The notes under the pieces: model-generated
Told to the model about the DNA's origin: nothing
Database searches by the model: none
Seen by the model: only the letters and a program-made list of their open reading frames with translations
Translations under genes and position numbers: made by a program
Shown here: positions 1 to 64,000 of the stretch, in pieces
Position numbering within the stretch: position 1 is the first letter of the stretch
How the letters are laid out: every line of letters starts with the position of its first letter
Origin: Lachnospiraceae bacterium
GTDB taxonomy: Bacteria > Bacillota > Clostridia > Lachnospirales > Lachnospiraceae
Direction of reading: 5' to 3'
Assembly: GCA_017936885.1 (NCBI GenBank)
Contig: JAGBEO010000011.1
Location: forward strand, 62,001-126,000
DNA length: 64,000 nucleotides

Positions 1-1250
1 CCATCGCATATGGCATTTTAGCAGCGGTGTTCTTTACCCTCATTATTGTGTACCGTAATACAAGAGGATGGCCTATTTATCTTGTATGTGCTTTTACGCT
101 GTTCTATTTAAGAATGGGAGCATGGCATAAAAAAGAAAGACTTTTGCAGAATATATGTAACGGTATCCTGCTTCATTTCGGTGCCATGGTAATATATTGT
201 CTTCTTCATAGACCGTACATGTTTTACCAATACTATAGATATCCTTTTATCTTCCACACGGTAACAATTTCGGCGGTTTATCTGGCGCTGGCGGTATGCG
301 CGGCGATGGTGAAGTTTTTGGACAGTTACCGGAGACGGCCTACTCTTGCGGGAACTTATAAAGAGCTTATTATGCTGGGGATTTCATCCGTTTATCTGTT
401 GCTTACGTTATCAAGAACAGGTTATCTGGCTATTCTGGCAACTGCGGTTGTTGTGATTCCGGTCATCTGTTTTGCCATGAAGAGCAGATGGCGGAGAATG
501 CTGCAGGGCATCGGTATGATGCTTGCGGCTGTGGCAGTGTGCTTTCCGATTGTCTTTACGGCGCAGAGGATTGTGCCTTCCATAGAGGCCAGACCGATTC
601 TTCATGAGATCGAGGAGCTGCCTACGGAAATTGTACATGGCAGAGTGATGGATTCGAATTATTATATTACGATTCAGCGGTTTGTACAGGTATTCCAGAT
701 GAAGGTACTGGGAATCCCGGAAGATCAGTGTGTGGAAGCTATCTGTATCGTGCGTAGTGACGGAGAACCTGCTTATATCAATTCTTACTTTAAAAATGTG
801 GAAGAAGTGCTGCTGGCATCGGAAGAAGATATGGCGGCCGGCGGGGAAGAGGAGCAGGAGGATGATTCTTATACCAATGGCAGAATGGATATTTTTGCAT
901 TGTATTATAAGAATCTGAACAAATTCGGACATGAAGACATGGGTATTATGGAGCCTGACGGCAACTTTACCGTACATGCCCATAATATATATTTGCAGGT
1001 GGCATATGACCATGGTATCTATGTGGGAATCGTATTTATTGTGTTGGGAGTCGGTACTCTTGTGCAAGCGGCGATTTATTATCACAGGCGTAAGGAAGAT
1101 ACCATGTGCGCGGCACTTCCGCTGGCGATTCTGATTTTGTTTGCCGTGGCGGGATTGACGGAGTGGATTTTCCACCCCTGCTGTCCGATCGCATACTGCT
1201 TATTAGTGACGTTGGCGCCGCTTTTAACGGATATGAAGAAGAGCCGTTAA
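1..1250 (+). CDS. Wzy/WaaL-type O-antigen polymerase or ligase, 5'-truncated by window edge
   Basis: Polytopic membrane protein; the frame stays open to the left edge, so the true start lies outside the window. About eight hydrophobic segments are visible. A Ser-Arg-Thr-Gly motif ends one of them, and a long hydrophilic outside loop follows, with an acidic stretch (EEEQEDD) and an NGRMDIF motif. Next comes HAHN leading into a membrane segment, the usual signature of the Wzy_C/O-antigen ligase family. Such proteins act on undecaprenyl-diphosphate-linked glycans at the outer face of the membrane, either polymerising repeats or ligating the glycan to an acceptor. The PglL-type O-oligosaccharyltransferases share this fold, so polymerase and ligase roles cannot be separated. 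It is followed closely by the dehydratase gene. Confidence 0.8.
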   Translation, partial: IAYGILAAVFFTLIIVYRNTRGWPIYLVCAFTLFYLRMGAWHKKERLLQNICNGILLHFGAMVIYCLLHRPYMFYQYYRYPFIFHTVTISAVYLALAVCAAMVKFLDSYRRRPTLAGTYKELIMLGISSVYLLLTLSRTGYLAILATAVVVIPVICFAMKSRWRRMLQGIGMMLAAVAVCFPIVFTAQRIVPSIEARPILHEIEELPTEIVHGRVMDSNYYITIQRFVQVFQMKVLGIPEDQCVEAICIVRSDGEPAYINSYFKNVEEVLLASEEDMAAGGEEEQEDDSYTNGRMDIFALYYKNLNKFGHEDMGIMEPDGNFTVHAHNIYLQVAYDHGIYVGIVFIVLGVGTLVQAAIYYHRRKEDTMCAALPLAILILFAVAGLTEWIFHPCCPIAYCLLVTLAPLLTDMKKSR

Positions 1251-1314
1251 ACGATGAAGAATTTCTCGGGTTGGCGCAAAGATTGTAACCGGTATGAAAA
1301 CTTTGGTTAACATC

Positions 1315-1324
1315 AAAAAGGAGG
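1315..1324 (+). promoter_or_regulatory. Ribosome binding site fixing a GTG start
   Basis: AAAAAGGAGG lies 8 nt before an in-frame GTG at 1333. The upstream ATG at 1294 and the downstream ATG at 1378 have no comparable site, so GTG 1333 is the best start of the dehydratase. Confidence 0.65.
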
Positions 1325-1332
1325 AACCCGGT

Positions 1333-3249
1333 GTGCTGCATGGTTATGGAAAAGGCATACCAGAACGGGATACCATTATGGAGAAAAAGAAAAATCCTTT
1401 TAATGTAAAATTATTTTATAGAAGAACCTGCCTTATCATATACGATATTATCAGCATTGTTTTGGCAAGTTATATGGCAATTCTGGTTCGTTATGAATTT
1501 CATGTGGATCAGATTCCGGATCACTTTATGCGTCCGGTTGAAGTGTTTATGCCGCTGAACATTATTTTGACATTGGTCATTTTCTACGGTTTTCATCTGT
1601 ACAGTAGTTTGTGGGCATTTGCAGGAGAGACGGAGCTGCAGAATATTGTAGTATCCTGTGTTTTATCGACACTGGTCAATGGTATTGGTATGCAGTTTTT
1701 CAAAATGACATCACAGGCGGTACCGAAGAGCTATTATCTTTTGTATATGTTTCTGCTGATCACCTGTATTTTTGCCAGCAGATTTTCTTACCGCTTTTTC
1801 AGAAGCATGAAGCATAAGCAGCAGAATAAGAAGAATCGTATTTCGGTTATGGTGATCGGTGCCGGAGAAGCTGCGAATGTGATTATCAAGGAGATTGTGA
1901 ACAGTAATTTCTCCACTATGGTTATCAAATGTATTATTGATGATGACAAGGGCAAATGGGGCAAATACATTCAGGGTATTAAGGTGGTCGGCGGACGGGA
2001 CCGGATCGTAGAGTGTGCGGATGTTTATGAGGTGGACGAAATTATCGTAGCGATGCCTTCTGCCAGCAGATCCGAGATCAAGAGCATACTGGAAATCTGC
2101 AAGGATACTAATTGTAAGCTGCGTTCCCTGCCGGGTATGTATCAGCTTGTGAACGGCGAGGTGAATGTCAGCAAGCTTCGTGATGTGGAAGTGGAAGACT
2201 TGTTAGGAAGAGATCCGATCAGTGTCGATATGGATTCCATTGCGGGTTACGTAAAGGGTAAGGTTGTGCTGGTAACCGGAGGAGGCGGCTCCATCGGCAG
2301 TGAACTGTGCAGACAGATTGCGGCACACAAGCCCAAACAGCTTGTTATCGTGGATATTTACGAGAATACGGTATATGACATACAGCAGGAATTAAAGAAG
2401 AATTATCCGGATCTTGATCTGGTGGTATTGATTGCATCGGTGCGCAATACAAACCGAATGAATTATATCTTTTCCCAATACCATCCCCATATCGTATATC
2501 ATGCGGCAGCCCATAAGCATGTGCCGCTGATGGAGGACAGCCCTACAGAGGCAGTGAAGAACAATGTATTCGGAACCTTTAAGACGGCACAGGCGGCAGC
2601 TATGAGCGGTGTGCAGAGATTTGTTATGATCTCTACGGATAAGGCAGTGAATCCGACCAATATTATGGGAGCCAGCAAGCGAATCTGTGAGATGATTATT
2701 CAGACCTTTGATAAGCATTATGATACGGAATTTGTGGCAGTGCGGTTTGGCAATGTGCTGGGCAGTAACGGAAGCGTTATTCCGCTGTTCAGAAAGCAGA
2801 TTGCTGCAGGCGGTCCGGTTACGGTGACCCATCCGGATATCATTCGTTATTTCATGACCATTCCGGAGGCGGTTTCTCTGGTGCTGCAGGCGGGCGCCTA
2901 TGCCAAGGGCGGCGAGATCTTCGTGCTGGATATGGGTGAGCCTGTTAAGATCTTAAGTCTGGCGGAGAATCTGATTAAACTTTCGGGCTTCCGTGTGGGT
3001 GAAGATATTAAGATTGAGTTTACAGGGCTTCGTCCGGGTGAGAAACTCTATGAAGAACTTCTGATGGACGAGGAAGGTATGAAAGATACGGCGAATAAGA
3101 TGATTCACATCGGCAAACCGATTGAATTGGACGAGCAGGAATTCTTTGCACAGTTGAAGGAGTTAAAGGATGAGTGCCAGATAGAAAGCTCTGATATCAG
3201 ACCGCTGATTCAGAAGATTGTTCCTACGTATCATTACACTGATAAGTAG
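1333..3249 (+). CDS. Membrane-bound NDP-sugar 4,6-dehydratase (CapD/PglF/WbpM family)
   Basis: Long-form dehydratase of about 638 residues. It converts UDP-GlcNAc to a UDP-4-keto-6-deoxy sugar at the inner membrane face, the first step to bacillosamine, QuiNAc and FucNAc-type sugars. About four N-terminal transmembrane helices come first. A CoA-binding-like Rossmann domain follows (VIGAGEAAN), then the catalytic SDR domain with GGGGSIGSE and DKAVNPTNIMGASK. The usual SDR Tyr is replaced by Met before the Lys, typical of the FlaA1/PglF/WbpM class. GTG 1333 is chosen for its strong ribosome binding site. The next two genes are an aminotransferase and a PglC-like transferase, matching the PglF-PglE-PglC order of N-glycosylation loci. 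Confidence 0.9.
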   Translation: MLHGYGKGIPERDTIMEKKKNPFNVKLFYRRTCLIIYDIISIVLASYMAILVRYEFHVDQIPDHFMRPVEVFMPLNIILTLVIFYGFHLYSSLWAFAGETELQNIVVSCVLSTLVNGIGMQFFKMTSQAVPKSYYLLYMFLLITCIFASRFSYRFFRSMKHKQQNKKNRISVMVIGAGEAANVIIKEIVNSNFSTMVIKCIIDDDKGKWGKYIQGIKVVGGRDRIVECADVYEVDEIIVAMPSASRSEIKSILEICKDTNCKLRSLPGMYQLVNGEVNVSKLRDVEVEDLLGRDPISVDMDSIAGYVKGKVVLVTGGGGSIGSELCRQIAAHKPKQLVIVDIYENTVYDIQQELKKNYPDLDLVVLIASVRNTNRMNYIFSQYHPHIVYHAAAHKHVPLMEDSPTEAVKNNVFGTFKTAQAAAMSGVQRFVMISTDKAVNPTNIMGASKRICEMIIQTFDKHYDTEFVAVRFGNVLGSNGSVIPLFRKQIAAGGPVTVTHPDIIRYFMTIPEAVSLVLQAGAYAKGGEIFVLDMGEPVKILSLAENLIKLSGFRVGEDIKIEFTGLRPGEKLYEELLMDEEGMKDTANKMIHIGKPIELDEQEFFAQLKELKDECQIESSDIRPLIQKIVPTYHYTDK

Positions 3250-3273
3250 GAAAAAGGAAAGGAAGTAAGTGCA

Positions 3274-4410
3274 ATGGACAAGAAACGAATTTACTTATCT
3301 TCCCCCACCATGCATGGTGAGGAACAGAAATTTATTAAGGAGGCTTTTGATACAAACTGGGTAGCACCTTTGGGCCCAAATGTGAATGCTTTTGAAGCAG
3401 AGATGGCGGAATATACGGGATGCGGACATGCTGCGGCATTGAGCGCAGGAACGGCGGCTATCCACCTGTCCCTGAAATTGTTGGATGCGAAGCAGGGAGA
3501 TGTGGTGTTTGTATCTGACCTGACATTTTCGGCGACCTGCAATCCGATTGTCTATGAGAAAGCCACACCGGTATTTATCGATGCGGAACCGGATACATGG
3601 AATATGTCTCCTGAGGCTTTGAGAAAGGCTTTCGAGTTATATCCGCATCCGAAAGCGGTTATCTGTGTCCATCTCTATGGTACGCCCGCTAAACTGGACG
3701 AAATTATGGCGATTTGTGCAGAGCACAATGTGCCTTTGATTGAGGACGCGGCAGAGTCTTTGAGCAGTACTTATAAAGGGAAATATACAGGTACGTTTGG
3801 AAAATATGGTATTTATTCATTTAACGGAAATAAAATTATTACCACCTCCGGCGGCGGTATGTTAGTATCTGCTGATGAAGAGGCAACTAAGAGGGCTACG
3901 TTCTTAGCAACGCAGGCGCGTGATCCTGCAAGACATTATCAGCATTCCCAGATAGGCTATAATTATCGTATGAGCAATATTGTTGCCGGAATCGGACGTG
4001 GACAGCTTCTGCATTTAGAGGAACACAAAGCGTTAAAAAAGGCGATTTATAAGCAGTATCAGGAAGCTTTTGCGGACATCCCGGAGATTACTATGAATCC
4101 CATGAATCCGGATGGGGATGCCAATAACTGGCTGTCTTGTATGACGATTGCTGCGGATAGTAAGGTGACACCCGATATGGTGATGGATGCGCTGGAAGGG
4201 GAAAATGCGGAGAGCAGACCAATCTGGAAGCCTATGCATTTGCAGCCTGTTTTTGAGCAGTATGACTTTATTGCACACAATGCGGACGGCAGCAGCGTGG
4301 GCGCAGACATTTTTAACAGAGGATTGTGTCTGCCAAGCGATATCAAGAATACACCGGAGGATATGGAGTTGATTATCCGTACGGTTAAGAAGTGTTTCGG
4401 CAGACAGTAA
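3274..4410 (+). CDS. PLP sugar aminotransferase (DegT/DnrJ/EryC1/StrS family, PglE-like)
   Basis: About 378 residues. Predicted to transfer an amino group, usually from glutamate, to C4 of the 4-keto-6-deoxy sugar made by the preceding dehydratase, giving a UDP-4-amino-4,6-dideoxy sugar. The PLP-binding lysine is K187 in FNGNKIITTSGGG; D158 in IEDAAES should contact the pyridine nitrogen. The N-terminal stretch WVAPLGPNVNAFE is typical of the PglE/PseC/WecE group. It lies 24 bp after the dehydratase, so co-translation is likely. No dedicated PglD-type N-acetyltransferase follows in this block, so the fate of the new amine is open: see the ATP-grasp gene and the two formyltransferases. Confidence 0.9.
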   Translation: MDKKRIYLSSPTMHGEEQKFIKEAFDTNWVAPLGPNVNAFEAEMAEYTGCGHAAALSAGTAAIHLSLKLLDAKQGDVVFVSDLTFSATCNPIVYEKATPVFIDAEPDTWNMSPEALRKAFELYPHPKAVICVHLYGTPAKLDEIMAICAEHNVPLIEDAAESLSSTYKGKYTGTFGKYGIYSFNGNKIITTSGGGMLVSADEEATKRATFLATQARDPARHYQHSQIGYNYRMSNIVAGIGRGQLLHLEEHKALKKAIYKQYQEAFADIPEITMNPMNPDGDANNWLSCMTIAADSKVTPDMVMDALEGENAESRPIWKPMHLQPVFEQYDFIAHNADGSSVGADIFNRGLCLPSDIKNTPEDMELIIRTVKKCFGRQ

Positions 4411-4535
4411 GGCTGAACGATCAAAATAAGATGAACGGATAATAAAGGTAATGAACTTGAATCACAGCAACCTGCGAAAGATGGATCGAAAGCAGATCGC
4501 TGGCAGCGAACGAAAAGGGAACGGAGGGTGACAGC

Positions 4536-5195
4536 ATGTATAAAAAATATATCAAGCGTTGTTTGGATTTTCTATTGTCGCTTTGCGCTATTATCATCTT
4601 AAGCCCGATTTTGCTTGTGCTGTGTATTTTGGTGCGTACAAAGCTTGGAAGCCCCATTTTCTTCCATCAGGAGAGACCGGGCAGGCATGAGAAAATTTTT
4701 ACTCTCTGCAAGTTCCGTACCATGACGGATGAACGGGACGAAAACGGAGAACTTCTGCCGGACTCGATGCGGCTTACCAGATTCGGTAAATTCTTGCGGG
4801 CAACCAGCTTGGATGAACTGCCGGAGCTTTTTAATATTTTAAAAGGCGATATGAGCATCATCGGTCCCAGACCTTTGCTGGTATCTTATCTGCCATACTA
4901 CAGTGAGCGTGAAAAACTGCGCCACAGTGTACGTCCCGGTCTTACCGGACTGGCACAGGTCAGCGGACGTAATTTCATCGACTGGGATAGAAGAATGGAA
5001 AAAGACGTAGAATATGTAGAGAATCTTACCTTCGCCATGGATTTGAAAGTATTGTGGATGACGGTACAGACGGTGCTTGGTCATTCTGAGGAAGTGGCAG
5101 AAGATACCAATGCGGTGGAGGGCAATTTTGCCGAGATTCGGAAGAAACGGTTGGAGGAAACCGGAAGCCTGGAGAAGAAGGAGGCAGCCTTTTGA
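4536..5195 (+). CDS. Initiating phosphoglycosyltransferase, small PglC type
   Basis: A 219-residue monotopic phosphoglycosyltransferase that moves a sugar 1-phosphate from UDP-sugar onto undecaprenyl phosphate, priming a lipid-linked glycan. One N-terminal membrane hairpin (about residues 10-33) is followed by the catalytic domain with CKFRTM, the Asp93-Glu94 dyad in SLDELPELFN, GDMSIIGPRPL and PGLTGLAQVSGR. The length matches PglC rather than the longer WbaP/WcaJ type. A good ribosome binding site (GGAGG) precedes the ATG. The 125 bp before it contain no recognisable gene. The stop overlaps the TTG start of the next gene (TTGA). With the dehydratase and aminotransferase upstream, the likely substrate is a bacillosamine-like UDP sugar. 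Confidence 0.9.
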   Translation: MYKKYIKRCLDFLLSLCAIIILSPILLVLCILVRTKLGSPIFFHQERPGRHEKIFTLCKFRTMTDERDENGELLPDSMRLTRFGKFLRATSLDELPELFNILKGDMSIIGPRPLLVSYLPYYSEREKLRHSVRPGLTGLAQVSGRNFIDWDRRMEKDVEYVENLTFAMDLKVLWMTVQTVLGHSEEVAEDTNAVEGNFAEIRKKRLEETGSLEKKEAAF

Positions 5196-6175
5196 ATATT
5201 TTAATTTTGAGCGCGGGAACCCGTGACAAGGTAGTGCAATATTTTAAGAAAGAAATCGGGGACAGAGGAAGGATTATTGCTACCGACTGTTCCAATCTGG
5301 CACCGGCAGTGTACGATGCGGATACTTTCTATTTGGTGCCGAGAATTACAGCACCGAATTATCTGGATGTAATTTTGGATATATGCAAGAAGGAGCAAAT
5401 CAAAGGTGTCTTTTCTTTGATTGATCCGGAACTTAGTATGTTAGCGAGAGAAAAAGAGAAATTTCTTGCAGTGGGAACGACACCGATTATATCGGACTAT
5501 GATCTGGTGGAAACCTGCTTCGATAAGTATAGAATGTTTGAATTGTTACAGAAAATGCAGATTCCCACCGGAAAATGTTATATGGACAAGGAAGCCTTCT
5601 ACCGGGCGGTGGAAGAGGGAGAGATTTCTTATCCGGTTTTCGTTAAGCCGGTGAGGGGCAGTGCCAGCATCCATATTAATAAGGTCAGCAGCAGAAAAGA
5701 GATAGAAGTATTGTTTGATCTGTATGATGATCTGATGATTCAGGAGTATATGGACGGACAAGAGTATGGTGCAGATGTCTACATTGATATGATATCCGGC
5801 AAATGTACGGATATTTTTGTGAAGAAGAAAATCAAGATGCGGGCCGGGGAAACGGACAAATCGGTGTCCTATAAGGATGAAACCTTATTTGCCATGATAC
5901 AGAAATTTGTGGAAGAATGTGGATTCCGTGGTATGATAGATATAGATATTTTCGAGATAGACGGCACATATTACATCTCGGAGGTCAATCCCAGATTCGG
6001 AGGCGGTTATCCTCATGCTTATGCCTGTGGGGTAAATATGCCGGGGGCAGTGATTCGCAATCTGGCGGGACAGGAAAATGAGGTGTCCCTCGGTGCTTAT
6101 CAGGAAAATATCTGCATGATGAAGTATAATGAAATTGCTGTCCGCGATATGAATGGTATTGAGATCGTACCGTAA
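5192..6175 (+). CDS. ATP-grasp ligase (CarB-like) of a glycan pathway
   Basis: A 327-residue cytoplasmic ATP-grasp protein. A short N-terminal Rossmann-like part (about 1-110) is followed by the ATP-grasp fold, with KPVRGSAS near 150-160, IQEYMDGQEYG near 185 and the metal-binding SEVNPRFGGG near 270. It starts at a TTG that overlaps the stop of the PglC-like gene, implying translational coupling. ATP-grasp enzymes join a carboxylate to an amine through an acyl phosphate. Here the obvious amine is the 4-amino group made by the aminotransferase two genes upstream, with an amino acid or other acid as donor. That role is inferred; acceptor and donor cannot be read from the sequence. Confidence 0.8.
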   Translation: MNILILSAGTRDKVVQYFKKEIGDRGRIIATDCSNLAPAVYDADTFYLVPRITAPNYLDVILDICKKEQIKGVFSLIDPELSMLAREKEKFLAVGTTPIISDYDLVETCFDKYRMFELLQKMQIPTGKCYMDKEAFYRAVEEGEISYPVFVKPVRGSASIHINKVSSRKEIEVLFDLYDDLMIQEYMDGQEYGADVYIDMISGKCTDIFVKKKIKMRAGETDKSVSYKDETLFAMIQKFVEECGFRGMIDIDIFEIDGTYYISEVNPRFGGGYPHAYACGVNMPGAVIRNLAGQENEVSLGAYQENICMMKYNEIAVRDMNGIEIVP

Positions 6176-6248
6176 GATGTATTTGTGACGAAGTGCTGCA
6201 GAATAGAATGTATATTTAATGATAAGGCACTTCGGAATGGAGAGGAAC

Positions 6249-7334
6249 ATGGGGAGAGTATTGATACTCACGAATTCATCCGGGGGCTTGTATGATTTTC
6301 GTAATGAATTCGTGCAGGCGCTTAGGGCTGAGCATGAAGTATTCATCAGTATGCCGGATGATACGAAAGAGAAAGAGTTAAAGGCAGAGGGCTGTCAGAT
6401 CATAAAGACGGCGATCAACCGAAGAGGAATAAATCCGTTAGAAGACTTGAAGTTATACCGCACTTACAGTAAGATGATAAAAGAGTTAAAGCCGGATTTG
6501 GTCGTAACCTACACGATCAAGCCTAATATATACGGCGGTTTTGCGGCAGGCAGGCGGAAAGTTCCTTATATTGCTACGATTACCGGGCTTGGCGGGGCTT
6601 TTGACAAAACCGGATTACTGCTTAAAGTGATCGTGACAATGTATCGGATGGGACTAAAGAAAGCCTCCTGCGTATTTTTCCAGAACCGGGAAAACCGGGG
6701 GATTTTTCAGAACTTTGGGATCACGGCGATGAAAAGCCGGATGGTTATGGGTTCTGGGGTAAATCTGGACAGGCACTGCTATGAAGAATATCCTGCCGGA
6801 AAGGAAGCACATTTCCTTTTCGTAGGGCGAGTGATGAAGGAGCGGGGGATTCTGGAGTTTATTGAGGCGGCTAAGAAGCTGCACAGTGATCAGGTATTCT
6901 TCGATATCATGGGGTATTGTGATGAAGATTATCAGGAGCTCCTTGATACTTTGGAACAGCAGGGAATCCTGCATCAGATAGGATTCCATACCGAGGTGCA
7001 TGAATATCTGGCGGCGGCAAGTGCGATTGTGGTGGCATCTTTCCATGAGGGTATGTCCAATGCTTTGATTGAGGGAGCAGCAACGGGCAGACCTGTGATT
7101 GCTTCTAACATCAGCGGATGTCTGGAGGCTTTTGAGGAAGGCAAGACCGGATTCGGGTTTACGCCGGGTAAGCCGGAGGAGCTGATTGCGGCAATGGAGA
7201 AGTTTTTAGCGCTGTCTGTGGAAGAACGTGCCGCTATGGGACGAAGAGCCAGAGAGAAGATGGAGATGGAATTTGACAGGAAGTTAGTTACCGGTGAATA
7301 TATGGATGAAGTACATCAGATTTTAGGAACATAA
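6249..7334 (+). CDS. GT4 glycosyltransferase, PglA-like
   Basis: GT-B fold retaining transferase of about 361 residues. The N-terminal TNSSGGLYDFRNEFVQAL segment resembles PglA, which adds GalNAc to undecaprenyl-diphospho-bacillosamine. Family motifs include FVGRVMKERG at the start of the donor half and the E-x7-E type EGMSNALIEGAATGRPVIAS. ATG 6249 is chosen over ATGs at 6219 and 6237 because GGAG lies 6 nt upstream of it. Its position after the PglC-like and ATP-grasp genes suggests that it adds the second sugar of the lipid-linked glycan (inference). Confidence 0.85.
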   Translation: MGRVLILTNSSGGLYDFRNEFVQALRAEHEVFISMPDDTKEKELKAEGCQIIKTAINRRGINPLEDLKLYRTYSKMIKELKPDLVVTYTIKPNIYGGFAAGRRKVPYIATITGLGGAFDKTGLLLKVIVTMYRMGLKKASCVFFQNRENRGIFQNFGITAMKSRMVMGSGVNLDRHCYEEYPAGKEAHFLFVGRVMKERGILEFIEAAKKLHSDQVFFDIMGYCDEDYQELLDTLEQQGILHQIGFHTEVHEYLAAASAIVVASFHEGMSNALIEGAATGRPVIASNISGCLEAFEEGKTGFGFTPGKPEELIAAMEKFLALSVEERAAMGRRAREKMEMEFDRKLVTGEYMDEVHQILGT

Positions 7335-7402
7335 TATAAAAGAGAGTTTTGTGTGGGGATATTTGAAAATTTCAAGGAGACAAGAAAGGCTAGGGTAAGA
7401 AC

Positions 7403-8719
7403 ATGGGATTATATGAAGATTTGGTAAGCGGCAAAGAGAAGTTATCATTGGTAGGTTTGGGATATGTAGGTATGCCCATCGCTGTGGCTTTCGCAAGAAA
7501 GATTAATGTAGTAGGTTTTGACCTCAATGAGAAAAAAATTGAACTGTATAAGAGTGGTGTTGACCCTACGAATGAAGTGGGTGATGAGGTGATTAAAAAT
7601 ACGAAGGTTGCTTTTACGGCAGATCCCTCTAAGTTAAAAGAAGCGAAGTTCCACATTGTAGCAGTGCCTACCCCGGTGAATGATGACCATACACCGGATC
7701 TGACACCGGTAGAGGGTGCCAGCCGTATTTTAGGACAGAACCTGACCAAAGGCTCTGTTGTCGTGTTTGAGTCCACCGTATATCCGGGTGTTACGGAAGA
7801 TATCTGTGTACCGATTTTGGAGAAGGAATCCGGTTTAAAATGCGGCGTGGACTTTAAGATTGGTTATTCGCCGGAGCGTATCAATCCGGGTGACAAAGTA
7901 CATAGATTGGAGACGATTACCAAGATCGTATCCGGTATGGACGCTGAAACCCTGGACACGATCGCCAAAGTCTATGAGTTAGTTGTGGAAGTGGGCGTGT
8001 ACCGTGCAGAATCTATCAAGGTGGCAGAGGCTGCTAAGGTAATTGAGAACAGCCAGAGAGATATCAACATTGCATTTATGAACGAGCTTTCCATTATTTT
8101 CCACAAGATGGGAATCGATACGAAGGCGGTATTGGAAGCGGCAGGAACGAAATGGAATTTCCTGAAATTCATGCCGGGTCTGGTAGGCGGACATTGTATC
8201 GGTGTGGATCCTTATTATCTGACCTATAAGGCTGAGGAATTAGGTTATCATTCCCAGATCATCCTGTCCGGACGCCGTATCAATGATGACATGGGCAGAT
8301 ATGTGGCAGAGAGCCTTGTAAAAGATCTGATCAAAGCGGATATTCCGGTAAAACATGCCAAGGTAGCTATTTTAGGCTTTACCTTTAAAGAGAACTGCCC
8401 GGATACCAGAAATACGAAAGTCATCGACATCTATAAGGAGCTGGGCGAGTACGGTATTGCGCCGATCGTGGTAGATCCGGCAGCGGATGCTGATGAGGCG
8501 AAACGTCTCTACGGTATTGACTTCCAGACGATGGATGATGTGAAGAATGTGGATGCGGTAGTGATCGCAGTTGCACATGACAGATTCTTGAGCTTAAGTA
8601 AGGACGATATCAATAGCTTCTATAATCCTAAGCATAAACAGAAGGTATTGATGGATATTAAAGGCTTATTGAATAAAGAAGAGTATATGACAGAGGATTA
8701 TCTGTATTGGAGATTATAA
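7403..8719 (+). CDS. UDP-N-acetylhexosamine 6-dehydrogenase (UDP-Glc/GDP-Man dehydrogenase family)
   Basis: A 438-residue NAD-dependent four-electron oxidase of C6. It has an N-terminal Rossmann motif (LVGLGYVGMPIA, about 16-27), the STVYPG loop, Lys212 in the central helix and catalytic Cys265 in GGHCIGVDPYYL; a C-terminal domain then binds the UDP part. The PGLVGGHCIGVDPYYLT version is characteristic of the WbpO/TviB group acting on UDP-GlcNAc or UDP-GalNAc rather than UDP-glucose. Together with the WbpP/TviC-like epimerase at 10111 it should supply UDP-GlcNAcA or UDP-GalNAcA. The stop overlaps the possible starts of the following membrane protein gene. Confidence 0.9.
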   Translation: MGLYEDLVSGKEKLSLVGLGYVGMPIAVAFARKINVVGFDLNEKKIELYKSGVDPTNEVGDEVIKNTKVAFTADPSKLKEAKFHIVAVPTPVNDDHTPDLTPVEGASRILGQNLTKGSVVVFESTVYPGVTEDICVPILEKESGLKCGVDFKIGYSPERINPGDKVHRLETITKIVSGMDAETLDTIAKVYELVVEVGVYRAESIKVAEAAKVIENSQRDINIAFMNELSIIFHKMGIDTKAVLEAAGTKWNFLKFMPGLVGGHCIGVDPYYLTYKAEELGYHSQIILSGRRINDDMGRYVAESLVKDLIKADIPVKHAKVAILGFTFKENCPDTRNTKVIDIYKELGEYGIAPIVVDPAADADEAKRLYGIDFQTMDDVKNVDAVVIAVAHDRFLSLSKDDINSFYNPKHKQKVLMDIKGLLNKEEYMTEDYLYWRL

Positions 8720-10053
8720 AATTGGTGAAAAGCAAAAAGAAGTCTTTTTGTATTCTTATAGGGCTGCTGATATTCTTTTTGGGAATGTTGGCAGCTTATG
8801 GCGTCGGGGTGTATAATGACTCTGACCAGTATATTACCATGCATATTCACAGGGAACCGCTTTATCCGTTGTTTCTTGCCTTGTTCCGGGTCATTGTCGG
8901 GGAAGGGTATCTGACGGTGGTGGCGGCAGCGCAGAATATCCTTGCGGCAGTGAGCATTTATGTATTGTCAGAATATGTGACAGAGCGTTTCGGTCTTAGG
9001 CTGTGGGAGGAACTGATAGTGGTTGCTCTGCAGTTAATGCCGCATCTGATGACTAAGTATGTATCCGCGCTGAGTATTTTTCTGGAAAATTCGGTCATGA
9101 GCGAGGCACTTTGTATTCCGCTGTTCCAGTTTTTCTTGTATTTTCTTTTGCGGATGATCTTTGAGCATAGGAAACGGGATATAGCACTTGCGTTATTGTT
9201 TGCTTTTCTATTGTCCATGACCAGAGGACAGATGATGAGTACGATCCTGATGTGGATGGTAATTTTGCTGTTTCAGATGTTTTTCAATAAGAAATATCGT
9301 GCATTAATTGTGCCGATCGTGACGGTTATTGCCGTGTTTGGGTTGCGCAGTCTGACTGTTCATGTGTATAATTATGCCGTTACAGGATATTTCATGGGAA
9401 ATACCTATGGACAGGTTAATACGTTAACAAATGTGATTTATGCCTGTGATGAAGAGGATGGCGCGGTATTTGAAGAAGGGAGTCTGGAACGGGAATTTTT
9501 CGACCGCTTTTATGCGGAAGCGGACGAGATGACAGCCAACTATAAGTATGGCGGTGATTCTTTTACAACCAGAGTACAGCACTTGGAAGATTATCATGAT
9601 ATGCTGAAATTTCAGGTGTTGGAAGCAGATCTGTCGGCATATTATTTTGGGCTTGGCCAGATAGATTATTATGAGCAGAGCAGCATGTCGGATGAGATGG
9701 CGGGAATTATGATCCGCAAACTTTTGCCGGAATGCTTCGGGCGGTGGCTGTATGACTATGTGCTGCTTTGTACCTATGGATTTGTGAGAAGCATTGCAGT
9801 GGTTCATCCGCTGATCAACTGGGCGGCGCTGCTTCTTTATGTGACAGCGGCGGTGCTTGCCGCATGGCAGTTATGCCGTAGAAAACGCAGTGAAGCTGTG
9901 TGGACTATGGGCGTGGCGCTGTTGTTTATCTGTGCGAATGTATGTGCGACTTCCATGACGATCATGTGTCTTTCCAGATATATGATATATGGCTTTTCCA
10001 TATTTTATATTGCACTGTTTCTTGTGGGACGGGAGTGGCTGCGAGATATATAA
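8707..10053 (+). CDS. Polytopic membrane protein, possibly GT-C type glycosyltransferase
   Basis: About 448 residues with roughly ten hydrophobic segments. Family not recognised with certainty. An acidic DSDQY motif sits after the first helix, followed by HREPLYPLFL, an arrangement common in GT-C transferases that use polyprenyl-phosphate sugars at the outer face. A large hydrophilic loop (about residues 240-335) lies between later helices. The start is uncertain. TTG 8707 overlaps the preceding gene by 13 nt. TTG 8722 or GTG 8725, with GGAG upstream, would give a slightly shorter protein. It sits between the dehydrogenase and the epimerase of one sugar pathway. Confidence 0.6.
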   Translation: MEIIKLVKSKKKSFCILIGLLIFFLGMLAAYGVGVYNDSDQYITMHIHREPLYPLFLALFRVIVGEGYLTVVAAAQNILAAVSIYVLSEYVTERFGLRLWEELIVVALQLMPHLMTKYVSALSIFLENSVMSEALCIPLFQFFLYFLLRMIFEHRKRDIALALLFAFLLSMTRGQMMSTILMWMVILLFQMFFNKKYRALIVPIVTVIAVFGLRSLTVHVYNYAVTGYFMGNTYGQVNTLTNVIYACDEEDGAVFEEGSLEREFFDRFYAEADEMTANYKYGGDSFTTRVQHLEDYHDMLKFQVLEADLSAYYFGLGQIDYYEQSSMSDEMAGIMIRKLLPECFGRWLYDYVLLCTYGFVRSIAVVHPLINWAALLLYVTAAVLAAWQLCRRKRSEAVWTMGVALLFICANVCATSMTIMCLSRYMIYGFSIFYIALFLVGREWLRDI

Positions 10054-10110
10054 GAATGCCGTGGGATCATGGCATAATAAAAACGGAATAACAGAAGTGA
10101 GGATGGAAAA

Positions 10111-11088
10111 ATGGGTTATCAGGATATTAAATTTGATGCTGACAGCGTGTTTCTGGTAGGCGGCGGCGCCGGATTTATCGGTTCCAATATTTGTGAGGCA
10201 CTGATCAACATGGGATACACCGTGCGTTGTCTGGATGATTTGTCCACCGGAAAATATGAGAATATTGAACCTTTGATCGAAAATGAGAGATTTACTTTTA
10301 TCAAGGGGGATATTCGTAATCTGGATACCTGCTTAGAGGCATCCAAAGGAGCAGACTATGTACTCAATCAGGCGGCTTGGGGAAGCGTGCCGAGAAGTAT
10401 TGAGATGCCGCTTTTGTATGAAGAGATCAATATCCGCGGTACATTAAATATGATGGAAGCGGCAAGAGTCAACGGCGTTAAGAAATTCGTCTATGCTTCC
10501 AGTTCTTCTGTGTACGGCAACACACCCACACTTCCCAAGAAAGAAGGGCAGGAAGGAAAAGTCATTTCTCCTTATGCGCTGACCAAGAAGGTAGATGAAG
10601 AGTACGGCCGTCTCTATAAAGAACTTTACGGACTGGATACTTATGGATTGCGTTATTTTAATGTATTTGGACGCAGGCAGGACCCGGACGGTATGTATGC
10701 GGCAGTCATTCCGAAGTTTATTAAACAGCTTCTGCACGGCGAGGTACCTACGATCAACGGTGACGGCAGACAGTCCAGAGACTTTACGTATATTGACAAT
10801 GTAATCGAAGCAAATCTGCGCGCCTGCCATGCTTCCAGTGAGGCAGCGGGACAGGCATTTAACATCGGTGCCGGAGGCAGACTGTATTTGATTGATATTT
10901 ATAACCATCTTTGCAAAGCATTGGGCAAAGAGGTGGAACCTAATTACGGACCAAACCGTAAGGGTGATGTAAGGGATTCCAATGCAGATATCAGTAAGGC
11001 AAGGGAACTTCTCGGGTATGATCCGGAATATGATTTCGAGAAAGGTATTGCGCTGGCGATTGACTGGTATAAGGAGTATTTGAAATAA
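10111..11088 (+). CDS. UDP-N-acetylhexosamine 4-epimerase (WbpP/TviC-like SDR)
   Basis: A 325-residue extended SDR. The NAD-binding motif GGGAGFIGSN is at about 17-26, SSSVYG near 131-136 and the catalytic Tyr155-x3-Lys159 in SPYALTKK. ADYVLNQAAWGSVPRS and YFNVFGRRQDP are typical of WbpP/TviC-type epimerases acting on GlcNAc/GalNAc or their uronic acids. With the 6-dehydrogenase at 7403 it makes the UDP-GalNAcA pathway known from Vi antigen and Pseudomonas O6. Exact substrate order is inferred. Confidence 0.9.
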   Translation: MGYQDIKFDADSVFLVGGGAGFIGSNICEALINMGYTVRCLDDLSTGKYENIEPLIENERFTFIKGDIRNLDTCLEASKGADYVLNQAAWGSVPRSIEMPLLYEEINIRGTLNMMEAARVNGVKKFVYASSSSVYGNTPTLPKKEGQEGKVISPYALTKKVDEEYGRLYKELYGLDTYGLRYFNVFGRRQDPDGMYAAVIPKFIKQLLHGEVPTINGDGRQSRDFTYIDNVIEANLRACHASSEAAGQAFNIGAGGRLYLIDIYNHLCKALGKEVEPNYGPNRKGDVRDSNADISKARELLGYDPEYDFEKGIALAIDWYKEYLK

Positions 11089-11146
11089 GCTCTGCCTGCG
11101 TATGCTGTGCTTCACGTATATGCCACAGTGCAATAAGGGAATATTT

Positions 11147-12091
11147 ATGGAAATCAGACTTGGCGGCTACCGTATCCAGATAGCCAGAGAATATCACATT
11201 ACGAATACAATGCCGAGGATTTATAATGCTAAGGGGCAGCTGCTTGAGACCTACTTTATTAAAAATAGGCACTCTCAGCATGCCCCTTTTGGGCATGAAG
11301 GGAAGTATTTTTTTTGGGACCGCTATAATTATGGACTGGATACTCATTTCTACGGGCCGGAATCCATGGCGAAGCCGCTTGGCAAACCGGTTGTGAAATA
11401 CGGGATGCTGACAGAATCCAAGGGCATTGTACCAAAGGATTATGAGATCTTCCGGAAACATAAGGGGCTGGAGAAGGAATTTCGCTATATTTTTACGTAC
11501 GATGATGAGATTCTGAATACCATTCCCAATGCGGCATTCTACCCCATCTGTGCACAGGTTTGGTATGGCAGAGACGGCAGCGAATATGTGCTGGATGGTG
11601 AAAATTATCGGAATAAAACGAAGGGCGTGTCTATTCTTTCTTCCGACAAGGTATTGTGCCCGTTGCATAAGGCCAGGATCGAGACGGCGCGATACTGCAA
11701 GAGAACGGGTATTGCGGATGTTTATGGTACCTTTGACGGCGGCGGTTATTGCAAAGTGGATGATACGCTGAAAGAATACCGCTATTCTTTTTCTTTTGAA
11801 AATGATATCTCCGATTATTTCTTTACGGAGAAGATTACGAACTGTTTTGCGGCGCAGACGATTCCGATTTATTTGGGAGCGCGTAAGATCGGTGATTTTT
11901 TCAATGAGGATGGTATTATTTTCATTACCGAAAAGGATTTAGGTCATTTAGAGGATGTGCTGAAGCAGTGTACACCGGAAGAATATGAGAGAAGACTTCC
12001 GGCGGTACTGGATAATTATAACAGAGTGCAGGAATATTTAAATATGCAGGATTATCTGTATGAGCACCATTTGAGTCATGCCGAAAAATAA
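11147..12091 (+). CDS. GT10-like (alpha-1,3/4-fucosyltransferase family) glycosyltransferase
   Basis: About 314 residues. The C-terminal half has the GT10 signature: YRYSFSFENDIS, then FFTEKITNCF and TIPIYLGA. In this family those motifs bind GDP-fucose and hold the catalytic region. The N-terminal half is divergent. ATG 11147 is preferred because AAGGGA sits 6 nt upstream; the ATG at 11102 has no ribosome binding site. No GDP-fucose biosynthesis genes are in the window, so the donor must be made elsewhere or may be another GDP sugar. Confidence 0.75.
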   Translation: MEIRLGGYRIQIAREYHITNTMPRIYNAKGQLLETYFIKNRHSQHAPFGHEGKYFFWDRYNYGLDTHFYGPESMAKPLGKPVVKYGMLTESKGIVPKDYEIFRKHKGLEKEFRYIFTYDDEILNTIPNAAFYPICAQVWYGRDGSEYVLDGENYRNKTKGVSILSSDKVLCPLHKARIETARYCKRTGIADVYGTFDGGGYCKVDDTLKEYRYSFSFENDISDYFFTEKITNCFAAQTIPIYLGARKIGDFFNEDGIIFITEKDLGHLEDVLKQCTPEEYERRLPAVLDNYNRVQEYLNMQDYLYEHHLSHAEK

Positions 12092-12245
12092 GTAACTGTG
12101 CATAAAATTTGTCTGCCGGGGTGTACTAAGGAACGTATATTGAATGTTTTTATAGCGGGAAAGGCTCGTGCGGGATAGATGGAACAATGCAGGTCAAGTT
12201 GCACAGGTTAGACAGACAGCAGAAAAGACAGAAGGAGAGAAAACC

Positions 12246-13166
12246 ATGAAATACAAAGTAGTCGTATTTGGTGTGAAAGACACCTCGGAGAATATTGTCA
12301 GTTTCATACAGGAGCAGATCTGCCCGGTGGATCTGGTCATTACCATCAGCCCGGAGGTGACGAAGAAAAATCAGGTTTCCGGCTACAAAGGGCTTTCTTT
12401 CCTGACGGAGAAATACGGGATTCCTGTACATGAGGCGGATAGTTATTTTCTGACAGACGAGAAGACGCAGAAGTTCATGCAGGAAAATGAGTTTGATATC
12501 GGTATTTCCATGGGTTGGCAGCGACTGATGCCGAAATCCGTGTTAGACTGTTTCAAGTACGGAGTGTTCGGATTCCATGGGAATTGCGGTTATCTGCCTT
12601 TTGGCAGAGGACGTTCTCCGCTTAACTGGTCGATTATCTTAGGGGACACCAGATTTAATCTGAACCTGTTCAAATATGACGAGAAGGCGGACAGCCCTAA
12701 TGTGTTTGCCACGGAGATGTTTTCCATTACGCCCCATGATGATATTCGTACGGCGCAGTATAAGAATATGATTTGTTCTAAGAACCTGATCCGTAAGCTG
12801 TTAAAGGCTTATGAAGAGGATCGCATTGAGATTCGTACGGATTCTAAGGATTTTGATTCCTGGTATAATAAGCGGACTGCGGTGGACGGAAAGATTGATT
12901 TTCATGCAAGAACCCGTGAGATCTACAATCTGATCCGCGGTGTGGCGGCGCCTTTTCCGGGAGCGTTTGCGATGCTTGGGGAAGAGAAGGTGACAGTATG
13001 GGAAGCCCATCCTTTTGATGAAATGATCGATTTCTCAGCCTATGCACCGGGAGAGGTTATTGATATCTTCGACGGAAAGCTTGTGGTACGTACCGTGGAC
13101 GGCTCACTGCTGATCGACAGATATGAGTGTCACGGACAGATCCGGGTGGGAGATGTATTAAACTGA
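12246..13166 (+). CDS. Formyltransferase-family protein (sugar N-formyltransferase candidate)
   Basis: About 306 residues. The N-terminal Fmt-like Rossmann domain contains GFHGNCGYLP and RGRSPLNW; a C-terminal OB-like part begins near residue 215. Such enzymes use N10-formyl-tetrahydrofolate to formylate an amino sugar. The canonical triad is Asn-x-His plus Asp. Here His111 and Asp149 are present, but the Asn position is Gly109, as in the GFH-type subgroup. ATG 12246 is fixed by AAGGAG at 12232-12237. A plausible substrate is the UDP-4-amino sugar from the 1333-4410 genes. The 154 bp before it hold no gene. Confidence 0.75.
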   Translation: MKYKVVVFGVKDTSENIVSFIQEQICPVDLVITISPEVTKKNQVSGYKGLSFLTEKYGIPVHEADSYFLTDEKTQKFMQENEFDIGISMGWQRLMPKSVLDCFKYGVFGFHGNCGYLPFGRGRSPLNWSIILGDTRFNLNLFKYDEKADSPNVFATEMFSITPHDDIRTAQYKNMICSKNLIRKLLKAYEEDRIEIRTDSKDFDSWYNKRTAVDGKIDFHARTREIYNLIRGVAAPFPGAFAMLGEEKVTVWEAHPFDEMIDFSAYAPGEVIDIFDGKLVVRTVDGSLLIDRYECHGQIRVGDVLN

Positions 13167-13209
13167 TATGTTAATTTTGGCAGGTTGAGAGAAAGGCATA
13201 GGAATTAAC

Positions 13210-13947
13210 ATGAAGATTGCTGTACGGATGGATGATATTTCTCCGCAGATGGATTGGGCGAAGTGGAAGCGTGCCAATCAGATTCTTGCGGAGCACCATA
13301 TCACGCCGCTTTTGGGTGTGGTACCGGATAATCTGGATGATAATTTAATCAAAGAAAACGAATCTGCTTTCAAGGAAGAGTTTTGGAGTTTTTTAAGAAA
13401 ATGTCAGGATGAAGGGTATGTCCTTGCGTTGCATGGATGCCATCATGTCTATGATACGAACAAGGGCGGTATGTTCCCCCTTAATTCTTTTTCCGAATTT
13501 GCGGGACATTCCTATGAGACGCAGTATGAACGGCTTTCCCATGGGAAGAAGATTCTGGAGGAGCATGGCATACGGGTGGAGATGTTTATGGCTCCGGCAC
13601 ACAGCTATGACAGAAATACGCTGAAAGCGCTGCGTGAGCTTGGTATCAGTAAGATGACGGACGGATTTGGAATGAATCCCTACATGTACCGCGGTATGAC
13701 GTTTTATCCTATTGCTCATCATCTGGAAAAGCAGTGGAACAAACCGGGATATACAACCTATGTTCTCCATACGAACACGATGGAGGAAAAGGATTTTGAA
13801 CGAATTGAACGAATTGTGTCACAGCAGGATGTGATTTCTTACCGTGAATATTTGCAGGTGGAGCCGAAGCGGGCAGGTATACTATATCGTGTGTCAGAAT
13901 ACGGGATGGCTAAGGCGAAGCATATGCTTGTGAAGATCAGATCATGA
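13210..13947 (+). CDS. DUF2334-like polysaccharide deacetylase-fold protein
   Basis: A 245-residue protein without signal peptide. It has the CE4-like metal site: an N-terminal RMDDIS motif (Asp8, Asp9) and LHGCHH further on; MAPAHSYD forms a later conserved loop. This matches the DUF2334/NodB-like superfamily of metal-dependent deacetylases acting on N-acetyl sugars. Lack of an export signal suggests a cytoplasmic substrate, perhaps a lipid-linked intermediate or nucleotide sugar (inference). It follows the formyltransferase by 43 bp, so one may expose the amine that the other acylates. Confidence 0.75.
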   Translation: MKIAVRMDDISPQMDWAKWKRANQILAEHHITPLLGVVPDNLDDNLIKENESAFKEEFWSFLRKCQDEGYVLALHGCHHVYDTNKGGMFPLNSFSEFAGHSYETQYERLSHGKKILEEHGIRVEMFMAPAHSYDRNTLKALRELGISKMTDGFGMNPYMYRGMTFYPIAHHLEKQWNKPGYTTYVLHTNTMEEKDFERIERIVSQQDVISYREYLQVEPKRAGILYRVSEYGMAKAKHMLVKIRS

Positions 13948-14071
13948 AGAAGATCGGGCAAGGCGGCGTTAATACACTGTTTTTTACAAAATTGTACAAT
14001 TGGGGCTGCATTGCGTTATGACGGAATGCGTCTTGATTGCAGTGAAATGCTCTGATAAGGAGAAATAATAC

Positions 14072-15220
14072 ATGGCACCGAAACGAGTATTACATGTACT
14101 GGGCGGTACATCGCTTGGCGGCGCGGAGAGCCGCATTATGGATTTATACAGACAGATGGATCGGGATCAGATTCAGTTTGATTTCCTTGTCCATTCTGAT
14201 GAGCAGCCGCGCAGACCGCAGTATTTTGATGAGGAAATCAAGAAGCTGGGAGGGAACATCTATGTGCTTCCCAAAATGAAGCTTTACAATTACAGTGCTT
14301 ATCGTCAGGCAATCGCAGATTTCTTTCAGGTACATCACGAATTTGTGGCGGTACACGGTCATATGACAAGCACAGCCGCGATCTATCTGCCGATTGCGAA
14401 GCAATACGGGATACCGAGAACGATTGCCCATGCCAGAAGCGCAGGTGTAGACAAAGGACTGAAAGGACTGGCTACGCGCATGATGCGCCGCGGGCTTGCG
14501 GATAAGGCAGAGGATTGTTTTGCCTGTTCTAAGGAGGCAGCCGTATCTGTATTTGGTCAAAGGGCATATGATGCCGGAAGGGTGACTATTGTCCCAAATG
14601 CCATCAACCCGGACAGATTTGCTTTTTGCGGGGAGCTTCGGCAAAGCATCCGCGGCAGGCTGAAACTGGGAGAAGATTTTGTAGTTGGTCATGTGGGCAG
14701 ATTTCATTATTCTAAAAATCATGAATATCTGATTCGTGTCTTCGCGGCGTTCCAAGAAAAATATGAAAAGCAGAGCGGAAAAGGAGCAGTGCTTCTTCTT
14801 TTGGGAGAGGGTGCGCTGATGGAGCAGGCGAAGGAACTGTGCAGGATGCTTGGGATAGAGAAGAATGTTATCTTTGCCGGAAACTGCGGCAATGTTGAAG
14901 AATACTATAATGCAATGGATTTGTTTTGTTTCCCGTCCAGATTTGAGGGACTTCCCGGAACGGTAGTGGAAGCACAGGCAAACGGTCTGCCATGCATTAT
15001 TTCTGATCGGATTACTCCGGAAGTGGCGGTGACGGAGCTGGTTTGCTGTGAAAGTATCGACAAGGCTCCCGAAGCATGGGTCAAGCTTATGATGGACAAG
15101 GCGATGCATATGGGGGAGAGAAGATCCCGTATGGACGAGATCACTGATGCGGGTTTTGATGTCAGAAGACAGGCAGAGAAGTTACAGGCATATTATTTGG
15201 AATTGGCAGGCAGAAGCTGA
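14072..15220 (+). CDS. GT4 glycosyltransferase
   Basis: A 382-residue GT-B transferase with N-terminal HVLGGTSLGGAESR (acceptor-side glycine loop), donor-half HVGRFHYSKNHE and the E-x7-E motif EGLPGTVVEAQANGLPC. It resembles capsular GT4 enzymes found with EPS genes in Firmicutes; donor and acceptor cannot be assigned. AAGGAG sits about 10 nt before the ATG. Confidence 0.85.
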   Translation: MAPKRVLHVLGGTSLGGAESRIMDLYRQMDRDQIQFDFLVHSDEQPRRPQYFDEEIKKLGGNIYVLPKMKLYNYSAYRQAIADFFQVHHEFVAVHGHMTSTAAIYLPIAKQYGIPRTIAHARSAGVDKGLKGLATRMMRRGLADKAEDCFACSKEAAVSVFGQRAYDAGRVTIVPNAINPDRFAFCGELRQSIRGRLKLGEDFVVGHVGRFHYSKNHEYLIRVFAAFQEKYEKQSGKGAVLLLLGEGALMEQAKELCRMLGIEKNVIFAGNCGNVEEYYNAMDLFCFPSRFEGLPGTVVEAQANGLPCIISDRITPEVAVTELVCCESIDKAPEAWVKLMMDKAMHMGERRSRMDEITDAGFDVRRQAEKLQAYYLELAGRS

Positions 15221-15288
15221 GAAAAGAGCGAAAAATAAGTTTTATATAAACACGAGCTTTGATTGTTTGACCATAAATATGGTGAAAT

Positions 15289-15293
15289 GGAGG
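15289..15293 (+). promoter_or_regulatory. Ribosome binding site fixing the start at 15300
   Basis: GGAGG with a 6-nt spacer to ATG 15300. It argues against the longer reading from 15147, which would overlap the previous gene by 74 nt. Confidence 0.6.
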
Positions 15294-15299
15294 TTGACT

Positions 15300-16415
15300 A
15301 TGAACCGGACCAAAAAGAGGATAATGCTGCTGGTACCTATGCTCCATCAGGGAGGGTTTGAAAAGGTCTGTGTTGTGACAGCCAGGCTTTTGGAACCCTA
15401 CTATGATGTATATGTGGTTATTTTCGATTCCAAGGATATCGCCTATGATATCAAGGGAATCAATGTGATTGATCTGCGTCTCGGAAGTAAAAAGGGTGTG
15501 CCTGCCAAAGTGATGCAGGTGTTCAGAAGATGTGTAAGTGTCCGACGTTTGAAGAACAGCTTAAAAATCGATATTTCCTACAGCTTCGGTCCCACAGCGA
15601 ATCTTGTGAATGCGCTGACACGGCGGCATAATCAAGTCTGGCTGGGAATCAGAAGTTATATGGATATGGGCAATCCCAGACAAATTCGCTTTTTTAGCAG
15701 ACATTCTGACAAGCTGATCTGCTGCTCGGAAATGATACACAGAGAGATAGAAGAGAAATATAAGTGCGGCCATGCATACACACTGCACAATCCTTTTGAT
15801 ATTGCAGAGGTGAATGCGCTGGCGCTGCAGGAAGAGCCGGAGCTTCCGTGGGAAGACGGCAGGATCATAGTCTCTATGGGAAGAGAAGACGTGGTTAAGG
15901 GATTCTGGCATCTGCTTAAGATTTTCAGCGAGGTACATAAGAAACTCCCAGATACGAAGCTGATGATTATAGGTAAGGGAGAATTTGAGGAATACAGACA
16001 GTTGGCGGTTGATCTTGGAATTGACGATGCAGTATATTTCACGGGCCTTAAGAGGAATCCTTATCCTTATCTTAAGAAAAGTACACTTTATCTGCTGACG
16101 TCTTATTACGAAGGCTTTCCTAATGCCCTGGTGGAGGCCATGGCGCTGGGGATTCCGGCGGTGGCAACGGATTGCATGACTGGCCCCAGAGAGATTCTGG
16201 AGGATAAGTATGGTATCTTAATACCGAATATGCCCCCTGAACCGGATATGAATGCGGCGAATATCAGCAGAGAGGAAAAGACGGTAGCATCCTGTCTTGT
16301 GGGATTGTTAGAGGATGAAAAAGAGATGGAGCGTTACAGGAAGCTATCGGTGGAGAGAGCGTCCATGTATTCTAAAGAGGAATATATACAGAAAATACGG
16401 GAGTGGGCAGAATGA
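15300..16415 (+). CDS. GT4 glycosyltransferase
   Basis: About 371 residues. The N-terminal MLHQGGFEKV loop and the donor-half SMGREDVVKGF and EGFPNALVEAMALGIPAVATDC motifs place it in GT4. The TDCMTGPREIL ending of the motif is common among capsular GT4 enzymes that transfer hexoses or N-acetylhexosamines. Sugar specificity is unknown. The two GT4 genes here are adjacent and probably add successive residues. Confidence 0.85.
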   Translation: MNRTKKRIMLLVPMLHQGGFEKVCVVTARLLEPYYDVYVVIFDSKDIAYDIKGINVIDLRLGSKKGVPAKVMQVFRRCVSVRRLKNSLKIDISYSFGPTANLVNALTRRHNQVWLGIRSYMDMGNPRQIRFFSRHSDKLICCSEMIHREIEEKYKCGHAYTLHNPFDIAEVNALALQEEPELPWEDGRIIVSMGREDVVKGFWHLLKIFSEVHKKLPDTKLMIIGKGEFEEYRQLAVDLGIDDAVYFTGLKRNPYPYLKKSTLYLLTSYYEGFPNALVEAMALGIPAVATDCMTGPREILEDKYGILIPNMPPEPDMNAANISREEKTVASCLVGLLEDEKEMERYRKLSVERASMYSKEEYIQKIREWAE

Positions 16416-16493
16416 CGGGTGTTGTTCGCAAGTATTCGGCGGCTGTGATTGCAGATTGAAAGCAGAGCCGGAAGCGTTTGTGCGGATGGCGGC

Positions 16494-18395
16494 ATGAGGC
16501 AGAGTTTGAAAATGACGAAAGAAACAATGGGACAGACGAAAGGAAATGACAATCAATCAAAAGAAAATGTAGTCAGGGTTATGTTTAGAAAGCTCCTGGG
16601 TAGTGGAAGACAGATTGCGGTAAAGCTGGCATTTGCGCTTCTCTATGCCCTTTTCATTGTGTTGGGAGATTTCGATCAGGTGCTGGGGCAGACAGGCGGA
16701 GAGACTGCGGGAGAGATTATTGGCTGGTGGCTGCTTGTCTTTCTGATACTGACGATTGTTTTCGGAGCGCTGGATCATCGCAGAGCCGTACCGCGTCCGA
16801 TAGGCAGAATGGAGAAACGCTTTTACAGGGATTATATGTATCTTGTCTTTGCGGGTATTTGTTTCGTGTGCTGGCTGCCATATCTGCTTCTTTATTTTCC
16901 GGGCTGGATCAGCAATGATTCTGTCTGGCAGTTAGAGCAGGTATGCGGCTGGGTGGAGGCATCGAATCATCATCCCTATTTTCATACGATGATTATTAAA
17001 TGCTTTTTTATGTTGGGATTTCGGATATTCGGAACCTATACGGGAGCGGTGGCTGCTTTTGTGGTGGCACAGATGGTATTTATGGCGTGTGTCTATGCCC
17101 TTGTGATATATGATTTTTATAAAAAGGGTGTACATATCTTCTGGCTGGCGCTGGGATTGTTCTTCTATGCGGGGCTTCCCATGAACGGACTTTATGCTAC
17201 CTGTATGGGGAAGGATGTGATCTTTGCCGGGGTGCTGCTTCTGTATGTACGGGAGATTTATTTGTTTCTTGGTAAGGAAAAACAGGAGATTGCGCTGGAG
17301 GCATACGCTGAAAGAGCGCACGCAGGAAAAGGATACGCAAAAAAAGTCCGGGCAGAAAAGGCAAATACGGAAGAAAACCGGACAGGGAAATTGCTGACAG
17401 GGAAAACAGATACTAAGACGGCAGGCAGAAAGCGGAAACTTAGCATAGCTGAGGGAAAAGTATGGCGGTGGCTTGGAAATCATAAGTCATACCTTTGTTT
17501 AACGAGTTACGGTTTCCTTATTTGTGTGTTGCGAAGTAACGGTATTCTGGTCTTTGCAGGCACCGCAGCAGGTATGATACTCTCAAGGGCTTTGCGTAAG
17601 CAGGCACAGTTTCCACGCTTTAAAAAAATTCTCATAAGCAGTGTGATCGTGCTGGGCTGTTATCTGGTTTATCACGGTCCTGTGCTGGATGCCCTGCATG
17701 TGACACAGCCAGATACCATAGAAGGGCTTACCATGCCTACCCAGCATATTATCAGCGCTTATGTGAATAATGGGAAGATCACGGAAGAAGAACTGGCACT
17801 CTTAAATCAGGCGGTGCCCATGGAAAATATAGCAGCCTACTATAATCCGTATTATTTCGATATTGTGAAAGAATATATCCGCGCAGAGGGAAACCAGCAG
17901 GTTATTGCAGACAATAAGGGAGCCTTTTTCAAGGCATGGCTACAGATCGGACTGCGCAATCCGCTGCAGTATCTGGATGCGGAAGTGAGGCAGACTTGCG
18001 GGTATTGGATGTTTGATATCAATGAGCCGATTTATGAGCAGTACCGTATGGCGGAGAATCCGTTTGAGCTTACCGTACAGCGGAAGGTATTCAGCTATGA
18101 TTTCGGGCTGTGGATGGATGATTTTCTGATGAAATTCCAGGATTTCTATAACTGGGTATGGAGTCTGGGACTTACTACGTGGACGATGCTTGCCTGTATG
18201 GCATATGCCTTGTACCGCAGAAGAAGCTGTCTGCCCTATCTGCCTTATGTGATGCTGTTTGTGTCTTTGCTGCTTGCCACACCGGTACATGCGGAGTTTC
18301 GTTATACGTACGGCATGTTTGTGGCATTGCCGTTTGTGATTGGGATAACGTTGAAAAGGGAGGAGGGTTACGAGAGTGATGAAAAAATGGTTTAA
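16494..18395 (+). CDS. DUF6020-type polytopic membrane protein with hydrophilic insert
   Basis: About 633 residues. After a polar N-terminus come many membrane segments. YFPGWISNDS and HHPYFHT, placed around an outside loop, are features of the DUF6020 family, which looks like a GT-C glycosyltransferase; enzymatic activity is inferred. A Lys/Ala/Glu/Thr-rich stretch (about 17285-17445) interrupts two helices and looks like a late insertion. Start is uncertain (TTG 16449, ATG 16494, 16512, 16527 or 16581), because none has a convincing ribosome binding site. It overlaps the next gene by 20 nt. Confidence 0.65.
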   Translation: MRQSLKMTKETMGQTKGNDNQSKENVVRVMFRKLLGSGRQIAVKLAFALLYALFIVLGDFDQVLGQTGGETAGEIIGWWLLVFLILTIVFGALDHRRAVPRPIGRMEKRFYRDYMYLVFAGICFVCWLPYLLLYFPGWISNDSVWQLEQVCGWVEASNHHPYFHTMIIKCFFMLGFRIFGTYTGAVAAFVVAQMVFMACVYALVIYDFYKKGVHIFWLALGLFFYAGLPMNGLYATCMGKDVIFAGVLLLYVREIYLFLGKEKQEIALEAYAERAHAGKGYAKKVRAEKANTEENRTGKLLTGKTDTKTAGRKRKLSIAEGKVWRWLGNHKSYLCLTSYGFLICVLRSNGILVFAGTAAGMILSRALRKQAQFPRFKKILISSVIVLGCYLVYHGPVLDALHVTQPDTIEGLTMPTQHIISAYVNNGKITEEELALLNQAVPMENIAAYYNPYYFDIVKEYIRAEGNQQVIADNKGAFFKAWLQIGLRNPLQYLDAEVRQTCGYWMFDINEPIYEQYRMAENPFELTVQRKVFSYDFGLWMDDFLMKFQDFYNWVWSLGLTTWTMLACMAYALYRRRSCLPYLPYVMLFVSLLLATPVHAEFRYTYGMFVALPFVIGITLKREEGYESDEKMV

Positions 18396-19467
18396 GCCGG
18401 TTTGCTTCGTCCTTCCGCTTCTTTTGTTCGTGGCTGTTGTGAATTGGTATGTGGATTCCTATGCTTATCTGCGGGTGACCTATGAACAGATCGGTTCACA
18501 GATGATAGAGGGACAAAATAATGTAGTGGGTCTGGAGGAGTCTAATTTTAATGACAGAAATCTGCTTTTGGCGTGTTTGGAAGAGCAGGAAGCCAGAGAG
18601 GTTGTTGTGATAGGTTCCAGCAGAGTACTTTCTTTTGATCATGAAATGTTTGAAACGGATTCTTTTTACAATGCAGGTATGTCGGAGACGACGATTTATG
18701 ACTTGATGGCAGTAACGGGAATCCTGACAAAACAAAATACGCTGCCTCAAAAAATGGTGATTGGTGTAGATCCTTTTCTCTTTAATGTAAGTACTAACAA
18801 CGAAAAATGGAAAGAACTGGAATCATATGAACAATATATGGAAGCTGTTTTAGCCGGGGCAGAACCAACATCGTTTCAGGAGAAAAATATAGGAAGGAAT
18901 GATAATAAGTGGTTATCATTAGATTATTTCCGTTATAATGTGTCATTACTTCCGAACAGGGAACGCTTTCTGGTATCCTATACCAAGGATTGGGAAGCGG
19001 ATCAGTATATGAAACATTATGACGGCAGTATTGCCTATGAAAAGTCATTGCGTGAAATTGATGCGAACGATGTGATTACGCTGACAGAACAATCCATTGA
19101 AGAACATGTCGTGTACAGGTTAACCGATTACCGGGAAATTGATGCGGTGAGCATGGATTATTTTACAAAGCTTCTTACCTTTTTACAGGGGCAGGGGGTT
19201 GAGGTTATCTTATACTTGCCACCTTATTCCCAAATGATGTATGATTACATAGAATCCGATGAACAGTTTCATCTGGTGTTTCAGGTAGAGGATGAGATGC
19301 AGCGGCTTGCACAGAAGATGGGCATTGCTTTATATGGTTCTTACGATCCGGCAGGCAGCAATCTGGAGATGACAGATTTATATGATGTTTATCATGTAAA
19401 GGCAGAGAAAATGCCGGATACCTATTTCCCGGTTTATCTGCCACAGACAGGAATTCTAATGAGATAG
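18376..19467 (+). CDS. DltD-like membrane-anchored SGNH protein of a dlt-like cassette
   Basis: A 363-residue protein: one N-terminal membrane anchor (about 8-27), then an extracytoplasmic domain. GSSRVL near residue 76 gives the Gly-x-Ser-Arg block I of SGNH hydrolases, followed by FYNAGMSE and VIGVDPFLF. DltD proteins have this layout and assist transfer of D-alanine from the MBOAT partner to the acceptor. The C-terminal DVYHVKAE may supply the Asp-x-x-His pair. It begins the block that contains an adenylating enzyme, a carrier protein and an MBOAT. AGGAGGG lies 8 nt before GTG 18376; ATG 18379 is the alternative. The start lies within the end of the DUF6020 gene, implying translational coupling. 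Confidence 0.7.
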   Translation: MMKKWFKPVCFVLPLLLFVAVVNWYVDSYAYLRVTYEQIGSQMIEGQNNVVGLEESNFNDRNLLLACLEEQEAREVVVIGSSRVLSFDHEMFETDSFYNAGMSETTIYDLMAVTGILTKQNTLPQKMVIGVDPFLFNVSTNNEKWKELESYEQYMEAVLAGAEPTSFQEKNIGRNDNKWLSLDYFRYNVSLLPNRERFLVSYTKDWEADQYMKHYDGSIAYEKSLREIDANDVITLTEQSIEEHVVYRLTDYREIDAVSMDYFTKLLTFLQGQGVEVILYLPPYSQMMYDYIESDEQFHLVFQVEDEMQRLAQKMGIALYGSYDPAGSNLEMTDLYDVYHVKAEKMPDTYFPVYLPQTGILMR

Positions 19468-19531
19468 AAAATATATACAAAAAGAGCGGGTGTGAAAATA
19501 ATTTTTATGCTGCGCGGAAATGAGGAAGAAA

Positions 19532-21037
19532 ATGAAAGCGAATGTTACCTATTGGTTAGACGAGACAGCGGCTAAATTTCCATCAAAAACTGCTTTTGCT
19601 GATGAACAGAAAGAAATTACATTTGGGGATTTACAAAAACAGGCACAGGCGATTGGAACAAGGATCGCAGAGAAAGGACTGTTTAAAAAGCCGATTGTGG
19701 TTTTTTTGGAAAAAGGAGTTGATGTACTGACCTGTTTTATGGGAGTGGCATACAGTTGTAATTTCTATTCTCCGATCGATGTCGATATGCCGACGAGCAG
19801 AGTTAATAAAATATTAGAAGTGCTGCAGCCTGCACTGGTCATTACAAATGCCGGGTTGCAGTCAGTTTTCCGTGAATATGATTATAAGGGAGAATACCTC
19901 CTGTTTGAAGAAGCAAGTGTATCCGAAGGATCTATAGAGAAAATCAATGCCGCAAGAAACAAAGGGATTGATACGGATTTATTGTATGTGTTGTTTACAT
20001 CCGGTTCTACCGGTGTGCCAAAGGGTGTTACGATCACGCATCGTTCGGTGATTGATTATATTGACTGGGTGACGGAAACCTTTTCCATTACAGAAGAGGA
20101 CAGCTTCGGCAATCAGGCGCCTTTCTATTTTGATAACTCTATTCTGGATATTTACAGTACGGTTAAGAGCGGCGCTACCACTTATATTATTCCGAAGAAT
20201 CTTTTTGCGCAGCCTGTTTTATTGTTGGAGTATTTGAAGGAGAAGAAAATCAATACCATTTTCTGGGTGCCGTCAGCACTGATCGTTGTGGCAAAACTAA
20301 AAGCATTTCGCAATGTGGATCTGTCAGATACTTTGAAACGAGTACTTTTCTGCGGTGAGGTTATGCCCAATAAACAGTTGAATACATGGCGTAAATTCCT
20401 GCCGGATGTACTGTATGCAAATTTGTACGGACCGACAGAGATAACAGATGCCTGTACTTATTATATTGTTGACAGAGAGTTTGCAGATGATGAACCGCTG
20501 CCGATCGGTATTCCTATGGCAAACACGGATATTCTGGTGTTGAATGACAGAAATGAGCTTGTGACAGGGGATGAAATCGGAGAGTTATGTGTCCGGGGAA
20601 CTTCCCTTTCCATGGGGTATTATAATAATCCGGAGAAGACGAAGGAAGCTTTTGTGCAGAATCCGTTGAATCCTTTCGTACCCGAGATTATTTACCGTAC
20701 GGGAGATCTGGTAAAATACAATGAGTTTGGAGAGATTATCTATCTGTCCAGAAAAGATTTCCAGATCAAGCATATGGGACACAGGATTGAACTGGGTGAA
20801 ATTGAGACAGCAGTGTCTTCCTTAGAAGAAATTTCGCTTTGTTGTTGTTTGTATGATGAAAAACATCAGAAGATTGTTCTTTTTATAGAAGAAGAGTTGG
20901 ACAAGGCATATATTATTGAGAAGATTTCCGAATTAGTGCCGGAATATATGTTCCCGAACAAAGTTATTTCCCTGGAAAAAATGCCGATCAACGCCAATGG
21001 TAAGATCGATAGAGTGAAATTAAAAGAGCTGTTATAA
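19532..21037 (+). CDS. Amino-acid adenylating enzyme (DltA-like, carrier-protein ligase)
   Basis: About 501 residues, a stand-alone adenylation enzyme of the ANL superfamily. Seen in order: P-loop FTSGSTGVPKG (about 155-165), YFDNSILDIY with Asp201, NLYGPTE, YRTGDLVKY, RKDFQIKHMGHRIEL and the C-terminal NGKIDR lysine. Asp201 occupies the A4 position that binds the alpha-amino group in DltA and NRPS A domains, so an amino-acid substrate is likely. It should activate the acid with ATP and load it on the carrier protein at 21963. ATG 19532 has GAGG 6 nt upstream; an in-frame ATG at 19520 lacks spacing. Closest characterised logic is DltA, D-alanine:carrier ligase; identity of the amino acid is unknown. 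Confidence 0.85.
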   Translation: MKANVTYWLDETAAKFPSKTAFADEQKEITFGDLQKQAQAIGTRIAEKGLFKKPIVVFLEKGVDVLTCFMGVAYSCNFYSPIDVDMPTSRVNKILEVLQPALVITNAGLQSVFREYDYKGEYLLFEEASVSEGSIEKINAARNKGIDTDLLYVLFTSGSTGVPKGVTITHRSVIDYIDWVTETFSITEEDSFGNQAPFYFDNSILDIYSTVKSGATTYIIPKNLFAQPVLLLEYLKEKKINTIFWVPSALIVVAKLKAFRNVDLSDTLKRVLFCGEVMPNKQLNTWRKFLPDVLYANLYGPTEITDACTYYIVDREFADDEPLPIGIPMANTDILVLNDRNELVTGDEIGELCVRGTSLSMGYYNNPEKTKEAFVQNPLNPFVPEIIYRTGDLVKYNEFGEIIYLSRKDFQIKHMGHRIELGEIETAVSSLEEISLCCCLYDEKHQKIVLFIEEELDKAYIIEKISELVPEYMFPNKVISLEKMPINANGKIDRVKLKELL

Positions 21038-21075
21038 TAATTGTAACGTTGAAAACGTATCGGAATGGAGAAAGC

Positions 21076-21951
21076 ATGAAGAGTACGGCATTTAAGCGTA
21101 TCGTTATTCTTGGCTATGGCAAGGTGACGGGCGAAGTATTAACATATGTGCAGGAGCAGAAAGCGGATTACGGATATTATCTGGAATTTATTGAGCATGA
21201 AATTCATCCTTTTAGTATTACAGAGAAAATCTGCCGGGAACATGAAATTTCTTTTGCGCAGATCGCAGATAAAAAGGAGCTTGCAGACTATTTAGATACG
21301 TTGCACGAGAAAACTCTGATTATCAGCGCCAGCAACAATTTTCTGTTTCCGAAGACACTGGTAGAGAAGGAAAATATTACGATCATCAACTTTCATAATG
21401 CATTGCTGCCGGATTATCCGGGCAGAAATGCCCCAAGCTGGGTTATTTATATGGGAGAGAAGGAGACAGGGATCACCTGGCATTATGTGACAGCGGGGGT
21501 AGATGAGGGCAATATCATTATACAGAAGCATTGTCCGATCGGGGAAGATACGAAAGCCTATGAATTGACGGAAACTTTAATGAATCTTGCTTATGAAGGC
21601 TTCAGGGAGCTGTTTGCGGACGTACTTGCCGAGTCTGTAATAGGGAAGCCGCAGCAGTTTTTGGCAGACAGGCGTATGTATCGTTCTAAGGAAGTGCCCG
21701 GCGGCGGCAGATTTTTGATGACGGATGATCCTTATGATATTTACCGCCTGCTGCGCAGCGTAGATTATGGTAAAAATGATATTTTCCCGCGTGTGCATGC
21801 CGTGTATCAGGGAGAGGAGATTGAAATCCTCAGATACCGTAAAGTTGATAAAAGTAAAATTTCCGAAGGGGATGCCTTTTTGTATCTGCCTTTGGATGAA
21901 AGCAATGTGCTTAAAATAAAGTATCAAAAATACATTCCGCAGGAAGGATAA
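21076..21951 (+). CDS. Formyltransferase embedded in the dlt-like cassette
   Basis: About 291 residues, Fmt-type. The triad is intact: Asn105 and His107 in INFHNALLP and Asp143 in GVDEGNI, with the YPGRNAP loop between. It should therefore transfer formyl from N10-formyl-tetrahydrofolate to an amine. It lies between the adenylating enzyme and the carrier-protein gene (11 bp gap), so its substrate could be the aminoacyl-carrier protein, as in the formylation domain of linear gramicidin synthetase LgrA. An amino sugar is the alternative. ATG 21076 has GGAG 5 nt upstream; the ATG at 21049 has none. Confidence 0.8.
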   Translation: MKSTAFKRIVILGYGKVTGEVLTYVQEQKADYGYYLEFIEHEIHPFSITEKICREHEISFAQIADKKELADYLDTLHEKTLIISASNNFLFPKTLVEKENITIINFHNALLPDYPGRNAPSWVIYMGEKETGITWHYVTAGVDEGNIIIQKHCPIGEDTKAYELTETLMNLAYEGFRELFADVLAESVIGKPQQFLADRRMYRSKEVPGGGRFLMTDDPYDIYRLLRSVDYGKNDIFPRVHAVYQGEEIEILRYRKVDKSKISEGDAFLYLPLDESNVLKIKYQKYIPQEG

Positions 21952-21962
21952 GGGAGAGAAAA

Positions 21963-22193
21963 ATGGAAGAAAAAATTTTAGCAATTCTGGAAGAACACTG
22001 TGAGGAAGCATTGACTTATGAAGGAAATTCCATGATGGAAGACGGGATTATTGATTCCTTTACGGTTATCAATGTGGTAGGTGATTTAGAGGATGAATTT
22101 GATATTGAAATTGATGCCAAATATGTAGTGGCAGAGAATTTCCGTAACAAAGAAGCAATCATAGCACTGGTTCAGAAGTTATTGGAGGAGTAA
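21963..22193 (+). CDS. Acyl/aminoacyl carrier protein (DltC-like)
   Basis: A 76-residue acidic helical protein. Ser32 in DGIIDSFTV is the predicted phosphopantetheine attachment site; the GIIDS context and length match DltC better than fatty-acid ACP, whose site is usually DSL. It should receive the activated acid from the adenylating enzyme and present it to the MBOAT encoded immediately downstream. Its last codons contain the ribosome binding site of that MBOAT gene, so the two are translationally coupled. Confidence 0.9.
   Translation: MEEKILAILEEHCEEALTYEGNSMMEDGIIDSFTVINVVGDLEDEFDIEIDAKYVVAENFRNKEAIIALVQKLLEE
22184..22190 (+). promoter_or_regulatory. Ribosome binding site inside the carrier-protein gene
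   Basis: GGAGGAG lies within the last codons of the carrier-protein gene; after the TAA stop the MBOAT ATG begins at once. This is a strong coupling signal between carrier and acyltransferase. Confidence 0.6.
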
Positions 22194-23768
22194 ATGCAGC
22201 TTTTATCGTATTCCTTTATTTTGCTGTGGGTACTTTCGTTTGCACTTTTTTATCTGGTTCCGGCAAAGAAGCAGTGGTATGTGCTGTTAGTATCCAGCAT
22301 TCTTTTTTATCTGATTACGCTGCGGGGATTCCCGCTTAATCTGTTATTGACCGGGCTGACAACCTATTATTGCGGGATTTATCTGAAGAACAGTCTGGAG
22401 AAACAGAAAGAAGAGTCGGCTGCATGTCAGAATAAAGAAGAGAAAAAAGCACTGAAGGAACAATTTGAAAAGAAGAGAAAAAGAATACAGTTGCTTTATT
22501 TTATTTTTAATCTGGGGCTGCTTGTATTCTATAAGTATGCTACGCTTGTTATTCCGGTATGGGAAACATTTGCGGGGAAGTCCGCCGGTTTTCTGGCAAA
22601 AATCGTTATGCCGCTGGGCATTTCTTTCTATACACTGGTGGCAATGGGTTATATCATTGATGCCGGACGGGAAAACTGTGAGGTAGAGACAAACTTTTTT
22701 AAGTTGTTATTGTTCTTGTTTTATTTTCCCGCCATTACGCAGGGACCGTTTAACCGCTTTGCCAATATGAAGGAGCAATTTGCAAAAGAACACCGGATGG
22801 ATTATGGGCAGACAGTGCGGGGAGTCCAGCGATTTGTCTGGGGTGCTTTTAAGAAGCTTGTCATTGCAGACCGGATCGGTATTTTTGTAGATAATGTTTA
22901 CGGCGGAGATATCACACAGACAGCGGGCAGTATCCTTGCCTGTGCAACGGCGCTTTATATGCTGCAGTTATATGCGGATTTCTCAGGATATATTGACATG
23001 GCAATGGGGGTCAGTGAAACATTTGATATTACTTTGCCTGAGAATTTTAAGCGTCCCTTTTTTTCCAGGTCAGTTGCGGAATTTTGGCGTAGATGGCATA
23101 TTACATTGGGAACATGGTTTAAAGATTATGTGATGTTTTCCTTTGTTATGTCTAAGGCGGGAAGGAAGCTTGGCAAGACCTGTAAGAAGAAATGGACAAA
23201 TTACGGGAAGCATGTAGTGCCGATTATTGGTACGATGTTCGTATGGTTCCTGACAGGTGCATGGCATGGAAGAACAATAACCTATCTGCTGTGGGGAGTT
23301 TATTATGGTATTATCATGAGTATTTCTCTTATATTAGAGCCGCAGTATGAGAAATGGAAGACCAGGCTGCATATCGGAACCGGAAAAGGATATGCTTTTT
23401 TCTGTATGGTCAGAACGTGGCTGATCGTATTTGTGGCAGATATGATAATCAGGAGCAATAGCGTGGCACAGGCATGGGAAGTGTTCACATCTTTCTTTAC
23501 GAGACTGCATCTTGATCTTCTGCTCAGCAAAACAGTCACATCTTACGGTTTGAATAAATATGAGTTTCTGATTCTGGCAGCAGCATTGTTTATCTGGCTG
23601 GCAGTTTCCGTCGGAGAAGAAAAAGGACAGGATATCCGTGCATTCCTGGCATCAAAGCCGTTAGTTGTACGTCTGCTTTGTTATTATGGAATTGTTGTTC
23701 TGCTTCTGGTAACAGGAATTTATGGTGGTAATTATGACACAGCGGTGTTTATGTATCAGAGTTTCTGA
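22194..23768 (+). CDS. MBOAT O-acyltransferase (DltB/AlgI-like)
   Basis: A 524-residue polytopic protein of the MBOAT family. The conserved FWRRWHITLGTWFKDYV block (His301 region) and the catalytic-type His358 in TGAWHG are present, with MPLGISFYT and FFPAITQGPF-like segments upstream. DltB takes an aminoacyl group from DltC at the membrane and passes it across to an outside acceptor with the help of DltD. The same gene set is contiguous here, so an aminoacyl or modified aminoacyl decoration of the glycan is predicted. AlgI/PatA-type sugar O-acetylation is the alternative, but the dedicated carrier protein argues for the Dlt mode. Confidence 0.9.
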   Translation: MQLLSYSFILLWVLSFALFYLVPAKKQWYVLLVSSILFYLITLRGFPLNLLLTGLTTYYCGIYLKNSLEKQKEESAACQNKEEKKALKEQFEKKRKRIQLLYFIFNLGLLVFYKYATLVIPVWETFAGKSAGFLAKIVMPLGISFYTLVAMGYIIDAGRENCEVETNFFKLLLFLFYFPAITQGPFNRFANMKEQFAKEHRMDYGQTVRGVQRFVWGAFKKLVIADRIGIFVDNVYGGDITQTAGSILACATALYMLQLYADFSGYIDMAMGVSETFDITLPENFKRPFFSRSVAEFWRRWHITLGTWFKDYVMFSFVMSKAGRKLGKTCKKKWTNYGKHVVPIIGTMFVWFLTGAWHGRTITYLLWGVYYGIIMSISLILEPQYEKWKTRLHIGTGKGYAFFCMVRTWLIVFVADMIIRSNSVAQAWEVFTSFFTRLHLDLLLSKTVTSYGLNKYEFLILAAALFIWLAVSVGEEKGQDIRAFLASKPLVVRLLCYYGIVVLLLVTGIYGGNYDTAVFMYQSF

Positions 23769-23823
23769 GACTACGGTTATGAATGGGATGCCTATATGGG
23801 AATAGAGGAGAGATGTTAAGGTT

Positions 23824-24924
23824 ATGCGCAAAATTGCATTTCATTTAAATTGTTTGGAACAAGGCGGCGCGGAGCGTGTCGTAACGAACCTGGCGAACCA
23901 GTTTGCGGCTAACGGCTATGAGGTGCTGATTGCCACAGAGTGGTATGGTGAGAATGAATTTCAGATTGATGAGAGAGTACGGCGTGTGCACGTAGGACTT
24001 AGAGAGGGCGATGATAAGAAACATCGCCTTGTTCAATTTTATCTGCGGGTGAAATATCTGAGGGATTTTCTGAAAAAAGAGAAGCCGGATATTTTGATTC
24101 CCTTTGCCAGAAGGGCGCTTTACCGCGGACTGATGGCGGCTTATTTTATGAAGGTTCCGGTATTGATTTCCATTCGTACCGATCCGGTGGGGCATTACGA
24201 AGAACTTTCGGACAAGCTGCAGATTCCCATTCTCTTCCCAAGAGCAGACGGATGTGTGTTTCAGACAGAGGGTGCGAAGGAGTTCTTTGCGCCCAGACTG
24301 CAGAACAATTCCCGCATTATTTTAAATCCGATCAATCCGAAGTATATCGGTGTGCCGGAACCGGAGCACCGGAATAAGACGGTGGTACAGTCGGGACGGC
24401 TGGTAGATTTTAAGAATCAGCCGATGTTAATCCGTGCTTTTGTGGAAGTGCATAAGAAGCACCCGGATTATGATTTGAAAATTTATGGCGGAGATTCCTT
24501 TGATGGTACGAAGGAGATTCTGGAGCAGATTATAGAAGAAAATCAGGCACAGGATTATGTGCATCTGATGGGAGCCAGTGACAGTCTTGAAAAAGAAATG
24601 GCGGATGCTGCACTGTTTGCATTTTCATCCGATTGGGAAGGGCTTCCCAATGCACTGATGGAGGCGATGGCGCTGGGGCTTCCGATCGTGGCAACGGACT
24701 GTCCCTGCGGAGGTCCGCGCACGATTATGACTCATGAAGTGGATGGGCTGCTGATTCCGATCAAGGACCAGAAAGCGCTGGAAGACGGTATGAACCGTTT
24801 GATTGAAGACAGACCGCTGGCGGAAAGACTTGGCAGGGAAGCGCGGAAGATTGCGGAGAAAGCGAATGGAGAGGCTGTTTATGAGAGGTGGCGGGACTAT
24901 ATTGAAGAATTGTGCTCAAAATAA
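23824..24924 (+). CDS. GT4 glycosyltransferase
   Basis: A 366-residue GT-B enzyme. CLEQGGAERVV (acceptor loop), VQSGRLVDFKNQ and EGLPNALMEAMALGLPIVATDC with CGGPRTI are clear GT4 marks, close to capsular GalNAc/hexose transferases of the Cps14/PglH type in general form. The MBOAT gene ends 55 bp upstream and YfhO starts 4 bp downstream. Confidence 0.88.
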   Translation: MRKIAFHLNCLEQGGAERVVTNLANQFAANGYEVLIATEWYGENEFQIDERVRRVHVGLREGDDKKHRLVQFYLRVKYLRDFLKKEKPDILIPFARRALYRGLMAAYFMKVPVLISIRTDPVGHYEELSDKLQIPILFPRADGCVFQTEGAKEFFAPRLQNNSRIILNPINPKYIGVPEPEHRNKTVVQSGRLVDFKNQPMLIRAFVEVHKKHPDYDLKIYGGDSFDGTKEILEQIIEENQAQDYVHLMGASDSLEKEMADAALFAFSSDWEGLPNALMEAMALGLPIVATDCPCGGPRTIMTHEVDGLLIPIKDQKALEDGMNRLIEDRPLAERLGREARKIAEKANGEAVYERWRDYIEELCSK

Positions 24925-24928
24925 GATA

Positions 24929-27466
24929 ATGGAAAAGAGACAATCTATTATTGAAAATTTTGTGATTATTTTATGCGTTACCCTGATCTGGAGTCTGGGC
25001 TGTGCATATAAATCTATTTATCCGTTCGGCAATAATCTGATGGATGTGGGAGATATGCAGGGGCAGATCGTTCCGATCTATACCTTTTTATGGGATGTTC
25101 TGCATGGAAATAAGGCATTTTTCTTCGATTGGAGTATCGGGCTTGGCAACAATATGGCGGGGGCGGCGTGGCATTTCACCTTAATTAGTCCGTTTAATCT
25201 CTTTTTCTTATTCATTGAGCGTTCACAGATAGAGGAACAATTATTTTTGTTCCTTCTGATCAAGCTGATTGCCATCGGGATGAGTTTTCGTTTTGTCATA
25301 CGGAAATGGTTCTCTGATTTGAAGCCGATTATTGTACTTGCATTCACGCTTCTTTATGTATTCTGTCCGTTTTCGATAGAATATTATAGGTTTCCGGCGT
25401 GGCTGGACGTAGTATTTATGTTCCCTCTTGTGATGTATTTCTATTTTGAATTAATGAATCACAGAAGGATAAAGGGTTTTACGATATGTCTGACAATGGT
25501 AGCCGTGATGAATTTCCAACATACCTTCTTGCTTGTGGTCTTTCTGGTTTTTACCACGGGAGGTCTGCTTTTGCTTGACAGGGAAAAGTATCGGGATGCG
25601 TTGTTTGCACTGGTAAGAGCAGCGGCTGTGGCTGCAGGCATATCTGCTTTTGTATGGGTTCCGGGTATTTTGCAGATTATGACAGGTGCACGTTTTAGTG
25701 ACGGTACCGATATTATTGATATATGGAATTCTATTTGGTTTTTACATCCTTCAAAATGGCTGAAATGCTTCAACGTGGGTATCCCGCTTGGAATGTTTCT
25801 CTTTGCGGTTTTCAGACACAAACAAGATAAAAAGATAAAGATTTGGTATTGCTATGTGCTGGCATTACTGGGGTTTCCTATTTTTCTGGAGAGCAGCAAC
25901 ATTCTGTGGCATGGCGGATTTTATCAGGGATATACGATGCGTTTTTCTTACATGCTTACTTTCTGGTGCGTTATGGCGGGAATTTGGGGATATTCCGCGC
26001 TGAGAAACGATGGAAAAGAGCCTGTTTCAAGGAAAACATTGCTTTATGTTATAGTTTCCGTTGTTTTGTTGGCAGGATTAATAGTTTTATCAATAAATAT
26101 TATACAGAGTGAAAACAACATCATTAAGACAGGAATTACGATTGCCGTATCGATTGTGCTGGGGATGCTGCTGTTATTATGGAAAAAATATGAAGAGACC
26201 GTGATGTTATTGGTGTCTGTCTTGCTTTCCTTTCTGCTTGTAGGCTCCAATATACTGGTATCTTATTCCGTTGACAACAGTGACATAGGAATATTTAACA
26301 GGATATGGGAATCCGGCTATCGGGTGGATGTTCTGTCGAGAGTAAAAGCGGAATCGGGTGCATGGCTTTCTAACTATACAATGAATATGGGTGGAAATTC
26401 CATCAGTAATTATATGGCGGCGGAAGGTGCTGATCAGATAAATTCGTATCTGCGTTTAGGATATGCTAAGATAGGGATTCGAATGAGTGATTACGGCGGC
26501 ACTTTGTTTTCCGATGCCTTATTGGGTGTTAAGGAACTGGTATGTAATGATGACAGCTTCTGTTCTGCGGATTTGTATCAGCCTGCCCGTATTCGGGAGA
26601 AGCATTACAGCATTCATGATTGCAAGTATACATATCCCATAGGGATATTGACAGATTCTCAGACAGATATTACCTATGGAGAGGATGTTTTTGCCAATCA
26701 GAATGCAATTTCAAATGCTGTTTGCGGTGTGGAATTTCTGAAATGCTATGAAACGAACACAGAAGAGATCATTCTTGATGTTGCTTCTGAAAGTATTCTG
26801 TATGCCTATGTGCCCGCCGGAAGCGGAATAGAAGGTTTTACTGTTACGGATATGGTTATCGGGACAGAGAAAGAACAGAATTTGTATGATTCCAAATGGG
26901 AAAACGGTATCATTAATCTGGGAACATGGGGGGCAGGAACATTTAAAGTGACAATTCATGGAACGTGGGATGAAACAAACGTACAGTTTGCACTGCTGTC
27001 TATGGATGCGTTTAAAAATAATCAACCTTTGTATGCTCAAAATGTTACTTATGAGGCAGATCAAAATTCAATCAGCCTGCATGCAGAGTGTGAAGATATA
27101 AATAAAAGTCTGTTTTTACCCATTTACGCTGATCAGGGTTGGAAATGCCGCGTTAATGGGAAAAAAGTTGCGATTGACAACATTATATCCGGTGGAATGC
27201 TGATTCCGATGGAGCAGGGGGATAATGAGATTGAGCTTGTGTATTATTCACCGGGATTGTATGCGGGTTTGCTTTGTAGTCTTGTCACGATACTGATGGT
27301 AATTTTATGTTTTGCAGGCAAGAGATCTTATAAGGTGTTGGAGGGAAAAGCAAATTGTGCATTGCAATATGTGGTTTATGTAGTTTATGGAGGCATGATT
27401 CTTGTATTTTATTTCGTTCCCATAATATTTTTACTTAAATATTTGTTAATATCATGTATAATATAA
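24929..27466 (+). CDS. YfhO-family polytopic membrane protein
   Basis: About 845 residues. An N-terminal helix is followed by DVGDMQGQ and IGLGNNMAG/LISPFNLF, the YfhO family's outside-loop marks; about a dozen more helices and a large outside C-terminal domain follow, the domain ending in VYYSPGLYAG before the last helices. YfhO proteins of Bacillus, Listeria and related Firmicutes are implicated in glycosylating lipoteichoic acid outside the cell using undecaprenyl-phosphate sugars. Here it probably attaches side sugars to the glycan (inference). An apparent longer reading from 24803 is rejected, because it would overlap the preceding GT4 by 122 nt in another frame. Confidence 0.8.
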   Translation: MEKRQSIIENFVIILCVTLIWSLGCAYKSIYPFGNNLMDVGDMQGQIVPIYTFLWDVLHGNKAFFFDWSIGLGNNMAGAAWHFTLISPFNLFFLFIERSQIEEQLFLFLLIKLIAIGMSFRFVIRKWFSDLKPIIVLAFTLLYVFCPFSIEYYRFPAWLDVVFMFPLVMYFYFELMNHRRIKGFTICLTMVAVMNFQHTFLLVVFLVFTTGGLLLLDREKYRDALFALVRAAAVAAGISAFVWVPGILQIMTGARFSDGTDIIDIWNSIWFLHPSKWLKCFNVGIPLGMFLFAVFRHKQDKKIKIWYCYVLALLGFPIFLESSNILWHGGFYQGYTMRFSYMLTFWCVMAGIWGYSALRNDGKEPVSRKTLLYVIVSVVLLAGLIVLSINIIQSENNIIKTGITIAVSIVLGMLLLLWKKYEETVMLLVSVLLSFLLVGSNILVSYSVDNSDIGIFNRIWESGYRVDVLSRVKAESGAWLSNYTMNMGGNSISNYMAAEGADQINSYLRLGYAKIGIRMSDYGGTLFSDALLGVKELVCNDDSFCSADLYQPARIREKHYSIHDCKYTYPIGILTDSQTDITYGEDVFANQNAISNAVCGVEFLKCYETNTEEIILDVASESILYAYVPAGSGIEGFTVTDMVIGTEKEQNLYDSKWENGIINLGTWGAGTFKVTIHGTWDETNVQFALLSMDAFKNNQPLYAQNVTYEADQNSISLHAECEDINKSLFLPIYADQGWKCRVNGKKVAIDNIISGGMLIPMEQGDNEIELVYYSPGLYAGLLCSLVTILMVILCFAGKRSYKVLEGKANCALQYVVYVVYGGMILVFYFVPIIFLLKYLLISCII
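27457..27462 (+). promoter_or_regulatory. Possible -10 element before the second deacetylase-like gene
   Basis: A perfect TATAAT sits at the end of the YfhO gene, but no good -35 lies at the right distance. An imperfect hairpin (GATGCACT/AGTGTATC, about 27494-27513) follows. Weak support only. Confidence 0.2.
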
Positions 27467-27546
27467 ATATTGGTACAAGATCAGTAGGAAACGGATGCAC
27501 TATAAAGTGTATCGTAGCGTACCCGAAGAGGAAGAGAGGATAAAAG

Positions 27547-28305
27547 ATGTTTTCATTTGACGATTATAGAGAGATCATAAGAATTATACAGTCTACAGGC
27601 AGACAGTGCGGTTATGCGGATGCCTTACACAAGGACAAATTTATCATCATGCGTCACGATGTGGAATACAGTGTGGACAGAGCCTATCAGCTTGCGAGGG
27701 TGGAACAGAGCATGGACTTTATCTCCACCTATTTCTTCCAGTGGACGAACAATTCCTATAATATTTTATCCAGAAGAAATATGGATATGATTAAGGATAT
27801 GCACGAGAGGGGACAGCATATTGGTCTTCATTTTGCATTAAACGGCATGACGGATATGCAGCAGATCCGTAAGCGCATTAAGATGGAAATGGAAATTTTA
27901 AGTGAGATGTTCGGTTTTGAAATTACGGAATTTTCCGTACACAGGCCATCTAAGGATGTGCTGAGAGAGAATATCAAGCTGGATGGCATCTTAAATGCTT
28001 ATCAGGATGATTTCTTTACGTTTGCAGACACAATAACCGGAGATACCCAACTGAAAGTGAAATATATGTCTGATGCCAACCATATCTGGCGGTACGGATA
28101 TCCGAATGAAGCTAATATCACAGGATATGATAAGGTGCAGATCCTGACACATCCTTTTGCATGGTGTAAGAAAGGTTATGATAATTTCGATAACTATAAG
28201 GCTTTATTGCAGGAAAAATATATAGAATTAGTGGAATCCGTGGACAATGAGTGTAAGGATTTCGGAGAGTATAAAGATTACTTTATGGCAAAGGATGTGC
28301 GTTAA
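27547..28305 (+). CDS. Polysaccharide deacetylase-fold protein
   Basis: A 252-residue protein with no signal peptide. The metal-site motifs are RHDVE (about 36-40), GLHF (about 97) and VHRPS; DANHIWRYG is conserved towards the C-terminus. This pattern is found in NodB-like proteins of glycan clusters whose substrates are unknown. A cytoplasmic deacetylation of a nucleotide- or lipid-linked N-acetyl sugar is possible. It is a different subfamily from the DUF2334-like protein at 13210. Confidence 0.7.
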   Translation: MFSFDDYREIIRIIQSTGRQCGYADALHKDKFIIMRHDVEYSVDRAYQLARVEQSMDFISTYFFQWTNNSYNILSRRNMDMIKDMHERGQHIGLHFALNGMTDMQQIRKRIKMEMEILSEMFGFEITEFSVHRPSKDVLRENIKLDGILNAYQDDFFTFADTITGDTQLKVKYMSDANHIWRYGYPNEANITGYDKVQILTHPFAWCKKGYDNFDNYKALLQEKYIELVESVDNECKDFGEYKDYFMAKDVR

Positions 28306-28394
28306 AAAGAGCATAAGTTTAGTTAAAGGACTAGGCCTGTCGGTCAATCCGGGGCAAATAAAAAGATCAATCGTTTCGGAATGGGAGAAATAAT

Positions 28395-30293
28395 ATGTGC
28401 GGAATATGTGGATACATCAGTAAAAAGAATATTACAGAGGAACAACTGAGAGAAATGAATGATACGATGTATCACAGGGGACCGGATGACAGCGGTGCTG
28501 AGATTTATCCTGCATCTGACGGGTATCAGGTTGGATTTGCACAGAGGCGGTTGTCGATTTTGGATCTTTCCATGTTGGGACATCAGCCGATGCATTCCGG
28601 GAATAAGCGTATTTCGGTGGTATATAATGGAGAAATTTACAATTTTCAGGAATTGAAAAAGGAACTGGCGGACTATCCTTTCCGGTCTAATTGTGATACG
28701 GAGGTTATTATTGCCGCTTATTTAAAATGGGGAATTTCCTGTATTGAGCGGTTCAACGGTATGTTTGCCATTGCTTTGTATGACAGGGAGACAGAGGATA
28801 TTTATCTGGTCAGGGATCGTATCGGGAAGAAACCCTTATACTATTGGTATGAAGACTGTAATCTGGTATTCGCGTCAGAATTAAAGCCGATTATGAAATG
28901 TCCGGGTTTTCACGGACAAATCGCTCAGGGTGTGTTGTCCCGCTATCTGTTTCAGCAGTATATCAATGCGCCGGAAAGTATTTATAAGAATGTGTACAAG
29001 CTGGAACCGGGGGCAGTGCTGCAGTTTCGAAAGGGACAGATTAAGACATGGAAATACTGGGATGTCAGGGAAGTCTATGCAAAAGCGCAGGCGAATCCGG
29101 TAGGCAGCTATGAGGAAGCCAAGGGGCAGCTAAAGGAACTGCTTAAGAAAGCGGTTGCCTGCAGAATGATTGCAGACGTACCCTTAGGATCATTTCTAAG
29201 CGGCGGATACGATTCTTCTTTGGTGACAGCTATTGCACAGGAGCATTCTGCGGAGCCGGTTAAAACCTTTTCCATCGGTTTTCATGAGGAAAAATATAAT
29301 GAGGCGAAGTATGCTAAGGCGGTGGCAGAGTACCTTGGAACGAACCATACCGAGTTGTACATTGATGAACAGGATATGTTTGATCTGGTGGAGAGCATCC
29401 CGGCATATTATGACGAGCCGTTTGCGGACAGCTCCCAGATCGCTACGATGATGGTATCGAAGCTTGCCAGGGAGCATGTGACGGTAGCCTTGTCGGGGGA
29501 CGGCGGCGACGAATTTTTCTGCGGCTATAATATTTACGAAAACGTGGCTCAGGCACAGAAACTGGATGTGCTGGGAGGGCTGGTGCACGGTGTCTGCAGT
29601 CTGCCGGGCTTCAAGCAGGCACATATGGAGGACAGACTGCCCTTTAAGGTACGTGTGATTGCAGGGAACAGAGAGAAGGAAAGTAAAACGCAGTTCGGAG
29701 CCGGTAACTATATTGTGAAAGCGAAGGCAATGGTCGGAGCGCTTCCGGCGGGTGAGACAGCTCTGCCGATTCATTATCTGATAGAGAGTCAGTATGGCGT
29801 GAAAAAATGGCAGGTGCGCAGAATGCTGTTAGATATGGACACTTATCTGCCTGGGGATATCTTGTGTAAAGTAGATCGGGCTTCCATGAAATATTCATTG
29901 GAATCCAGATGCCCGATTTTGGATACGGATGTTATGGAATTCTCTTACCGGATTCTGCATCAGTATAAGTTTGCAGGAGGAGATAAGAAACATATACTGA
30001 AGGATATCGCCTATGATTATATTCCCAGGGAATTATTGGACCGCCCTAAGGTTGGATTTGGGGTGCCGCTTGATAAATGGCTTCGCGGTCCGCTTCGGGA
30101 TCGACTATTAGATTACAGTAGTTATGATTACTTGAAAAATCAGAATATTTTTGATGCGGGATATGTATCTGACATGATTCAAACTTATGTTGCAACAGGA
30201 GATGCGGGCCCGGCAACGGGTGCAAATTACTCCAAGCTGTCCTGGTCATTCTTTGTATTTCAGCAATGGTATGAAAAATATAACAGGAATTAA
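28395..30293 (+). CDS. Asparagine synthase-like glutamine amidotransferase (AsnB/WbpS-like)
   Basis: A 632-residue two-domain enzyme. Cys2 (MCGICGY) is the glutaminase nucleophile of the N-terminal class II GATase domain; YHRGPDDSG, YNGEIYN and the PP-loop SGGYDSS of the synthetase domain are all present. In glycan loci such proteins amidate uronic acids (for example WbpS in Pseudomonas O-antigen), and a UDP-N-acetylhexosaminuronate pathway is in the same window. Amidation of the uronate is therefore likelier than free asparagine synthesis (inference). GGGAG precedes the ATG. Confidence 0.85.
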   Translation: MCGICGYISKKNITEEQLREMNDTMYHRGPDDSGAEIYPASDGYQVGFAQRRLSILDLSMLGHQPMHSGNKRISVVYNGEIYNFQELKKELADYPFRSNCDTEVIIAAYLKWGISCIERFNGMFAIALYDRETEDIYLVRDRIGKKPLYYWYEDCNLVFASELKPIMKCPGFHGQIAQGVLSRYLFQQYINAPESIYKNVYKLEPGAVLQFRKGQIKTWKYWDVREVYAKAQANPVGSYEEAKGQLKELLKKAVACRMIADVPLGSFLSGGYDSSLVTAIAQEHSAEPVKTFSIGFHEEKYNEAKYAKAVAEYLGTNHTELYIDEQDMFDLVESIPAYYDEPFADSSQIATMMVSKLAREHVTVALSGDGGDEFFCGYNIYENVAQAQKLDVLGGLVHGVCSLPGFKQAHMEDRLPFKVRVIAGNREKESKTQFGAGNYIVKAKAMVGALPAGETALPIHYLIESQYGVKKWQVRRMLLDMDTYLPGDILCKVDRASMKYSLESRCPILDTDVMEFSYRILHQYKFAGGDKKHILKDIAYDYIPRELLDRPKVGFGVPLDKWLRGPLRDRLLDYSSYDYLKNQNIFDAGYVSDMIQTYVATGDAGPATGANYSKLSWSFFVFQQWYEKYNRN

Positions 30294-30517
30294 AATACAA
30301 ACGGTATTCTATAAAATGATAAATTCTGATTGCTGACAGAAAGAAAAAATGCAGAAAACTGTGGAAAAAAGCAGAAGATAGTGGTTTTAGTAAGAAAAAT
30401 GAAAATAAAAGAAAATTTAATAAAAAACTCATTTTCAAACCATTTTGCAAGAAAAATGCATGAAAATTGCAAAAAACAAAAATAAAAACACAAAAATGAA
30501 GGAAATCATTCAATAAC
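30294..30517 (+). other. A-rich intergenic region with an inverted repeat
   Basis: At 224 bp this is the longest gene-free stretch in the window. It is strikingly A- and purine-rich on the + strand. The only structure I see is a perfect 8-bp inverted repeat, TTTTGCAA at 30443-30450 and TTGCAAAA at 30467-30474. No convincing promoter or terminator is visible. Confidence 0.5.
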
Positions 30518-31624
30518 ATGGGAAATATTGAACGGGGAAAGCATATTGCCTTTTATATCGGATCTCTGCACAAGGGAGGAGCCGAAAGAGTCTTCGTAAA
30601 TCTGGCGGAATATTTTCAGCAGGAGGGATATCGTGTGACCATGGTTACCCAGTACCGGAAGGAAGACGAATATGAATTGCCGGATGGTGTGGCACGTGTT
30701 ATTTCTGATATCACACAAGAAGAATTAAATAACAGTCGTATAATTAATTTCTGTAAAAGAGTTACAAAATTACATCGGATATGGAAAACGGAACAACCCG
30801 ATATGGTGTTGTCCTGTATAGGAAAGAATAATTTCATGACAGTCGTTACGACTCTGTTCACAAAAACAAGACCGGTGGTGTCGGTGGTGGGAGAAGCGAA
30901 AGAAGAATATCCGAATCGGCTGATGAAGATACTGGCTGATTTGTTGTTTCCATTTGCATCGGGAGTTGTTTTACAGACAGAACGATCCAGATATTTTTTT
31001 AATAAGAAGATACAGAAGAAGGCGGTCGTCCTGCCGAATTCTCTCAACCCGGATTTTATCAAGCCAAGATATGAGGGAGAGCGGGAGAAAAGAATTGTTT
31101 CCGTGGGACGTATGGATGCCAATAAGAATCATGAAATGATGATACGGGCTTTCGCTGCACTGGCAGACAAGTACCCGGGATACACGCTGACGATATACGG
31201 TGACGGAGAACTGCATTCTTATTTGGAAGAATTAGCACATGATCTGGGGGTAGGAGACAGGGTCTTTTTGCCCGGTGTGATTCAGGATGTGGCAGACAAG
31301 CTTGAGAAGGCTTCTTTATTTTTGCTTACTTCCTATTCAGAGGGTGTGTCGAACGCTTTGATTGAAGCTCTGGCAACGGGGCTGGGGGTTATTTCCACGG
31401 ACGTGCCGAGCGGCGGAACGGTGGAACTGATGGAAGATGGAGTGAACGGACTTATTATCCCTGTCGGAGATCAGAAAGCTTTGGAGCAGTCGATGGACAG
31501 GCTGTTGGGTGATCCTGATTATTTAGAGCAGCTCGGAAGAGAAGCGGCCAAAATGAAAGAGCGGCTGGCACCGGAGCGGGTGAACCGGTTGTGGCAGGAG
31601 TATTTCGAGACAGTTATGCGATGA
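30518..31624 (+). CDS. GT4 glycosyltransferase
   Basis: A 368-residue GT-B enzyme with SLHKGGAERVF, SVGRMDANKNHE and EGVSNALIEALATGLGVISTD, then a PSGG loop. It resembles the GT4 encoded at 23824, and the two may be paralogues. The ribosome binding site is weak: AAGGA lies about 14 nt before the ATG. It follows the A-rich gap and so may begin a transcript, but no promoter is evident. Confidence 0.85.
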   Translation: MGNIERGKHIAFYIGSLHKGGAERVFVNLAEYFQQEGYRVTMVTQYRKEDEYELPDGVARVISDITQEELNNSRIINFCKRVTKLHRIWKTEQPDMVLSCIGKNNFMTVVTTLFTKTRPVVSVVGEAKEEYPNRLMKILADLLFPFASGVVLQTERSRYFFNKKIQKKAVVLPNSLNPDFIKPRYEGEREKRIVSVGRMDANKNHEMMIRAFAALADKYPGYTLTIYGDGELHSYLEELAHDLGVGDRVFLPGVIQDVADKLEKASLFLLTSYSEGVSNALIEALATGLGVISTDVPSGGTVELMEDGVNGLIIPVGDQKALEQSMDRLLGDPDYLEQLGREAAKMKERLAPERVNRLWQEYFETVMR

Positions 31625-31655
31625 ATTTAAATACTCTATAGAAGGGAGTGGCATT

Positions 31656-32756
31656 ATGAAAAACAGAATAAAGACTGCGGGACAGATTGCGGCGTTTCTT
31701 GCTATTTTCTTTATGCTGCTGCTTCCCGTTTCTTATATGGTAAGAACCAACGGCGAGGTGAAGGACCGTTTTTCGGGATTTTATGCGGAGAAGGATAACA
31801 CACTGGATATTGTGATGATCGGCTCCAGTCCGGTATTTCCCTATTATGCGGCTCCTAAGCTGTGGGGAGAAACGGGAATTGCCATGTATCCGCTAGCTTC
31901 CAACATGCAAAGACCGGCAGCCATGAAATATCTTGTGGAGGAGGCTGAGAGGTCGCAGTCACCGGAATTATATATCTTTGAAATGCGTATGTATACGACT
32001 GAAGATGAGTATTTGCGCTCTAATATGGCATATACCCGCGGTGTTACGGATAATATGACTTACTCGGTGCACCGTTTGGAAACGGTGAAGGCGCTGGTGC
32101 CGGAGAATGAGGTAGAGAGTATGCTGCCCTATTATCTGGATCTCATGAAGTATCATACCAACTGGAAAATGCTTGCATTGCCGTCAGAGTGGGGCAACAT
32201 GTTCTATCATAAGAAAAACCCTTACAAGGGATATACGTTCCGGGACGACGTGGGTCCGCAGCCGATGCCGGATTGCAGCGAAGAAAAAGGGGTTATGCCG
32301 ATCCCGGAGGAACAGGAGGAATATCTGCGGGATTTGCTTGACATGCTGCAGACGATGGAACAGGAGGCGCTTTTTATCGTATCTCCTTACGGCGTATCGG
32401 CGGAAGAACAGCAAATGTTTAATTATATGGAAGAAATTGTGGCATCTTACGGATATACCTTCTTAAATATGAACAAGCATTATGAAGAGATCGGTATTGT
32501 ATTTGAGGAAGATTATGCAGATTACGGAAGCCATACCAATGCAGTAGGCGCGGAGAAATGTACGGACTTCTTAGAGCGTTATCTGTTGGAGCATTACAGT
32601 TTTGCGGATAAACGGGGGGATGCGGCTTATGCATCCTGGGATCAGTCTTATCTGGACTGGCAGGCTGAGATGGAATCTGCCCGCGAGACGATCCGTGAGC
32701 GGATTGCCAATGAAGAATATGCGGAAATCGGGGCGACGGAGGAAGACGGCGAATAG
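31656..32756 (+). CDS. Membrane-anchored SGNH-type protein, DltD-like
   Basis: A 366-residue protein with one N-terminal membrane anchor (about 8-28) and an outside domain. GSSPVF near residue 53 gives the SGNH block I serine, and DYGSHTN near 290 gives an Asp-x-x-x-His arrangement close to block V. The tail (EYAEIGATEEDGE) is acidic. This is the second DltD-like protein in the window. It could act with the MBOAT at 22194 on a different acceptor, or as a glycan esterase. It lies between a GT4 and the second amidotransferase. Confidence 0.6.
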   Translation: MKNRIKTAGQIAAFLAIFFMLLLPVSYMVRTNGEVKDRFSGFYAEKDNTLDIVMIGSSPVFPYYAAPKLWGETGIAMYPLASNMQRPAAMKYLVEEAERSQSPELYIFEMRMYTTEDEYLRSNMAYTRGVTDNMTYSVHRLETVKALVPENEVESMLPYYLDLMKYHTNWKMLALPSEWGNMFYHKKNPYKGYTFRDDVGPQPMPDCSEEKGVMPIPEEQEEYLRDLLDMLQTMEQEALFIVSPYGVSAEEQQMFNYMEEIVASYGYTFLNMNKHYEEIGIVFEEDYADYGSHTNAVGAEKCTDFLERYLLEHYSFADKRGDAAYASWDQSYLDWQAEMESARETIRERIANEEYAEIGATEEDGE

Positions 32757-32856
32757 GAAAATGACTGATGCTGTACGAAGCGATAAGCGGATCGCCCATA
32801 GCGCATAGGAAAATAATAAGAAGAATGATAAGTGACAGAAAGGTTCGGGTAACAGG

Positions 32857-34803
32857 ATGTGTGGAATTGCCGGATTTTGCAATGGTGCTAATAACTGGAA
32901 ACAGAATATAGAGCGGATGAATGAGAAGATGTATCACCGTGGCCCGGATGCGTCGGGTATATGGAGCAATGAGGAGCATACGGTGGTGCTTGGACATAGA
33001 AGGCTTGCGATCGTGGATTTGACAGCTTCCGGTGCACAGCCTATGGAATCTCACGATGGAAGATATGTGATCGCTTATAATGGTGAGGTCTATAATTATG
33101 TCAAGATAAAAGAAAGACTGCTTCGGGAAGAAAAAGTAACTGCTTTTAGGGGAACTTCTGATACGGAGGTTCTTCTGGAAGCAGTTTCTGCATATGGACT
33201 GGAGGAAACACTGAGAATAGCCAAGGGAATGTTCGCTATTGCATTGTATGATAAAGAAAAACAAATGTTATCATTGGCGCGTGACCGTGTGGGAGAGAAA
33301 CCTTTGTATTATGGTTTTGTAGGAGAAAATGTTAATAACAGTTGTTTTGCTTTTGCCTCTGACCTGAATTCCATCGTATCTCTGGAAGAGTTTAAAAATC
33401 CCGTAAATACAAAGGTTTTGGACAATTATTTCCGGTACGGATATATTGCCACACCTTATTCTGTTTATGAGAATATATGGAAACTGGAACCGGGGAAAAT
33501 ATTAGAAATTAAATCACCATTTAATAATTTCCAAATTAAAACGTATTGGTCGATGGAAGAAACCGCTGTCTGCGGGCAGAACCATATCTTTACAGGAAGC
33601 GAAGAAGAGGCGGCACAGGAATTAGAGAGAATCCTGAAAGCCGCTATTCAGGAACAGATGGTGGCTGATGTTCCTGTGGGGGCATTTTTATCCGCAGGTA
33701 TTGACAGCAGTACGGTGGTAGCGCTGATGCAGTCGCTGAGTCGCCGGAAAGTAAGAAGCTTCACCATCGGCATGTGGGATGAAAAGTTTAATGAGGCGGA
33801 TACAGCAGCACAGATTGCAAAGATTCTGGGAACGGAGCATACCGAGTTATATATTACGGAAGAGGATGCAAAGAAAGTGATTCCCATGCTGCCTGAAATG
33901 TTTGGTGAGCCTTTTGCGGATTCTTCCCAGATTCCTACTTATCTGGTCAGCAAGATGACAAGAGAACATGTGACCGTATCTTTGAGCGGAGACGGCGGCG
34001 ATGAATTGTTCTGCGGCTATAGCACGTATTCATCCGTAAACCGTATCTGGAATCAGACAAGACGGATACCGTATCTGTTTAGAAAACCGGCGAGTGCAGT
34101 GCTGGGAGCAGTCAGCGCAAAAAGCCGCGGGGCTTTGGCTACGAAAGCAAGACTTCTGGGAGCGAAGAGCATTGAAGATATGTATCTGCGCTCGGAGATC
34201 GGTGAGGGATTCCGTATTGTCAGAAAAGATCTGAAAGGGAAGGAACGACAGCAGACGGCGTGCCTTCAGTGGACTGAACAGATGCCGTGGGAGGCAGGAA
34301 AGACGGTTATGGACACTTATCCCGGCGGGCTGATGCGTGAACCGCAGCATAATCTGATGCTGATGGATCTTAGAATGTACCATCCCGACGATATTCTGAA
34401 TAAGGTCGATCGTACCGCCATGGCGGTTTCTCTGGAAACAAGAGTACCTATGCTTGATAAAGATGTGGTAGAATTTGCATGGACACTGCCCCTTTCTTAT
34501 CGTATGAGCGGGGATGTGACCAAGAAGGTTCTGCGTGATGTCCTCTATCAATATGTCCCCCGGGAGTTGATGGAACGGCCTAAGAAAGGATTTAGCATAC
34601 CTCTTCACAAATGGTTAAAAGAACCTGCATTGCGGGAATGGGCAGAAAGCCTGATTGACAGGCAAACACTGGACAGGCAGGGGATTTTGGATACAGAAAC
34701 AGTATGGAGACTTTGGAAGGATTATATAGAGCATGATATATGGCGTGTGCAGATATGGTATATTTTGATGTTTCAGCAATGGATGCTGTTTACCGGCCGA
34801 TAG
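32857..34803 (+). CDS. Asparagine synthase-like glutamine amidotransferase, second copy
   Basis: A 648-residue paralogue of the protein at 28395. Cys2 (MCGIAGF), YHRGPDASG and YNGEVYN are intact. The PP-loop reads SAGIDSS instead of the usual SGGxDSS, a substitution seen in some glycan-locus members. Having two such enzymes suggests that two different carboxyl groups are amidated, or that they act on two glycans (inference). Confidence 0.85.
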   Translation: MCGIAGFCNGANNWKQNIERMNEKMYHRGPDASGIWSNEEHTVVLGHRRLAIVDLTASGAQPMESHDGRYVIAYNGEVYNYVKIKERLLREEKVTAFRGTSDTEVLLEAVSAYGLEETLRIAKGMFAIALYDKEKQMLSLARDRVGEKPLYYGFVGENVNNSCFAFASDLNSIVSLEEFKNPVNTKVLDNYFRYGYIATPYSVYENIWKLEPGKILEIKSPFNNFQIKTYWSMEETAVCGQNHIFTGSEEEAAQELERILKAAIQEQMVADVPVGAFLSAGIDSSTVVALMQSLSRRKVRSFTIGMWDEKFNEADTAAQIAKILGTEHTELYITEEDAKKVIPMLPEMFGEPFADSSQIPTYLVSKMTREHVTVSLSGDGGDELFCGYSTYSSVNRIWNQTRRIPYLFRKPASAVLGAVSAKSRGALATKARLLGAKSIEDMYLRSEIGEGFRIVRKDLKGKERQQTACLQWTEQMPWEAGKTVMDTYPGGLMREPQHNLMLMDLRMYHPDDILNKVDRTAMAVSLETRVPMLDKDVVEFAWTLPLSYRMSGDVTKKVLRDVLYQYVPRELMERPKKGFSIPLHKWLKEPALREWAESLIDRQTLDRQGILDTETVWRLWKDYIEHDIWRVQIWYILMFQQWMLFTGR

Positions 34804-34822
34804 TACCCCAAAACAATAACGA

Positions 34823-34850
34823 TTGAAATGTTAAATGCAAATTAAATAAT
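34823..34850 (+). promoter_or_regulatory. Candidate sigma-A promoter before the GT2 gene
   Basis: TTGAAA (34823-34828), 16-nt spacer, AATAAT (34845-34850), in an AT-rich gap. Each box matches consensus at 5 of 6. The coding start is about 58 nt downstream. Confidence 0.3.
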
Positions 34851-34907
34851 TGCAGAAAGAGTAAAATTCAGACAAAAAACAAATCCATCTAAGTAAGGAA
34901 ACATGAC

Positions 34908-35999
34908 ATGAAAATCATAGAGCATTACCATCCGGCCAATATCCGGGAAGAAAATCAGACAATTTGTATTTCCGTTATTGTGACAGCTTACAATATAGAA
35001 GCCTATATTGAAAGAGGGGTCAGGTCAATCTGTGACCAGACCTATCGGAATCTGGAAATTATTGTGGTAGATGACGGTTCCACGGACACAACCGGAGCGC
35101 TGTGCGACAGGCTTGCCGCAGAAGATGAGCGGATTCAGGTTATTCATAAAACCAATGGCGGGCCTGCGGAAGCCAGAAACGTAGGAATTGCCCGGTCAAA
35201 AGGCAGTTTGATCGGTTTTGTGGACGGCGATGACTGGATCGACCCGGATATGTATGAGAAGATGCTGAGCGCACTTTTGGAACAGAATGCGGATATCGCG
35301 ATCTGCCGTTACAGGCAGGTGCATAAGACTTATACGGAAGATGCTTCGGCAGACCGGGCGGTTTTGTTCGAGGGGCAGGAAGCGCTGCAATATTATGTGG
35401 AGGAAAGAGAAGAATATGCGATCCAGAATGCGGCGTGGAATAAATTATACAGAAGGGAAATTCTTGCAGACGTGACCTTTCCTGTGGGAAAATGGTATGA
35501 GGATATTATGTTTGCAACGGTGGCTTTAAGCCATGCCGACCGCTGTATTTACCTTGACACTGCCTGTTATAACTATATAATAGACAGGGAGGGAAGTATC
35601 ATGAATACACAGATCAATCCGCGTACTTTTACGGATCAGATTCCTGCCTATGTGGAGAAAACGAAGTTCCTGCAGAATTTAGGCAGACCGGATCTGGCAG
35701 ATGTTCATGATTATTTTTTTTATAAAAGATTATTACTCTTCTACAATCAGATAAAAGAGCAGGATATTCCTGAGAAAGAAAGATATCTACAGAAAATAAC
35801 AGATATTATTTATTCTGGCCGTGAGCGGGTACAAAAAGTGTTCGCCTGTCCGGTGGCAGATCCCAGAGACCGCAGGAAGGCAGCTCTCTTCTTAAAGTCG
35901 CCGGTGCGTTACTGGCAGAAGGTGAGATGGGAAAACAGGGTGGTCATTCCATGCAAGGCAGCGGTGAAAGCGACATTGCGGCATATGATGGGAAAATAA
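34908..35999 (+). CDS. GT2 glycosyltransferase
   Basis: A 363-residue GT-A enzyme. VVDDGSTD binds the UDP part, NGGPAEARN follows, and DGDDWID carries the metal-binding DxD. A C-terminal helical part is typical of capsular GT2 enzymes. Acceptor and donor are unknown. AAGGA lies 8 nt before the ATG. Confidence 0.88.
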   Translation: MKIIEHYHPANIREENQTICISVIVTAYNIEAYIERGVRSICDQTYRNLEIIVVDDGSTDTTGALCDRLAAEDERIQVIHKTNGGPAEARNVGIARSKGSLIGFVDGDDWIDPDMYEKMLSALLEQNADIAICRYRQVHKTYTEDASADRAVLFEGQEALQYYVEEREEYAIQNAAWNKLYRREILADVTFPVGKWYEDIMFATVALSHADRCIYLDTACYNYIIDREGSIMNTQINPRTFTDQIPAYVEKTKFLQNLGRPDLADVHDYFFYKRLLLFYNQIKEQDIPEKERYLQKITDIIYSGRERVQKVFACPVADPRDRRKAALFLKSPVRYWQKVRWENRVVIPCKAAVKATLRHMMGK

Positions 36000-36043
36000 A
36001 GTATGACGGCGGAATAAGAAGATTACAGAAACAAAGATAATGT

Positions 36044-36059
36044 CATGGCATATGCCATG
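36044..36059. repeat. 16-bp perfect palindrome in intergenic DNA
   Basis: CATGGCATATGCCATG reads identically on both strands and lies 42 bp before the GT11 start. It could be an operator for a dimeric regulator. One such palindrome is about what chance allows in 64 kb. Confidence 0.4.
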
Positions 36060-36100
36060 GAAAACAGAAGCAGCAGAAACTATAGATCAGAGGATACGTA

Positions 36101-37111
36101 ATGATAATTATACAGCTTGCAGGCGGACTGGGGAATCAGATGTTCCAGTATGCCCTGTATCTGCAATTAAAGAGTCTTGGTAAAGACGTGAAAATAGATG
36201 ATGTGTCCGGGTTTGTCCAAGACAGGCAGAGGGTTCCGGCATTGACAGCCTTTGGCGTTACTTATGAAAAGGCATCGCATAAGGAAATAGAGCAGATGCT
36301 GGACGCATCGCCGCTTTTGTGGCACAAGGTACGCAGGAAGCTCTGCGGCAGGAACAGGAAGTCTTATTTTGAGGAGAACAAGCTTTTTAAGCCGGAAATT
36401 TTTTCATGGGATGATATTTACCTGGAGGGTTACTGGCAGACGGAGAAGTATTTTGAATCGGCAGTGGAGCAGGTCAGAGAAGCCTATGATATTGACCGTC
36501 TGCTGGCATATATCAGAAATATAGATGAGATGAAGGATGCGCATATACAAAAGCTTCCTGCTGAAGATGTACAAAATAAGAATACACCTAAGAAAGGCTT
36601 AAGACACAGTAATGGACAGAATAGAGAGAGCAGCCGGAAGATGCAGACAGACAGCACACTGGATGAGTATCTGCACCATATGGAATCCTCGGAGTCTGTC
36701 AGTGTGCACATTCGCAGAGGGGATTATCTGACGCCGGAGAATCAGGCATTGTTCGGGAATATCTGTACCGGAGCGTACTACCGCAAGGCTATGGCGCAGA
36801 TGAAAGAGAGGCATCCTGCGTGCAGATTTTATCTTTTTACCAACGATAAAGAATGGGCAGAAAGCATTGACAACGGGGAATTTGCACAGGATATGACGGT
36901 GGTCGGGCTGCCGGAGGGGGATGCCAGAGACTATGCGGAGTTTGCCCTGATGAGCAGATGCAGACATCATATATTAGCCAACAGCAGCTTTAGCTGGTGG
37001 GCGTCTTATCTGAACCGAAACCCTGATAAAACAGTCTATGCGCCTGAGAAGTGGCTGAACGGCTGGGACTGCAGGGACTTTTACCGGGCGGATATGGAGA
37101 AAATAGTCTGA
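36101..37111 (+). CDS. GT11 (alpha-1,2-fucosyltransferase family) glycosyltransferase
   Basis: A 336-residue GT11 enzyme. LAGGLGNQMFQYA is at the N-terminus, VHIRRGDYL is the GDP-binding motif, and NSSFSWWASYL closes the donor site. It should transfer fucose from GDP-fucose. A hydrophilic insertion of about 45 residues (about 36535-36670, rich in Lys, Asn, Gln and Ser) precedes HIRRGDY and is absent from the paralogue at 48331. AGAGGA precedes the ATG. Confidence 0.87.
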   Translation: MIIIQLAGGLGNQMFQYALYLQLKSLGKDVKIDDVSGFVQDRQRVPALTAFGVTYEKASHKEIEQMLDASPLLWHKVRRKLCGRNRKSYFEENKLFKPEIFSWDDIYLEGYWQTEKYFESAVEQVREAYDIDRLLAYIRNIDEMKDAHIQKLPAEDVQNKNTPKKGLRHSNGQNRESSRKMQTDSTLDEYLHHMESSESVSVHIRRGDYLTPENQALFGNICTGAYYRKAMAQMKERHPACRFYLFTNDKEWAESIDNGEFAQDMTVVGLPEGDARDYAEFALMSRCRHHILANSSFSWWASYLNRNPDKTVYAPEKWLNGWDCRDFYRADMEKIV

Positions 37112-37216
37112 AATATCAGGCAGGAAAGTACCTGATGCCAAAGTCTGCTAACGAAGAACAGTTTACGGAGATAGAGAATTCCGGGTGTAATTATCCGGGA
37201 TGGAGGAAGGAAAACG

Positions 37217-39010
37217 ATGACAGAACATAATGAAAATAAAGTATCCATGCTGCAGAAGATCAGTTATCTTTTTGATAAAAAGCAGAAAAGACAGCTTGCG
37301 GGACTGGCGGTATTGATTCTGATCGGCGGTATTTTGGAGACTTTGGGAGTGTCCATGATGCTTCCGGTAGTGCAGGTCATTATGGACCCGGATTCTATTA
37401 TGGATAATGAAATTGTGAGAAGAATTGTGGATTTTCTGCATATTGAATCCAGCAGACAGCTTATCATACTGATGCTTGGAACGCTGATAGCATTATTTAT
37501 TATTAAAAATGCCTACCTTTTATTTCAAACCTATGTACAGAATACTTTCGTGACCCGCAATCGTAACCGGATGATCAGCCGTGTTATGAGGGAATTTCTG
37601 AACAGACCCTATGAGGAATATCTGGGGGCGGATATCCCGACGGTATTCAGATTGACAGACAGCGATATCCCCAATGCTTTTGAACTGATTCTGGTGATGA
37701 TCCAGATGTTTACAGAGATTGTCGTTTCGGCATTTATCTGTATAGTGTTGGTGGTAGTCAGCCCTGTGATGTCAATTTTTATTGTGGTGATTTTCTTGGT
37801 GATGACACTGATGATCACAAAGGTGTTAAAGCCCAGATTAAATAAGATCGGCCGTACGAACCAGTCCATTCAGTCGCGTATAGCCAAATGGAGAATCCAA
37901 TCCATTTATGGGTTAAAGGATGTTAAGGTACTGCATCGGGAAGAATTTTTCGTGCGAAACTATTATGAGAGCGGCGCCATCGGTGCCAATGTGGCCAGAA
38001 ATTATGCGGTTTTAAATAATTTGCCGCGGCTTTTGATTGAAACGGTGTTTATTGCGGCAATGCTTCTTTTTATCATGATTTATATGCTGCGCGGCGGAGA
38101 TATCTCGGTGCTGATTCCGCAGTTGTCCGCCTTTGCCGTGGCGGCAATCCGCGTGATGCCGGGAACCAACCGCATTAACACATATCTGTCCCAGATTGCC
38201 TATTCCCAGCCCTGCCTGGATTATCTATATGATAATCTGACGGAGAGCATGAAGTTAGATGTGAACGGTTCCGTGACGGGGCTGACTGCAGAAAAACAGG
38301 ATAAGACAGCAGGGCATCAGATCGTGGAGCTGAAGGATAAGATTGTGCTGGATCATATCAGCTTTACTTACCCGAATACGGATAAACCGATTTTTATCGA
38401 TGCGCATATGGAAGTGAAAAAAGGCCAGTCAGTGGGAATTATGGGGCCTTCCGGTGCCGGAAAGTCCACGATTGTAGATATTTTGTTAGGACTGTTACAT
38501 GCTCAGGAAGGTACGATTACCTGCGACGGTGTTAATATTTTCGATGATTATGCATCATGGCTTGGGAAAATCGGTTATATTCCCCAGTCGATTTATCTGA
38601 TTGACGAATCGATCCGGGATAATATTGCTTTCGGTATTGATGCGGACAAGATAGATGATAAGAGAATCTGGGAAGTGCTGGAGGAGGCTCAGCTAAAAGA
38701 ATTTGTGGAAGAACTTCCTGATGGCCTGGAGACTACCATCGGTGACAGAGGTGTCAGAATTTCCGGCGGGCAGCGTCAGCGTCTCGGTATCGCCAGGGCA
38801 CTGTATCACAATCCGGAGATATTAGTCTTTGATGAGGCTACATCGGCGCTGGATGGCGATACGGAGAAAGCGGTTATGGATGCGGTCAACAGCTTTCATG
38901 GCAGGAAGACGATGGTTATTATTGCTCATCGGTTAAATACGATTGCCAAGTGCGATGTGATCTATAAGGTGGAGAATGAGAAGATTACGGAGACCACTTT
39001 GGAAAATTAG
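37217..39010 (+). CDS. ABC transporter, PglK-like lipid-linked oligosaccharide flippase
   Basis: A 597-residue half-transporter: about six membrane helices (residues 25-320), then the nucleotide-binding domain with Walker A GPSGAGKST, Q-loop PQSI, signature SGGQRQRLG, Walker B ILVFDEATSALD and the His-loop AHRL. The domain order, and YLFDKKQKRQLAGL at the start, resemble PglK, which flips complete undecaprenyl-diphosphate oligosaccharides. With PglF-, PglE-, PglC- and PglA-like genes at 1333-7334, a PglK-type export route is well supported. Confidence 0.88.
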   Translation: MTEHNENKVSMLQKISYLFDKKQKRQLAGLAVLILIGGILETLGVSMMLPVVQVIMDPDSIMDNEIVRRIVDFLHIESSRQLIILMLGTLIALFIIKNAYLLFQTYVQNTFVTRNRNRMISRVMREFLNRPYEEYLGADIPTVFRLTDSDIPNAFELILVMIQMFTEIVVSAFICIVLVVVSPVMSIFIVVIFLVMTLMITKVLKPRLNKIGRTNQSIQSRIAKWRIQSIYGLKDVKVLHREEFFVRNYYESGAIGANVARNYAVLNNLPRLLIETVFIAAMLLFIMIYMLRGGDISVLIPQLSAFAVAAIRVMPGTNRINTYLSQIAYSQPCLDYLYDNLTESMKLDVNGSVTGLTAEKQDKTAGHQIVELKDKIVLDHISFTYPNTDKPIFIDAHMEVKKGQSVGIMGPSGAGKSTIVDILLGLLHAQEGTITCDGVNIFDDYASWLGKIGYIPQSIYLIDESIRDNIAFGIDADKIDDKRIWEVLEEAQLKEFVEELPDGLETTIGDRGVRISGGQRQRLGIARALYHNPEILVFDEATSALDGDTEKAVMDAVNSFHGRKTMVIIAHRLNTIAKCDVIYKVENEKITETTLEN

Positions 39011-39112
39011 AGTGCAGGCATACATGGAACAATAAGTCCGGCAGTTTATGGTTGCCGCAGAACTTGTAGTTTGGCAAAGGTTGAGCCGGAATGCAAAAGG
39101 AGTAACAAAGGT

Positions 39113-40162
39113 ATGATAGGAACAGAATTTATCAATGGTCAGGGACTGGGAAACCAACTGTTTTGTTATGTGACAGCCAGAGCCATTGCAGAGGAAAACG
39201 GATATGAGTTCGGCACAGCCGGACAGGAGCGGTTTGCGGTCAATATACACAGCAACAGAGGCATGTACTTTATGGATGTGGATCTGGGACATGTGATCTC
39301 AGAGGAAGAGAAGAAGACCTTCCGGGTATATCAGGATGTGGACAAGCGGTTATATATCGGCAATTCCAAGCACGACCTGACCCACGGATGCTATGTGGCG
39401 GGGGCAGACCCGGCGATTCATCACGTGGAAGACAATACGCTGATCTACGGTAATATGCAGGATGAATCCTATTTTATCAAGTATCTGCCGCAGGTGAAGG
39501 AATGGCTTAAGGTAAAGCCGGAGTATGATTCCTACGAATACAGCAGGGAAAATCTGTGCGTTATCAATATGCGAGGCGGGGAATATACGGGAAGCCCGGA
39601 ACTTCTGATTAACCAGAAATACTGGCTTCACGGCATTAAAGAAATGAAAAAGATACGTTCGGATATGGAATTTGTGATTATTACGGATGATGTGGAGACG
39701 GCACAGAAGATGCTGCCGGGTATTGAGGCGCATCATTTTGATATCGGTAAAGATTATGTGACGTTGAAAAACGCCCATTATCTGCTGCTGTCCAACTCAT
39801 CCTTTGCCTGTCTTCCGGCACACACCAGTGAGACCTTAAAATTTGCCATAGCTCCTAAATATTGGGCAAGGCACAATGTGTCTGACGGCTATTGGGCATC
39901 GGAGCAGAATATCTACAGCCTGTTCCATTATATGGACAGAAAAGGCAGGATGTTTACGGCAGAGGAATGCAGAAAAGAACTGGAACAGTATAAGAAAAAA
40001 TCTAAAAAATATGCGGCTGTAAACGAAAAGCCCACCGGAACGCAGCTTAAGATGAGAAAGCTCCATGCATGGTATATTTATAAAAAGGCATATTTGTGCA
40101 CTATTGCCAGGGGTGTGAGAAGAAGAGTCTGGAAACTGACCGGCAGAACAGCAGATCAATAA
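39113..40162 (+). CDS. Fucosyltransferase-like (GT11/GT23 fold) protein
   Basis: About 349 residues. GQGLGNQLFCYVTARA is a clear relative of the GT11 first motif, but the second motif is INMRGGEY in place of HIRRGDY. LSNSSFACLPA replaces the usual NSSFSWW. The donor specificity may therefore differ. The lysine- and arginine-rich C-terminal 70 residues could contact the membrane. ATG 39113 is preferred over TTG 39071; GGAG lies about 12 nt upstream. Confidence 0.65.
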   Translation: MIGTEFINGQGLGNQLFCYVTARAIAEENGYEFGTAGQERFAVNIHSNRGMYFMDVDLGHVISEEEKKTFRVYQDVDKRLYIGNSKHDLTHGCYVAGADPAIHHVEDNTLIYGNMQDESYFIKYLPQVKEWLKVKPEYDSYEYSRENLCVINMRGGEYTGSPELLINQKYWLHGIKEMKKIRSDMEFVIITDDVETAQKMLPGIEAHHFDIGKDYVTLKNAHYLLLSNSSFACLPAHTSETLKFAIAPKYWARHNVSDGYWASEQNIYSLFHYMDRKGRMFTAEECRKELEQYKKKSKKYAAVNEKPTGTQLKMRKLHAWYIYKKAYLCTIARGVRRRVWKLTGRTADQ

Positions 40163-40297
40163 AGTGAATGCTGTGAATGAAGCGCACTGCATATGGAAGT
40201 GACGATATGATGCAATAACAAGAACTTGAGCTTGTATGCGAAGCGAAACGATGATAATTGGAATTAAGAGTATAAAGGCATGATGCAGGGAAAAGGT

Positions 40298-41953
40298 ATG
40301 AAACAGGGAGCAAAAAGAGAGAGAATACAGGATGGTTATGAGAAATTGACCGCCGGATTACGAAGACTTTGTGCGGCAATTTCTGCCAGAATCGATCAGA
40401 TTCCCATGAAAAGGATGGTAGTGTATGCGGCCGTCCTGTTTGTGCTGTCCTTGATTCCGCTTTTGCTTCTTGGCAGATATAATGTAATGTGTATTGACGA
40501 CTACGATTACGGCAGGGCGGTGCATGATACCTGGATGGAGACCGGGTCCCTATGGCAGTCCGTACAGACTGCATGGCGGCAGAATATGGAGTTCTATCAA
40601 AAGTGGCAGGGCACTTATATTTCCTGCTTCCTGATGGCGCTGTGTCCCATGAACTTCCTCTATGAGGCAGCGTATGTGGTGCCCGTCATTATGATCGGAA
40701 TGTTTGCCTCGTCCACGTTTGTGCTTGGCAGACATATCCTGCACAGGTGGCTTGGGTGTGACAAAACAGGCAGCAGCTTTGTCATGCTGATGCTTCTCTT
40801 TTTATTTTATCAGATAATAGAAGCTCCTTTTGAGGGGATTTACTGGTATAATGGTTCGACACATTATATTTTGATGGAGTCGGTCTTGTTCTTTACGCTG
40901 ACAGCCATTTCGACAAGTTTATGGAGTCAGAAGAAGTCCTGTGAAACCGGATTTTGCATTTTGGCTGCGCTTTTATCTGTTATAGTAGGGGGCGGCAATC
41001 TGGTGACCGGACTGCAGGCAGAGATACTGATGGTTCTGGTACTGCTTTATACGGTTGTTACGAACCGTAAGAAAATATTGCCGGTGTGTATCCCCTTTGT
41101 GACAGGAAGCATCGGATTTCTCTTTAACGTGCTGGCACCGGGCAATGCGGTGCGAAGCGAGTTAGATCCGTCTACGGGATATTCTGCCGTGATGTCAGTG
41201 CTTTTATCCTTTTACCATGCAGCGGTATTTATCATTCGCTGGATGCCGGCGTTTGCCATATTGGTCTGGCTGATGCTCTTACCGGTATTATGGAAGCTGG
41301 CTAAACAGTCGGAGAAGAAGTTTCAGCATCCTGTGTGGGTCACTGCCGGAGCGTACTGCGTGATTGCGGCGATGTTTACACCCACACTGTATGCTGTCGG
41401 TATGGTAGGACTTGCCAGAGTGGATAATATTATTCAGATGGTGTATTACCTGTGTCTCTTTATGGTGACTGCCTATTGGATGGGATATTTCAGCCACAGG
41501 AAGGAAAATGCGGCAGAGACAAAGCGGCCGGAAGCAGAAGAACCCGGCAGTGGCAGAGTGTGCCGCAGGAGTGGTGCAGGAGAAGTATTCGGCATCTTTC
41601 TGGAGCAGACAAAGGGCAGAATGACGGCGGCAGCTTTTTGTCTGGTGCTTGTTGTATGGATTTTTACTGCGGATAAAAATACTTACACAAGTATATCGGC
41701 ACTCCGTTCGCTGGTAAACGGCGAGGCACAGACCTTTTATGCAGAGGCGATGGAACGGCATGATATTTATATAGATGAAGACATTGTGGACGTAGAAGTG
41801 AAGCCTTACAGCGCCAAGCCGGCATTGTTTGCCTTTGATGATCTTACGGAGGACGGCAACAACTGGCTGAATCTGGCGGTGATGCAGTATTATCATAAGG
41901 CATATGTAAGGCTGGCAGAGACGGCGGTAAATTGCTCTGACATGGCTGATTAG
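40298..41953 (+). CDS. DUF6056-type polytopic membrane protein
   Basis: About 551 residues. A polar, basic N-terminus of about 40 residues is followed by roughly ten helices. DDYDYG after the first helix and KWQGTYIS in the next outside loop are DUF6056 marks. The arrangement resembles GT-C glycosyltransferases, whose acidic outside loop after helix 1 binds the metal or substrate. A Glu/Arg/Gly-rich insert (about 41500-41620) interrupts the C-terminal part. The start could be ATG 40280, 40283 or 40298; the last has AGGG at 7 nt. Confidence 0.65.
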   Translation: MKQGAKRERIQDGYEKLTAGLRRLCAAISARIDQIPMKRMVVYAAVLFVLSLIPLLLLGRYNVMCIDDYDYGRAVHDTWMETGSLWQSVQTAWRQNMEFYQKWQGTYISCFLMALCPMNFLYEAAYVVPVIMIGMFASSTFVLGRHILHRWLGCDKTGSSFVMLMLLFLFYQIIEAPFEGIYWYNGSTHYILMESVLFFTLTAISTSLWSQKKSCETGFCILAALLSVIVGGGNLVTGLQAEILMVLVLLYTVVTNRKKILPVCIPFVTGSIGFLFNVLAPGNAVRSELDPSTGYSAVMSVLLSFYHAAVFIIRWMPAFAILVWLMLLPVLWKLAKQSEKKFQHPVWVTAGAYCVIAAMFTPTLYAVGMVGLARVDNIIQMVYYLCLFMVTAYWMGYFSHRKENAAETKRPEAEEPGSGRVCRRSGAGEVFGIFLEQTKGRMTAAAFCLVLVVWIFTADKNTYTSISALRSLVNGEAQTFYAEAMERHDIYIDEDIVDVEVKPYSAKPALFAFDDLTEDGNNWLNLAVMQYYHKAYVRLAETAVNCSDMAD

Positions 41954-41997
41954 GCTGAAATAAGAACACAATAACCGGATTAAGGATAAAATCATAT

Positions 41998-42771
41998 ATG
42001 AAACAGGAAACAAAAACTTCAGGGAAAAAATTGAAACTGCCCAACGTGACACTGGCGGCAATGACCAGTGTGGATATCTATGAAACAATCAAGGCGATGG
42101 AATACAGTATGCGGGAGATTGAGTTTGGCGATGTGGTGCTTGTGACTCACAGAAAACCCCTTACACTGCCGAAAACCATTCGCTATTCCCATACATCGAA
42201 GTTAGACAATATCGATAAATTTAATTATAAGATGGTGTATGAGCTGGGGGAGCATATCCATACAGATTATATGCTGTTAGTCCATGCGGACGGCTTCGTG
42301 GTTCACCCGGAGAGCTGGCGGGACGAATTCTTAGACTATGATTATATCGGTTCTCCATGGCCGCTTCCCACGAATGATTATGCCTATCGTGATTCCAAAG
42401 GCGGGATCTGCCGGGTAGGAAACAGTGTGTCCATCCGCAGCAAGAAGCTTCTTGATTTCCCGAAGCAGGCGAACTTAAAATGGGAAAAGATGGAGGATGA
42501 CAACTATAATGAGGACACATTCTTATGCTGCAAGTACAAGAATGTGATTGAAGACGCCGGTATGAAATTTGCACCTATTGAGGTGGCGAAATACTTTGGG
42601 CATGAACATATGATCCCGGAGATTATGGATGTGGAAGCCCCTTTTATTTTCCATAAATGGCGCGGCAGGAACGCTCAGTATCCGAAATTTGTCAATCCGT
42701 GGAAGATCAGATGGCAGAAGGTGAAAAATGTCTTAAGACCGTTTTGGCATCGTGTAAGAAAGGTATTTTAG
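41998..42771 (+). CDS. DUF5672-type putative glycosyltransferase
   Basis: A 257-residue soluble protein. VHADGFV (residues about 95-100) looks like the DxD-containing donor site, and YIGSPWPL and VGNSVSIRSKKLL follow, as in DUF5672 proteins of polysaccharide clusters. KYFGHEH lies near the C-terminus. Activity as a glycosyltransferase is family inference, not demonstrated here. Confidence 0.7.
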   Translation: MKQETKTSGKKLKLPNVTLAAMTSVDIYETIKAMEYSMREIEFGDVVLVTHRKPLTLPKTIRYSHTSKLDNIDKFNYKMVYELGEHIHTDYMLLVHADGFVVHPESWRDEFLDYDYIGSPWPLPTNDYAYRDSKGGICRVGNSVSIRSKKLLDFPKQANLKWEKMEDDNYNEDTFLCCKYKNVIEDAGMKFAPIEVAKYFGHEHMIPEIMDVEAPFIFHKWRGRNAQYPKFVNPWKIRWQKVKNVLRPFWHRVRKVF

Positions 42772-42805
42772 ATTTGTGAAGCGGGCTTTAGTATGAGGTA
42801 GCAAA

Positions 42806-43747
42806 ATGATATACGATTGTATTCCCTTTTTTAATGAACTGGATATTTTAAAACTCAGGATGCAGATTTTAGCTCCCTATGTGGATAAGTTTGTACTGGA
42901 GGAATCTACCGTGACCTTTTCCGGAGAACCCAAACCCATGATTTTCGCACAGCATCGGGATATGTTCTCGGAGTTTGAAGATAAAATTATCTATGTGGCG
43001 GTGGACAATTCCCCCATGAGCGGTGTAACCACCCATGAGCGGGATAAATTTCAAAAGAACCAATTGATCCGCGGGATGGGAGACTGTAAGCCGGAGGACA
43101 TCATTATTTTCAGTGATGTGGACGAGATTCCCAATCCGAAAACCCTGACTGCGATTTTGGAAAATTTTGACCCTGCGAAGATATATCATTTAGCGCAGCG
43201 GATGTTTTACTGTTTCTTAAATATGGAGGAGATGTCGGGCAATCTGCTGTCCATTACCGGAGAATTTGAAGGAGTGAAGCAGAGACAGTGGCTTGGCACG
43301 AAGATATGCAGCTTCGGCAATCTGCCGAAGGAAGGTATCGTGTTCTTAAGAGAAGTGTCACCGAAAGATCCCAGAAGTGTGCGGGTTGCCGACGGCGGCT
43401 GGCATTTCGGTTATATGGGCGGTGATGGAGAGAGAGATGTGGCGAAGCGTATCGGCGTAAAGGTTCAGGCGGCGGCCCATCAGGAATACAATACGTCCCG
43501 CTATTTGTCAGAGGCGGTGGACAGACTTCTTTGCGGGGAAGACATTTTTGACCGGAATGCGAAGTTTGTCCGTGTGAACATAGATGAGACTTACCCGGAG
43601 TATTTAAGGGAGCATCAGGAAGAATATGATTTCCTGATTGCACCGGAAGTAAGCAAGGCGGGTATCTTCTGGAAAAAAACGAAACTGGCATGCAGACAGC
43701 AGCTTAGAAGACTGCACGGGGCTGCGGCAAGAGTGCTTCGCAGATAG
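42806..43747 (+). CDS. GT17-like glycosyltransferase
   Basis: A 313-residue protein. IYDCIPFFNELDIL at the N-terminus, TFSGEPKP and FSDVDEIPNP (DxD type) match the GT17 family, whose eukaryotic members are beta-1,4-N-acetylglucosaminyltransferases. Linkage and sugar here are unknown. It is spaced 34 bp from the DUF5672 gene, so the two may act in sequence. Confidence 0.8.
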   Translation: MIYDCIPFFNELDILKLRMQILAPYVDKFVLEESTVTFSGEPKPMIFAQHRDMFSEFEDKIIYVAVDNSPMSGVTTHERDKFQKNQLIRGMGDCKPEDIIIFSDVDEIPNPKTLTAILENFDPAKIYHLAQRMFYCFLNMEEMSGNLLSITGEFEGVKQRQWLGTKICSFGNLPKEGIVFLREVSPKDPRSVRVADGGWHFGYMGGDGERDVAKRIGVKVQAAAHQEYNTSRYLSEAVDRLLCGEDIFDRNAKFVRVNIDETYPEYLREHQEEYDFLIAPEVSKAGIFWKKTKLACRQQLRRLHGAAARVLRR

Positions 43748-43771
43748 AAAAGGCTGCAGGTTAGGAAAGGT

Positions 43772-45046
43772 ATGTGGATGATACAGAAAGTGTACAGACA
43801 GTTGAGAGACAGCAGGATTCCATGGTTTCTCTTCTATATCGGATTGACCATAGAACTGCTCATAGTCATGATTGATAAAAGTAATTATACAAATCCCATA
43901 GAAGGCTATCTGTTTCGGATAACCTTTCTTCTTTTTGCCATGAAACTGGTGCTGACCGGATATGACCGGAAGGAATGGATCGGAATCGTGCTGTTGGAGG
44001 CGGTTGGTTTTATTTCTTACCGTGTCACGGGAGCAAATGATATGATCCGTATCGTAACGTTTGTGGCAGCCTGTAAGAATATCCCCTTAAAGCAAATGCT
44101 GCGGTATACGTTCTATGTGACGCTGGCAGGGTGTCTGACGATCGTACTGCTGTCCGTGACAGGCATATATGGGGAGATCAGTTTGACGCAGGCTTATGGA
44201 CGTGAAGCGGCTGAGACGACCCGCTATGTGGGAGTGGAAGCGGCGGAAGAGACCCGCTTCACCTTAGGCATGGGGCATCCGAATGCGTTATCCTGTATGT
44301 TTTTGATGCTGACGGCATTGGGCGTGTATGTATATTTTGCACAGATGCGTTGGTACCTTTATCTGTTTCTTATGCTGCTTAATGCGGGCGTCTATGCGCT
44401 GACCGGGTCCAAAACCAGTATGCTGATTACGACAGCATTTATTGCGGGGGCGTGTGCGATGACCTATTGCAGGGTTTTGCGGCAGAAAGCCTTTGCTTAT
44501 ATCTGCGGGGCGCTTGTGCTTGCATTATGTATCGGATTTTCCGTGGATGCGGCAGTCTGTGCCCAAAGAGTGCGGGATGCCCAGTGGAATGAGTTTTTTT
44601 ATTTGAATCCCCGGGATAATTCTCATATTGTTGCGTTAGGGAAAATCGACCGCCATATCAACGGCAGAATCATTTCTTTGACGGATTCGGAGAACAATGA
44701 CGGAATGATCCATACATGGTCGGCTTTTTCCTGTGAGAATAATATGAATTACTTTTTTGATATGGGCTGGGTAAAGCTGTTCTATCGGTACGGTGTCATA
44801 CCGGGTATTCTGTATGTGGGCGCCTGTCTGGCGTTGTTGTGGCAGTTTTATAAGCGCAAAGATGCCTGCGGGCTGGTGCTTTTTGTGACTTTTGCGATTT
44901 ATACGGTGGTGGAAGCACACCTGGTATCCGCTTATATCGGCAGGAACTATCTGCTTATGATGATGGGGACGATGCTCTTGATGCAGCAAAAACAGCAGGC
45001 TGAATTATATCAGGACAGCAGGCGGACCGGAAAGGATACGCTATGA
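43772..45046 (+). CDS. Wzy-like polysaccharide polymerase
   Basis: A 424-residue polytopic protein with about ten helices. GMGHPNALSCMFL and LTGSKTSML are typical of Firmicutes capsule polymerases, and a long outside loop (about residues 265-330) precedes the last helices. It should join repeat units at the outer face of the membrane. It overlaps the next gene by 4 nt (ATGA). It is the second Wzy-type protein of the window. Confidence 0.75.
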   Translation: MWMIQKVYRQLRDSRIPWFLFYIGLTIELLIVMIDKSNYTNPIEGYLFRITFLLFAMKLVLTGYDRKEWIGIVLLEAVGFISYRVTGANDMIRIVTFVAACKNIPLKQMLRYTFYVTLAGCLTIVLLSVTGIYGEISLTQAYGREAAETTRYVGVEAAEETRFTLGMGHPNALSCMFLMLTALGVYVYFAQMRWYLYLFLMLLNAGVYALTGSKTSMLITTAFIAGACAMTYCRVLRQKAFAYICGALVLALCIGFSVDAAVCAQRVRDAQWNEFFYLNPRDNSHIVALGKIDRHINGRIISLTDSENNDGMIHTWSAFSCENNMNYFFDMGWVKLFYRYGVIPGILYVGACLALLWQFYKRKDACGLVLFVTFAIYTVVEAHLVSAYIGRNYLLMMMGTMLLMQQKQQAELYQDSRRTGKDTL

Positions 45047-46086
45047 TACGGGTGCTGATGATAGGGCCGGACAGAAGTGTGCATGGCGGCATTTCCGGCG
45101 TGGTTAATAATTATTATGAAGCGGGGCTGGATCACAGGATTACCCTGCATTATATCGGAACGATGGTGGAAGGCGGCAAGCTGCGCAAGCTGTTCAAGGC
45201 GGCAGGCGCGTATGTGAAATTTTTGACGAAGCTTCCGTTCTATGAGATCGTGCATGTAAACATGGCATCGGACAATAGTTACCGCCGTAAAGCGGTGTTT
45301 ATCCGTACGGCACATTTTTTTCATAAAAAAATCGTAATTCACCAGCATGGCGGAGACTTTGAGACATTCTATTATAAAGAGCAGAGTGCCAAAGGGCGGG
45401 AAAAAATACAAAAGATACTAAAGATGGGAGATGCCTTTCTTGTTCTGGCGCCTTTGTGGAAAGAATTTTTCGGCAGGATGATCGGGGAAGAGGGCATAAC
45501 GGTTCTGCCCGATTCGATTGCCATACCGGAGGCTTTTTCTAAGGAGTATGACAATCACAATGTGCTTTTCCTGGGGCGTTTGTGTAAAGAAAAGGGAATC
45601 GGGGAACTGCTTTCCTGTGTGCCGAAGCTTGTTGACAAGGTGCCGGACTTTCATCTGTATTTAGGCGGTATCTGGGAAGATAAGGAACTTAGGGAAATCG
45701 CGCAGAGCGATAAAGAACATATAACATGGCTTGGCTGGGTGAGCGGGGAAGATAAGAAGAGCTGGCTTGCAAAGTGCAGAATGCTGGTGCTGCCTTCTTA
45801 TTTCGAGGGACAGTCTGTTTCGCTTCTGGAGGCTATGGCGTATTATTGCGGTATCGTGGCATCGGATACCGGAGGGATTCCGCAGATGATACGGCAGGAG
45901 GAAACGGGACTGTTAGTGCCGCCGAAGGACGCGGAAGCTCTGGCAGAGGGGCTTCTTAAGCTGCTGCAGGATGATGAATTGTGCTGGAGGCTTGGAGACG
46001 GTGCCCGGAATAAGGTGGAGAAAGAGTTTGGCATAGAAGAGAATATGCGGAAACTGATTGGGATATATGAGAGCCTTTTGGGCTGA
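45043..46086 (+). CDS. GT4 glycosyltransferase
   Basis: A 347-residue GT-B enzyme with VHGGISGVV, FLGRLCKEKGI and EGQSVSLLEAMAYYCGIVASD. HQHGGDFETFY in the N-terminal half is common in EPS GT4 proteins next to Wzy. Translational coupling to the polymerase is shown by the ATGA overlap. Confidence 0.87.
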   Translation: MIRVLMIGPDRSVHGGISGVVNNYYEAGLDHRITLHYIGTMVEGGKLRKLFKAAGAYVKFLTKLPFYEIVHVNMASDNSYRRKAVFIRTAHFFHKKIVIHQHGGDFETFYYKEQSAKGREKIQKILKMGDAFLVLAPLWKEFFGRMIGEEGITVLPDSIAIPEAFSKEYDNHNVLFLGRLCKEKGIGELLSCVPKLVDKVPDFHLYLGGIWEDKELREIAQSDKEHITWLGWVSGEDKKSWLAKCRMLVLPSYFEGQSVSLLEAMAYYCGIVASDTGGIPQMIRQEETGLLVPPKDAEALAEGLLKLLQDDELCWRLGDGARNKVEKEFGIEENMRKLIGIYESLLG

Positions 46087-46114
46087 AACATCACGTAGTA
46101 AAAGGTAAGGTTAT

Positions 46115-47179
46115 ATGAAAGAGCTGATCAGTGTGATTGTACCTGTCCACAACGGACAGGAATATTTGGAAAAATGCATAGACAGCATTGCGGCGCAGAC
46201 CTATAGTGAACTGGAGATCATCGTGGTCAACGACGGTTCCACGGACGGGACGGCACAGGTGTGTGAGCATCTGCAAAATCAATACGATAATGTGAGTATC
46301 ATAACCCTGCCGGATATCGGGGTGGCAGCAGCCAGAAACCGTGCGATCGAACAGGCGAAGGGAGAGTATATCACTTTTGTGGATGCGGACGACAGACTGC
46401 GTCCGGATATGCTGAAACGGCTGTATGACAGTTTACAGTCCACGGGCAGCGACGTGGCAGGGTGTCGTTTTACTGCCTGGGGTACGGAGATTGAGTGGAA
46501 ACGCATTGCAGGCAGTTTGACAGAGTGCGTGGAGAGAGAAGGCACGGAAACGGCGGCGACTCCACTTGCCGGAACAAAGAATACAGAAATAGAAACGGCA
46601 GAAGCGGTCACACAATTCGACAGTTACCACTACCTGACAGACAACATTCTGCGGGACAACTGCCGCTGCTGGAGTAAACTGTATCGCAGAAGTACCATCG
46701 GAACGGTGCGGTTCCGGGAAGAACTGACCATCGGCGAGGATATGCTTTTTCTAGTGGATCTGCTGCCCAATATCGGGAAAGCGGTGGAACTGGAATACAA
46801 AGGCTACGGTTATTACCAGAATCCTAACGGACTTATGAAACGCCCTTTTAAACCGGCTTATATGGATCAGATCAAGTGCTGGGAACTGGCAAGAGATGAA
46901 ATCGTGAAGACGGATGCAGCTTTGGAAATACAGGTAAATGCAAAGCTCATGATTGCCATTATGCTGACAGTAGGAAAGATCGCATTGCTTTCCGGCAAAG
47001 ACCGCAGGGCGGTAAAAGAGTATCTGACGATCTGCAAGGAGAAAATGTCGCAATATGGCAGGCAAAAAGAAAGTTATGCGTATCTGCCGGAGGGTTACCG
47101 TTTAAAGATCGGGCTGTTTGCCAAAGCACCGGGGCTTTATGTGATGCTGTATCATTTGCTGCAAAGCATAAAACGGTAG
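46115..47179 (+). CDS. GT2 glycosyltransferase with hydrophilic insert
   Basis: A 354-residue GT-A enzyme: VVNDGSTDGT, AAARNRAIE and DADDR carry the nucleotide and metal sites. Between GCRFTAWG and FDSYHYL there is a Glu/Thr/Ala-rich insert (about 46515-46615) that its neighbour at 47244 lacks. The two GT2 genes are adjacent and share a general plan. Confidence 0.87.
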   Translation: MKELISVIVPVHNGQEYLEKCIDSIAAQTYSELEIIVVNDGSTDGTAQVCEHLQNQYDNVSIITLPDIGVAAARNRAIEQAKGEYITFVDADDRLRPDMLKRLYDSLQSTGSDVAGCRFTAWGTEIEWKRIAGSLTECVEREGTETAATPLAGTKNTEIETAEAVTQFDSYHYLTDNILRDNCRCWSKLYRRSTIGTVRFREELTIGEDMLFLVDLLPNIGKAVELEYKGYGYYQNPNGLMKRPFKPAYMDQIKCWELARDEIVKTDAALEIQVNAKLMIAIMLTVGKIALLSGKDRRAVKEYLTICKEKMSQYGRQKESYAYLPEGYRLKIGLFAKAPGLYVMLYHLLQSIKR

Positions 47180-47185
47180 AGACGG

Positions 47186-47216
47186 TTGACAGACTGCATC
47201 AAACTTCTTGTATGAT
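47186..47216 (+). promoter_or_regulatory. Candidate promoter before the second GT2
   Basis: TTGACA (47186-47191), 19-nt spacer, TATGAT (47211-47216). The boxes are good but the spacing is 2 nt longer than ideal. Confidence 0.28.
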
Positions 47217-47243
47217 TGTTGAGATGAAATAAAGGGACAGACT

Positions 47244-48263
47244 ATGAAAAAAGAGAATAATAAAATCAGCGTGATCGTACCGGTCTATAACAAAGAATTG
47301 TATATAAAAGAGTGTATCGAAAGCATTCTGCATCAGAGCTACCGGAATCTGGAACTTATTCTGGTGGATGATGAATCTACGGACGGCAGCGGCGCGGTCT
47401 GTGACAGTTATGCGCAGTCGGATGAAAGGGTTGTGGTGATCCATCAGAAGAACGCAGGACCTACGGCGGCTTGTGTGGCGGGTATGCATGCTGCTGCAGG
47501 GGAATATTATATGTTCGTAGACAGTGACGATTATGTGGAACATAAAATGCTCACAGAGATGGCTGCGCATTTAAAAGGCACCCGTGGGGAGGTAGTCTGC
47601 TGCAACCACATCCTGGAGAAACAGAAGAAGACGGAAGCCGTATACAGTATCGTTGCACCCGGTGTATATACGGGGGAGAAGCTGGCTAAGGAGATTAAAG
47701 CGAAGTTAATCGGGCAGGAGCAAAAAGTATTTCCCATGTCCCGCTGTATGAAGCTGTGTGAAAAATCTATTTTCGAAGGCAATGAAAAATATTATGATTA
47801 TGATATCCGTTTTGGGGATGATTCCCATCTGATGTACCCTGCTATGCTAAACAGTACCAGAGTGGTTATCATGGAAGAAGCGTTATTCTATCATTACCGT
47901 TATGTGAAGGGGTCTATGATACACCGCTATGACGACAGAATTTATGAGAGCGTGGAGAAGCTGGCGGTATCTTTAGCCAAAGCGGCGCTGGACAAAAAGA
48001 TGCCGGATGCGGCGCAGACTGTTGCCAGGGAGCATTGTTATATGCTTCTGTATGTGCTGAAAAACGAACTGCGCAACCCGGACAGGAAATACAAGACGAA
48101 GATTCGGGAAATCTTTTGTGACGCAAGAATCCGGGAATTGATTCTGAACACACCGTTATCTATCAGGGAACGGTTCAATGCATTGTTATATTTAGGGATG
48201 CAGTATCCTGACAGCGGATTGATAGGCATTCTGCGACTGATCTTAAAAATACATGATAAATAG
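47244..48263 (+). CDS. GT2 glycosyltransferase
   Basis: A 339-residue GT-A enzyme with VDDESTDGSG, NAGPTAACVAG and the metal site DSDDYVE. In the nucleotide-binding motif Glu replaces the usual Gly of DDGSTD, a mild variation. Role in the glycan is not assignable. AAGGGA lies 6 nt before the ATG. Confidence 0.87.
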   Translation: MKKENNKISVIVPVYNKELYIKECIESILHQSYRNLELILVDDESTDGSGAVCDSYAQSDERVVVIHQKNAGPTAACVAGMHAAAGEYYMFVDSDDYVEHKMLTEMAAHLKGTRGEVVCCNHILEKQKKTEAVYSIVAPGVYTGEKLAKEIKAKLIGQEQKVFPMSRCMKLCEKSIFEGNEKYYDYDIRFGDDSHLMYPAMLNSTRVVIMEEALFYHYRYVKGSMIHRYDDRIYESVEKLAVSLAKAALDKKMPDAAQTVAREHCYMLLYVLKNELRNPDRKYKTKIREIFCDARIRELILNTPLSIRERFNALLYLGMQYPDSGLIGILRLILKIHDK

Positions 48264-48330
48264 TCACCGAAAAGAAAGTTGATGACTCAATTTGACAGCA
48301 TTGGAATAGATCATGGGAATGGAGAATCAT

Positions 48331-49242
48331 ATGATTATCATCAGAGTTATGGGCGGATTGGGCAATCAGTTGCAGCAGTACGCCCTTTATAAAAAGTATG
48401 AAAGTATGGGAGTGGAGGCGCGTCTGGATCTATCATGGTTTGACAGTGCCGTGCAGGAAAATATGCTGGCGAAAAGACGGCTGGAGTTAAGCAGTTTCGT
48501 TGACCTTCCTATGAAGACTGCGACAGAAGAGGAAATCAAAGCGGTGTTAGGCAGACAGTTCGGAGAGCCGGAACAGCTTTTTGCCAAAATAAAGAGAAAG
48601 CTGAATCCTGCATTTTCTCCGGTTTTTACGGAGAGCGATATGTATCACCCTGAGATTTTAGAGTGGAAACAGAAGTACCTGGTGGGATACTGGGCGTGTG
48701 AGAAATATTACGCAGATATTATGCCCAGAATCAGGGAGAGTATCCGGTTTCCGCAAAGCAGTGACGAACGTAATCTTAAGACGGCGCAGGAAATGGAAGG
48801 TACGGAATCCGTCAGTATGCATATCAGGCGGGGAGACTATCTGGATGCGGCTAATATTGAGATGTTCGGCAACATCTGTACGGATGCCTATTACGACAGT
48901 GCGGTTGCCTGTATGAAGAAGAAATTTCCGCAGGCGGTATTTTACATTTTTTCCGATGACAGCGCTTATGTAAAGGAGCGGTATCAGGGAGCGGAATATC
49001 ATATCATTGATTGGAACAGGGGAGATGACAGCTTCTATGACATGATGCTGATGAGCCATTGCAGGCACAATATTTGTGCCAACAGTACCTTTAGCTTCTG
49101 GGGAGCCAGATTGAACAGACATGCCGGTAAAGTGATGATTCGTCCTTCTATCCATAAGAATACACAGGTCTGTGTGCCGCAGAAAATGAAGGAATTATGG
49201 GAAGGCTGGACATTACTTTCTCCGGCCGGAGAGTTTATTTGA
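48331..49242 (+). CDS. GT11 (alpha-1,2-fucosyltransferase family) glycosyltransferase, second copy
   Basis: About 303 residues. VMGGLGNQLQQYA, MHIRRGDYL and the FGNICTDAYY segment parallel the GT11 at 36101 (FGNICTGAYY), so the two are likely paralogues. ANSTFSFWGA closes the donor site. ATG 48331 has GGAG 6 nt upstream and is preferred over ATG 48313. Its stop codon overlaps the -35 box of the promoter at 49239. Confidence 0.87.
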   Translation: MIIIRVMGGLGNQLQQYALYKKYESMGVEARLDLSWFDSAVQENMLAKRRLELSSFVDLPMKTATEEEIKAVLGRQFGEPEQLFAKIKRKLNPAFSPVFTESDMYHPEILEWKQKYLVGYWACEKYYADIMPRIRESIRFPQSSDERNLKTAQEMEGTESVSMHIRRGDYLDAANIEMFGNICTDAYYDSAVACMKKKFPQAVFYIFSDDSAYVKERYQGAEYHIIDWNRGDDSFYDMMLMSHCRHNICANSTFSFWGARLNRHAGKVMIRPSIHKNTQVCVPQKMKELWEGWTLLSPAGEFI

Positions 49243-49267
49243 TATTCTCTGTAAAAGAAGATATAAT
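49239..49267 (+). promoter_or_regulatory. Near-consensus sigma-A promoter
   Basis: TTGATA (49239-49244), exactly 17 nt, then TATAAT (49262-49267): 11 of 12 consensus bases. The coding start is about 70 nt downstream. It is the best promoter-like sequence I found, and it lies directly before the second initiating transferase, so a separate transcript for the 3' module is likely. Confidence 0.65.
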
Positions 49268-49340
49268 GAAGACAACTATGCCGGATGAGTTATAGTACTG
49301 CAGGCAGAAAGTTTATACAGGAAGAAAGAATCGGGAGACT

Positions 49341-50753
49341 ATGAACCGAAAGAAAAAAATTATCGAGAGCTATGGTCTGTTATTGTCAGATCTGCTCTGC
49401 ATTATAATTGCATATACGGCGGCGATTCTTCTACGTTATCAAAAATTTGCCCGGGTTATGGAACCGGAAGTACATGTGTTGGTATGCGTGTTTTTTCTGC
49501 TGTTCTGTACGATTTACAGCTTTATGCTGGACTGGAACAGGAGCTTTTTGGAAAGGGGACTTTTCGTAGAATTTGTGGCGGTGCTGAAGTTTAATGCCTT
49601 TATGTTACTGGCGGTTGCCAGCGCTCTTTTTGTGATTCAGGCAGGAGCGGCTTTCTCCCGTCTGGTTATGGGCTACTTCGCCATTTTGGATATGATTCTG
49701 GTATGGGCGGTGAGAATTGCCATGAAAAGGATTCTGCGGGTTTATCTGACCTCGGAAGCCAATCTGGTTAAAATTATGGTCATCACCAAGGACAGTGTGA
49801 TGGACCGTACCATTGCCCAGCTAAAGGAGAAGATGGATATCAATTATGAGATCGTGGCGTTAGCCTGTGTGGATGAAGATCGTAAGGGCGTAGTGGTAGA
49901 CGGTATCAAGGTGACAGCGGACGGTAAAGACGTGCTGGATGTGGCAAGGCAGATGCCCCTGGACGAAGCCTTTGTGAATCTGCCGGATACGAATAAGCGG
50001 TATGTCAAGAAAATTATCTATGAATTAGAATCCATGGGTGTGGTCTGTCATTATAATATCGATATTATCGATGGAGGACAGAAGGAGATTACTGTGGACA
50101 GCTTTGCGGGTTATACGGTAATGTCCTATTCCCTGAATCATTACGATTACCGCCGTATGATGATCAAACGGCTGATCGATATCGTGGGAGGTCTGGTAGG
50201 ACTGCTTATAACAGCGGTGGTAACGCCTTTTGTGGCGCTGGCAATCCGATTGGATTCTCCGGGACCGGTTTTCTTCGCACAGACGCGTATCGGCAAGAAC
50301 GGCAGACGTTTTAAGATTTATAAATTCCGTTCCATGTATATTGATGCGGAGGAACGCAAGAAAGAGCTGGAAGCGCAGAATGAAATGAGCGGGCTTATGT
50401 TCAAGATGGAGAATGACCCGCGTATTACGAAGGTGGGTAAGTTCATCCGTAAGACAAGCATCGATGAACTGCCGCAGTTTTTAAATATCGTGAAAGGTGA
50501 TATGAGTCTGGTAGGGACAAGACCCCCTACGGAGGACGAATTTGAACAATATAATTCCCACTACAGAAGGCGGATCAGCATGACACCGGGACTTACCGGG
50601 CTATGGCAGATCAGCGGCCGGAGTGATATCTCGGACTTTGATGAAGTGGTGAAATTGGACTTGGAGTATATTGATAACTGGTCTATCGGGCTGGATATCA
50701 AGATACTGTTTAAGACTGTGGGAGCGGTGCTTAAGGGGCGCGGGTCAAAATAA
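49341..50753 (+). CDS. Initiating polyprenyl-phosphate glycosyl-1-phosphate transferase, long form
   Basis: A 470-residue protein. About four N-terminal helices and a CoA-binding-like domain (about 140-260) precede the phosphoglycosyltransferase domain, which has a re-entrant hydrophobic segment, YKFRSMYID, the catalytic Asp-Glu in SIDELPQFLN, GDMSLVGTRPP and PGLTGLWQISGR. WbaP/WcaJ/CpsE-type enzymes of this length transfer hexose 1-phosphate to undecaprenyl phosphate to start Wzx/Wzy polysaccharides. This is the second priming enzyme in the window and has its own promoter, supporting a separate glycan. Confidence 0.92.
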   Translation: MNRKKKIIESYGLLLSDLLCIIIAYTAAILLRYQKFARVMEPEVHVLVCVFFLLFCTIYSFMLDWNRSFLERGLFVEFVAVLKFNAFMLLAVASALFVIQAGAAFSRLVMGYFAILDMILVWAVRIAMKRILRVYLTSEANLVKIMVITKDSVMDRTIAQLKEKMDINYEIVALACVDEDRKGVVVDGIKVTADGKDVLDVARQMPLDEAFVNLPDTNKRYVKKIIYELESMGVVCHYNIDIIDGGQKEITVDSFAGYTVMSYSLNHYDYRRMMIKRLIDIVGGLVGLLITAVVTPFVALAIRLDSPGPVFFAQTRIGKNGRRFKIYKFRSMYIDAEERKKELEAQNEMSGLMFKMENDPRITKVGKFIRKTSIDELPQFLNIVKGDMSLVGTRPPTEDEFEQYNSHYRRRISMTPGLTGLWQISGRSDISDFDEVVKLDLEYIDNWSIGLDIKILFKTVGAVLKGRGSK

Positions 50754-50754
50754 C

Positions 50755-50811
50755 AGGGAATGAAGTTACACTAAGGCAGCAAAATACGCAGCCCAAGTGT
50801 AACTAAATCAT
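50755..50811 (+). repeat. 57-bp tandem repeat, copy 1
   Basis: Direct repeat unit starting AGGGAATGAAGTTACACT, with 9-bp arms AGTTACACT and AGTGTAACT able to form a hairpin. It begins 2 nt after the stop of the initiating transferase gene and is identical to copy 2 except at 3 positions. Confidence 0.8.
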
Positions 50812-50868
50812 AGGGAATGAAGTTACACTAAGGCAGCAAAGTACACAGCCTAAGTGTAACTAAATCAT
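50812..50868 (+). repeat. 57-bp tandem repeat, copy 2
   Basis: Adjacent second unit. Beyond the AGTTACACT/AGTGTAACT stem, GGGAATGA (50813-50820) pairs with TCATTCCC (50865-50872) just past the unit, and AGGC pairs with GCCT inside. The whole forms a long, nearly perfect hairpin. The differences between copies improve the pairing in this one (AGGC/GCCT). Confidence 0.8.
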
Positions 50869-50872
50869 TCCC

Positions 50873-50901
50873 GGAAGAACGCCAAGCATGGGCGTTCTTC
50901 C
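50873..50901 (+). repeat. 11-bp perfect hairpin, related to the one at 62475
   Basis: GGAAGAACGCC and GGCGTTCTTCC flank a 7-nt loop; the palindrome ACAAATTTGT (50904-50913) follows. No U-run follows the stem, so it is not a standard intrinsic terminator. It may be an RNA-stability or attenuation element. Confidence 0.55.
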
Positions 50902-50957
50902 ACACAAATTTGTTTAGATTGTTGAGGAAGTGTCTGAGAGAAAGGTGTCGGATCAGT

Positions 50958-52151
50958 ATGGAATATAAAAATGACAGACTTGTCATGTATTTGCATGGCG
51001 GCAGCGGCAACCATGGATGTGAGGCGATTGTCAACAGCACATGCCATATGATAGAGGATATTCCGAAGCTTTTGGTGACAAACAGCGAGAAGGAAGATAA
51101 ATATTATTCGGTGGCGCCGTTGTGCGACATTTTACAGGAGCGCAAGATCGCCGAGCATTTCTTTGCCCATGTGTGGTACTATGTGTGGCGTATGGTCTTT
51201 CATGATCCGGAATCCTTTATGCGTTACCGGTTTCGGGATGTACTGAAGAAAAATTTGGCGCCGCTCTATGTGTCTATCGGCGGCGACATGTACTGTTATG
51301 AATTGTCCAAGAAAGAGGCAATCGTGGCAAACAGCACTTTTAACAGGGCTGGGGCAAAGACCGTGTTGTGGGGATGCTCCCTGGAACCGGAGTTGTTAAA
51401 GGACCCGGAAGTGGTTGCAGATATGAAACGTTATGCCCTGATCACACCCAGAGAGTCCATTACCGCGGATGCCCTTAAGGCAGCAGGCGTGGTGGAAAAT
51501 GTGAAGCTTTATCCCGATCCGGCGTTCTCGTTACAGCCGGAAAAGATAAACCTTCCGACTGCATTTCAGGTAGGAAATACGATAGGTATTAATATCAGCC
51601 CCATGATCGTCCGCAATGAGACAGTGGAGGGTATTACCGTCAGCAATTATAAAAAACTGATGGATCATATTTTACAGACAACGGACTATAGCATTGCGCT
51701 GATCCCCCATGTGATGTGGAATTATAATGACGACAGACTGACGCTTGCTGAACTTTATGAGGATTATAAGGACAATGACAGGGTAATCCTATTTGAGGAT
51801 ATGTCCTGCCAGAAGTTAAAATATATTATTTCTCAGTGCAGAGCCTTTATCGGGGCAAGAACCCACGCCACGATAGCGGCTTATTCCAGTATGGTGCCGA
51901 CTCTGGTTGTGGGGTATTCCGTGAAAGCCAGAGGGATTGCGAGAGATTTGTTCGGCACAGAAGAGAATTATGTGCTTCCGGTGCAGAACTTGTCTGAATC
52001 GGAAGAACTGATCAAAGCCTACGACTGGATCATGGAACGGGAAGAGCAGATCCGCGGCAGATTGGAAACCGTGATGCCGGATTACTGTGAGAGCGCGAAG
52101 CAGGCAGGCGAAGAACTGCGTAAGCTGTGGCAGGAAATTCATCGGGCATAA
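50958..52151 (+). CDS. Polysaccharide pyruvyl transferase family protein (WcaK/CsaB-like)
   Basis: About 397 residues. MYLHGGSGNHGCEAI at the N-terminus is the family's glycine-rich loop; VSIGGDMYCYE, TPRESIT, YPDPAFSL and ARTHATIAAYS follow. These enzymes add a 4,6- or 3,4-pyruvate ketal from phosphoenolpyruvate to a sugar residue, giving the polymer a negative charge. ATG 50958 is chosen because the longer frame from TTG 50910 would begin inside the palindrome. The ribosome binding site (AAAGG, 12 nt) is only fair. Confidence 0.85.
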   Translation: MEYKNDRLVMYLHGGSGNHGCEAIVNSTCHMIEDIPKLLVTNSEKEDKYYSVAPLCDILQERKIAEHFFAHVWYYVWRMVFHDPESFMRYRFRDVLKKNLAPLYVSIGGDMYCYELSKKEAIVANSTFNRAGAKTVLWGCSLEPELLKDPEVVADMKRYALITPRESITADALKAAGVVENVKLYPDPAFSLQPEKINLPTAFQVGNTIGINISPMIVRNETVEGITVSNYKKLMDHILQTTDYSIALIPHVMWNYNDDRLTLAELYEDYKDNDRVILFEDMSCQKLKYIISQCRAFIGARTHATIAAYSSMVPTLVVGYSVKARGIARDLFGTEENYVLPVQNLSESEELIKAYDWIMEREEQIRGRLETVMPDYCESAKQAGEELRKLWQEIHRA

Positions 52152-52254
52152 ATTCTATAGCTGTATATCGGACAAGCTATGGAACCGAAAGGCAGCAAAG
52201 CCGGGGCAGAAATAGTGATAGGGCCTCAGGCTTAGAATATAGGAAAGCGACCAT

Positions 52255-53799
52255 ATGGGTAGAATACAACAAGCCAAAAAAAACATCATATTCGGCTATC
52301 TTAGCAATTTCGTGATTCTGTTGATGAATTTTATCCAGAGAACCGTTTTTATCTGGGTGCTCGGCAGAACCCTTCTGGGTGTCAACAGCATTTATACCAA
52401 TGTGCTGAGCGTATTGTCTTTGGCGGAACTTGGCATCGGTACGGCACTTAATTACAGCCTGTATAAGCCTGTGGCCAATCAGGATATCGAGAAAATTAAG
52501 TCCTATATGCGCTTTTACAAGAAAGCATATATGTCTATCGCGGTGGTCATTGCAGTGGCAGGTATCGCCATATCGCCGTTTTTGAAATATATCCTGAAGA
52601 ATCCCGGCAATTATTCCATGCGGGAACTGACGATTTACTATTTTATCTTCCTGTTTAATACGGTCAGCACGTACTTTGTCGCGTATAAATACAGCCTGAC
52701 CAACGCGGAACAGAAAAATTACATTCAGACCAATGTGACGACCATTACCAAGATCGCTACGGTATTGGTACAGATCGTGGTGCTGCTTGTGACGAAGAAT
52801 TTTCTGTTTTATCTGCTGGCACAGTTGTTTGTGGAACTGGCACAGAAGATTTTCGTCAGTATCTATCTGAATAGGATGTATCCTTATCTGCGGGAAAAGG
52901 ATGTGCAGAAACTGAGTGATGAAGAGAGAAAGGTAGTGGTGAACAAGACCAAAGCGTTGGTTCTTCACAAGATCGGTGATGTGGCAAGGCTGCAGACCGA
53001 TACTATTATTATCTCTTCCTTTGTGAATGTGGATACGTCCGGTGTGGTAGCAAATTATACGTATATCATCACCTATGTAGGCAATTTTGTGAATATTATT
53101 TTCAGCTCCGTGGTATCCGGGTTCGGTAATCTGGTGGCAACGGAGTCTAAGGAAAAGCAATACCAGGTCTTTAAGGTATACCGTTTTTTCGCCTGCTGGC
53201 TGTTTGGGTTTGGCGCTGTGGGTTTCTGGCATCTGCTGACCCCGTTAATCGGCGGCTTATGGCTGGACGAAAGCTGGGTAATCGGCAGCGTGGTAGTGAC
53301 GCTGCTTGTGGTTGATTTTTATTTTAAAGGCGGACGCAGTGTGTTGGAGAATTTTAAGATTGCTTCCGGCGTTTTTGAACAGGACCGTTATCTGCCTTTG
53401 ATACAGGGCGGTTTAAATTTGGTGATATCCATTATATTGGTACAAAGGATCGGGGTGGCCGGTGTTTATGTGGGTACGCTTGTGTCCGGTATTTTAGCCA
53501 ATTTTATCAGACCGGTGATTATTTATAAGGTTTGCTTTGACAGAAAAGCGTGGAGTTATTTTGCGGATTCCTTGCGCTACATTGTCGTGATTCTGGCGAT
53601 TGCGGTTGTGAATATACCGATCAGACATCTGGTTATGCGGGAGACGAATATTTTAACTTTTGCGGTGATGGTAGTCATTATCAGTGTGATTTATAACGGC
53701 GTGTTCTTTCTGGCGTTTCGCAGAACGGAAGAGTTCGCGTATCTGTGGGATGTGGCAGCGAAGAAGATTCCGGCGCTGCGCAGATTAGAGAAAAGATAA
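52255..53799 (+). CDS. Wzx-type polysaccharide flippase (MOP superfamily)
   Basis: A 514-residue protein with 12 to 14 hydrophobic segments. The start (RIQQAKKNIIFGYLSNFV) and GRTLLGVNSIYTNVLSVLSLAELGIGTALNY are typical of Firmicutes Wzx. It moves undecaprenyl-diphosphate repeat units across the membrane. Placed between the second initiating transferase and the polymerase at 55073, it completes a Wzx/Wzy module that is independent of the ABC flippase at 37217. Confidence 0.9.
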   Translation: MGRIQQAKKNIIFGYLSNFVILLMNFIQRTVFIWVLGRTLLGVNSIYTNVLSVLSLAELGIGTALNYSLYKPVANQDIEKIKSYMRFYKKAYMSIAVVIAVAGIAISPFLKYILKNPGNYSMRELTIYYFIFLFNTVSTYFVAYKYSLTNAEQKNYIQTNVTTITKIATVLVQIVVLLVTKNFLFYLLAQLFVELAQKIFVSIYLNRMYPYLREKDVQKLSDEERKVVVNKTKALVLHKIGDVARLQTDTIIISSFVNVDTSGVVANYTYIITYVGNFVNIIFSSVVSGFGNLVATESKEKQYQVFKVYRFFACWLFGFGAVGFWHLLTPLIGGLWLDESWVIGSVVVTLLVVDFYFKGGRSVLENFKIASGVFEQDRYLPLIQGGLNLVISIILVQRIGVAGVYVGTLVSGILANFIRPVIIYKVCFDRKAWSYFADSLRYIVVILAIAVVNIPIRHLVMRETNILTFAVMVVIISVIYNGVFFLAFRRTEEFAYLWDVAAKKIPALRRLEKR

Positions 53800-53848
53800 T
53801 AAGCGGAAGAATAAAAATACAGGCAGAACATAGAAGGGAATGATAACT

Positions 53849-55051
53849 ATGGACAAAACTGCTTTGATAGAAACAGCATGTAAAGATTTGCTGACCTGCG
53901 GTGTCTGGGATGGCAAAACCAGATTAAAGCGTGGAATCAAGAAATATATACTGCGCAGGGAGACAACGGTTGAGGATCTGATCTTCTGGCCTGCCGGGCT
54001 TTTGGCACAGGGGCTGTGGAAGTGCAGGATGGAACTGCGGGAGACACGAAAGGACTGGAAGCCGGAGACAGGGCAGAAGGCTTGGTTTGTGCAGGAGACT
54101 GCAAAATGCCGGGAGCAGGGAATGGAAAACAGCACTGGGCAGCAGGAAGCGAAGAGGCTTACGGACAGTATTGAAGAAGCGCTTACTGCTTATTTCACCA
54201 GGTGGCAGAAAAAGGGAATGCCGCTTTATTATCTGGATGATTTACTGACAGGGGAGACGATTCTTGCTGCCCTTGAAGAAAAATGGAAGCCGGAAAACGG
54301 TACGGATTCCGGGCTGCCGGGACAGGAAAGCTTTGTTGGCTTTACAAAGAAGCAGTGCGCGGCGGCGTTGGATAAATTATCGTCTTATGCGCAAAACTAT
54401 CCTCAGAATGAGACCGGCAGCTTCCCTTACCGAGCCAACCAGAAGAACGGTTATGTCTTCGTAGACGGCATAGGGCTTGCCTGTCCGTTTTTGTACCGGT
54501 ACGGCATGACATTTGAGAAACAGGAATATATGGAATTAGCTGTCAGACAGATTGTTAATTTTCTGGCGTACGGCATGGATACTGCTACCGGACTTCCTTA
54601 TCACGGTTATGATGTGACAGACGGATGTAAATACGGTATTATCGGCTGGGGACGGGCAGTAGGATGGCTGTTGCGCGGTATGACGGCATGTGTGCAGTCA
54701 GAGTATGGCAGGGAGCGGCTTATGGAGCCTTACACGGATCTGATCGATACCGTGTTGGCTTACCAGCGCAGGGACGGATATTTTGCATGGCAGCTACAGG
54801 CCATGGACGGCCCGGCGGATACCTCTGCTACGGGGATGGTCTGTGCGGCATTGAAGCAGGGAATAGAGCTTGGCATTTTGACAGAGGATCAATACAGGCA
54901 GGCATTGCAGACAGGCGCGAGTGCCATAGAGAGAGCTGTAAAGGACGGCAGGGTGTACCGGTGTTCGGGAGAGTGTCTGGATTTTGCCCAGTACCCGCAG
55001 CGGTATGGCGCTTATCCTTGGGCGCTGGGACCGGCGCTTGAGGTGTTGTGA
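53849..55051 (+). CDS. GH88/GH105-like unsaturated glycuronyl hydrolase fold protein
   Basis: About 400 residues with an (alpha/alpha)6-type helical pattern. GWGRAVGWLLRGM and DTSATGM are GH105 marks; GH105 enzymes cleave unsaturated uronic residues left by lyases. No signal peptide is present, so it is probably cytoplasmic. A hydrophilic stretch (about 54030-54165, rich in Glu, Gln and Lys) sits in the N-terminal third. In a biosynthetic locus it could serve turnover or quality control of the glycan. ATG 53849 has AGAAGGGA at a suitable distance. Confidence 0.75.
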   Translation: MDKTALIETACKDLLTCGVWDGKTRLKRGIKKYILRRETTVEDLIFWPAGLLAQGLWKCRMELRETRKDWKPETGQKAWFVQETAKCREQGMENSTGQQEAKRLTDSIEEALTAYFTRWQKKGMPLYYLDDLLTGETILAALEEKWKPENGTDSGLPGQESFVGFTKKQCAAALDKLSSYAQNYPQNETGSFPYRANQKNGYVFVDGIGLACPFLYRYGMTFEKQEYMELAVRQIVNFLAYGMDTATGLPYHGYDVTDGCKYGIIGWGRAVGWLLRGMTACVQSEYGRERLMEPYTDLIDTVLAYQRRDGYFAWQLQAMDGPADTSATGMVCAALKQGIELGILTEDQYRQALQTGASAIERAVKDGRVYRCSGECLDFAQYPQRYGAYPWALGPALEVL

Positions 55052-55072
55052 TCATAGGAAAAGAGTGAATCA

Positions 55073-56683
55073 ATGAAAGAAGAGCTTTGGAGGATCGGAA
55101 AAGAAAACAGTTTGGAAGTTACAATGGAAGAGGCGTGTTATTTCGGCTTCTTTATTCTGCTGTCCATTACGAAAGGATTGGGGTTTTACGAGGGGCAGAA
55201 GCTTTTTGCATTGTTGGTTATTCCTGCGCTTGTTTTGGGTCTTGCGAAGATTTTTCTTTCGTCTTACACAAAGCGACAGATGGTGCTTGTGCTCTTTTTA
55301 CTGGCTATGACAGCCATAGTATATTATAATTCACGGGAATTAGGTATTGTATTTATGGCTTTTACGGTGCTTGGCATGAAGAACATTCCGGTGAAGAAGG
55401 TTTTTCATGCGGGACTGTGGGGCTGGTCTGTCTGTGCTGTGTTTCTGAGCATTTTTTCTTTTTTCCGGTTAGAACATACCATATACAGAGTACATTCTAA
55501 GATGGGGTTAGGGCATATTTTCCGTTGGAGTCTGGGATTTACCCATCCGAATATACTGCATATTACTTATCTGGCGCTTTGTGCATTTATTCTGTATGAA
55601 TTAGGAGATAAGTATAAGTTTAAGCATTTCGTTTATCTGATGGCGGGCAATGTGCTTGTTTTCCTGTATTCTATCAGCTACACGGGATTCGGTATTGTGG
55701 CGGTTCTCTTGATGGGATGTCTGTATGTACAAATCAGACCAAGATTTTGTATGGTGGAGAAGATACTGGCAAATTTGATCCTGCCGGTGTGTCTGGTGCT
55801 TTCTTTTGTGCTGCCTTTTTATATCAATTATCATAGAATCAGCCCTTATATCCAGAAATTGAATTTTATGCTGAATACCAGAATATGGCTTGCGGAGCAG
55901 TTCTTAAAATCCGAGTATAGAAGCCTGTTCGGAGCAGATATTTCTAAAGTTGTGAATTCAACTATGACGATGGATAATTCTTATGTATGGGGATATATCA
56001 ACTTTGGTTTGATTCCCTTCGTAATGATTATATTAGGATATTTTGCGTTGCTTTTTTATGATACACACAAGCAGAAGACAAGGGAGTTGGTAATTATTGT
56101 CTGTTTCCTGGGGGCAGGATGGACAGAGCCTCTTTTGTTTAATACTTCTTTTAAAAATATTACATTGGTTTTTCTGGGCGCATTTTTATTAATGCAAAAA
56201 GAAGGCGAAAAGGAATATTGTCTGTTCCCTAAGTGGCAAAAAAGAATTGTGGTTCCGTTTGCAGCCTTGCCGGATCATATGCTGTGTGTGGTGAAAGCTG
56301 TCTGGACATCACAGAAGAAGAGAATGATACTGCTTATGGCAGCAGGTGCTTTACTTGGCGTATTGCTGTGCGGTGTCATTCATGAAGAACCGACAGGATA
56401 TGTGGTGCAGCGGTTTTATACAGACGGGTTGGAAGAAACATCCGTCTATTTAGAGAGCAAAGATGATCCTGCCTATGAAGGCTACAGGATCATGAATTAT
56501 AAAGATGCCGACACCCCGATGCAGATTGTGTCAGGGAAAGCGGTGAAATTAGAGACAGTCAGATATTATGTGGGAAGTGTGATGATCGGTGGTCTGGCAG
56601 GAGCAGTGTTTGGAGTGATTTTTTGGAGCTGCTCAAATAGCCGGACAGCCGTGAAGCGGTATGCAAAGCAGAAGAAATCATAG
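55073..56683 (+). CDS. Wzy-like polymerase with C-terminal Wzz-like two-helix module
   Basis: A 536-residue protein. Residues 1-380 are a Wzy-type polymerase with about ten helices; GFTHPNILHITYLAL and SYTGFGIV match Firmicutes polymerases. After a basic linker there are two further helices (about 420-440 and 500-520) enclosing a 60-residue outside loop. The last helix (GGLAGAVFGVIF) has the Gly-x3-Gly-x3-type spacing of chain-length regulators such as Wzz/YveK. A built-in length-control module is inferred. Confidence 0.7.
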   Translation: MKEELWRIGKENSLEVTMEEACYFGFFILLSITKGLGFYEGQKLFALLVIPALVLGLAKIFLSSYTKRQMVLVLFLLAMTAIVYYNSRELGIVFMAFTVLGMKNIPVKKVFHAGLWGWSVCAVFLSIFSFFRLEHTIYRVHSKMGLGHIFRWSLGFTHPNILHITYLALCAFILYELGDKYKFKHFVYLMAGNVLVFLYSISYTGFGIVAVLLMGCLYVQIRPRFCMVEKILANLILPVCLVLSFVLPFYINYHRISPYIQKLNFMLNTRIWLAEQFLKSEYRSLFGADISKVVNSTMTMDNSYVWGYINFGLIPFVMIILGYFALLFYDTHKQKTRELVIIVCFLGAGWTEPLLFNTSFKNITLVFLGAFLLMQKEGEKEYCLFPKWQKRIVVPFAALPDHMLCVVKAVWTSQKKRMILLMAAGALLGVLLCGVIHEEPTGYVVQRFYTDGLEETSVYLESKDDPAYEGYRIMNYKDADTPMQIVSGKAVKLETVRYYVGSVMIGGLAGAVFGVIFWSCSNSRTAVKRYAKQKKS

Positions 56684-56789
56684 GAATGCAGTAAATAATT
56701 GCCGTAACTGTTCGGAGTCATTGGCAATTCTGAATAGTTGCGGCTGAGAGATATTGATATGGGAAATATTTTATATAGGGAATGAGAAT

Positions 56790-58832
56790 ATGAATAAGGA
56801 TCTGCAATACTGTAAAATTTTAAAAACAAATATTAACGTCACGGATATGGATCAGACGATCTCCTATATTACAGAGAATTTGGATCGCTTAAAAGGGGAC
56901 TATATCTGTGTCTCCAATGTCCATACAACCGTGATGGCTTTTCGGGATCAGGAATATCGCAAGGTGCAGAATAGCGGTGCCATGGCATTGCCCGACGGAC
57001 AGCCCTTGTCTATTGTCAGCCGCCATAGAGGATATGCGCAGGCGCAGAGGGTGCCGGGACCGGATCTGATGCCGGCGATTCTGAAACTCTCAGAAGAAAA
57101 GGGGTATAAGCATTATTTCTATGGCAGTACAGAGAAAACACTGGCAGAGCTAAAGAAAGTGATGCTTAAGAGATATCCGAAGCTGCAGATCGTGGGAATG
57201 TATTCTCCGCCGTTTCGTAAACTGACGGAAGAAGAGGATAAGGAAATTGTCAATCGGATCAATGAGAGCGGCGCTGATTTTATCTGGGTGGCATTGGGAG
57301 CGCCCAAGCAGGAGAATTGGATGTATGCGCATCAAAACCGGGTGAATGGGCTGATGATCGGTGTGGGAGCCGCTTTCGATTTTATTGCAGGAACCACGAA
57401 GCGTGCCCCGATGTGGATGCAGAAACTTTGCATGGAATGGGTGTACCGGATCATACAGGACCCGAAGCGGATGGCGCCCCGTTATCTCAATACAAATTTT
57501 GCTTTTTTGTATTATGTGCATAAAGAAAATCAGGCGATACGGAAGCGGAAAAAAGAAAATGTGCTTTCTGACGAAAAAAGGATTGTAGGAGAAAACACAG
57601 CGGGAAAGGTATCTTCCGAAAGAACTGCTGAGAGAAAAACAGTGGCGGTAAATGCCGCAGACGGGCAAAAAGAGCGGCTTCGGATTGCCATGATCGGTCA
57701 TAAGAGAATCCCGTCGAGAGAGGGGGGCGTCGAGATCGTAGTGGAAGAGCTGGCAGTGCGTATGGCGGCTTTGGGACACAAGGTGGATGCTTACAACAGG
57801 TTCGGACATCATGTGTCCGGTAAGAAATACGATCAGGAATACGGCTGGAAAGGGCGGAAATATTATAAGGGAGTCAGAGTGTATATTGTCCCTACCTTTA
57901 AACGCAGCAGCCTGAATGCGATTGTATACTCTTTCTTTGCAACGATCAGGGCGCTGTTGGGCAATTATGATGTGCTGCATTATCATGCGGAAGGGCCTTG
58001 TGCCATGCTGTGGCTTCCCAGGCTGTTTGGCAGGAAAATCGTGGTGACGATTCACGGACTGGACTGGCAGAGAGCCAAATGGGGCAATTTTGCATCCTTT
58101 GTTATTAAGTTCGGTGAGAAGATGGCTGCCAAATATGCAGATGAAATCATTGTCTTATCCGAGAATGTGAAGCAGTATTTTGCAGATACTTACCATAGAG
58201 AGGTTACTTATATCCCCAATGGTGTTAACAGACCGGAAATATATCCGCCGAAGCTGATTACAGAGAAATACGGACTGGAAAAGGGCGGTTATTTTCTGTT
58301 CCTTGCCAGAATCGTGCCGGAAAAAGGGCTGCATTATCTGATTGAGGCATTTGAGAAGATTGCTACCGATAAAAAGCTGGTGATTGCCGGAGGCAATAGT
58401 CAGGCAGTAGAATATATGGAACAGATTCATAAGATGGCGGATAAAGATGATCGTATTATCATGACCGATTTTGTACAGGGGCAGATGCTGGAAGAACTGT
58501 ATTCCAATGCTTATGCTTTTGTACTGCCCAGTGATGTGGAAGGTATGGCGCTTAGCCTTTTGGAGGCTATGAGTTACGGCAATTGCTGTCTTGTCAGTGA
58601 TATTTGTGAGAACACAGAGGTGACGGAAGACAAGGCACTGGTTTTCCATAAGAGTGACGCGGCGGATCTGGGACGTCAGTTGGAATATATGCTGGCACAT
58701 CCTGAGAAGGTGAAGGAGTATGCTGATCAAAGCGCTGATTTTATTTGTGGTAAGTATAACTGGGATGACGTGGTGGATCAGACGATAGAGTGTTACCGCA
58801 TGTGCTGCCGGAGAGACAGGAAGAATATATGA
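56790..58832 (+). CDS. GT26-GT4 fusion (WecG/TagA/CpsF domain plus GT4)
   Basis: About 680 residues in two enzymes. Residues 1-245 are WecG/TagA/CpsF: NVHTTVMAFRD, PDGQPLSIVSR, LGAPKQENWM and GVGAAFDFIAG with the conserved Asp. A charged linker (about 250-300) is followed by a GT4: GVEIVVEEL, FLARIVPEKGL and EGMALSLLEAMSYGNCCLVSD. WecG/TagA enzymes add N-acetylmannosamine or a related sugar to the lipid-linked primer. The fusion would add two consecutive sugars. ATG 56790 is set by AGGGA upstream; the frame opens at 56754. Confidence 0.9.
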   Translation: MNKDLQYCKILKTNINVTDMDQTISYITENLDRLKGDYICVSNVHTTVMAFRDQEYRKVQNSGAMALPDGQPLSIVSRHRGYAQAQRVPGPDLMPAILKLSEEKGYKHYFYGSTEKTLAELKKVMLKRYPKLQIVGMYSPPFRKLTEEEDKEIVNRINESGADFIWVALGAPKQENWMYAHQNRVNGLMIGVGAAFDFIAGTTKRAPMWMQKLCMEWVYRIIQDPKRMAPRYLNTNFAFLYYVHKENQAIRKRKKENVLSDEKRIVGENTAGKVSSERTAERKTVAVNAADGQKERLRIAMIGHKRIPSREGGVEIVVEELAVRMAALGHKVDAYNRFGHHVSGKKYDQEYGWKGRKYYKGVRVYIVPTFKRSSLNAIVYSFFATIRALLGNYDVLHYHAEGPCAMLWLPRLFGRKIVVTIHGLDWQRAKWGNFASFVIKFGEKMAAKYADEIIVLSENVKQYFADTYHREVTYIPNGVNRPEIYPPKLITEKYGLEKGGYFLFLARIVPEKGLHYLIEAFEKIATDKKLVIAGGNSQAVEYMEQIHKMADKDDRIIMTDFVQGQMLEELYSNAYAFVLPSDVEGMALSLLEAMSYGNCCLVSDICENTEVTEDKALVFHKSDAADLGRQLEYMLAHPEKVKEYADQSADFICGKYNWDDVVDQTIECYRMCCRRDRKNI

Positions 58833-58881
58833 TATAGATGTATTATAAAATGATTTCCTGTCATACAGAATGGGGATTGAT

Positions 58882-60138
58882 ATGAAAATTTTAATGGTCA
58901 ATAAATTTCTCTATCCCAATGGCGGATCGGAGACTTATATTTTTAAATTGGGCGAACAATTGCAGACAATGGGACATGAGGTACAGTATTTCGGTATGGA
59001 GCATGAGGGCAGGATCGTGGGAAACCACGCAGAGTGCTATACTTCCAATATGGATTTCCATTCGGGTAAGCTGCAGAAGCTGTTATATCCTTTTCGTATT
59101 ATTTATTCCGGGGAAGCAAAGAAGAAGCTTACGATTGTGCTGAAGGATTTTAAGCCGGATGTAGTGCATCTGAACAATATCAATTTCCAACTGACACCTT
59201 CCGTGATCTATGCGGTGCGTAATTATGAAAAAAGATGCGGAAAGAGAATTAAAATTGTTTACACGGCGCATGACTATCAGTGGGTATGTCCGAATCATAT
59301 GATGCGGATTCCGGCAACCGGTGATATCTGTTTTGCCTGTCGTGGCGGTAATTACATGCAGTGTACCAAGAATCGCTGTATTCATAATTCTAAAGCAAAG
59401 AGCCTGCTTGGGACAATCGAAGCGAAGTTCTATGACAAGCGTAAAACCTATGGCATGGTGGATGCCATTATCTGTCCAAGTGAATTTATGAAAAAACAGC
59501 TTGATACGAATCCTGTGTTGGCTGAGAAAACCATTATGCTGCATAATTTTATAGATGAAGTACCGGGCGATAAGGCGATTTCGCACCAAAACAATGAAGC
59601 TAAGACAGCTATGCGGGGGTGTGCCTGTCCAAAGAGTACAAAGGATTATGTAGTATATTTTGGGCGTTTTTCGGAGGAAAAAGGAACGAAAACATTACTG
59701 GAAGCCTGTAAGGCATTACCGCAGATTCCTTTTATTTTTGCGGGGACAGGGCCCTTGGAGGAGCAGGTAAATCAGGTCGGGAATGTAGAGAACCGGGGCT
59801 TTGTAACAGGAGATGCTCTGCGTAAGCTGATTGCGGAGGCAAGATTCAGCGTATATCCATCGGAATGGTATGAGAACTGTCCGTTTTCCATCATGGAATC
59901 CCAGATGTACGGCACTCCGGTGCTGGCTTCTGATTTAGGCGGCGCGCCGGAACTGGTGCAGGCAGGGATAACCGGAGAGCTTTTCAGAGGCGGTGATGTG
60001 GAAGAACTGACAGAGCGTATCCGTGAACTGTGGAATAACCCGGAATTATGCAGGAAATACAGCGAGAACTGTAAAGATATAAATTTTGACACAGTAGAAG
60101 TATATTGTGGTAAAATGTTAGAGATATACAGGAAATAG
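58882..60138 (+). CDS. GT4 glycosyltransferase with a cysteine cluster
   Basis: About 418 residues. NKFLYPNGGSETYIF is the acceptor loop; the donor half has YFGRFSEEKGTKTLL and ENCPFSIMESQMYGTPVLASD. A cysteine group in the N-terminal half (about residues 135-175: CPNHM, CFAC, CTKNRC) resembles a metal-binding insert found in a subset of GT4 proteins. ATG 58882 is preferred, with GGGGA 5 nt upstream. Confidence 0.85.
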   Translation: MKILMVNKFLYPNGGSETYIFKLGEQLQTMGHEVQYFGMEHEGRIVGNHAECYTSNMDFHSGKLQKLLYPFRIIYSGEAKKKLTIVLKDFKPDVVHLNNINFQLTPSVIYAVRNYEKRCGKRIKIVYTAHDYQWVCPNHMMRIPATGDICFACRGGNYMQCTKNRCIHNSKAKSLLGTIEAKFYDKRKTYGMVDAIICPSEFMKKQLDTNPVLAEKTIMLHNFIDEVPGDKAISHQNNEAKTAMRGCACPKSTKDYVVYFGRFSEEKGTKTLLEACKALPQIPFIFAGTGPLEEQVNQVGNVENRGFVTGDALRKLIAEARFSVYPSEWYENCPFSIMESQMYGTPVLASDLGGAPELVQAGITGELFRGGDVEELTERIRELWNNPELCRKYSENCKDINFDTVEVYCGKMLEIYRK

Positions 60139-60264
60139 TATAAGGCGTTAGAGGCTGGAGGAAATATTTATTTAATATACCGTTGTATGTTTGAAAGAGT
60201 GACAATAATGGGAAGAGGAACAATATTATAAATATCAATAATATCAATTTATGGAGGACACAAT

Positions 60265-61269
60265 ATGGCACGTAGAACTTTATACGGAACTGTCATTGTA
60301 ACATATAGATGTAATGCACGCTGTAACATGTGTGACTGCTTCAAAGATCCCACCAGACCGGAAGAAGAGATCACACTGGATGATATCAAGAAACTGCCGG
60401 AGATGGCATTTACCAATATTACAGGGGGGGAGCCTTTTATCAGGCAGGATATTCCTGATATTGTGCGGGAATTATACAAGAAATCTGACAGAATTGTCAT
60501 TTCTACAAACGGCTACTTTACAGACCGTATTATTGCACTTTGCAAGCAGTTTCCGAAAGTGGGTATCCGTATCAGTATTGAGGGACTGCAGGAGACCAAC
60601 GATAAGATCCGTGGTATTCCGGATGGCTTCAACAGGGGATATAATACACTCAAAACATTGGTGGAAATGGGACATCCTGATGTGGGATTCGGTATGACGG
60701 TGCAGGATATGAACTGCGAGGATTTAGTACCGCTTTACAACATCGCTAATGATATGGGAATGGAGTTTGCCACGGCAACACTTCACAACTCTTTCTATTT
60801 TCGTAAGACGGATAACAAGATTGATGATAAATATAAAGTAGCGCAGAACTTTGAGAAGCTGATTAACGAACTGTTAAAAAGTAAGTCACCCAAGAAATGG
60901 TTCCGGGCATATTTTAACCACGGACTGATCAATTATATTTACGGAAATAAGAGACTTTTACCCTGCGATATGTCCAGAAACGCCTTTTTCATTGACCCAT
61001 TCTGTGATGTGATTCCCTGTAACGGTATGGAGAAGAAAGCTGTTATGGGTAATTTGAGGCAGCAGAGTTGGGACGAGCTGTGGAATTCCAAACAGGCAGA
61101 GGAAGTCCGTAAATGTGCAAGAAATTGTGACAGAAACTGCTGGATGATCGGAAGCGCTTCTCCGGCAATGCACAAGTATATCTGGGTACCCGGATGGTGG
61201 GTCATTAAACACAAGTTCTTAAAGGGCGGTAAGTACAGCCTGAAAGAGAATAAATATATTGACAAGTAA
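60265..61269 (+). CDS. Radical SAM protein with SPASM-like C-terminus
   Basis: A 334-residue protein. The 4Fe-4S motif is Cys16-x3-Cys20-x2-Cys23 in TYRCNARCNMC. NITGGEPFIR binds S-adenosylmethionine, STNGY lies near 75 and RISIEG near 95. C-terminal cysteines (LLPCDMS, PFCDVIPCNG, CARNCDRNC) suggest an auxiliary cluster of SPASM type. Function unknown. In a glycan locus it could oxidise, epimerise or otherwise modify a sugar, or mature a partner protein. Its ribosome binding site (GGAGG, 7 nt) is among the best in the window, and it sits between two GT4 genes after a 126-bp AT-rich gap. Confidence 0.85.
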   Translation: MARRTLYGTVIVTYRCNARCNMCDCFKDPTRPEEEITLDDIKKLPEMAFTNITGGEPFIRQDIPDIVRELYKKSDRIVISTNGYFTDRIIALCKQFPKVGIRISIEGLQETNDKIRGIPDGFNRGYNTLKTLVEMGHPDVGFGMTVQDMNCEDLVPLYNIANDMGMEFATATLHNSFYFRKTDNKIDDKYKVAQNFEKLINELLKSKSPKKWFRAYFNHGLINYIYGNKRLLPCDMSRNAFFIDPFCDVIPCNGMEKKAVMGNLRQQSWDELWNSKQAEEVRKCARNCDRNCWMIGSASPAMHKYIWVPGWWVIKHKFLKGGKYSLKENKYIDK

Positions 61270-61283
61270 GTTGGGAGACCTAT

Positions 61284-62426
61284 ATGAGATTTTTGTATGT
61301 AGCCCCGCGCTATCATACCAATCAGATGGATATTATGAAAGGGCTGATAGAACATGGGCATGAAGTGTGTTTTATCAGCCATTATGCGGCTATTATAGAA
61401 GATTATTCCTATGTGACACCGATTGTGCTGGGATACTCGAAGCTTTATCAGTTCATAGACTGGCTGTATGTTAAGGTGATTCATAGGAAAGACCCCACAG
61501 CCATCGTCTTTAAAATCCAGCACGGATTCCCACCCATGCATAAACTTGGCAGAATTATTCGGGATTTTAAGCCGGATGTGGTGATCCTGCGTGAGAGGTC
61601 TGTGTACTCCATGGCGGCGTATCATATCTGTAAGAAGTATGGCTATCCCTGTATTTTGTATAACCAGAATCCGCTTTGGTCGGAACCCGTAAAGACGGAC
61701 CTGCTTCATCGCATGGTAGACAAATTATCGCCCCAAATGCGTATCACGCCCGTCATGGGTGTTAAGAAGCCGGGAACTACGATCAAAGAGAACGATTATT
61801 TTGTGCCTTTTGTGATAGAACCTCAGAGAGCTCCGCAGGATAGGGATTATTTTGCAGATGATACGATACATATTCTCTGTATCGGTAAATACGAGATCAG
61901 AAAACATCACCTAATGCTGCTTCATGTGGCAGAACAGCTGCAGGATAAATATAAATTATATGTAACACTGGTGGGAGAAGCCACCAACCATTTCCAAAAG
62001 GAATACTGTGAGCAGGTAAGAGATTATGTGAAGGAACATCACATGGAGGATATGGTCACAGTGAAGACCAATGTGCCGCGCAGTAACATGGAACAGGAAT
62101 ATTTAGCGGCGGATGTGTATGTGATTCCCAGTACGTTGGAGATGGCATCGGTATCCCAATTAGAGGCGATGAGTTATTCTCTGCCCGTCATATGCAGCGA
62201 TACCAACGGTACCGCCTGTTATGTGGAGAATGGTGTGACGGGATATCAGTTCAGGGACTGCGATCAGGAAGACCTGTTAGAGAAACTGGATGAAATGCTG
62301 TCAGACAAGAACCGCATGAAAGAAATGGGGGCGGCAGGGTACCGTGCTCTGACGGAGAAATATAATTTTGATAAGTATTTTGCATCGATTATGCAGATAC
62401 GTGAAAAGTGTGAGAAAAACTTCTAG
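61284..62426 (+). CDS. GT4-like glycosyltransferase
   Basis: A 380-residue GT-B enzyme. CIGKYEIRKHHLMLL starts the donor half, and LEMASVSQLEAMSYSLPVICSD is the E-x7-E-like motif, with Gln in the middle. The N-terminal half is divergent. It starts 14 bp after the radical SAM gene, so the two are probably translated together. Confidence 0.82.
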   Translation: MRFLYVAPRYHTNQMDIMKGLIEHGHEVCFISHYAAIIEDYSYVTPIVLGYSKLYQFIDWLYVKVIHRKDPTAIVFKIQHGFPPMHKLGRIIRDFKPDVVILRERSVYSMAAYHICKKYGYPCILYNQNPLWSEPVKTDLLHRMVDKLSPQMRITPVMGVKKPGTTIKENDYFVPFVIEPQRAPQDRDYFADDTIHILCIGKYEIRKHHLMLLHVAEQLQDKYKLYVTLVGEATNHFQKEYCEQVRDYVKEHHMEDMVTVKTNVPRSNMEQEYLAADVYVIPSTLEMASVSQLEAMSYSLPVICSDTNGTACYVENGVTGYQFRDCDQEDLLEKLDEMLSDKNRMKEMGAAGYRALTEKYNFDKYFASIMQIREKCEKNF

Positions 62427-62474
62427 AGCTTGCACCAATGGGAGCTATGCTAAGAAGTTCTAAATCGCATACGA

Positions 62475-62497
62475 AAGAACGCAAAAACAGCGTTCTT
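62475..62497 (+). repeat. Hairpin related to the one at 50873
   Basis: AAGAACGC, 7-nt loop AAAAACA, GCGTTCTT. Both elements share the AAGAACGC/GCGTTCTT core and are followed by CC and an AAATTT-centred palindrome. Confidence 0.5.
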
Positions 62498-62498
62498 C

Positions 62499-62517
62499 CC
62501 ACGAAATTTATTCGTGG
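62499..62517 (+). repeat. Second hairpin in the same leader
   Basis: CCACGAA and TTCGTGG flank ATTTA. With the preceding hairpin it makes a two-stem structure in the 157-bp gap before the GT-D gene. A weak promoter-like pair (TTGGAT, 18 nt, TACAAT at 62542-62547) follows. No U-run is present. Confidence 0.45.
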
Positions 62518-62583
62518 TTGGATTTGTTTGTGTTGAATAGTTACAATTTAAACGGAGGGAAAGGTGCGGACAGCATCTTATAG

Positions 62584-63525
62584 ATGGGATTGAAGAGAAA
62601 AGTAAAAGATATTTTGGCGGCGATCGTTTATTTTCTGTATGAAAAAGGCATCCTGCACAATTCTATTAAAGTGCATACCATTGACGAGACCATTGATGAA
62701 CTGTTGCATACGGAAAAGAGTATGGTGCGTTTCGGTGACGGTGAGATCGTTATGATTAAGGGTGTGGATCTGATGCTTCAGAAGGCGGCACCGGAAATTG
62801 CGGACGGGCTGGCGCAGATACTTGCCTATAATGAGGATGACCTGATGGTTACGATTCCCGGTATCTTCGATACCCTGTCGGATCACCGGCCCGCCAGCAG
62901 GCAGTTTTGGAGAGACCACTTGCTTTTTTGCCGTAAGACTTATGAGAAGTATTGTAATCCCAACCGAATATACGGGACGACTTTTGTGTCGCGGTGTTAT
63001 TACTATCCATCGGATAGAACTCCCTGTGCAGGCTGGTTTGCCAAAATCAAGAAAATATGGGAGAATAAGAATATTGTTGTGGTGGAGGGAACGAAAACCC
63101 ACAACGGTGTCGGCACAGATTTATTAAACAGTGCGGCAAGTATTGAGAGAATTATCTGCCCGCCCAAGGATGCCTACAGCGCGCTGCCTGAGATTATAAA
63201 GGCATGCGAGCAGTATGGGAAGGACAGGCTGTTTCTGCTGTCGGTGGGGGTGGCTGCGAAGTTCCTTGCGGTGGAGTTGTTTCAGAAGGGTTACCGGGTA
63301 TTGGATATCGGTAATCTGGATTTGGAGTATGAGTGGTTTGTAAGAAAGACACCGGATAAGATGCCACTTGAGAAGCATGAAATAACGGGAGAGGCGGCAA
63401 ACCGTAAGATGGCGCAGCAGGAAACGGCAGCGGAAATTGAGGTGCTGATTCCCGGAGGAGGTACGATGCGGCAGCCTGCTATGGGGTATATACAATATCT
63501 GGAACAGATACGGGTGTGGTTGTAG
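62584..63525 (+). CDS. GT-D type glycosyltransferase (SP_1767/DUF1792 family)
   Basis: A 313-residue protein. SMVRFGDGE near residue 47, VVVEGTKTHNGVGTDLL and DIGNLDLEYEW are marks of the GT-D fold family first described in streptococcal serine-rich adhesin glycosylation, where it adds glucose. A TAG lies directly before the ATG, so this is the earliest possible start, yet no ribosome binding site is well placed; GGAGGG lies 24 nt upstream. Confidence 0.85.
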   Translation: MGLKRKVKDILAAIVYFLYEKGILHNSIKVHTIDETIDELLHTEKSMVRFGDGEIVMIKGVDLMLQKAAPEIADGLAQILAYNEDDLMVTIPGIFDTLSDHRPASRQFWRDHLLFCRKTYEKYCNPNRIYGTTFVSRCYYYPSDRTPCAGWFAKIKKIWENKNIVVVEGTKTHNGVGTDLLNSAASIERIICPPKDAYSALPEIIKACEQYGKDRLFLLSVGVAAKFLAVELFQKGYRVLDIGNLDLEYEWFVRKTPDKMPLEKHEITGEAANRKMAQQETAAEIEVLIPGGGTMRQPAMGYIQYLEQIRVWL

Positions 63526-63590
63526 CATACGACCGGCTGGCGGAATTAGAAACAGAATGTTGTCAATGGGTAGAAGGATGCAGGGAGTAT

Positions 63591-64000
63591 ATGATAGACA
63601 GTAAGGAAGCCTATAGCAGATATTTAGAGCAGGATAAAATTGCGCTTGGCAGACGTATGGACAGGCACCCCCGGCTATTCGGGGATGAAATCTGGAAATA
63701 TGAGAGACTGCTTCGCAAGGTGGAGTATTATTCAAATTGTAAAAGTGGTCCGGTAAGCAGACTGATCTGTAAATTTTATTCTTTTAGATTTCACAGGCTG
63801 GGGGTAAAGCTTGGCTTTACCATATCGCCCAATGTATTTGAAGAGGGGCTGGCGATTCCCCACTATGGTACAATTGTGGTACATGGCAATGCGAAGGTGG
63901 GAAAGAACTGCCGTTTGCAGGAAGGCGTGACCATAGGTGCAACGAACGGAAGCCATGAGGCGGCAAGAATTGGAAGCAATTGCTATTTTGGCAGCGGCGC
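63591..64000 (+). CDS. Serine acetyltransferase-like hexapeptide protein, 3'-truncated by window edge
   Basis: The frame runs open off the right edge; about 136 residues are seen. The N-terminus (MIDSKEAYSRYLEQDKIALG) and the helical region match CysE-like acetyltransferases of EPS clusters. The left-handed beta-helix begins with GLAIPHYGTIVVHGNAKVG and EGVTIGATNG. These enzymes, though named serine acetyltransferases, often O-acetylate sugars in glycan loci. ATG 63591 is chosen from family N-termini; a GTG at 63516 would overlap the previous gene. Confidence 0.8.
   Translation, partial: MIDSKEAYSRYLEQDKIALGRRMDRHPRLFGDEIWKYERLLRKVEYYSNCKSGPVSRLICKFYSFRFHRLGVKLGFTISPNVFEEGLAIPHYGTIVVHGNAKVGKNCRLQEGVTIGATNGSHEAARIGSNCYFGSG

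Follow-up and report, generated by a model that had tools for sequence, protein, structure and literature searches.

D-alanylation, the textbook amino acid decoration of bacterial envelopes, is carried out by DltA, DltC, DltB and DltD, which transfer D-alanine to teichoic acids and add positive charge. Formylation on a carrier is known from LgrA, which formylates the aminoacyl group bound to its carrier domain. A locus of a Lachnospiraceae bacterium (GCA_017936885.1, contig JAGBEO010000011.1, positions 62,001–126,000 of the forward strand) appears to bring the two activities together, and raises the question of what a formyltransferase does inside a Dlt-like gene set. An earlier note on this stretch of 64,000 nt, hereafter the window, had proposed that the cassette loads an amino acid on a carrier, formylates it there and transfers the product to an extracellular glycan. 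The genes concerned and their neighbours are:

16449..18395, +, DUF6020 membrane protein (profile match), 5' of the cassette (context)
18376..19467, +, SGNH acyltransferase (DUF1574); GTG start, ATG at 18379
19520..21037, +, stand-alone amino-acid adenylating enzyme (A); TIGR01733; pocket code DNLWLCLDAK
21049..21951, +, formyltransferase (FT); PF00551; Asn105-x-His107 and Asp143; TWH signature
21963..22193, +, acyl/aminoacyl carrier protein (ACP), 76 aa, Ser32; weak PP-binding match, DltC model below cut-off
22194..23768, +, MBOAT acyltransferase; PF03062; His302 and His358; C-terminal FMYQSF
23824..24924, +, GT4 glycosyltransferase (Pfam), 3' of the cassette (context, conserved)

A conserved cassette in a probable surface-polysaccharide cluster

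All five open reading frames lie contiguously on the + strand where the earlier note had placed them, and its gaps of 64, 38, 11 and 0 bp are reproduced with the likely starts ATG 19532 for A, which fits the orthologues, and ATG 21076 for FT, whose frame opens with TTG 21049. The catalytic residues it had named are present as well: the A4 Asp of A (Asp201 numbered from ATG 19532, Asp205 from ATG 19520), Asn105, His107 and Asp143 of FT numbered from ATG 21076 (114, 116 and 152 from TTG), Ser32 of ACP and both MBOAT histidines.

Conservation of gene order in other genomes, which the note had left to be looked for, is complete within the genus: A-FT-ACP-MBOAT is found in 34/34 orthologous loci, two of which carry one extra gene inside, and the linkage is thus beyond chance. 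L072–L077, L107 and L113 were left out as presumed duplicates, with contigs of the same length, of L011, L014, L012, L015, L018, L016, L019 and L017, and a second FT match in G618 (contig C34) was also kept out of the counts. The GT4 gene follows the cassette in 9/9 orthologous loci compared, at 82–88% identity (after a 1.3 kb gap in L018), and the DUF6020 gene precedes it in all eight loci that are long enough, at 37–53% identity (1.9 kb away in L011, L012 and L015). Around the cassette the window holds a cluster with glycosyltransferase, Wzy-like, TagA-type and pyruvyl transferase genes. Judged from its parts, this conserved five-gene set of gut Lachnospiraceae should place a capped amino acid on a surface sugar chain.

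Relationship to the Dlt system

The description of the cassette as dlt-like holds for its composition, an adenylating enzyme, a carrier, an MBOAT and an SGNH protein in one operon, but not at the level of the curated Dlt models. A scores 324 bits against the DltA model TIGR01734 (cut-off 560), ACP scores 21 bits against TIGR01688 (cut-off 52) and 33 bits against NF003464 (cut-off 68), both DltC models, and the MBOAT scores 148.5 bits against the DltB model TIGR04091 (cut-off 375). Since the DltA, DltB and DltC cut-offs are all missed, on profile evidence the cassette is not a Dlt operon, and a profile search of the host genome found no DltA over the TIGR01734 cut-off. The FT embedded in the cassette is a further difference.

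The A protein passes the amino-acid adenylation model TIGR01733 (333 bits, cut-off 317), exceeds the Pfam cut-off for AMP-binding (217 bits) and has equivalents of the amine-binding Asp235 and of Lys517. Pocket codes were read over 53 A sequences, six of them duplicates, and additionally for L095 and L119. The amine-binding Asp is kept in 31/31 A sequences from loci with an FT above 200 bits and lost in 3/22 from the remaining loci; among those three, L059 has a low-scoring FT nearby. The match to TIGR01733 and the Asp in every sequence linked to an FT above 200 bits make a non-amino-acid substrate unlikely. The window code, DNLWLCLDAK, differs at five of ten positions from that of one DltA, DLMSLCTVAK, with which it has the pocket Cys in common. 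We infer a small amino acid as the substrate.

The carrier is matched weakly by PP-binding (15.7 bits, below the cut-off of 20.8); of 50 ACP sequences aligned, at least 93% retain the Ser32 column, and the host genome encodes a phosphopantetheinyl transferase. The MBOAT (PF03062, 51 bits, over cut-off) has a DltB-like core, 28% identical to a DltB over 247 columns, and its His302 and His358 are invariant among relatives and align with those of DltB. A feature absent from the earlier note is its C-terminus, FMYQSF, an FxYxxF acyl-shuttle motif containing Tyr521. This motif ends 51 of the 53 MBOAT sequences above 400 bits, the two misses being truncated by contig ends. There is no separate DltX, the protein on which Dlt systems carry this motif: the five genes leave no room for a sixth, and FxYxxF is fused to the MBOAT. 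A DltX proper is encoded in L123. The C-terminal FxYxxF, the conserved His and the SGNH partner gene together make up an MBOAT–SGNH pair with an acyl shuttle. The SGNH protein, which the note had called DltD-like, belongs by sequence to DUF1574 (31.5 bits, over cut-off) and not to DltD; a low-confidence structure model suggests that the likeness is one of fold only. It carries a GSS motif at 80–82, Asp337 and His340 (GTG numbering) and a hydrophobic N-terminus, as read from the sequence.

Excerpts of PMC12148441 describe an acyl-Tyr mechanism for FxYxxF, MBOAT–SGNH pairs that acylate envelope polymers, and PatA/PatB-type pairs (peptidoglycan, alginate and cellulose O-acetylation) that likewise have FxYxxF at the MBOAT C-terminus and an SGNH partner. 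According to the same excerpts, PatA/PatB-type pairs use acetyl-CoA and no carrier protein, whereas the window MBOAT is predicted to be fed by A and ACP.

Relationships of the formyltransferase

By PF00551 (Formyl_trans_N, 75.8 bits, cut-off 26.1), catalytic residues and fold, FT is of the 10-formyl-THF formyltransferase class. Asn-x-His and Asp are retained in 46/46 cassette-type FTs, which include L013, a locus cut before the A gene and outside the 34, and the structure model (pLDDT 89.6) has the formyltransferase fold including the C-terminal domain.

Such an enzyme might formylate an amino sugar nucleotide, its position between A and ACP being due to chance or co-regulation and the other proteins transferring a plain aminoacyl group. 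By sequence, the solved structure closest to FT is that of GDP-perosamine formyltransferase, sugar formyltransferases rank top in a fold comparison, and a UDP-sugar dehydratase (1294) and a DegT aminotransferase (3274) are encoded in the window, 14–17 kb upstream of the cassette. However, the sequence match says little, since GDP-perosamine formyltransferase is also the closest solved relative of an NRPS FT domain; LgrA and the cassette FT match at only 62 bits. A tree separates cassette and NRPS-type FTs from Fmt, ArnA, VioF-type and DegT-linked FTs with support of 96/96 (89/94 for the cassette plus NRPS-type branch in the tree without VioF-type sequences), a result limited to the tRNA and sugar FTs included; neither LgrA nor GDP-perosamine formyltransferase is in the trees. 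PurN and L059 were in the first tree and dropped from the second, and FTs below 200 bits (L029–L032, L059, L086, L091, L092, L095 and L096) entered the trees and motif list only, outside the 46 above and the 11 below. A [TS]WH motif is present in 46/46 cassette-type FTs and in the NRPS-type FTs read; the sugar and tRNA formyltransferases read all lack it.

BLASTP with the DegT and dehydratase proteins of the window returned no relative of either in the FT-containing cassette loci L011–L026 and L069–L085 over about 3–10 kb on each side, the 14–17 kb position lying outside the stretch that most orthologous loci cover. Only one FT with a DegT gene next to it was found (L086), and it is not of the cassette type and scores lower; the window cluster has another formyltransferase-like gene at 12168–13166, which also counts against a sugar role for the cassette FT. 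Among 11 distant FTs above 200 bits, nine have both an A and an ACP gene at most 8 kb away, the gene order varying, and eight have an MBOAT gene no further off than about 3 kb. Amino acid--[acyl-carrier-protein] ligases, which are class II aaRS-like, load amino acids on carrier proteins. The tenth distant FT (L026, from another genus of the family) adjoins an ACP and a homologue of such a ligase (match to PDB 4h2w, E 2e-21), where the window has an NRPS-type A enzyme instead; the eleventh has only MBOAT and SGNH genes as cassette neighbours. The A-FT-ACP set also occurs in a genome outside the class, and in another family of the order (L095) an A with a code nearly that of the window, DNLWLCLDVK, stands together with an ACP and a lower-scoring FT.

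The slot between A and ACP can be filled differently. L051, a paralogous cassette, has A-GNAT-ACP where L069 has A-FT-ACP; the two A proteins pair as sisters with support of 100/95 and have the code DVKWMSLCNK in common. Genes for AAC(3)-type N-acetyltransferases stand next to A or ACP in L047, L056 and L021, and L071 has an Asp/Glu racemase-family gene between A and FT. The phylogenetic grouping suggests that FT is NRPS-type, that is, carrier-dependent, with a predicted action on a carrier-bound amino acid. The FT trees, the A and ACP partners of distant FTs, the GNAT in the same slot and the amino acid--[ACP] ligase homologue make action on a nucleotide sugar alone unlikely.

Proposed pathway and alternatives

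What is seen is the set of parts with their residues, the way they stay linked across loci and the families they are related to; from this we infer the chemical steps, the amino acid, the amine that is formylated and the acceptor. We suggest, with a probability of about 0.68, a Dlt-like cassette that makes N-formyl-aminoacyl groups and exports them via an acyl-tyrosine to a surface polysaccharide. A would adenylate a small amino acid and load it on the phosphopantetheine arm of ACP at Ser32, and FT would pass the formyl group of 10-formyl-THF to the alpha-amine of the ACP-bound amino acid, like NRPS formylation domains, which, in an excerpt of PMC8949500, act after amino acid loading. The MBOAT would then move the N-formyl-aminoacyl group from ACP to its own Tyr521 and on to the outer face, where the SGNH Ser would receive it and form an ester on a hydroxyl of the cluster's cell-surface polysaccharide. 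The sequence of loading, formylation and transfer first proposed for the locus is supported by gene linkage, the FT trees and the GNAT swap, its chemistry being a prediction. The cassette FT and NRPS F domains have a tree group and, among those read, [TS]WH in common; they differ in that FT, A and ACP stand alone here and the product is expected on an envelope polymer, not a peptide. The expected ester also differs from the linkage of the N-formyl-L-alanyl group of Vibrio anguillarum serotype O2, which we take to be an amide. That group is part of the O-antigen, and a surface polysaccharide with a formyl-aminoacyl decoration is thus already known from bacteria (PMC10059132, excerpt).

FT could also formylate a diamino acid on its side-chain amine, either ahead of loading or on the carrier, and the alpha-amine of the exported group would then stay free; we consider this about as improbable as the amino sugar nucleotide. 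Some siderophore formyltransferases act on diamino acids in this way, and window A has a second acidic pocket residue, Asp310, at position 330, where the diaminobutyrate code presumably has Asp. Trans-acting FTs of NRPS clusters modify the monomer within the peptide, according to an excerpt of PMC8949500. Against a diamino acid, Asp at 330 is also found in A paralogues without the amine-binding Asp (L057, L059 and L061). Lys or Arg occupies position 239 in the FT-linked A enzymes of L070, of L071 and of the DVK class, and we assume Lys there for the Glu code; this suggests an acidic side chain, with one amine only, and the Asp/Glu racemase-family gene of L071 argues likewise. It is very improbable that the formyl-aminoacyl-ACP serves another acceptor, such as a lipid, a peptidoglycan stem or a secreted small molecule: L021 has A and ACP, with an FT in the cluster, next to a KASIII-type gene but no MBOAT, and L119 has A-FT-ACP and likewise no MBOAT, which indicates that the module can feed other outputs, but the window's MBOAT–SGNH pair and its glycosyltransferase, Wzy-like, TagA-type and pyruvyl transferase genes suggest that the acceptor is a polysaccharide of the wall or surface, and the known pairs in excerpts of PMC12148441 act on envelope polymers.

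Implications

In the open-licence PMC literature we found no paper combining a formyltransferase, an adenylating enzyme, a carrier and an MBOAT; by their titles, none of the papers there holding formyltransferase, DltB and DltA concerns such a system, and none on N-formyl, alanine, teichoic and glycan concerns such a group. The cassette joins a carrier-protein donor, as in Dlt, to a fused acyl-shuttle motif, as in PatA, which the excerpts of PMC12148441 treat separately. If N-formyl-aminoacyl groups are indeed exported, N-acyl-aminoacyl groups would join acetyl and D-alanyl as known cargo of MBOAT–SGNH pairs. A formylated amine lacks the positive charge that D-alanylation brings, and the decoration would accordingly be neutral, its amine capped before export but its logic the same as that of D-alanylation.

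A wider reading, for which the case seems to us evenly balanced, is that of a modular platform made up of A and ACP, a swappable tailoring gene between or next to them (FT, GNAT, AAC(3)-type or Asp/Glu racemase) and an MBOAT–SGNH exporter. Through changes of the capping enzyme and of the A code, gut Lachnospiraceae would diversify their surface polysaccharides with esters of N-acylated neutral or acidic amino acids, A-FT-ACP feeding a different output enzyme in other lineages. Such esters would be the electrostatic opposite of D-alanylation. For the window cassette, formyl-amino acids on commensal gut glycans would be a directly testable prediction, and may be relevant for host recognition and for the enzymes needed to remove them.

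The cassette and its relation to the Dlt family

The five contiguous genes at 18376-23768 of the window, encoding an SGNH protein, an adenylating enzyme (A), a formyltransferase (FT), a carrier protein (ACP) and an MBOAT, were confirmed in the sequence, and the gaps of 64, 38, 11 and 0 bp between them were reproduced with orthologue-supported starts. The earlier note had called this cassette dlt-like, with a DltD-like SGNH protein. The likeness holds in that the parts work like Dlt parts, but not for family membership: A scores 324 bits against the DltA equivalog, far under its cut-off of 560, the MBOAT 148 bits against 375 for DltB, and the ACP 21 against 52 and 33 against 68 bits for DltC, so that by curated models they are not Dlt family members. 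For the SGNH protein, DUF1574 is the only model exceeded; the DltD likeness stands at the level of fold, where its low-confidence predicted structure (pLDDT 53) resembles SGNH folds. DltD is one of the equally ranked top matches and gives the longest alignments, and GSS and DxxH are kept. The A protein does exceed TIGR01733, the general model for amino-acid adenylation (333 bits, cut-off 317). The host genome holds a phosphopantetheinyl transferase, and no DltA over cut-off was found in it.

Conservation

The FT profile matches 35 of the 60 genus genomes (20 of the 28 of good quality), 6 of 392 in the order (1e-30; two of the six are NRPS domains) and 2 of 398 in the phylum, while the single FT protein matches 8 of 250 in the family (E 1e-20); each count takes in the genome that the window comes from. 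With the A profile, 43 of the same 60 genomes match (1e-100). Among the orthologous loci fetched, meaning cassette loci of the genus with each contig counted once, the order A-FT-ACP-MBOAT is kept in 34 of 34, so the same gene order does recur in other genomes. The SGNH gene lies upstream, uninterrupted, in 32; at L097 it is split over two frames, and at L098 the region is cut by a contig end (L numbers denote regions of other genomes fetched for comparison). Two loci carry one extra, mutually different gene between FT and ACP:

L016 8920-10191 (= L077), membrane-protein gene
L079 3964-5484, membrane-protein gene, GtrII-like

Named records with orthologues are Lachnospiraceae or Clostridia MAGs and strain Bacterium 0.1xD8-71. 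Judged by sequence, the cassette is a well conserved, catalytically intact, Dlt-like system.

Substrate of the formyltransferase

Outside this clade, 11 FTs score over 200 bits, and 9 of them have both A and ACP genes within 8 kb. The arrangements vary:

L020, L022, L023, L069: A-FT-ACP-MBOAT
L025: SGNH-MBOAT-A-ACP-FT
L070, L071: FT after A
L021: A-ACP some 7 kb from FT
L119 (outside the class): A-FT-ACP
L026 (a tenth FT, outside the nine): ACP (8255-8500) and an amino acid--[acyl-carrier-protein] ligase homologue (PDB 4h2w, E 2e-21) directly upstream of FT

At L026 the sole A match is weak (96 bits) and 7 kb away, and another AMP-binding gene precedes the ACP; judging from its homology, the ligase homologue is a different enzyme serving the same carrier-loading step. 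AMP-binding genes lie near the FT, ACP and ligase homologue (8255-10547). No MBOAT match was found at this locus, where formyl-aminoacyl-ACP perhaps has another product than in the window. L024 has MBOAT and SGNH genes, and neither A nor ACP within 20 kb. Below the 200-bit line, a locus from a different family within the order (L095) combines an A of code DNLWLCLDVK with an ACP and with a C-terminally extended FT that scores 118 bits.

That a carrier-loading enzyme stays beside FT in so many arrangements is the strongest argument that FT acts on a carrier-bound amino acid. The transfer of N-formyl-aminoacyl groups proposed in the earlier note is taken as most likely. NRPS F domains formylate after loading (PMC8949500).

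A PP-loop ATPase-type gene occurs at L022 5837-6850, L023 11823-12860 and L024 13507-14520 (53-61% mutual identity), directly upstream of A in the first two and near MBOAT in the third, with a 27-31% relative in the NRPS locus L120; the formamide or the glycan may be the target of its product. Separately, the A-ACP modules of L021, L119 and L122 come with FT or GNAT genes, are preceded by an AAC(3)-type gene and have no MBOAT. In L021 the ACP is followed by a KASIII-type gene; L122 has a look-alike by eye, and L119 a gene of comparable length. These loci look like a second use of the A-ACP module.

Amino acid specificity

Pocket codes were compared over 53 rows, 6 of them duplicates, with position names and readings that follow the GrsA scheme. 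All 31 A rows from loci whose FT exceeds 200 bits have the A4 Asp, the alpha-amine-binding residue, as do 19 of the 22 rows from other loci. Ser replaces this Asp in L057, L059 and L061, so these paralogues probably do not activate alpha-amino acids; at L059 an FT-family gene of 86 bits lies 1.8 kb away. All three retain Asp at position 330. The window's code, DNLWLCLDAK, is identical in 22 of 23 rows of its clade, L080 swapping one Leu for Met. DltA from a named plasmid (DLMSLCTVAK) has 5 of 10 positions in common with the window's A, including the Cys, and a small amino acid is the expected substrate.

Export

The MBOAT ends in FMYQSF, a form of the acyl-shuttle motif FxYxxF. According to PMC12148441, the motif's Tyr carries the acyl group, Dlt systems have the motif on DltX, and acetyl-CoA-dependent systems, PatA among them, have it fused to MBOAT and work without a carrier protein. 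The window's cassette differs from Dlt in having the motif fused to MBOAT, and from PatA-type systems in joining a carrier protein to the fused motif. Of the 53 MBOATs that score over 400 bits, 51 end in FxYxxF, and the other two are cut by contig ends; a true DltX examined ends in FIYNEF, and the DltB of the same system is without the motif.

Genomic setting

The window is a single long surface-polysaccharide cluster: besides many glycosyltransferases and initiating sugar transferases it encodes a pyruvyl transferase, a TagA/WecG-type fusion and Wzy-like proteins, the last with weak Pfam matches. Other features are:

1294, UDP-sugar dehydratase
3274, DegT aminotransferase
12168-13166, second formyltransferase-like protein (62 bits for Formyl_trans_C; 26-27.5 bits for Formyl_trans_N, close to the cut-off of 26.1)
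28395-30293 and 32857-34803, two amidotransferases of the asparagine-synthase type within the cluster
31656-32756, second SGNH-like protein, without Pfam match, which shares 19-29% identity with the SGNH partners in MBOAT cassettes

A GT4 gene lies 3' of the cassette in 9 of 9 loci compared (after 1.3 kb in L018), and a DUF6020 gene upstream in all 8 that reach far enough, 1.9 kb distant in three. The 12168-13166 protein has Gly in place of the Asn of the Asn-x-His motif (FGFHGN) and is kept at 86-91% in L014, L016, L017 and L019. No MBOAT gene adjoins the second SGNH-like gene in the window; L108 has a similar SGNH gene 2.9 kb after MBOAT. GC at 18001-24000 is 0.41-0.42, against 0.43-0.49 in most 2-kb blocks, and is similarly low at 26001-28000 and 60001-62000.

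A possibly exchangeable N-acylating slot

The genus also has A paralogues whose loci lack an FT above 200 bits, and the 22 such loci fetched served as controls. L050, L055, L058, L060, L062 and L063 are A-ACP-MBOAT-SGNH cassettes of this kind. At L051 a GNAT acetyltransferase gene sits between A and ACP; its A is sister (100/95) to that of L069, which holds FT in the same slot, and the two share the code DVKWMSLCNK. A frame break splits the A gene of L069. Mapping the FT label on the A tree takes no fewer than 6 changes, and well supported branches force 3 of these. GNAT genes are also next to ACP in L065 and, as a weak match (23 bits against a cut-off of 20.7), in L064; in L070 a GNAT gene lies between A and FT. 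At the Paenibacillus locus L122 the gene between A and ACP is GNAT-like and shares 25% identity with the L070 one (E 1.5e-10). Genes for AAC(3)-type acetyltransferases stand next to A or ACP in L047, L056 and L021. In L071 A and FT are separated by an Asp/Glu racemase-family gene. Such a gene is also present near five FT-less cassettes with Lys or Arg at code position 239, but not near the remaining Lys-239 rows.

Against a strict N-acyltransferase rule count L048, L050, L066, L067 and L068, all with A codes of the DVK class, where BLASTP with GNAT and AAC(3) queries, and Pfam for a few neighbours, found no N-acyltransferase relative. At L049 there is a GNAT-like match of 24%, with no hit in Pfam.

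We suggest that the cassette most likely exports N-formyl-aminoacyl groups to surface polysaccharide. An N-formyl-L-alanyl group on the Vibrio anguillarum O2 antigen, reported in PMC10059132, is a chemical precedent for this kind of decoration, and the open-licence PMC literature searched gave no description of this five-gene set. Such a cassette would add a new variant to MBOAT-SGNH envelope acylation, and it may be one version of a broader platform in which the N-acylating enzyme can be exchanged.
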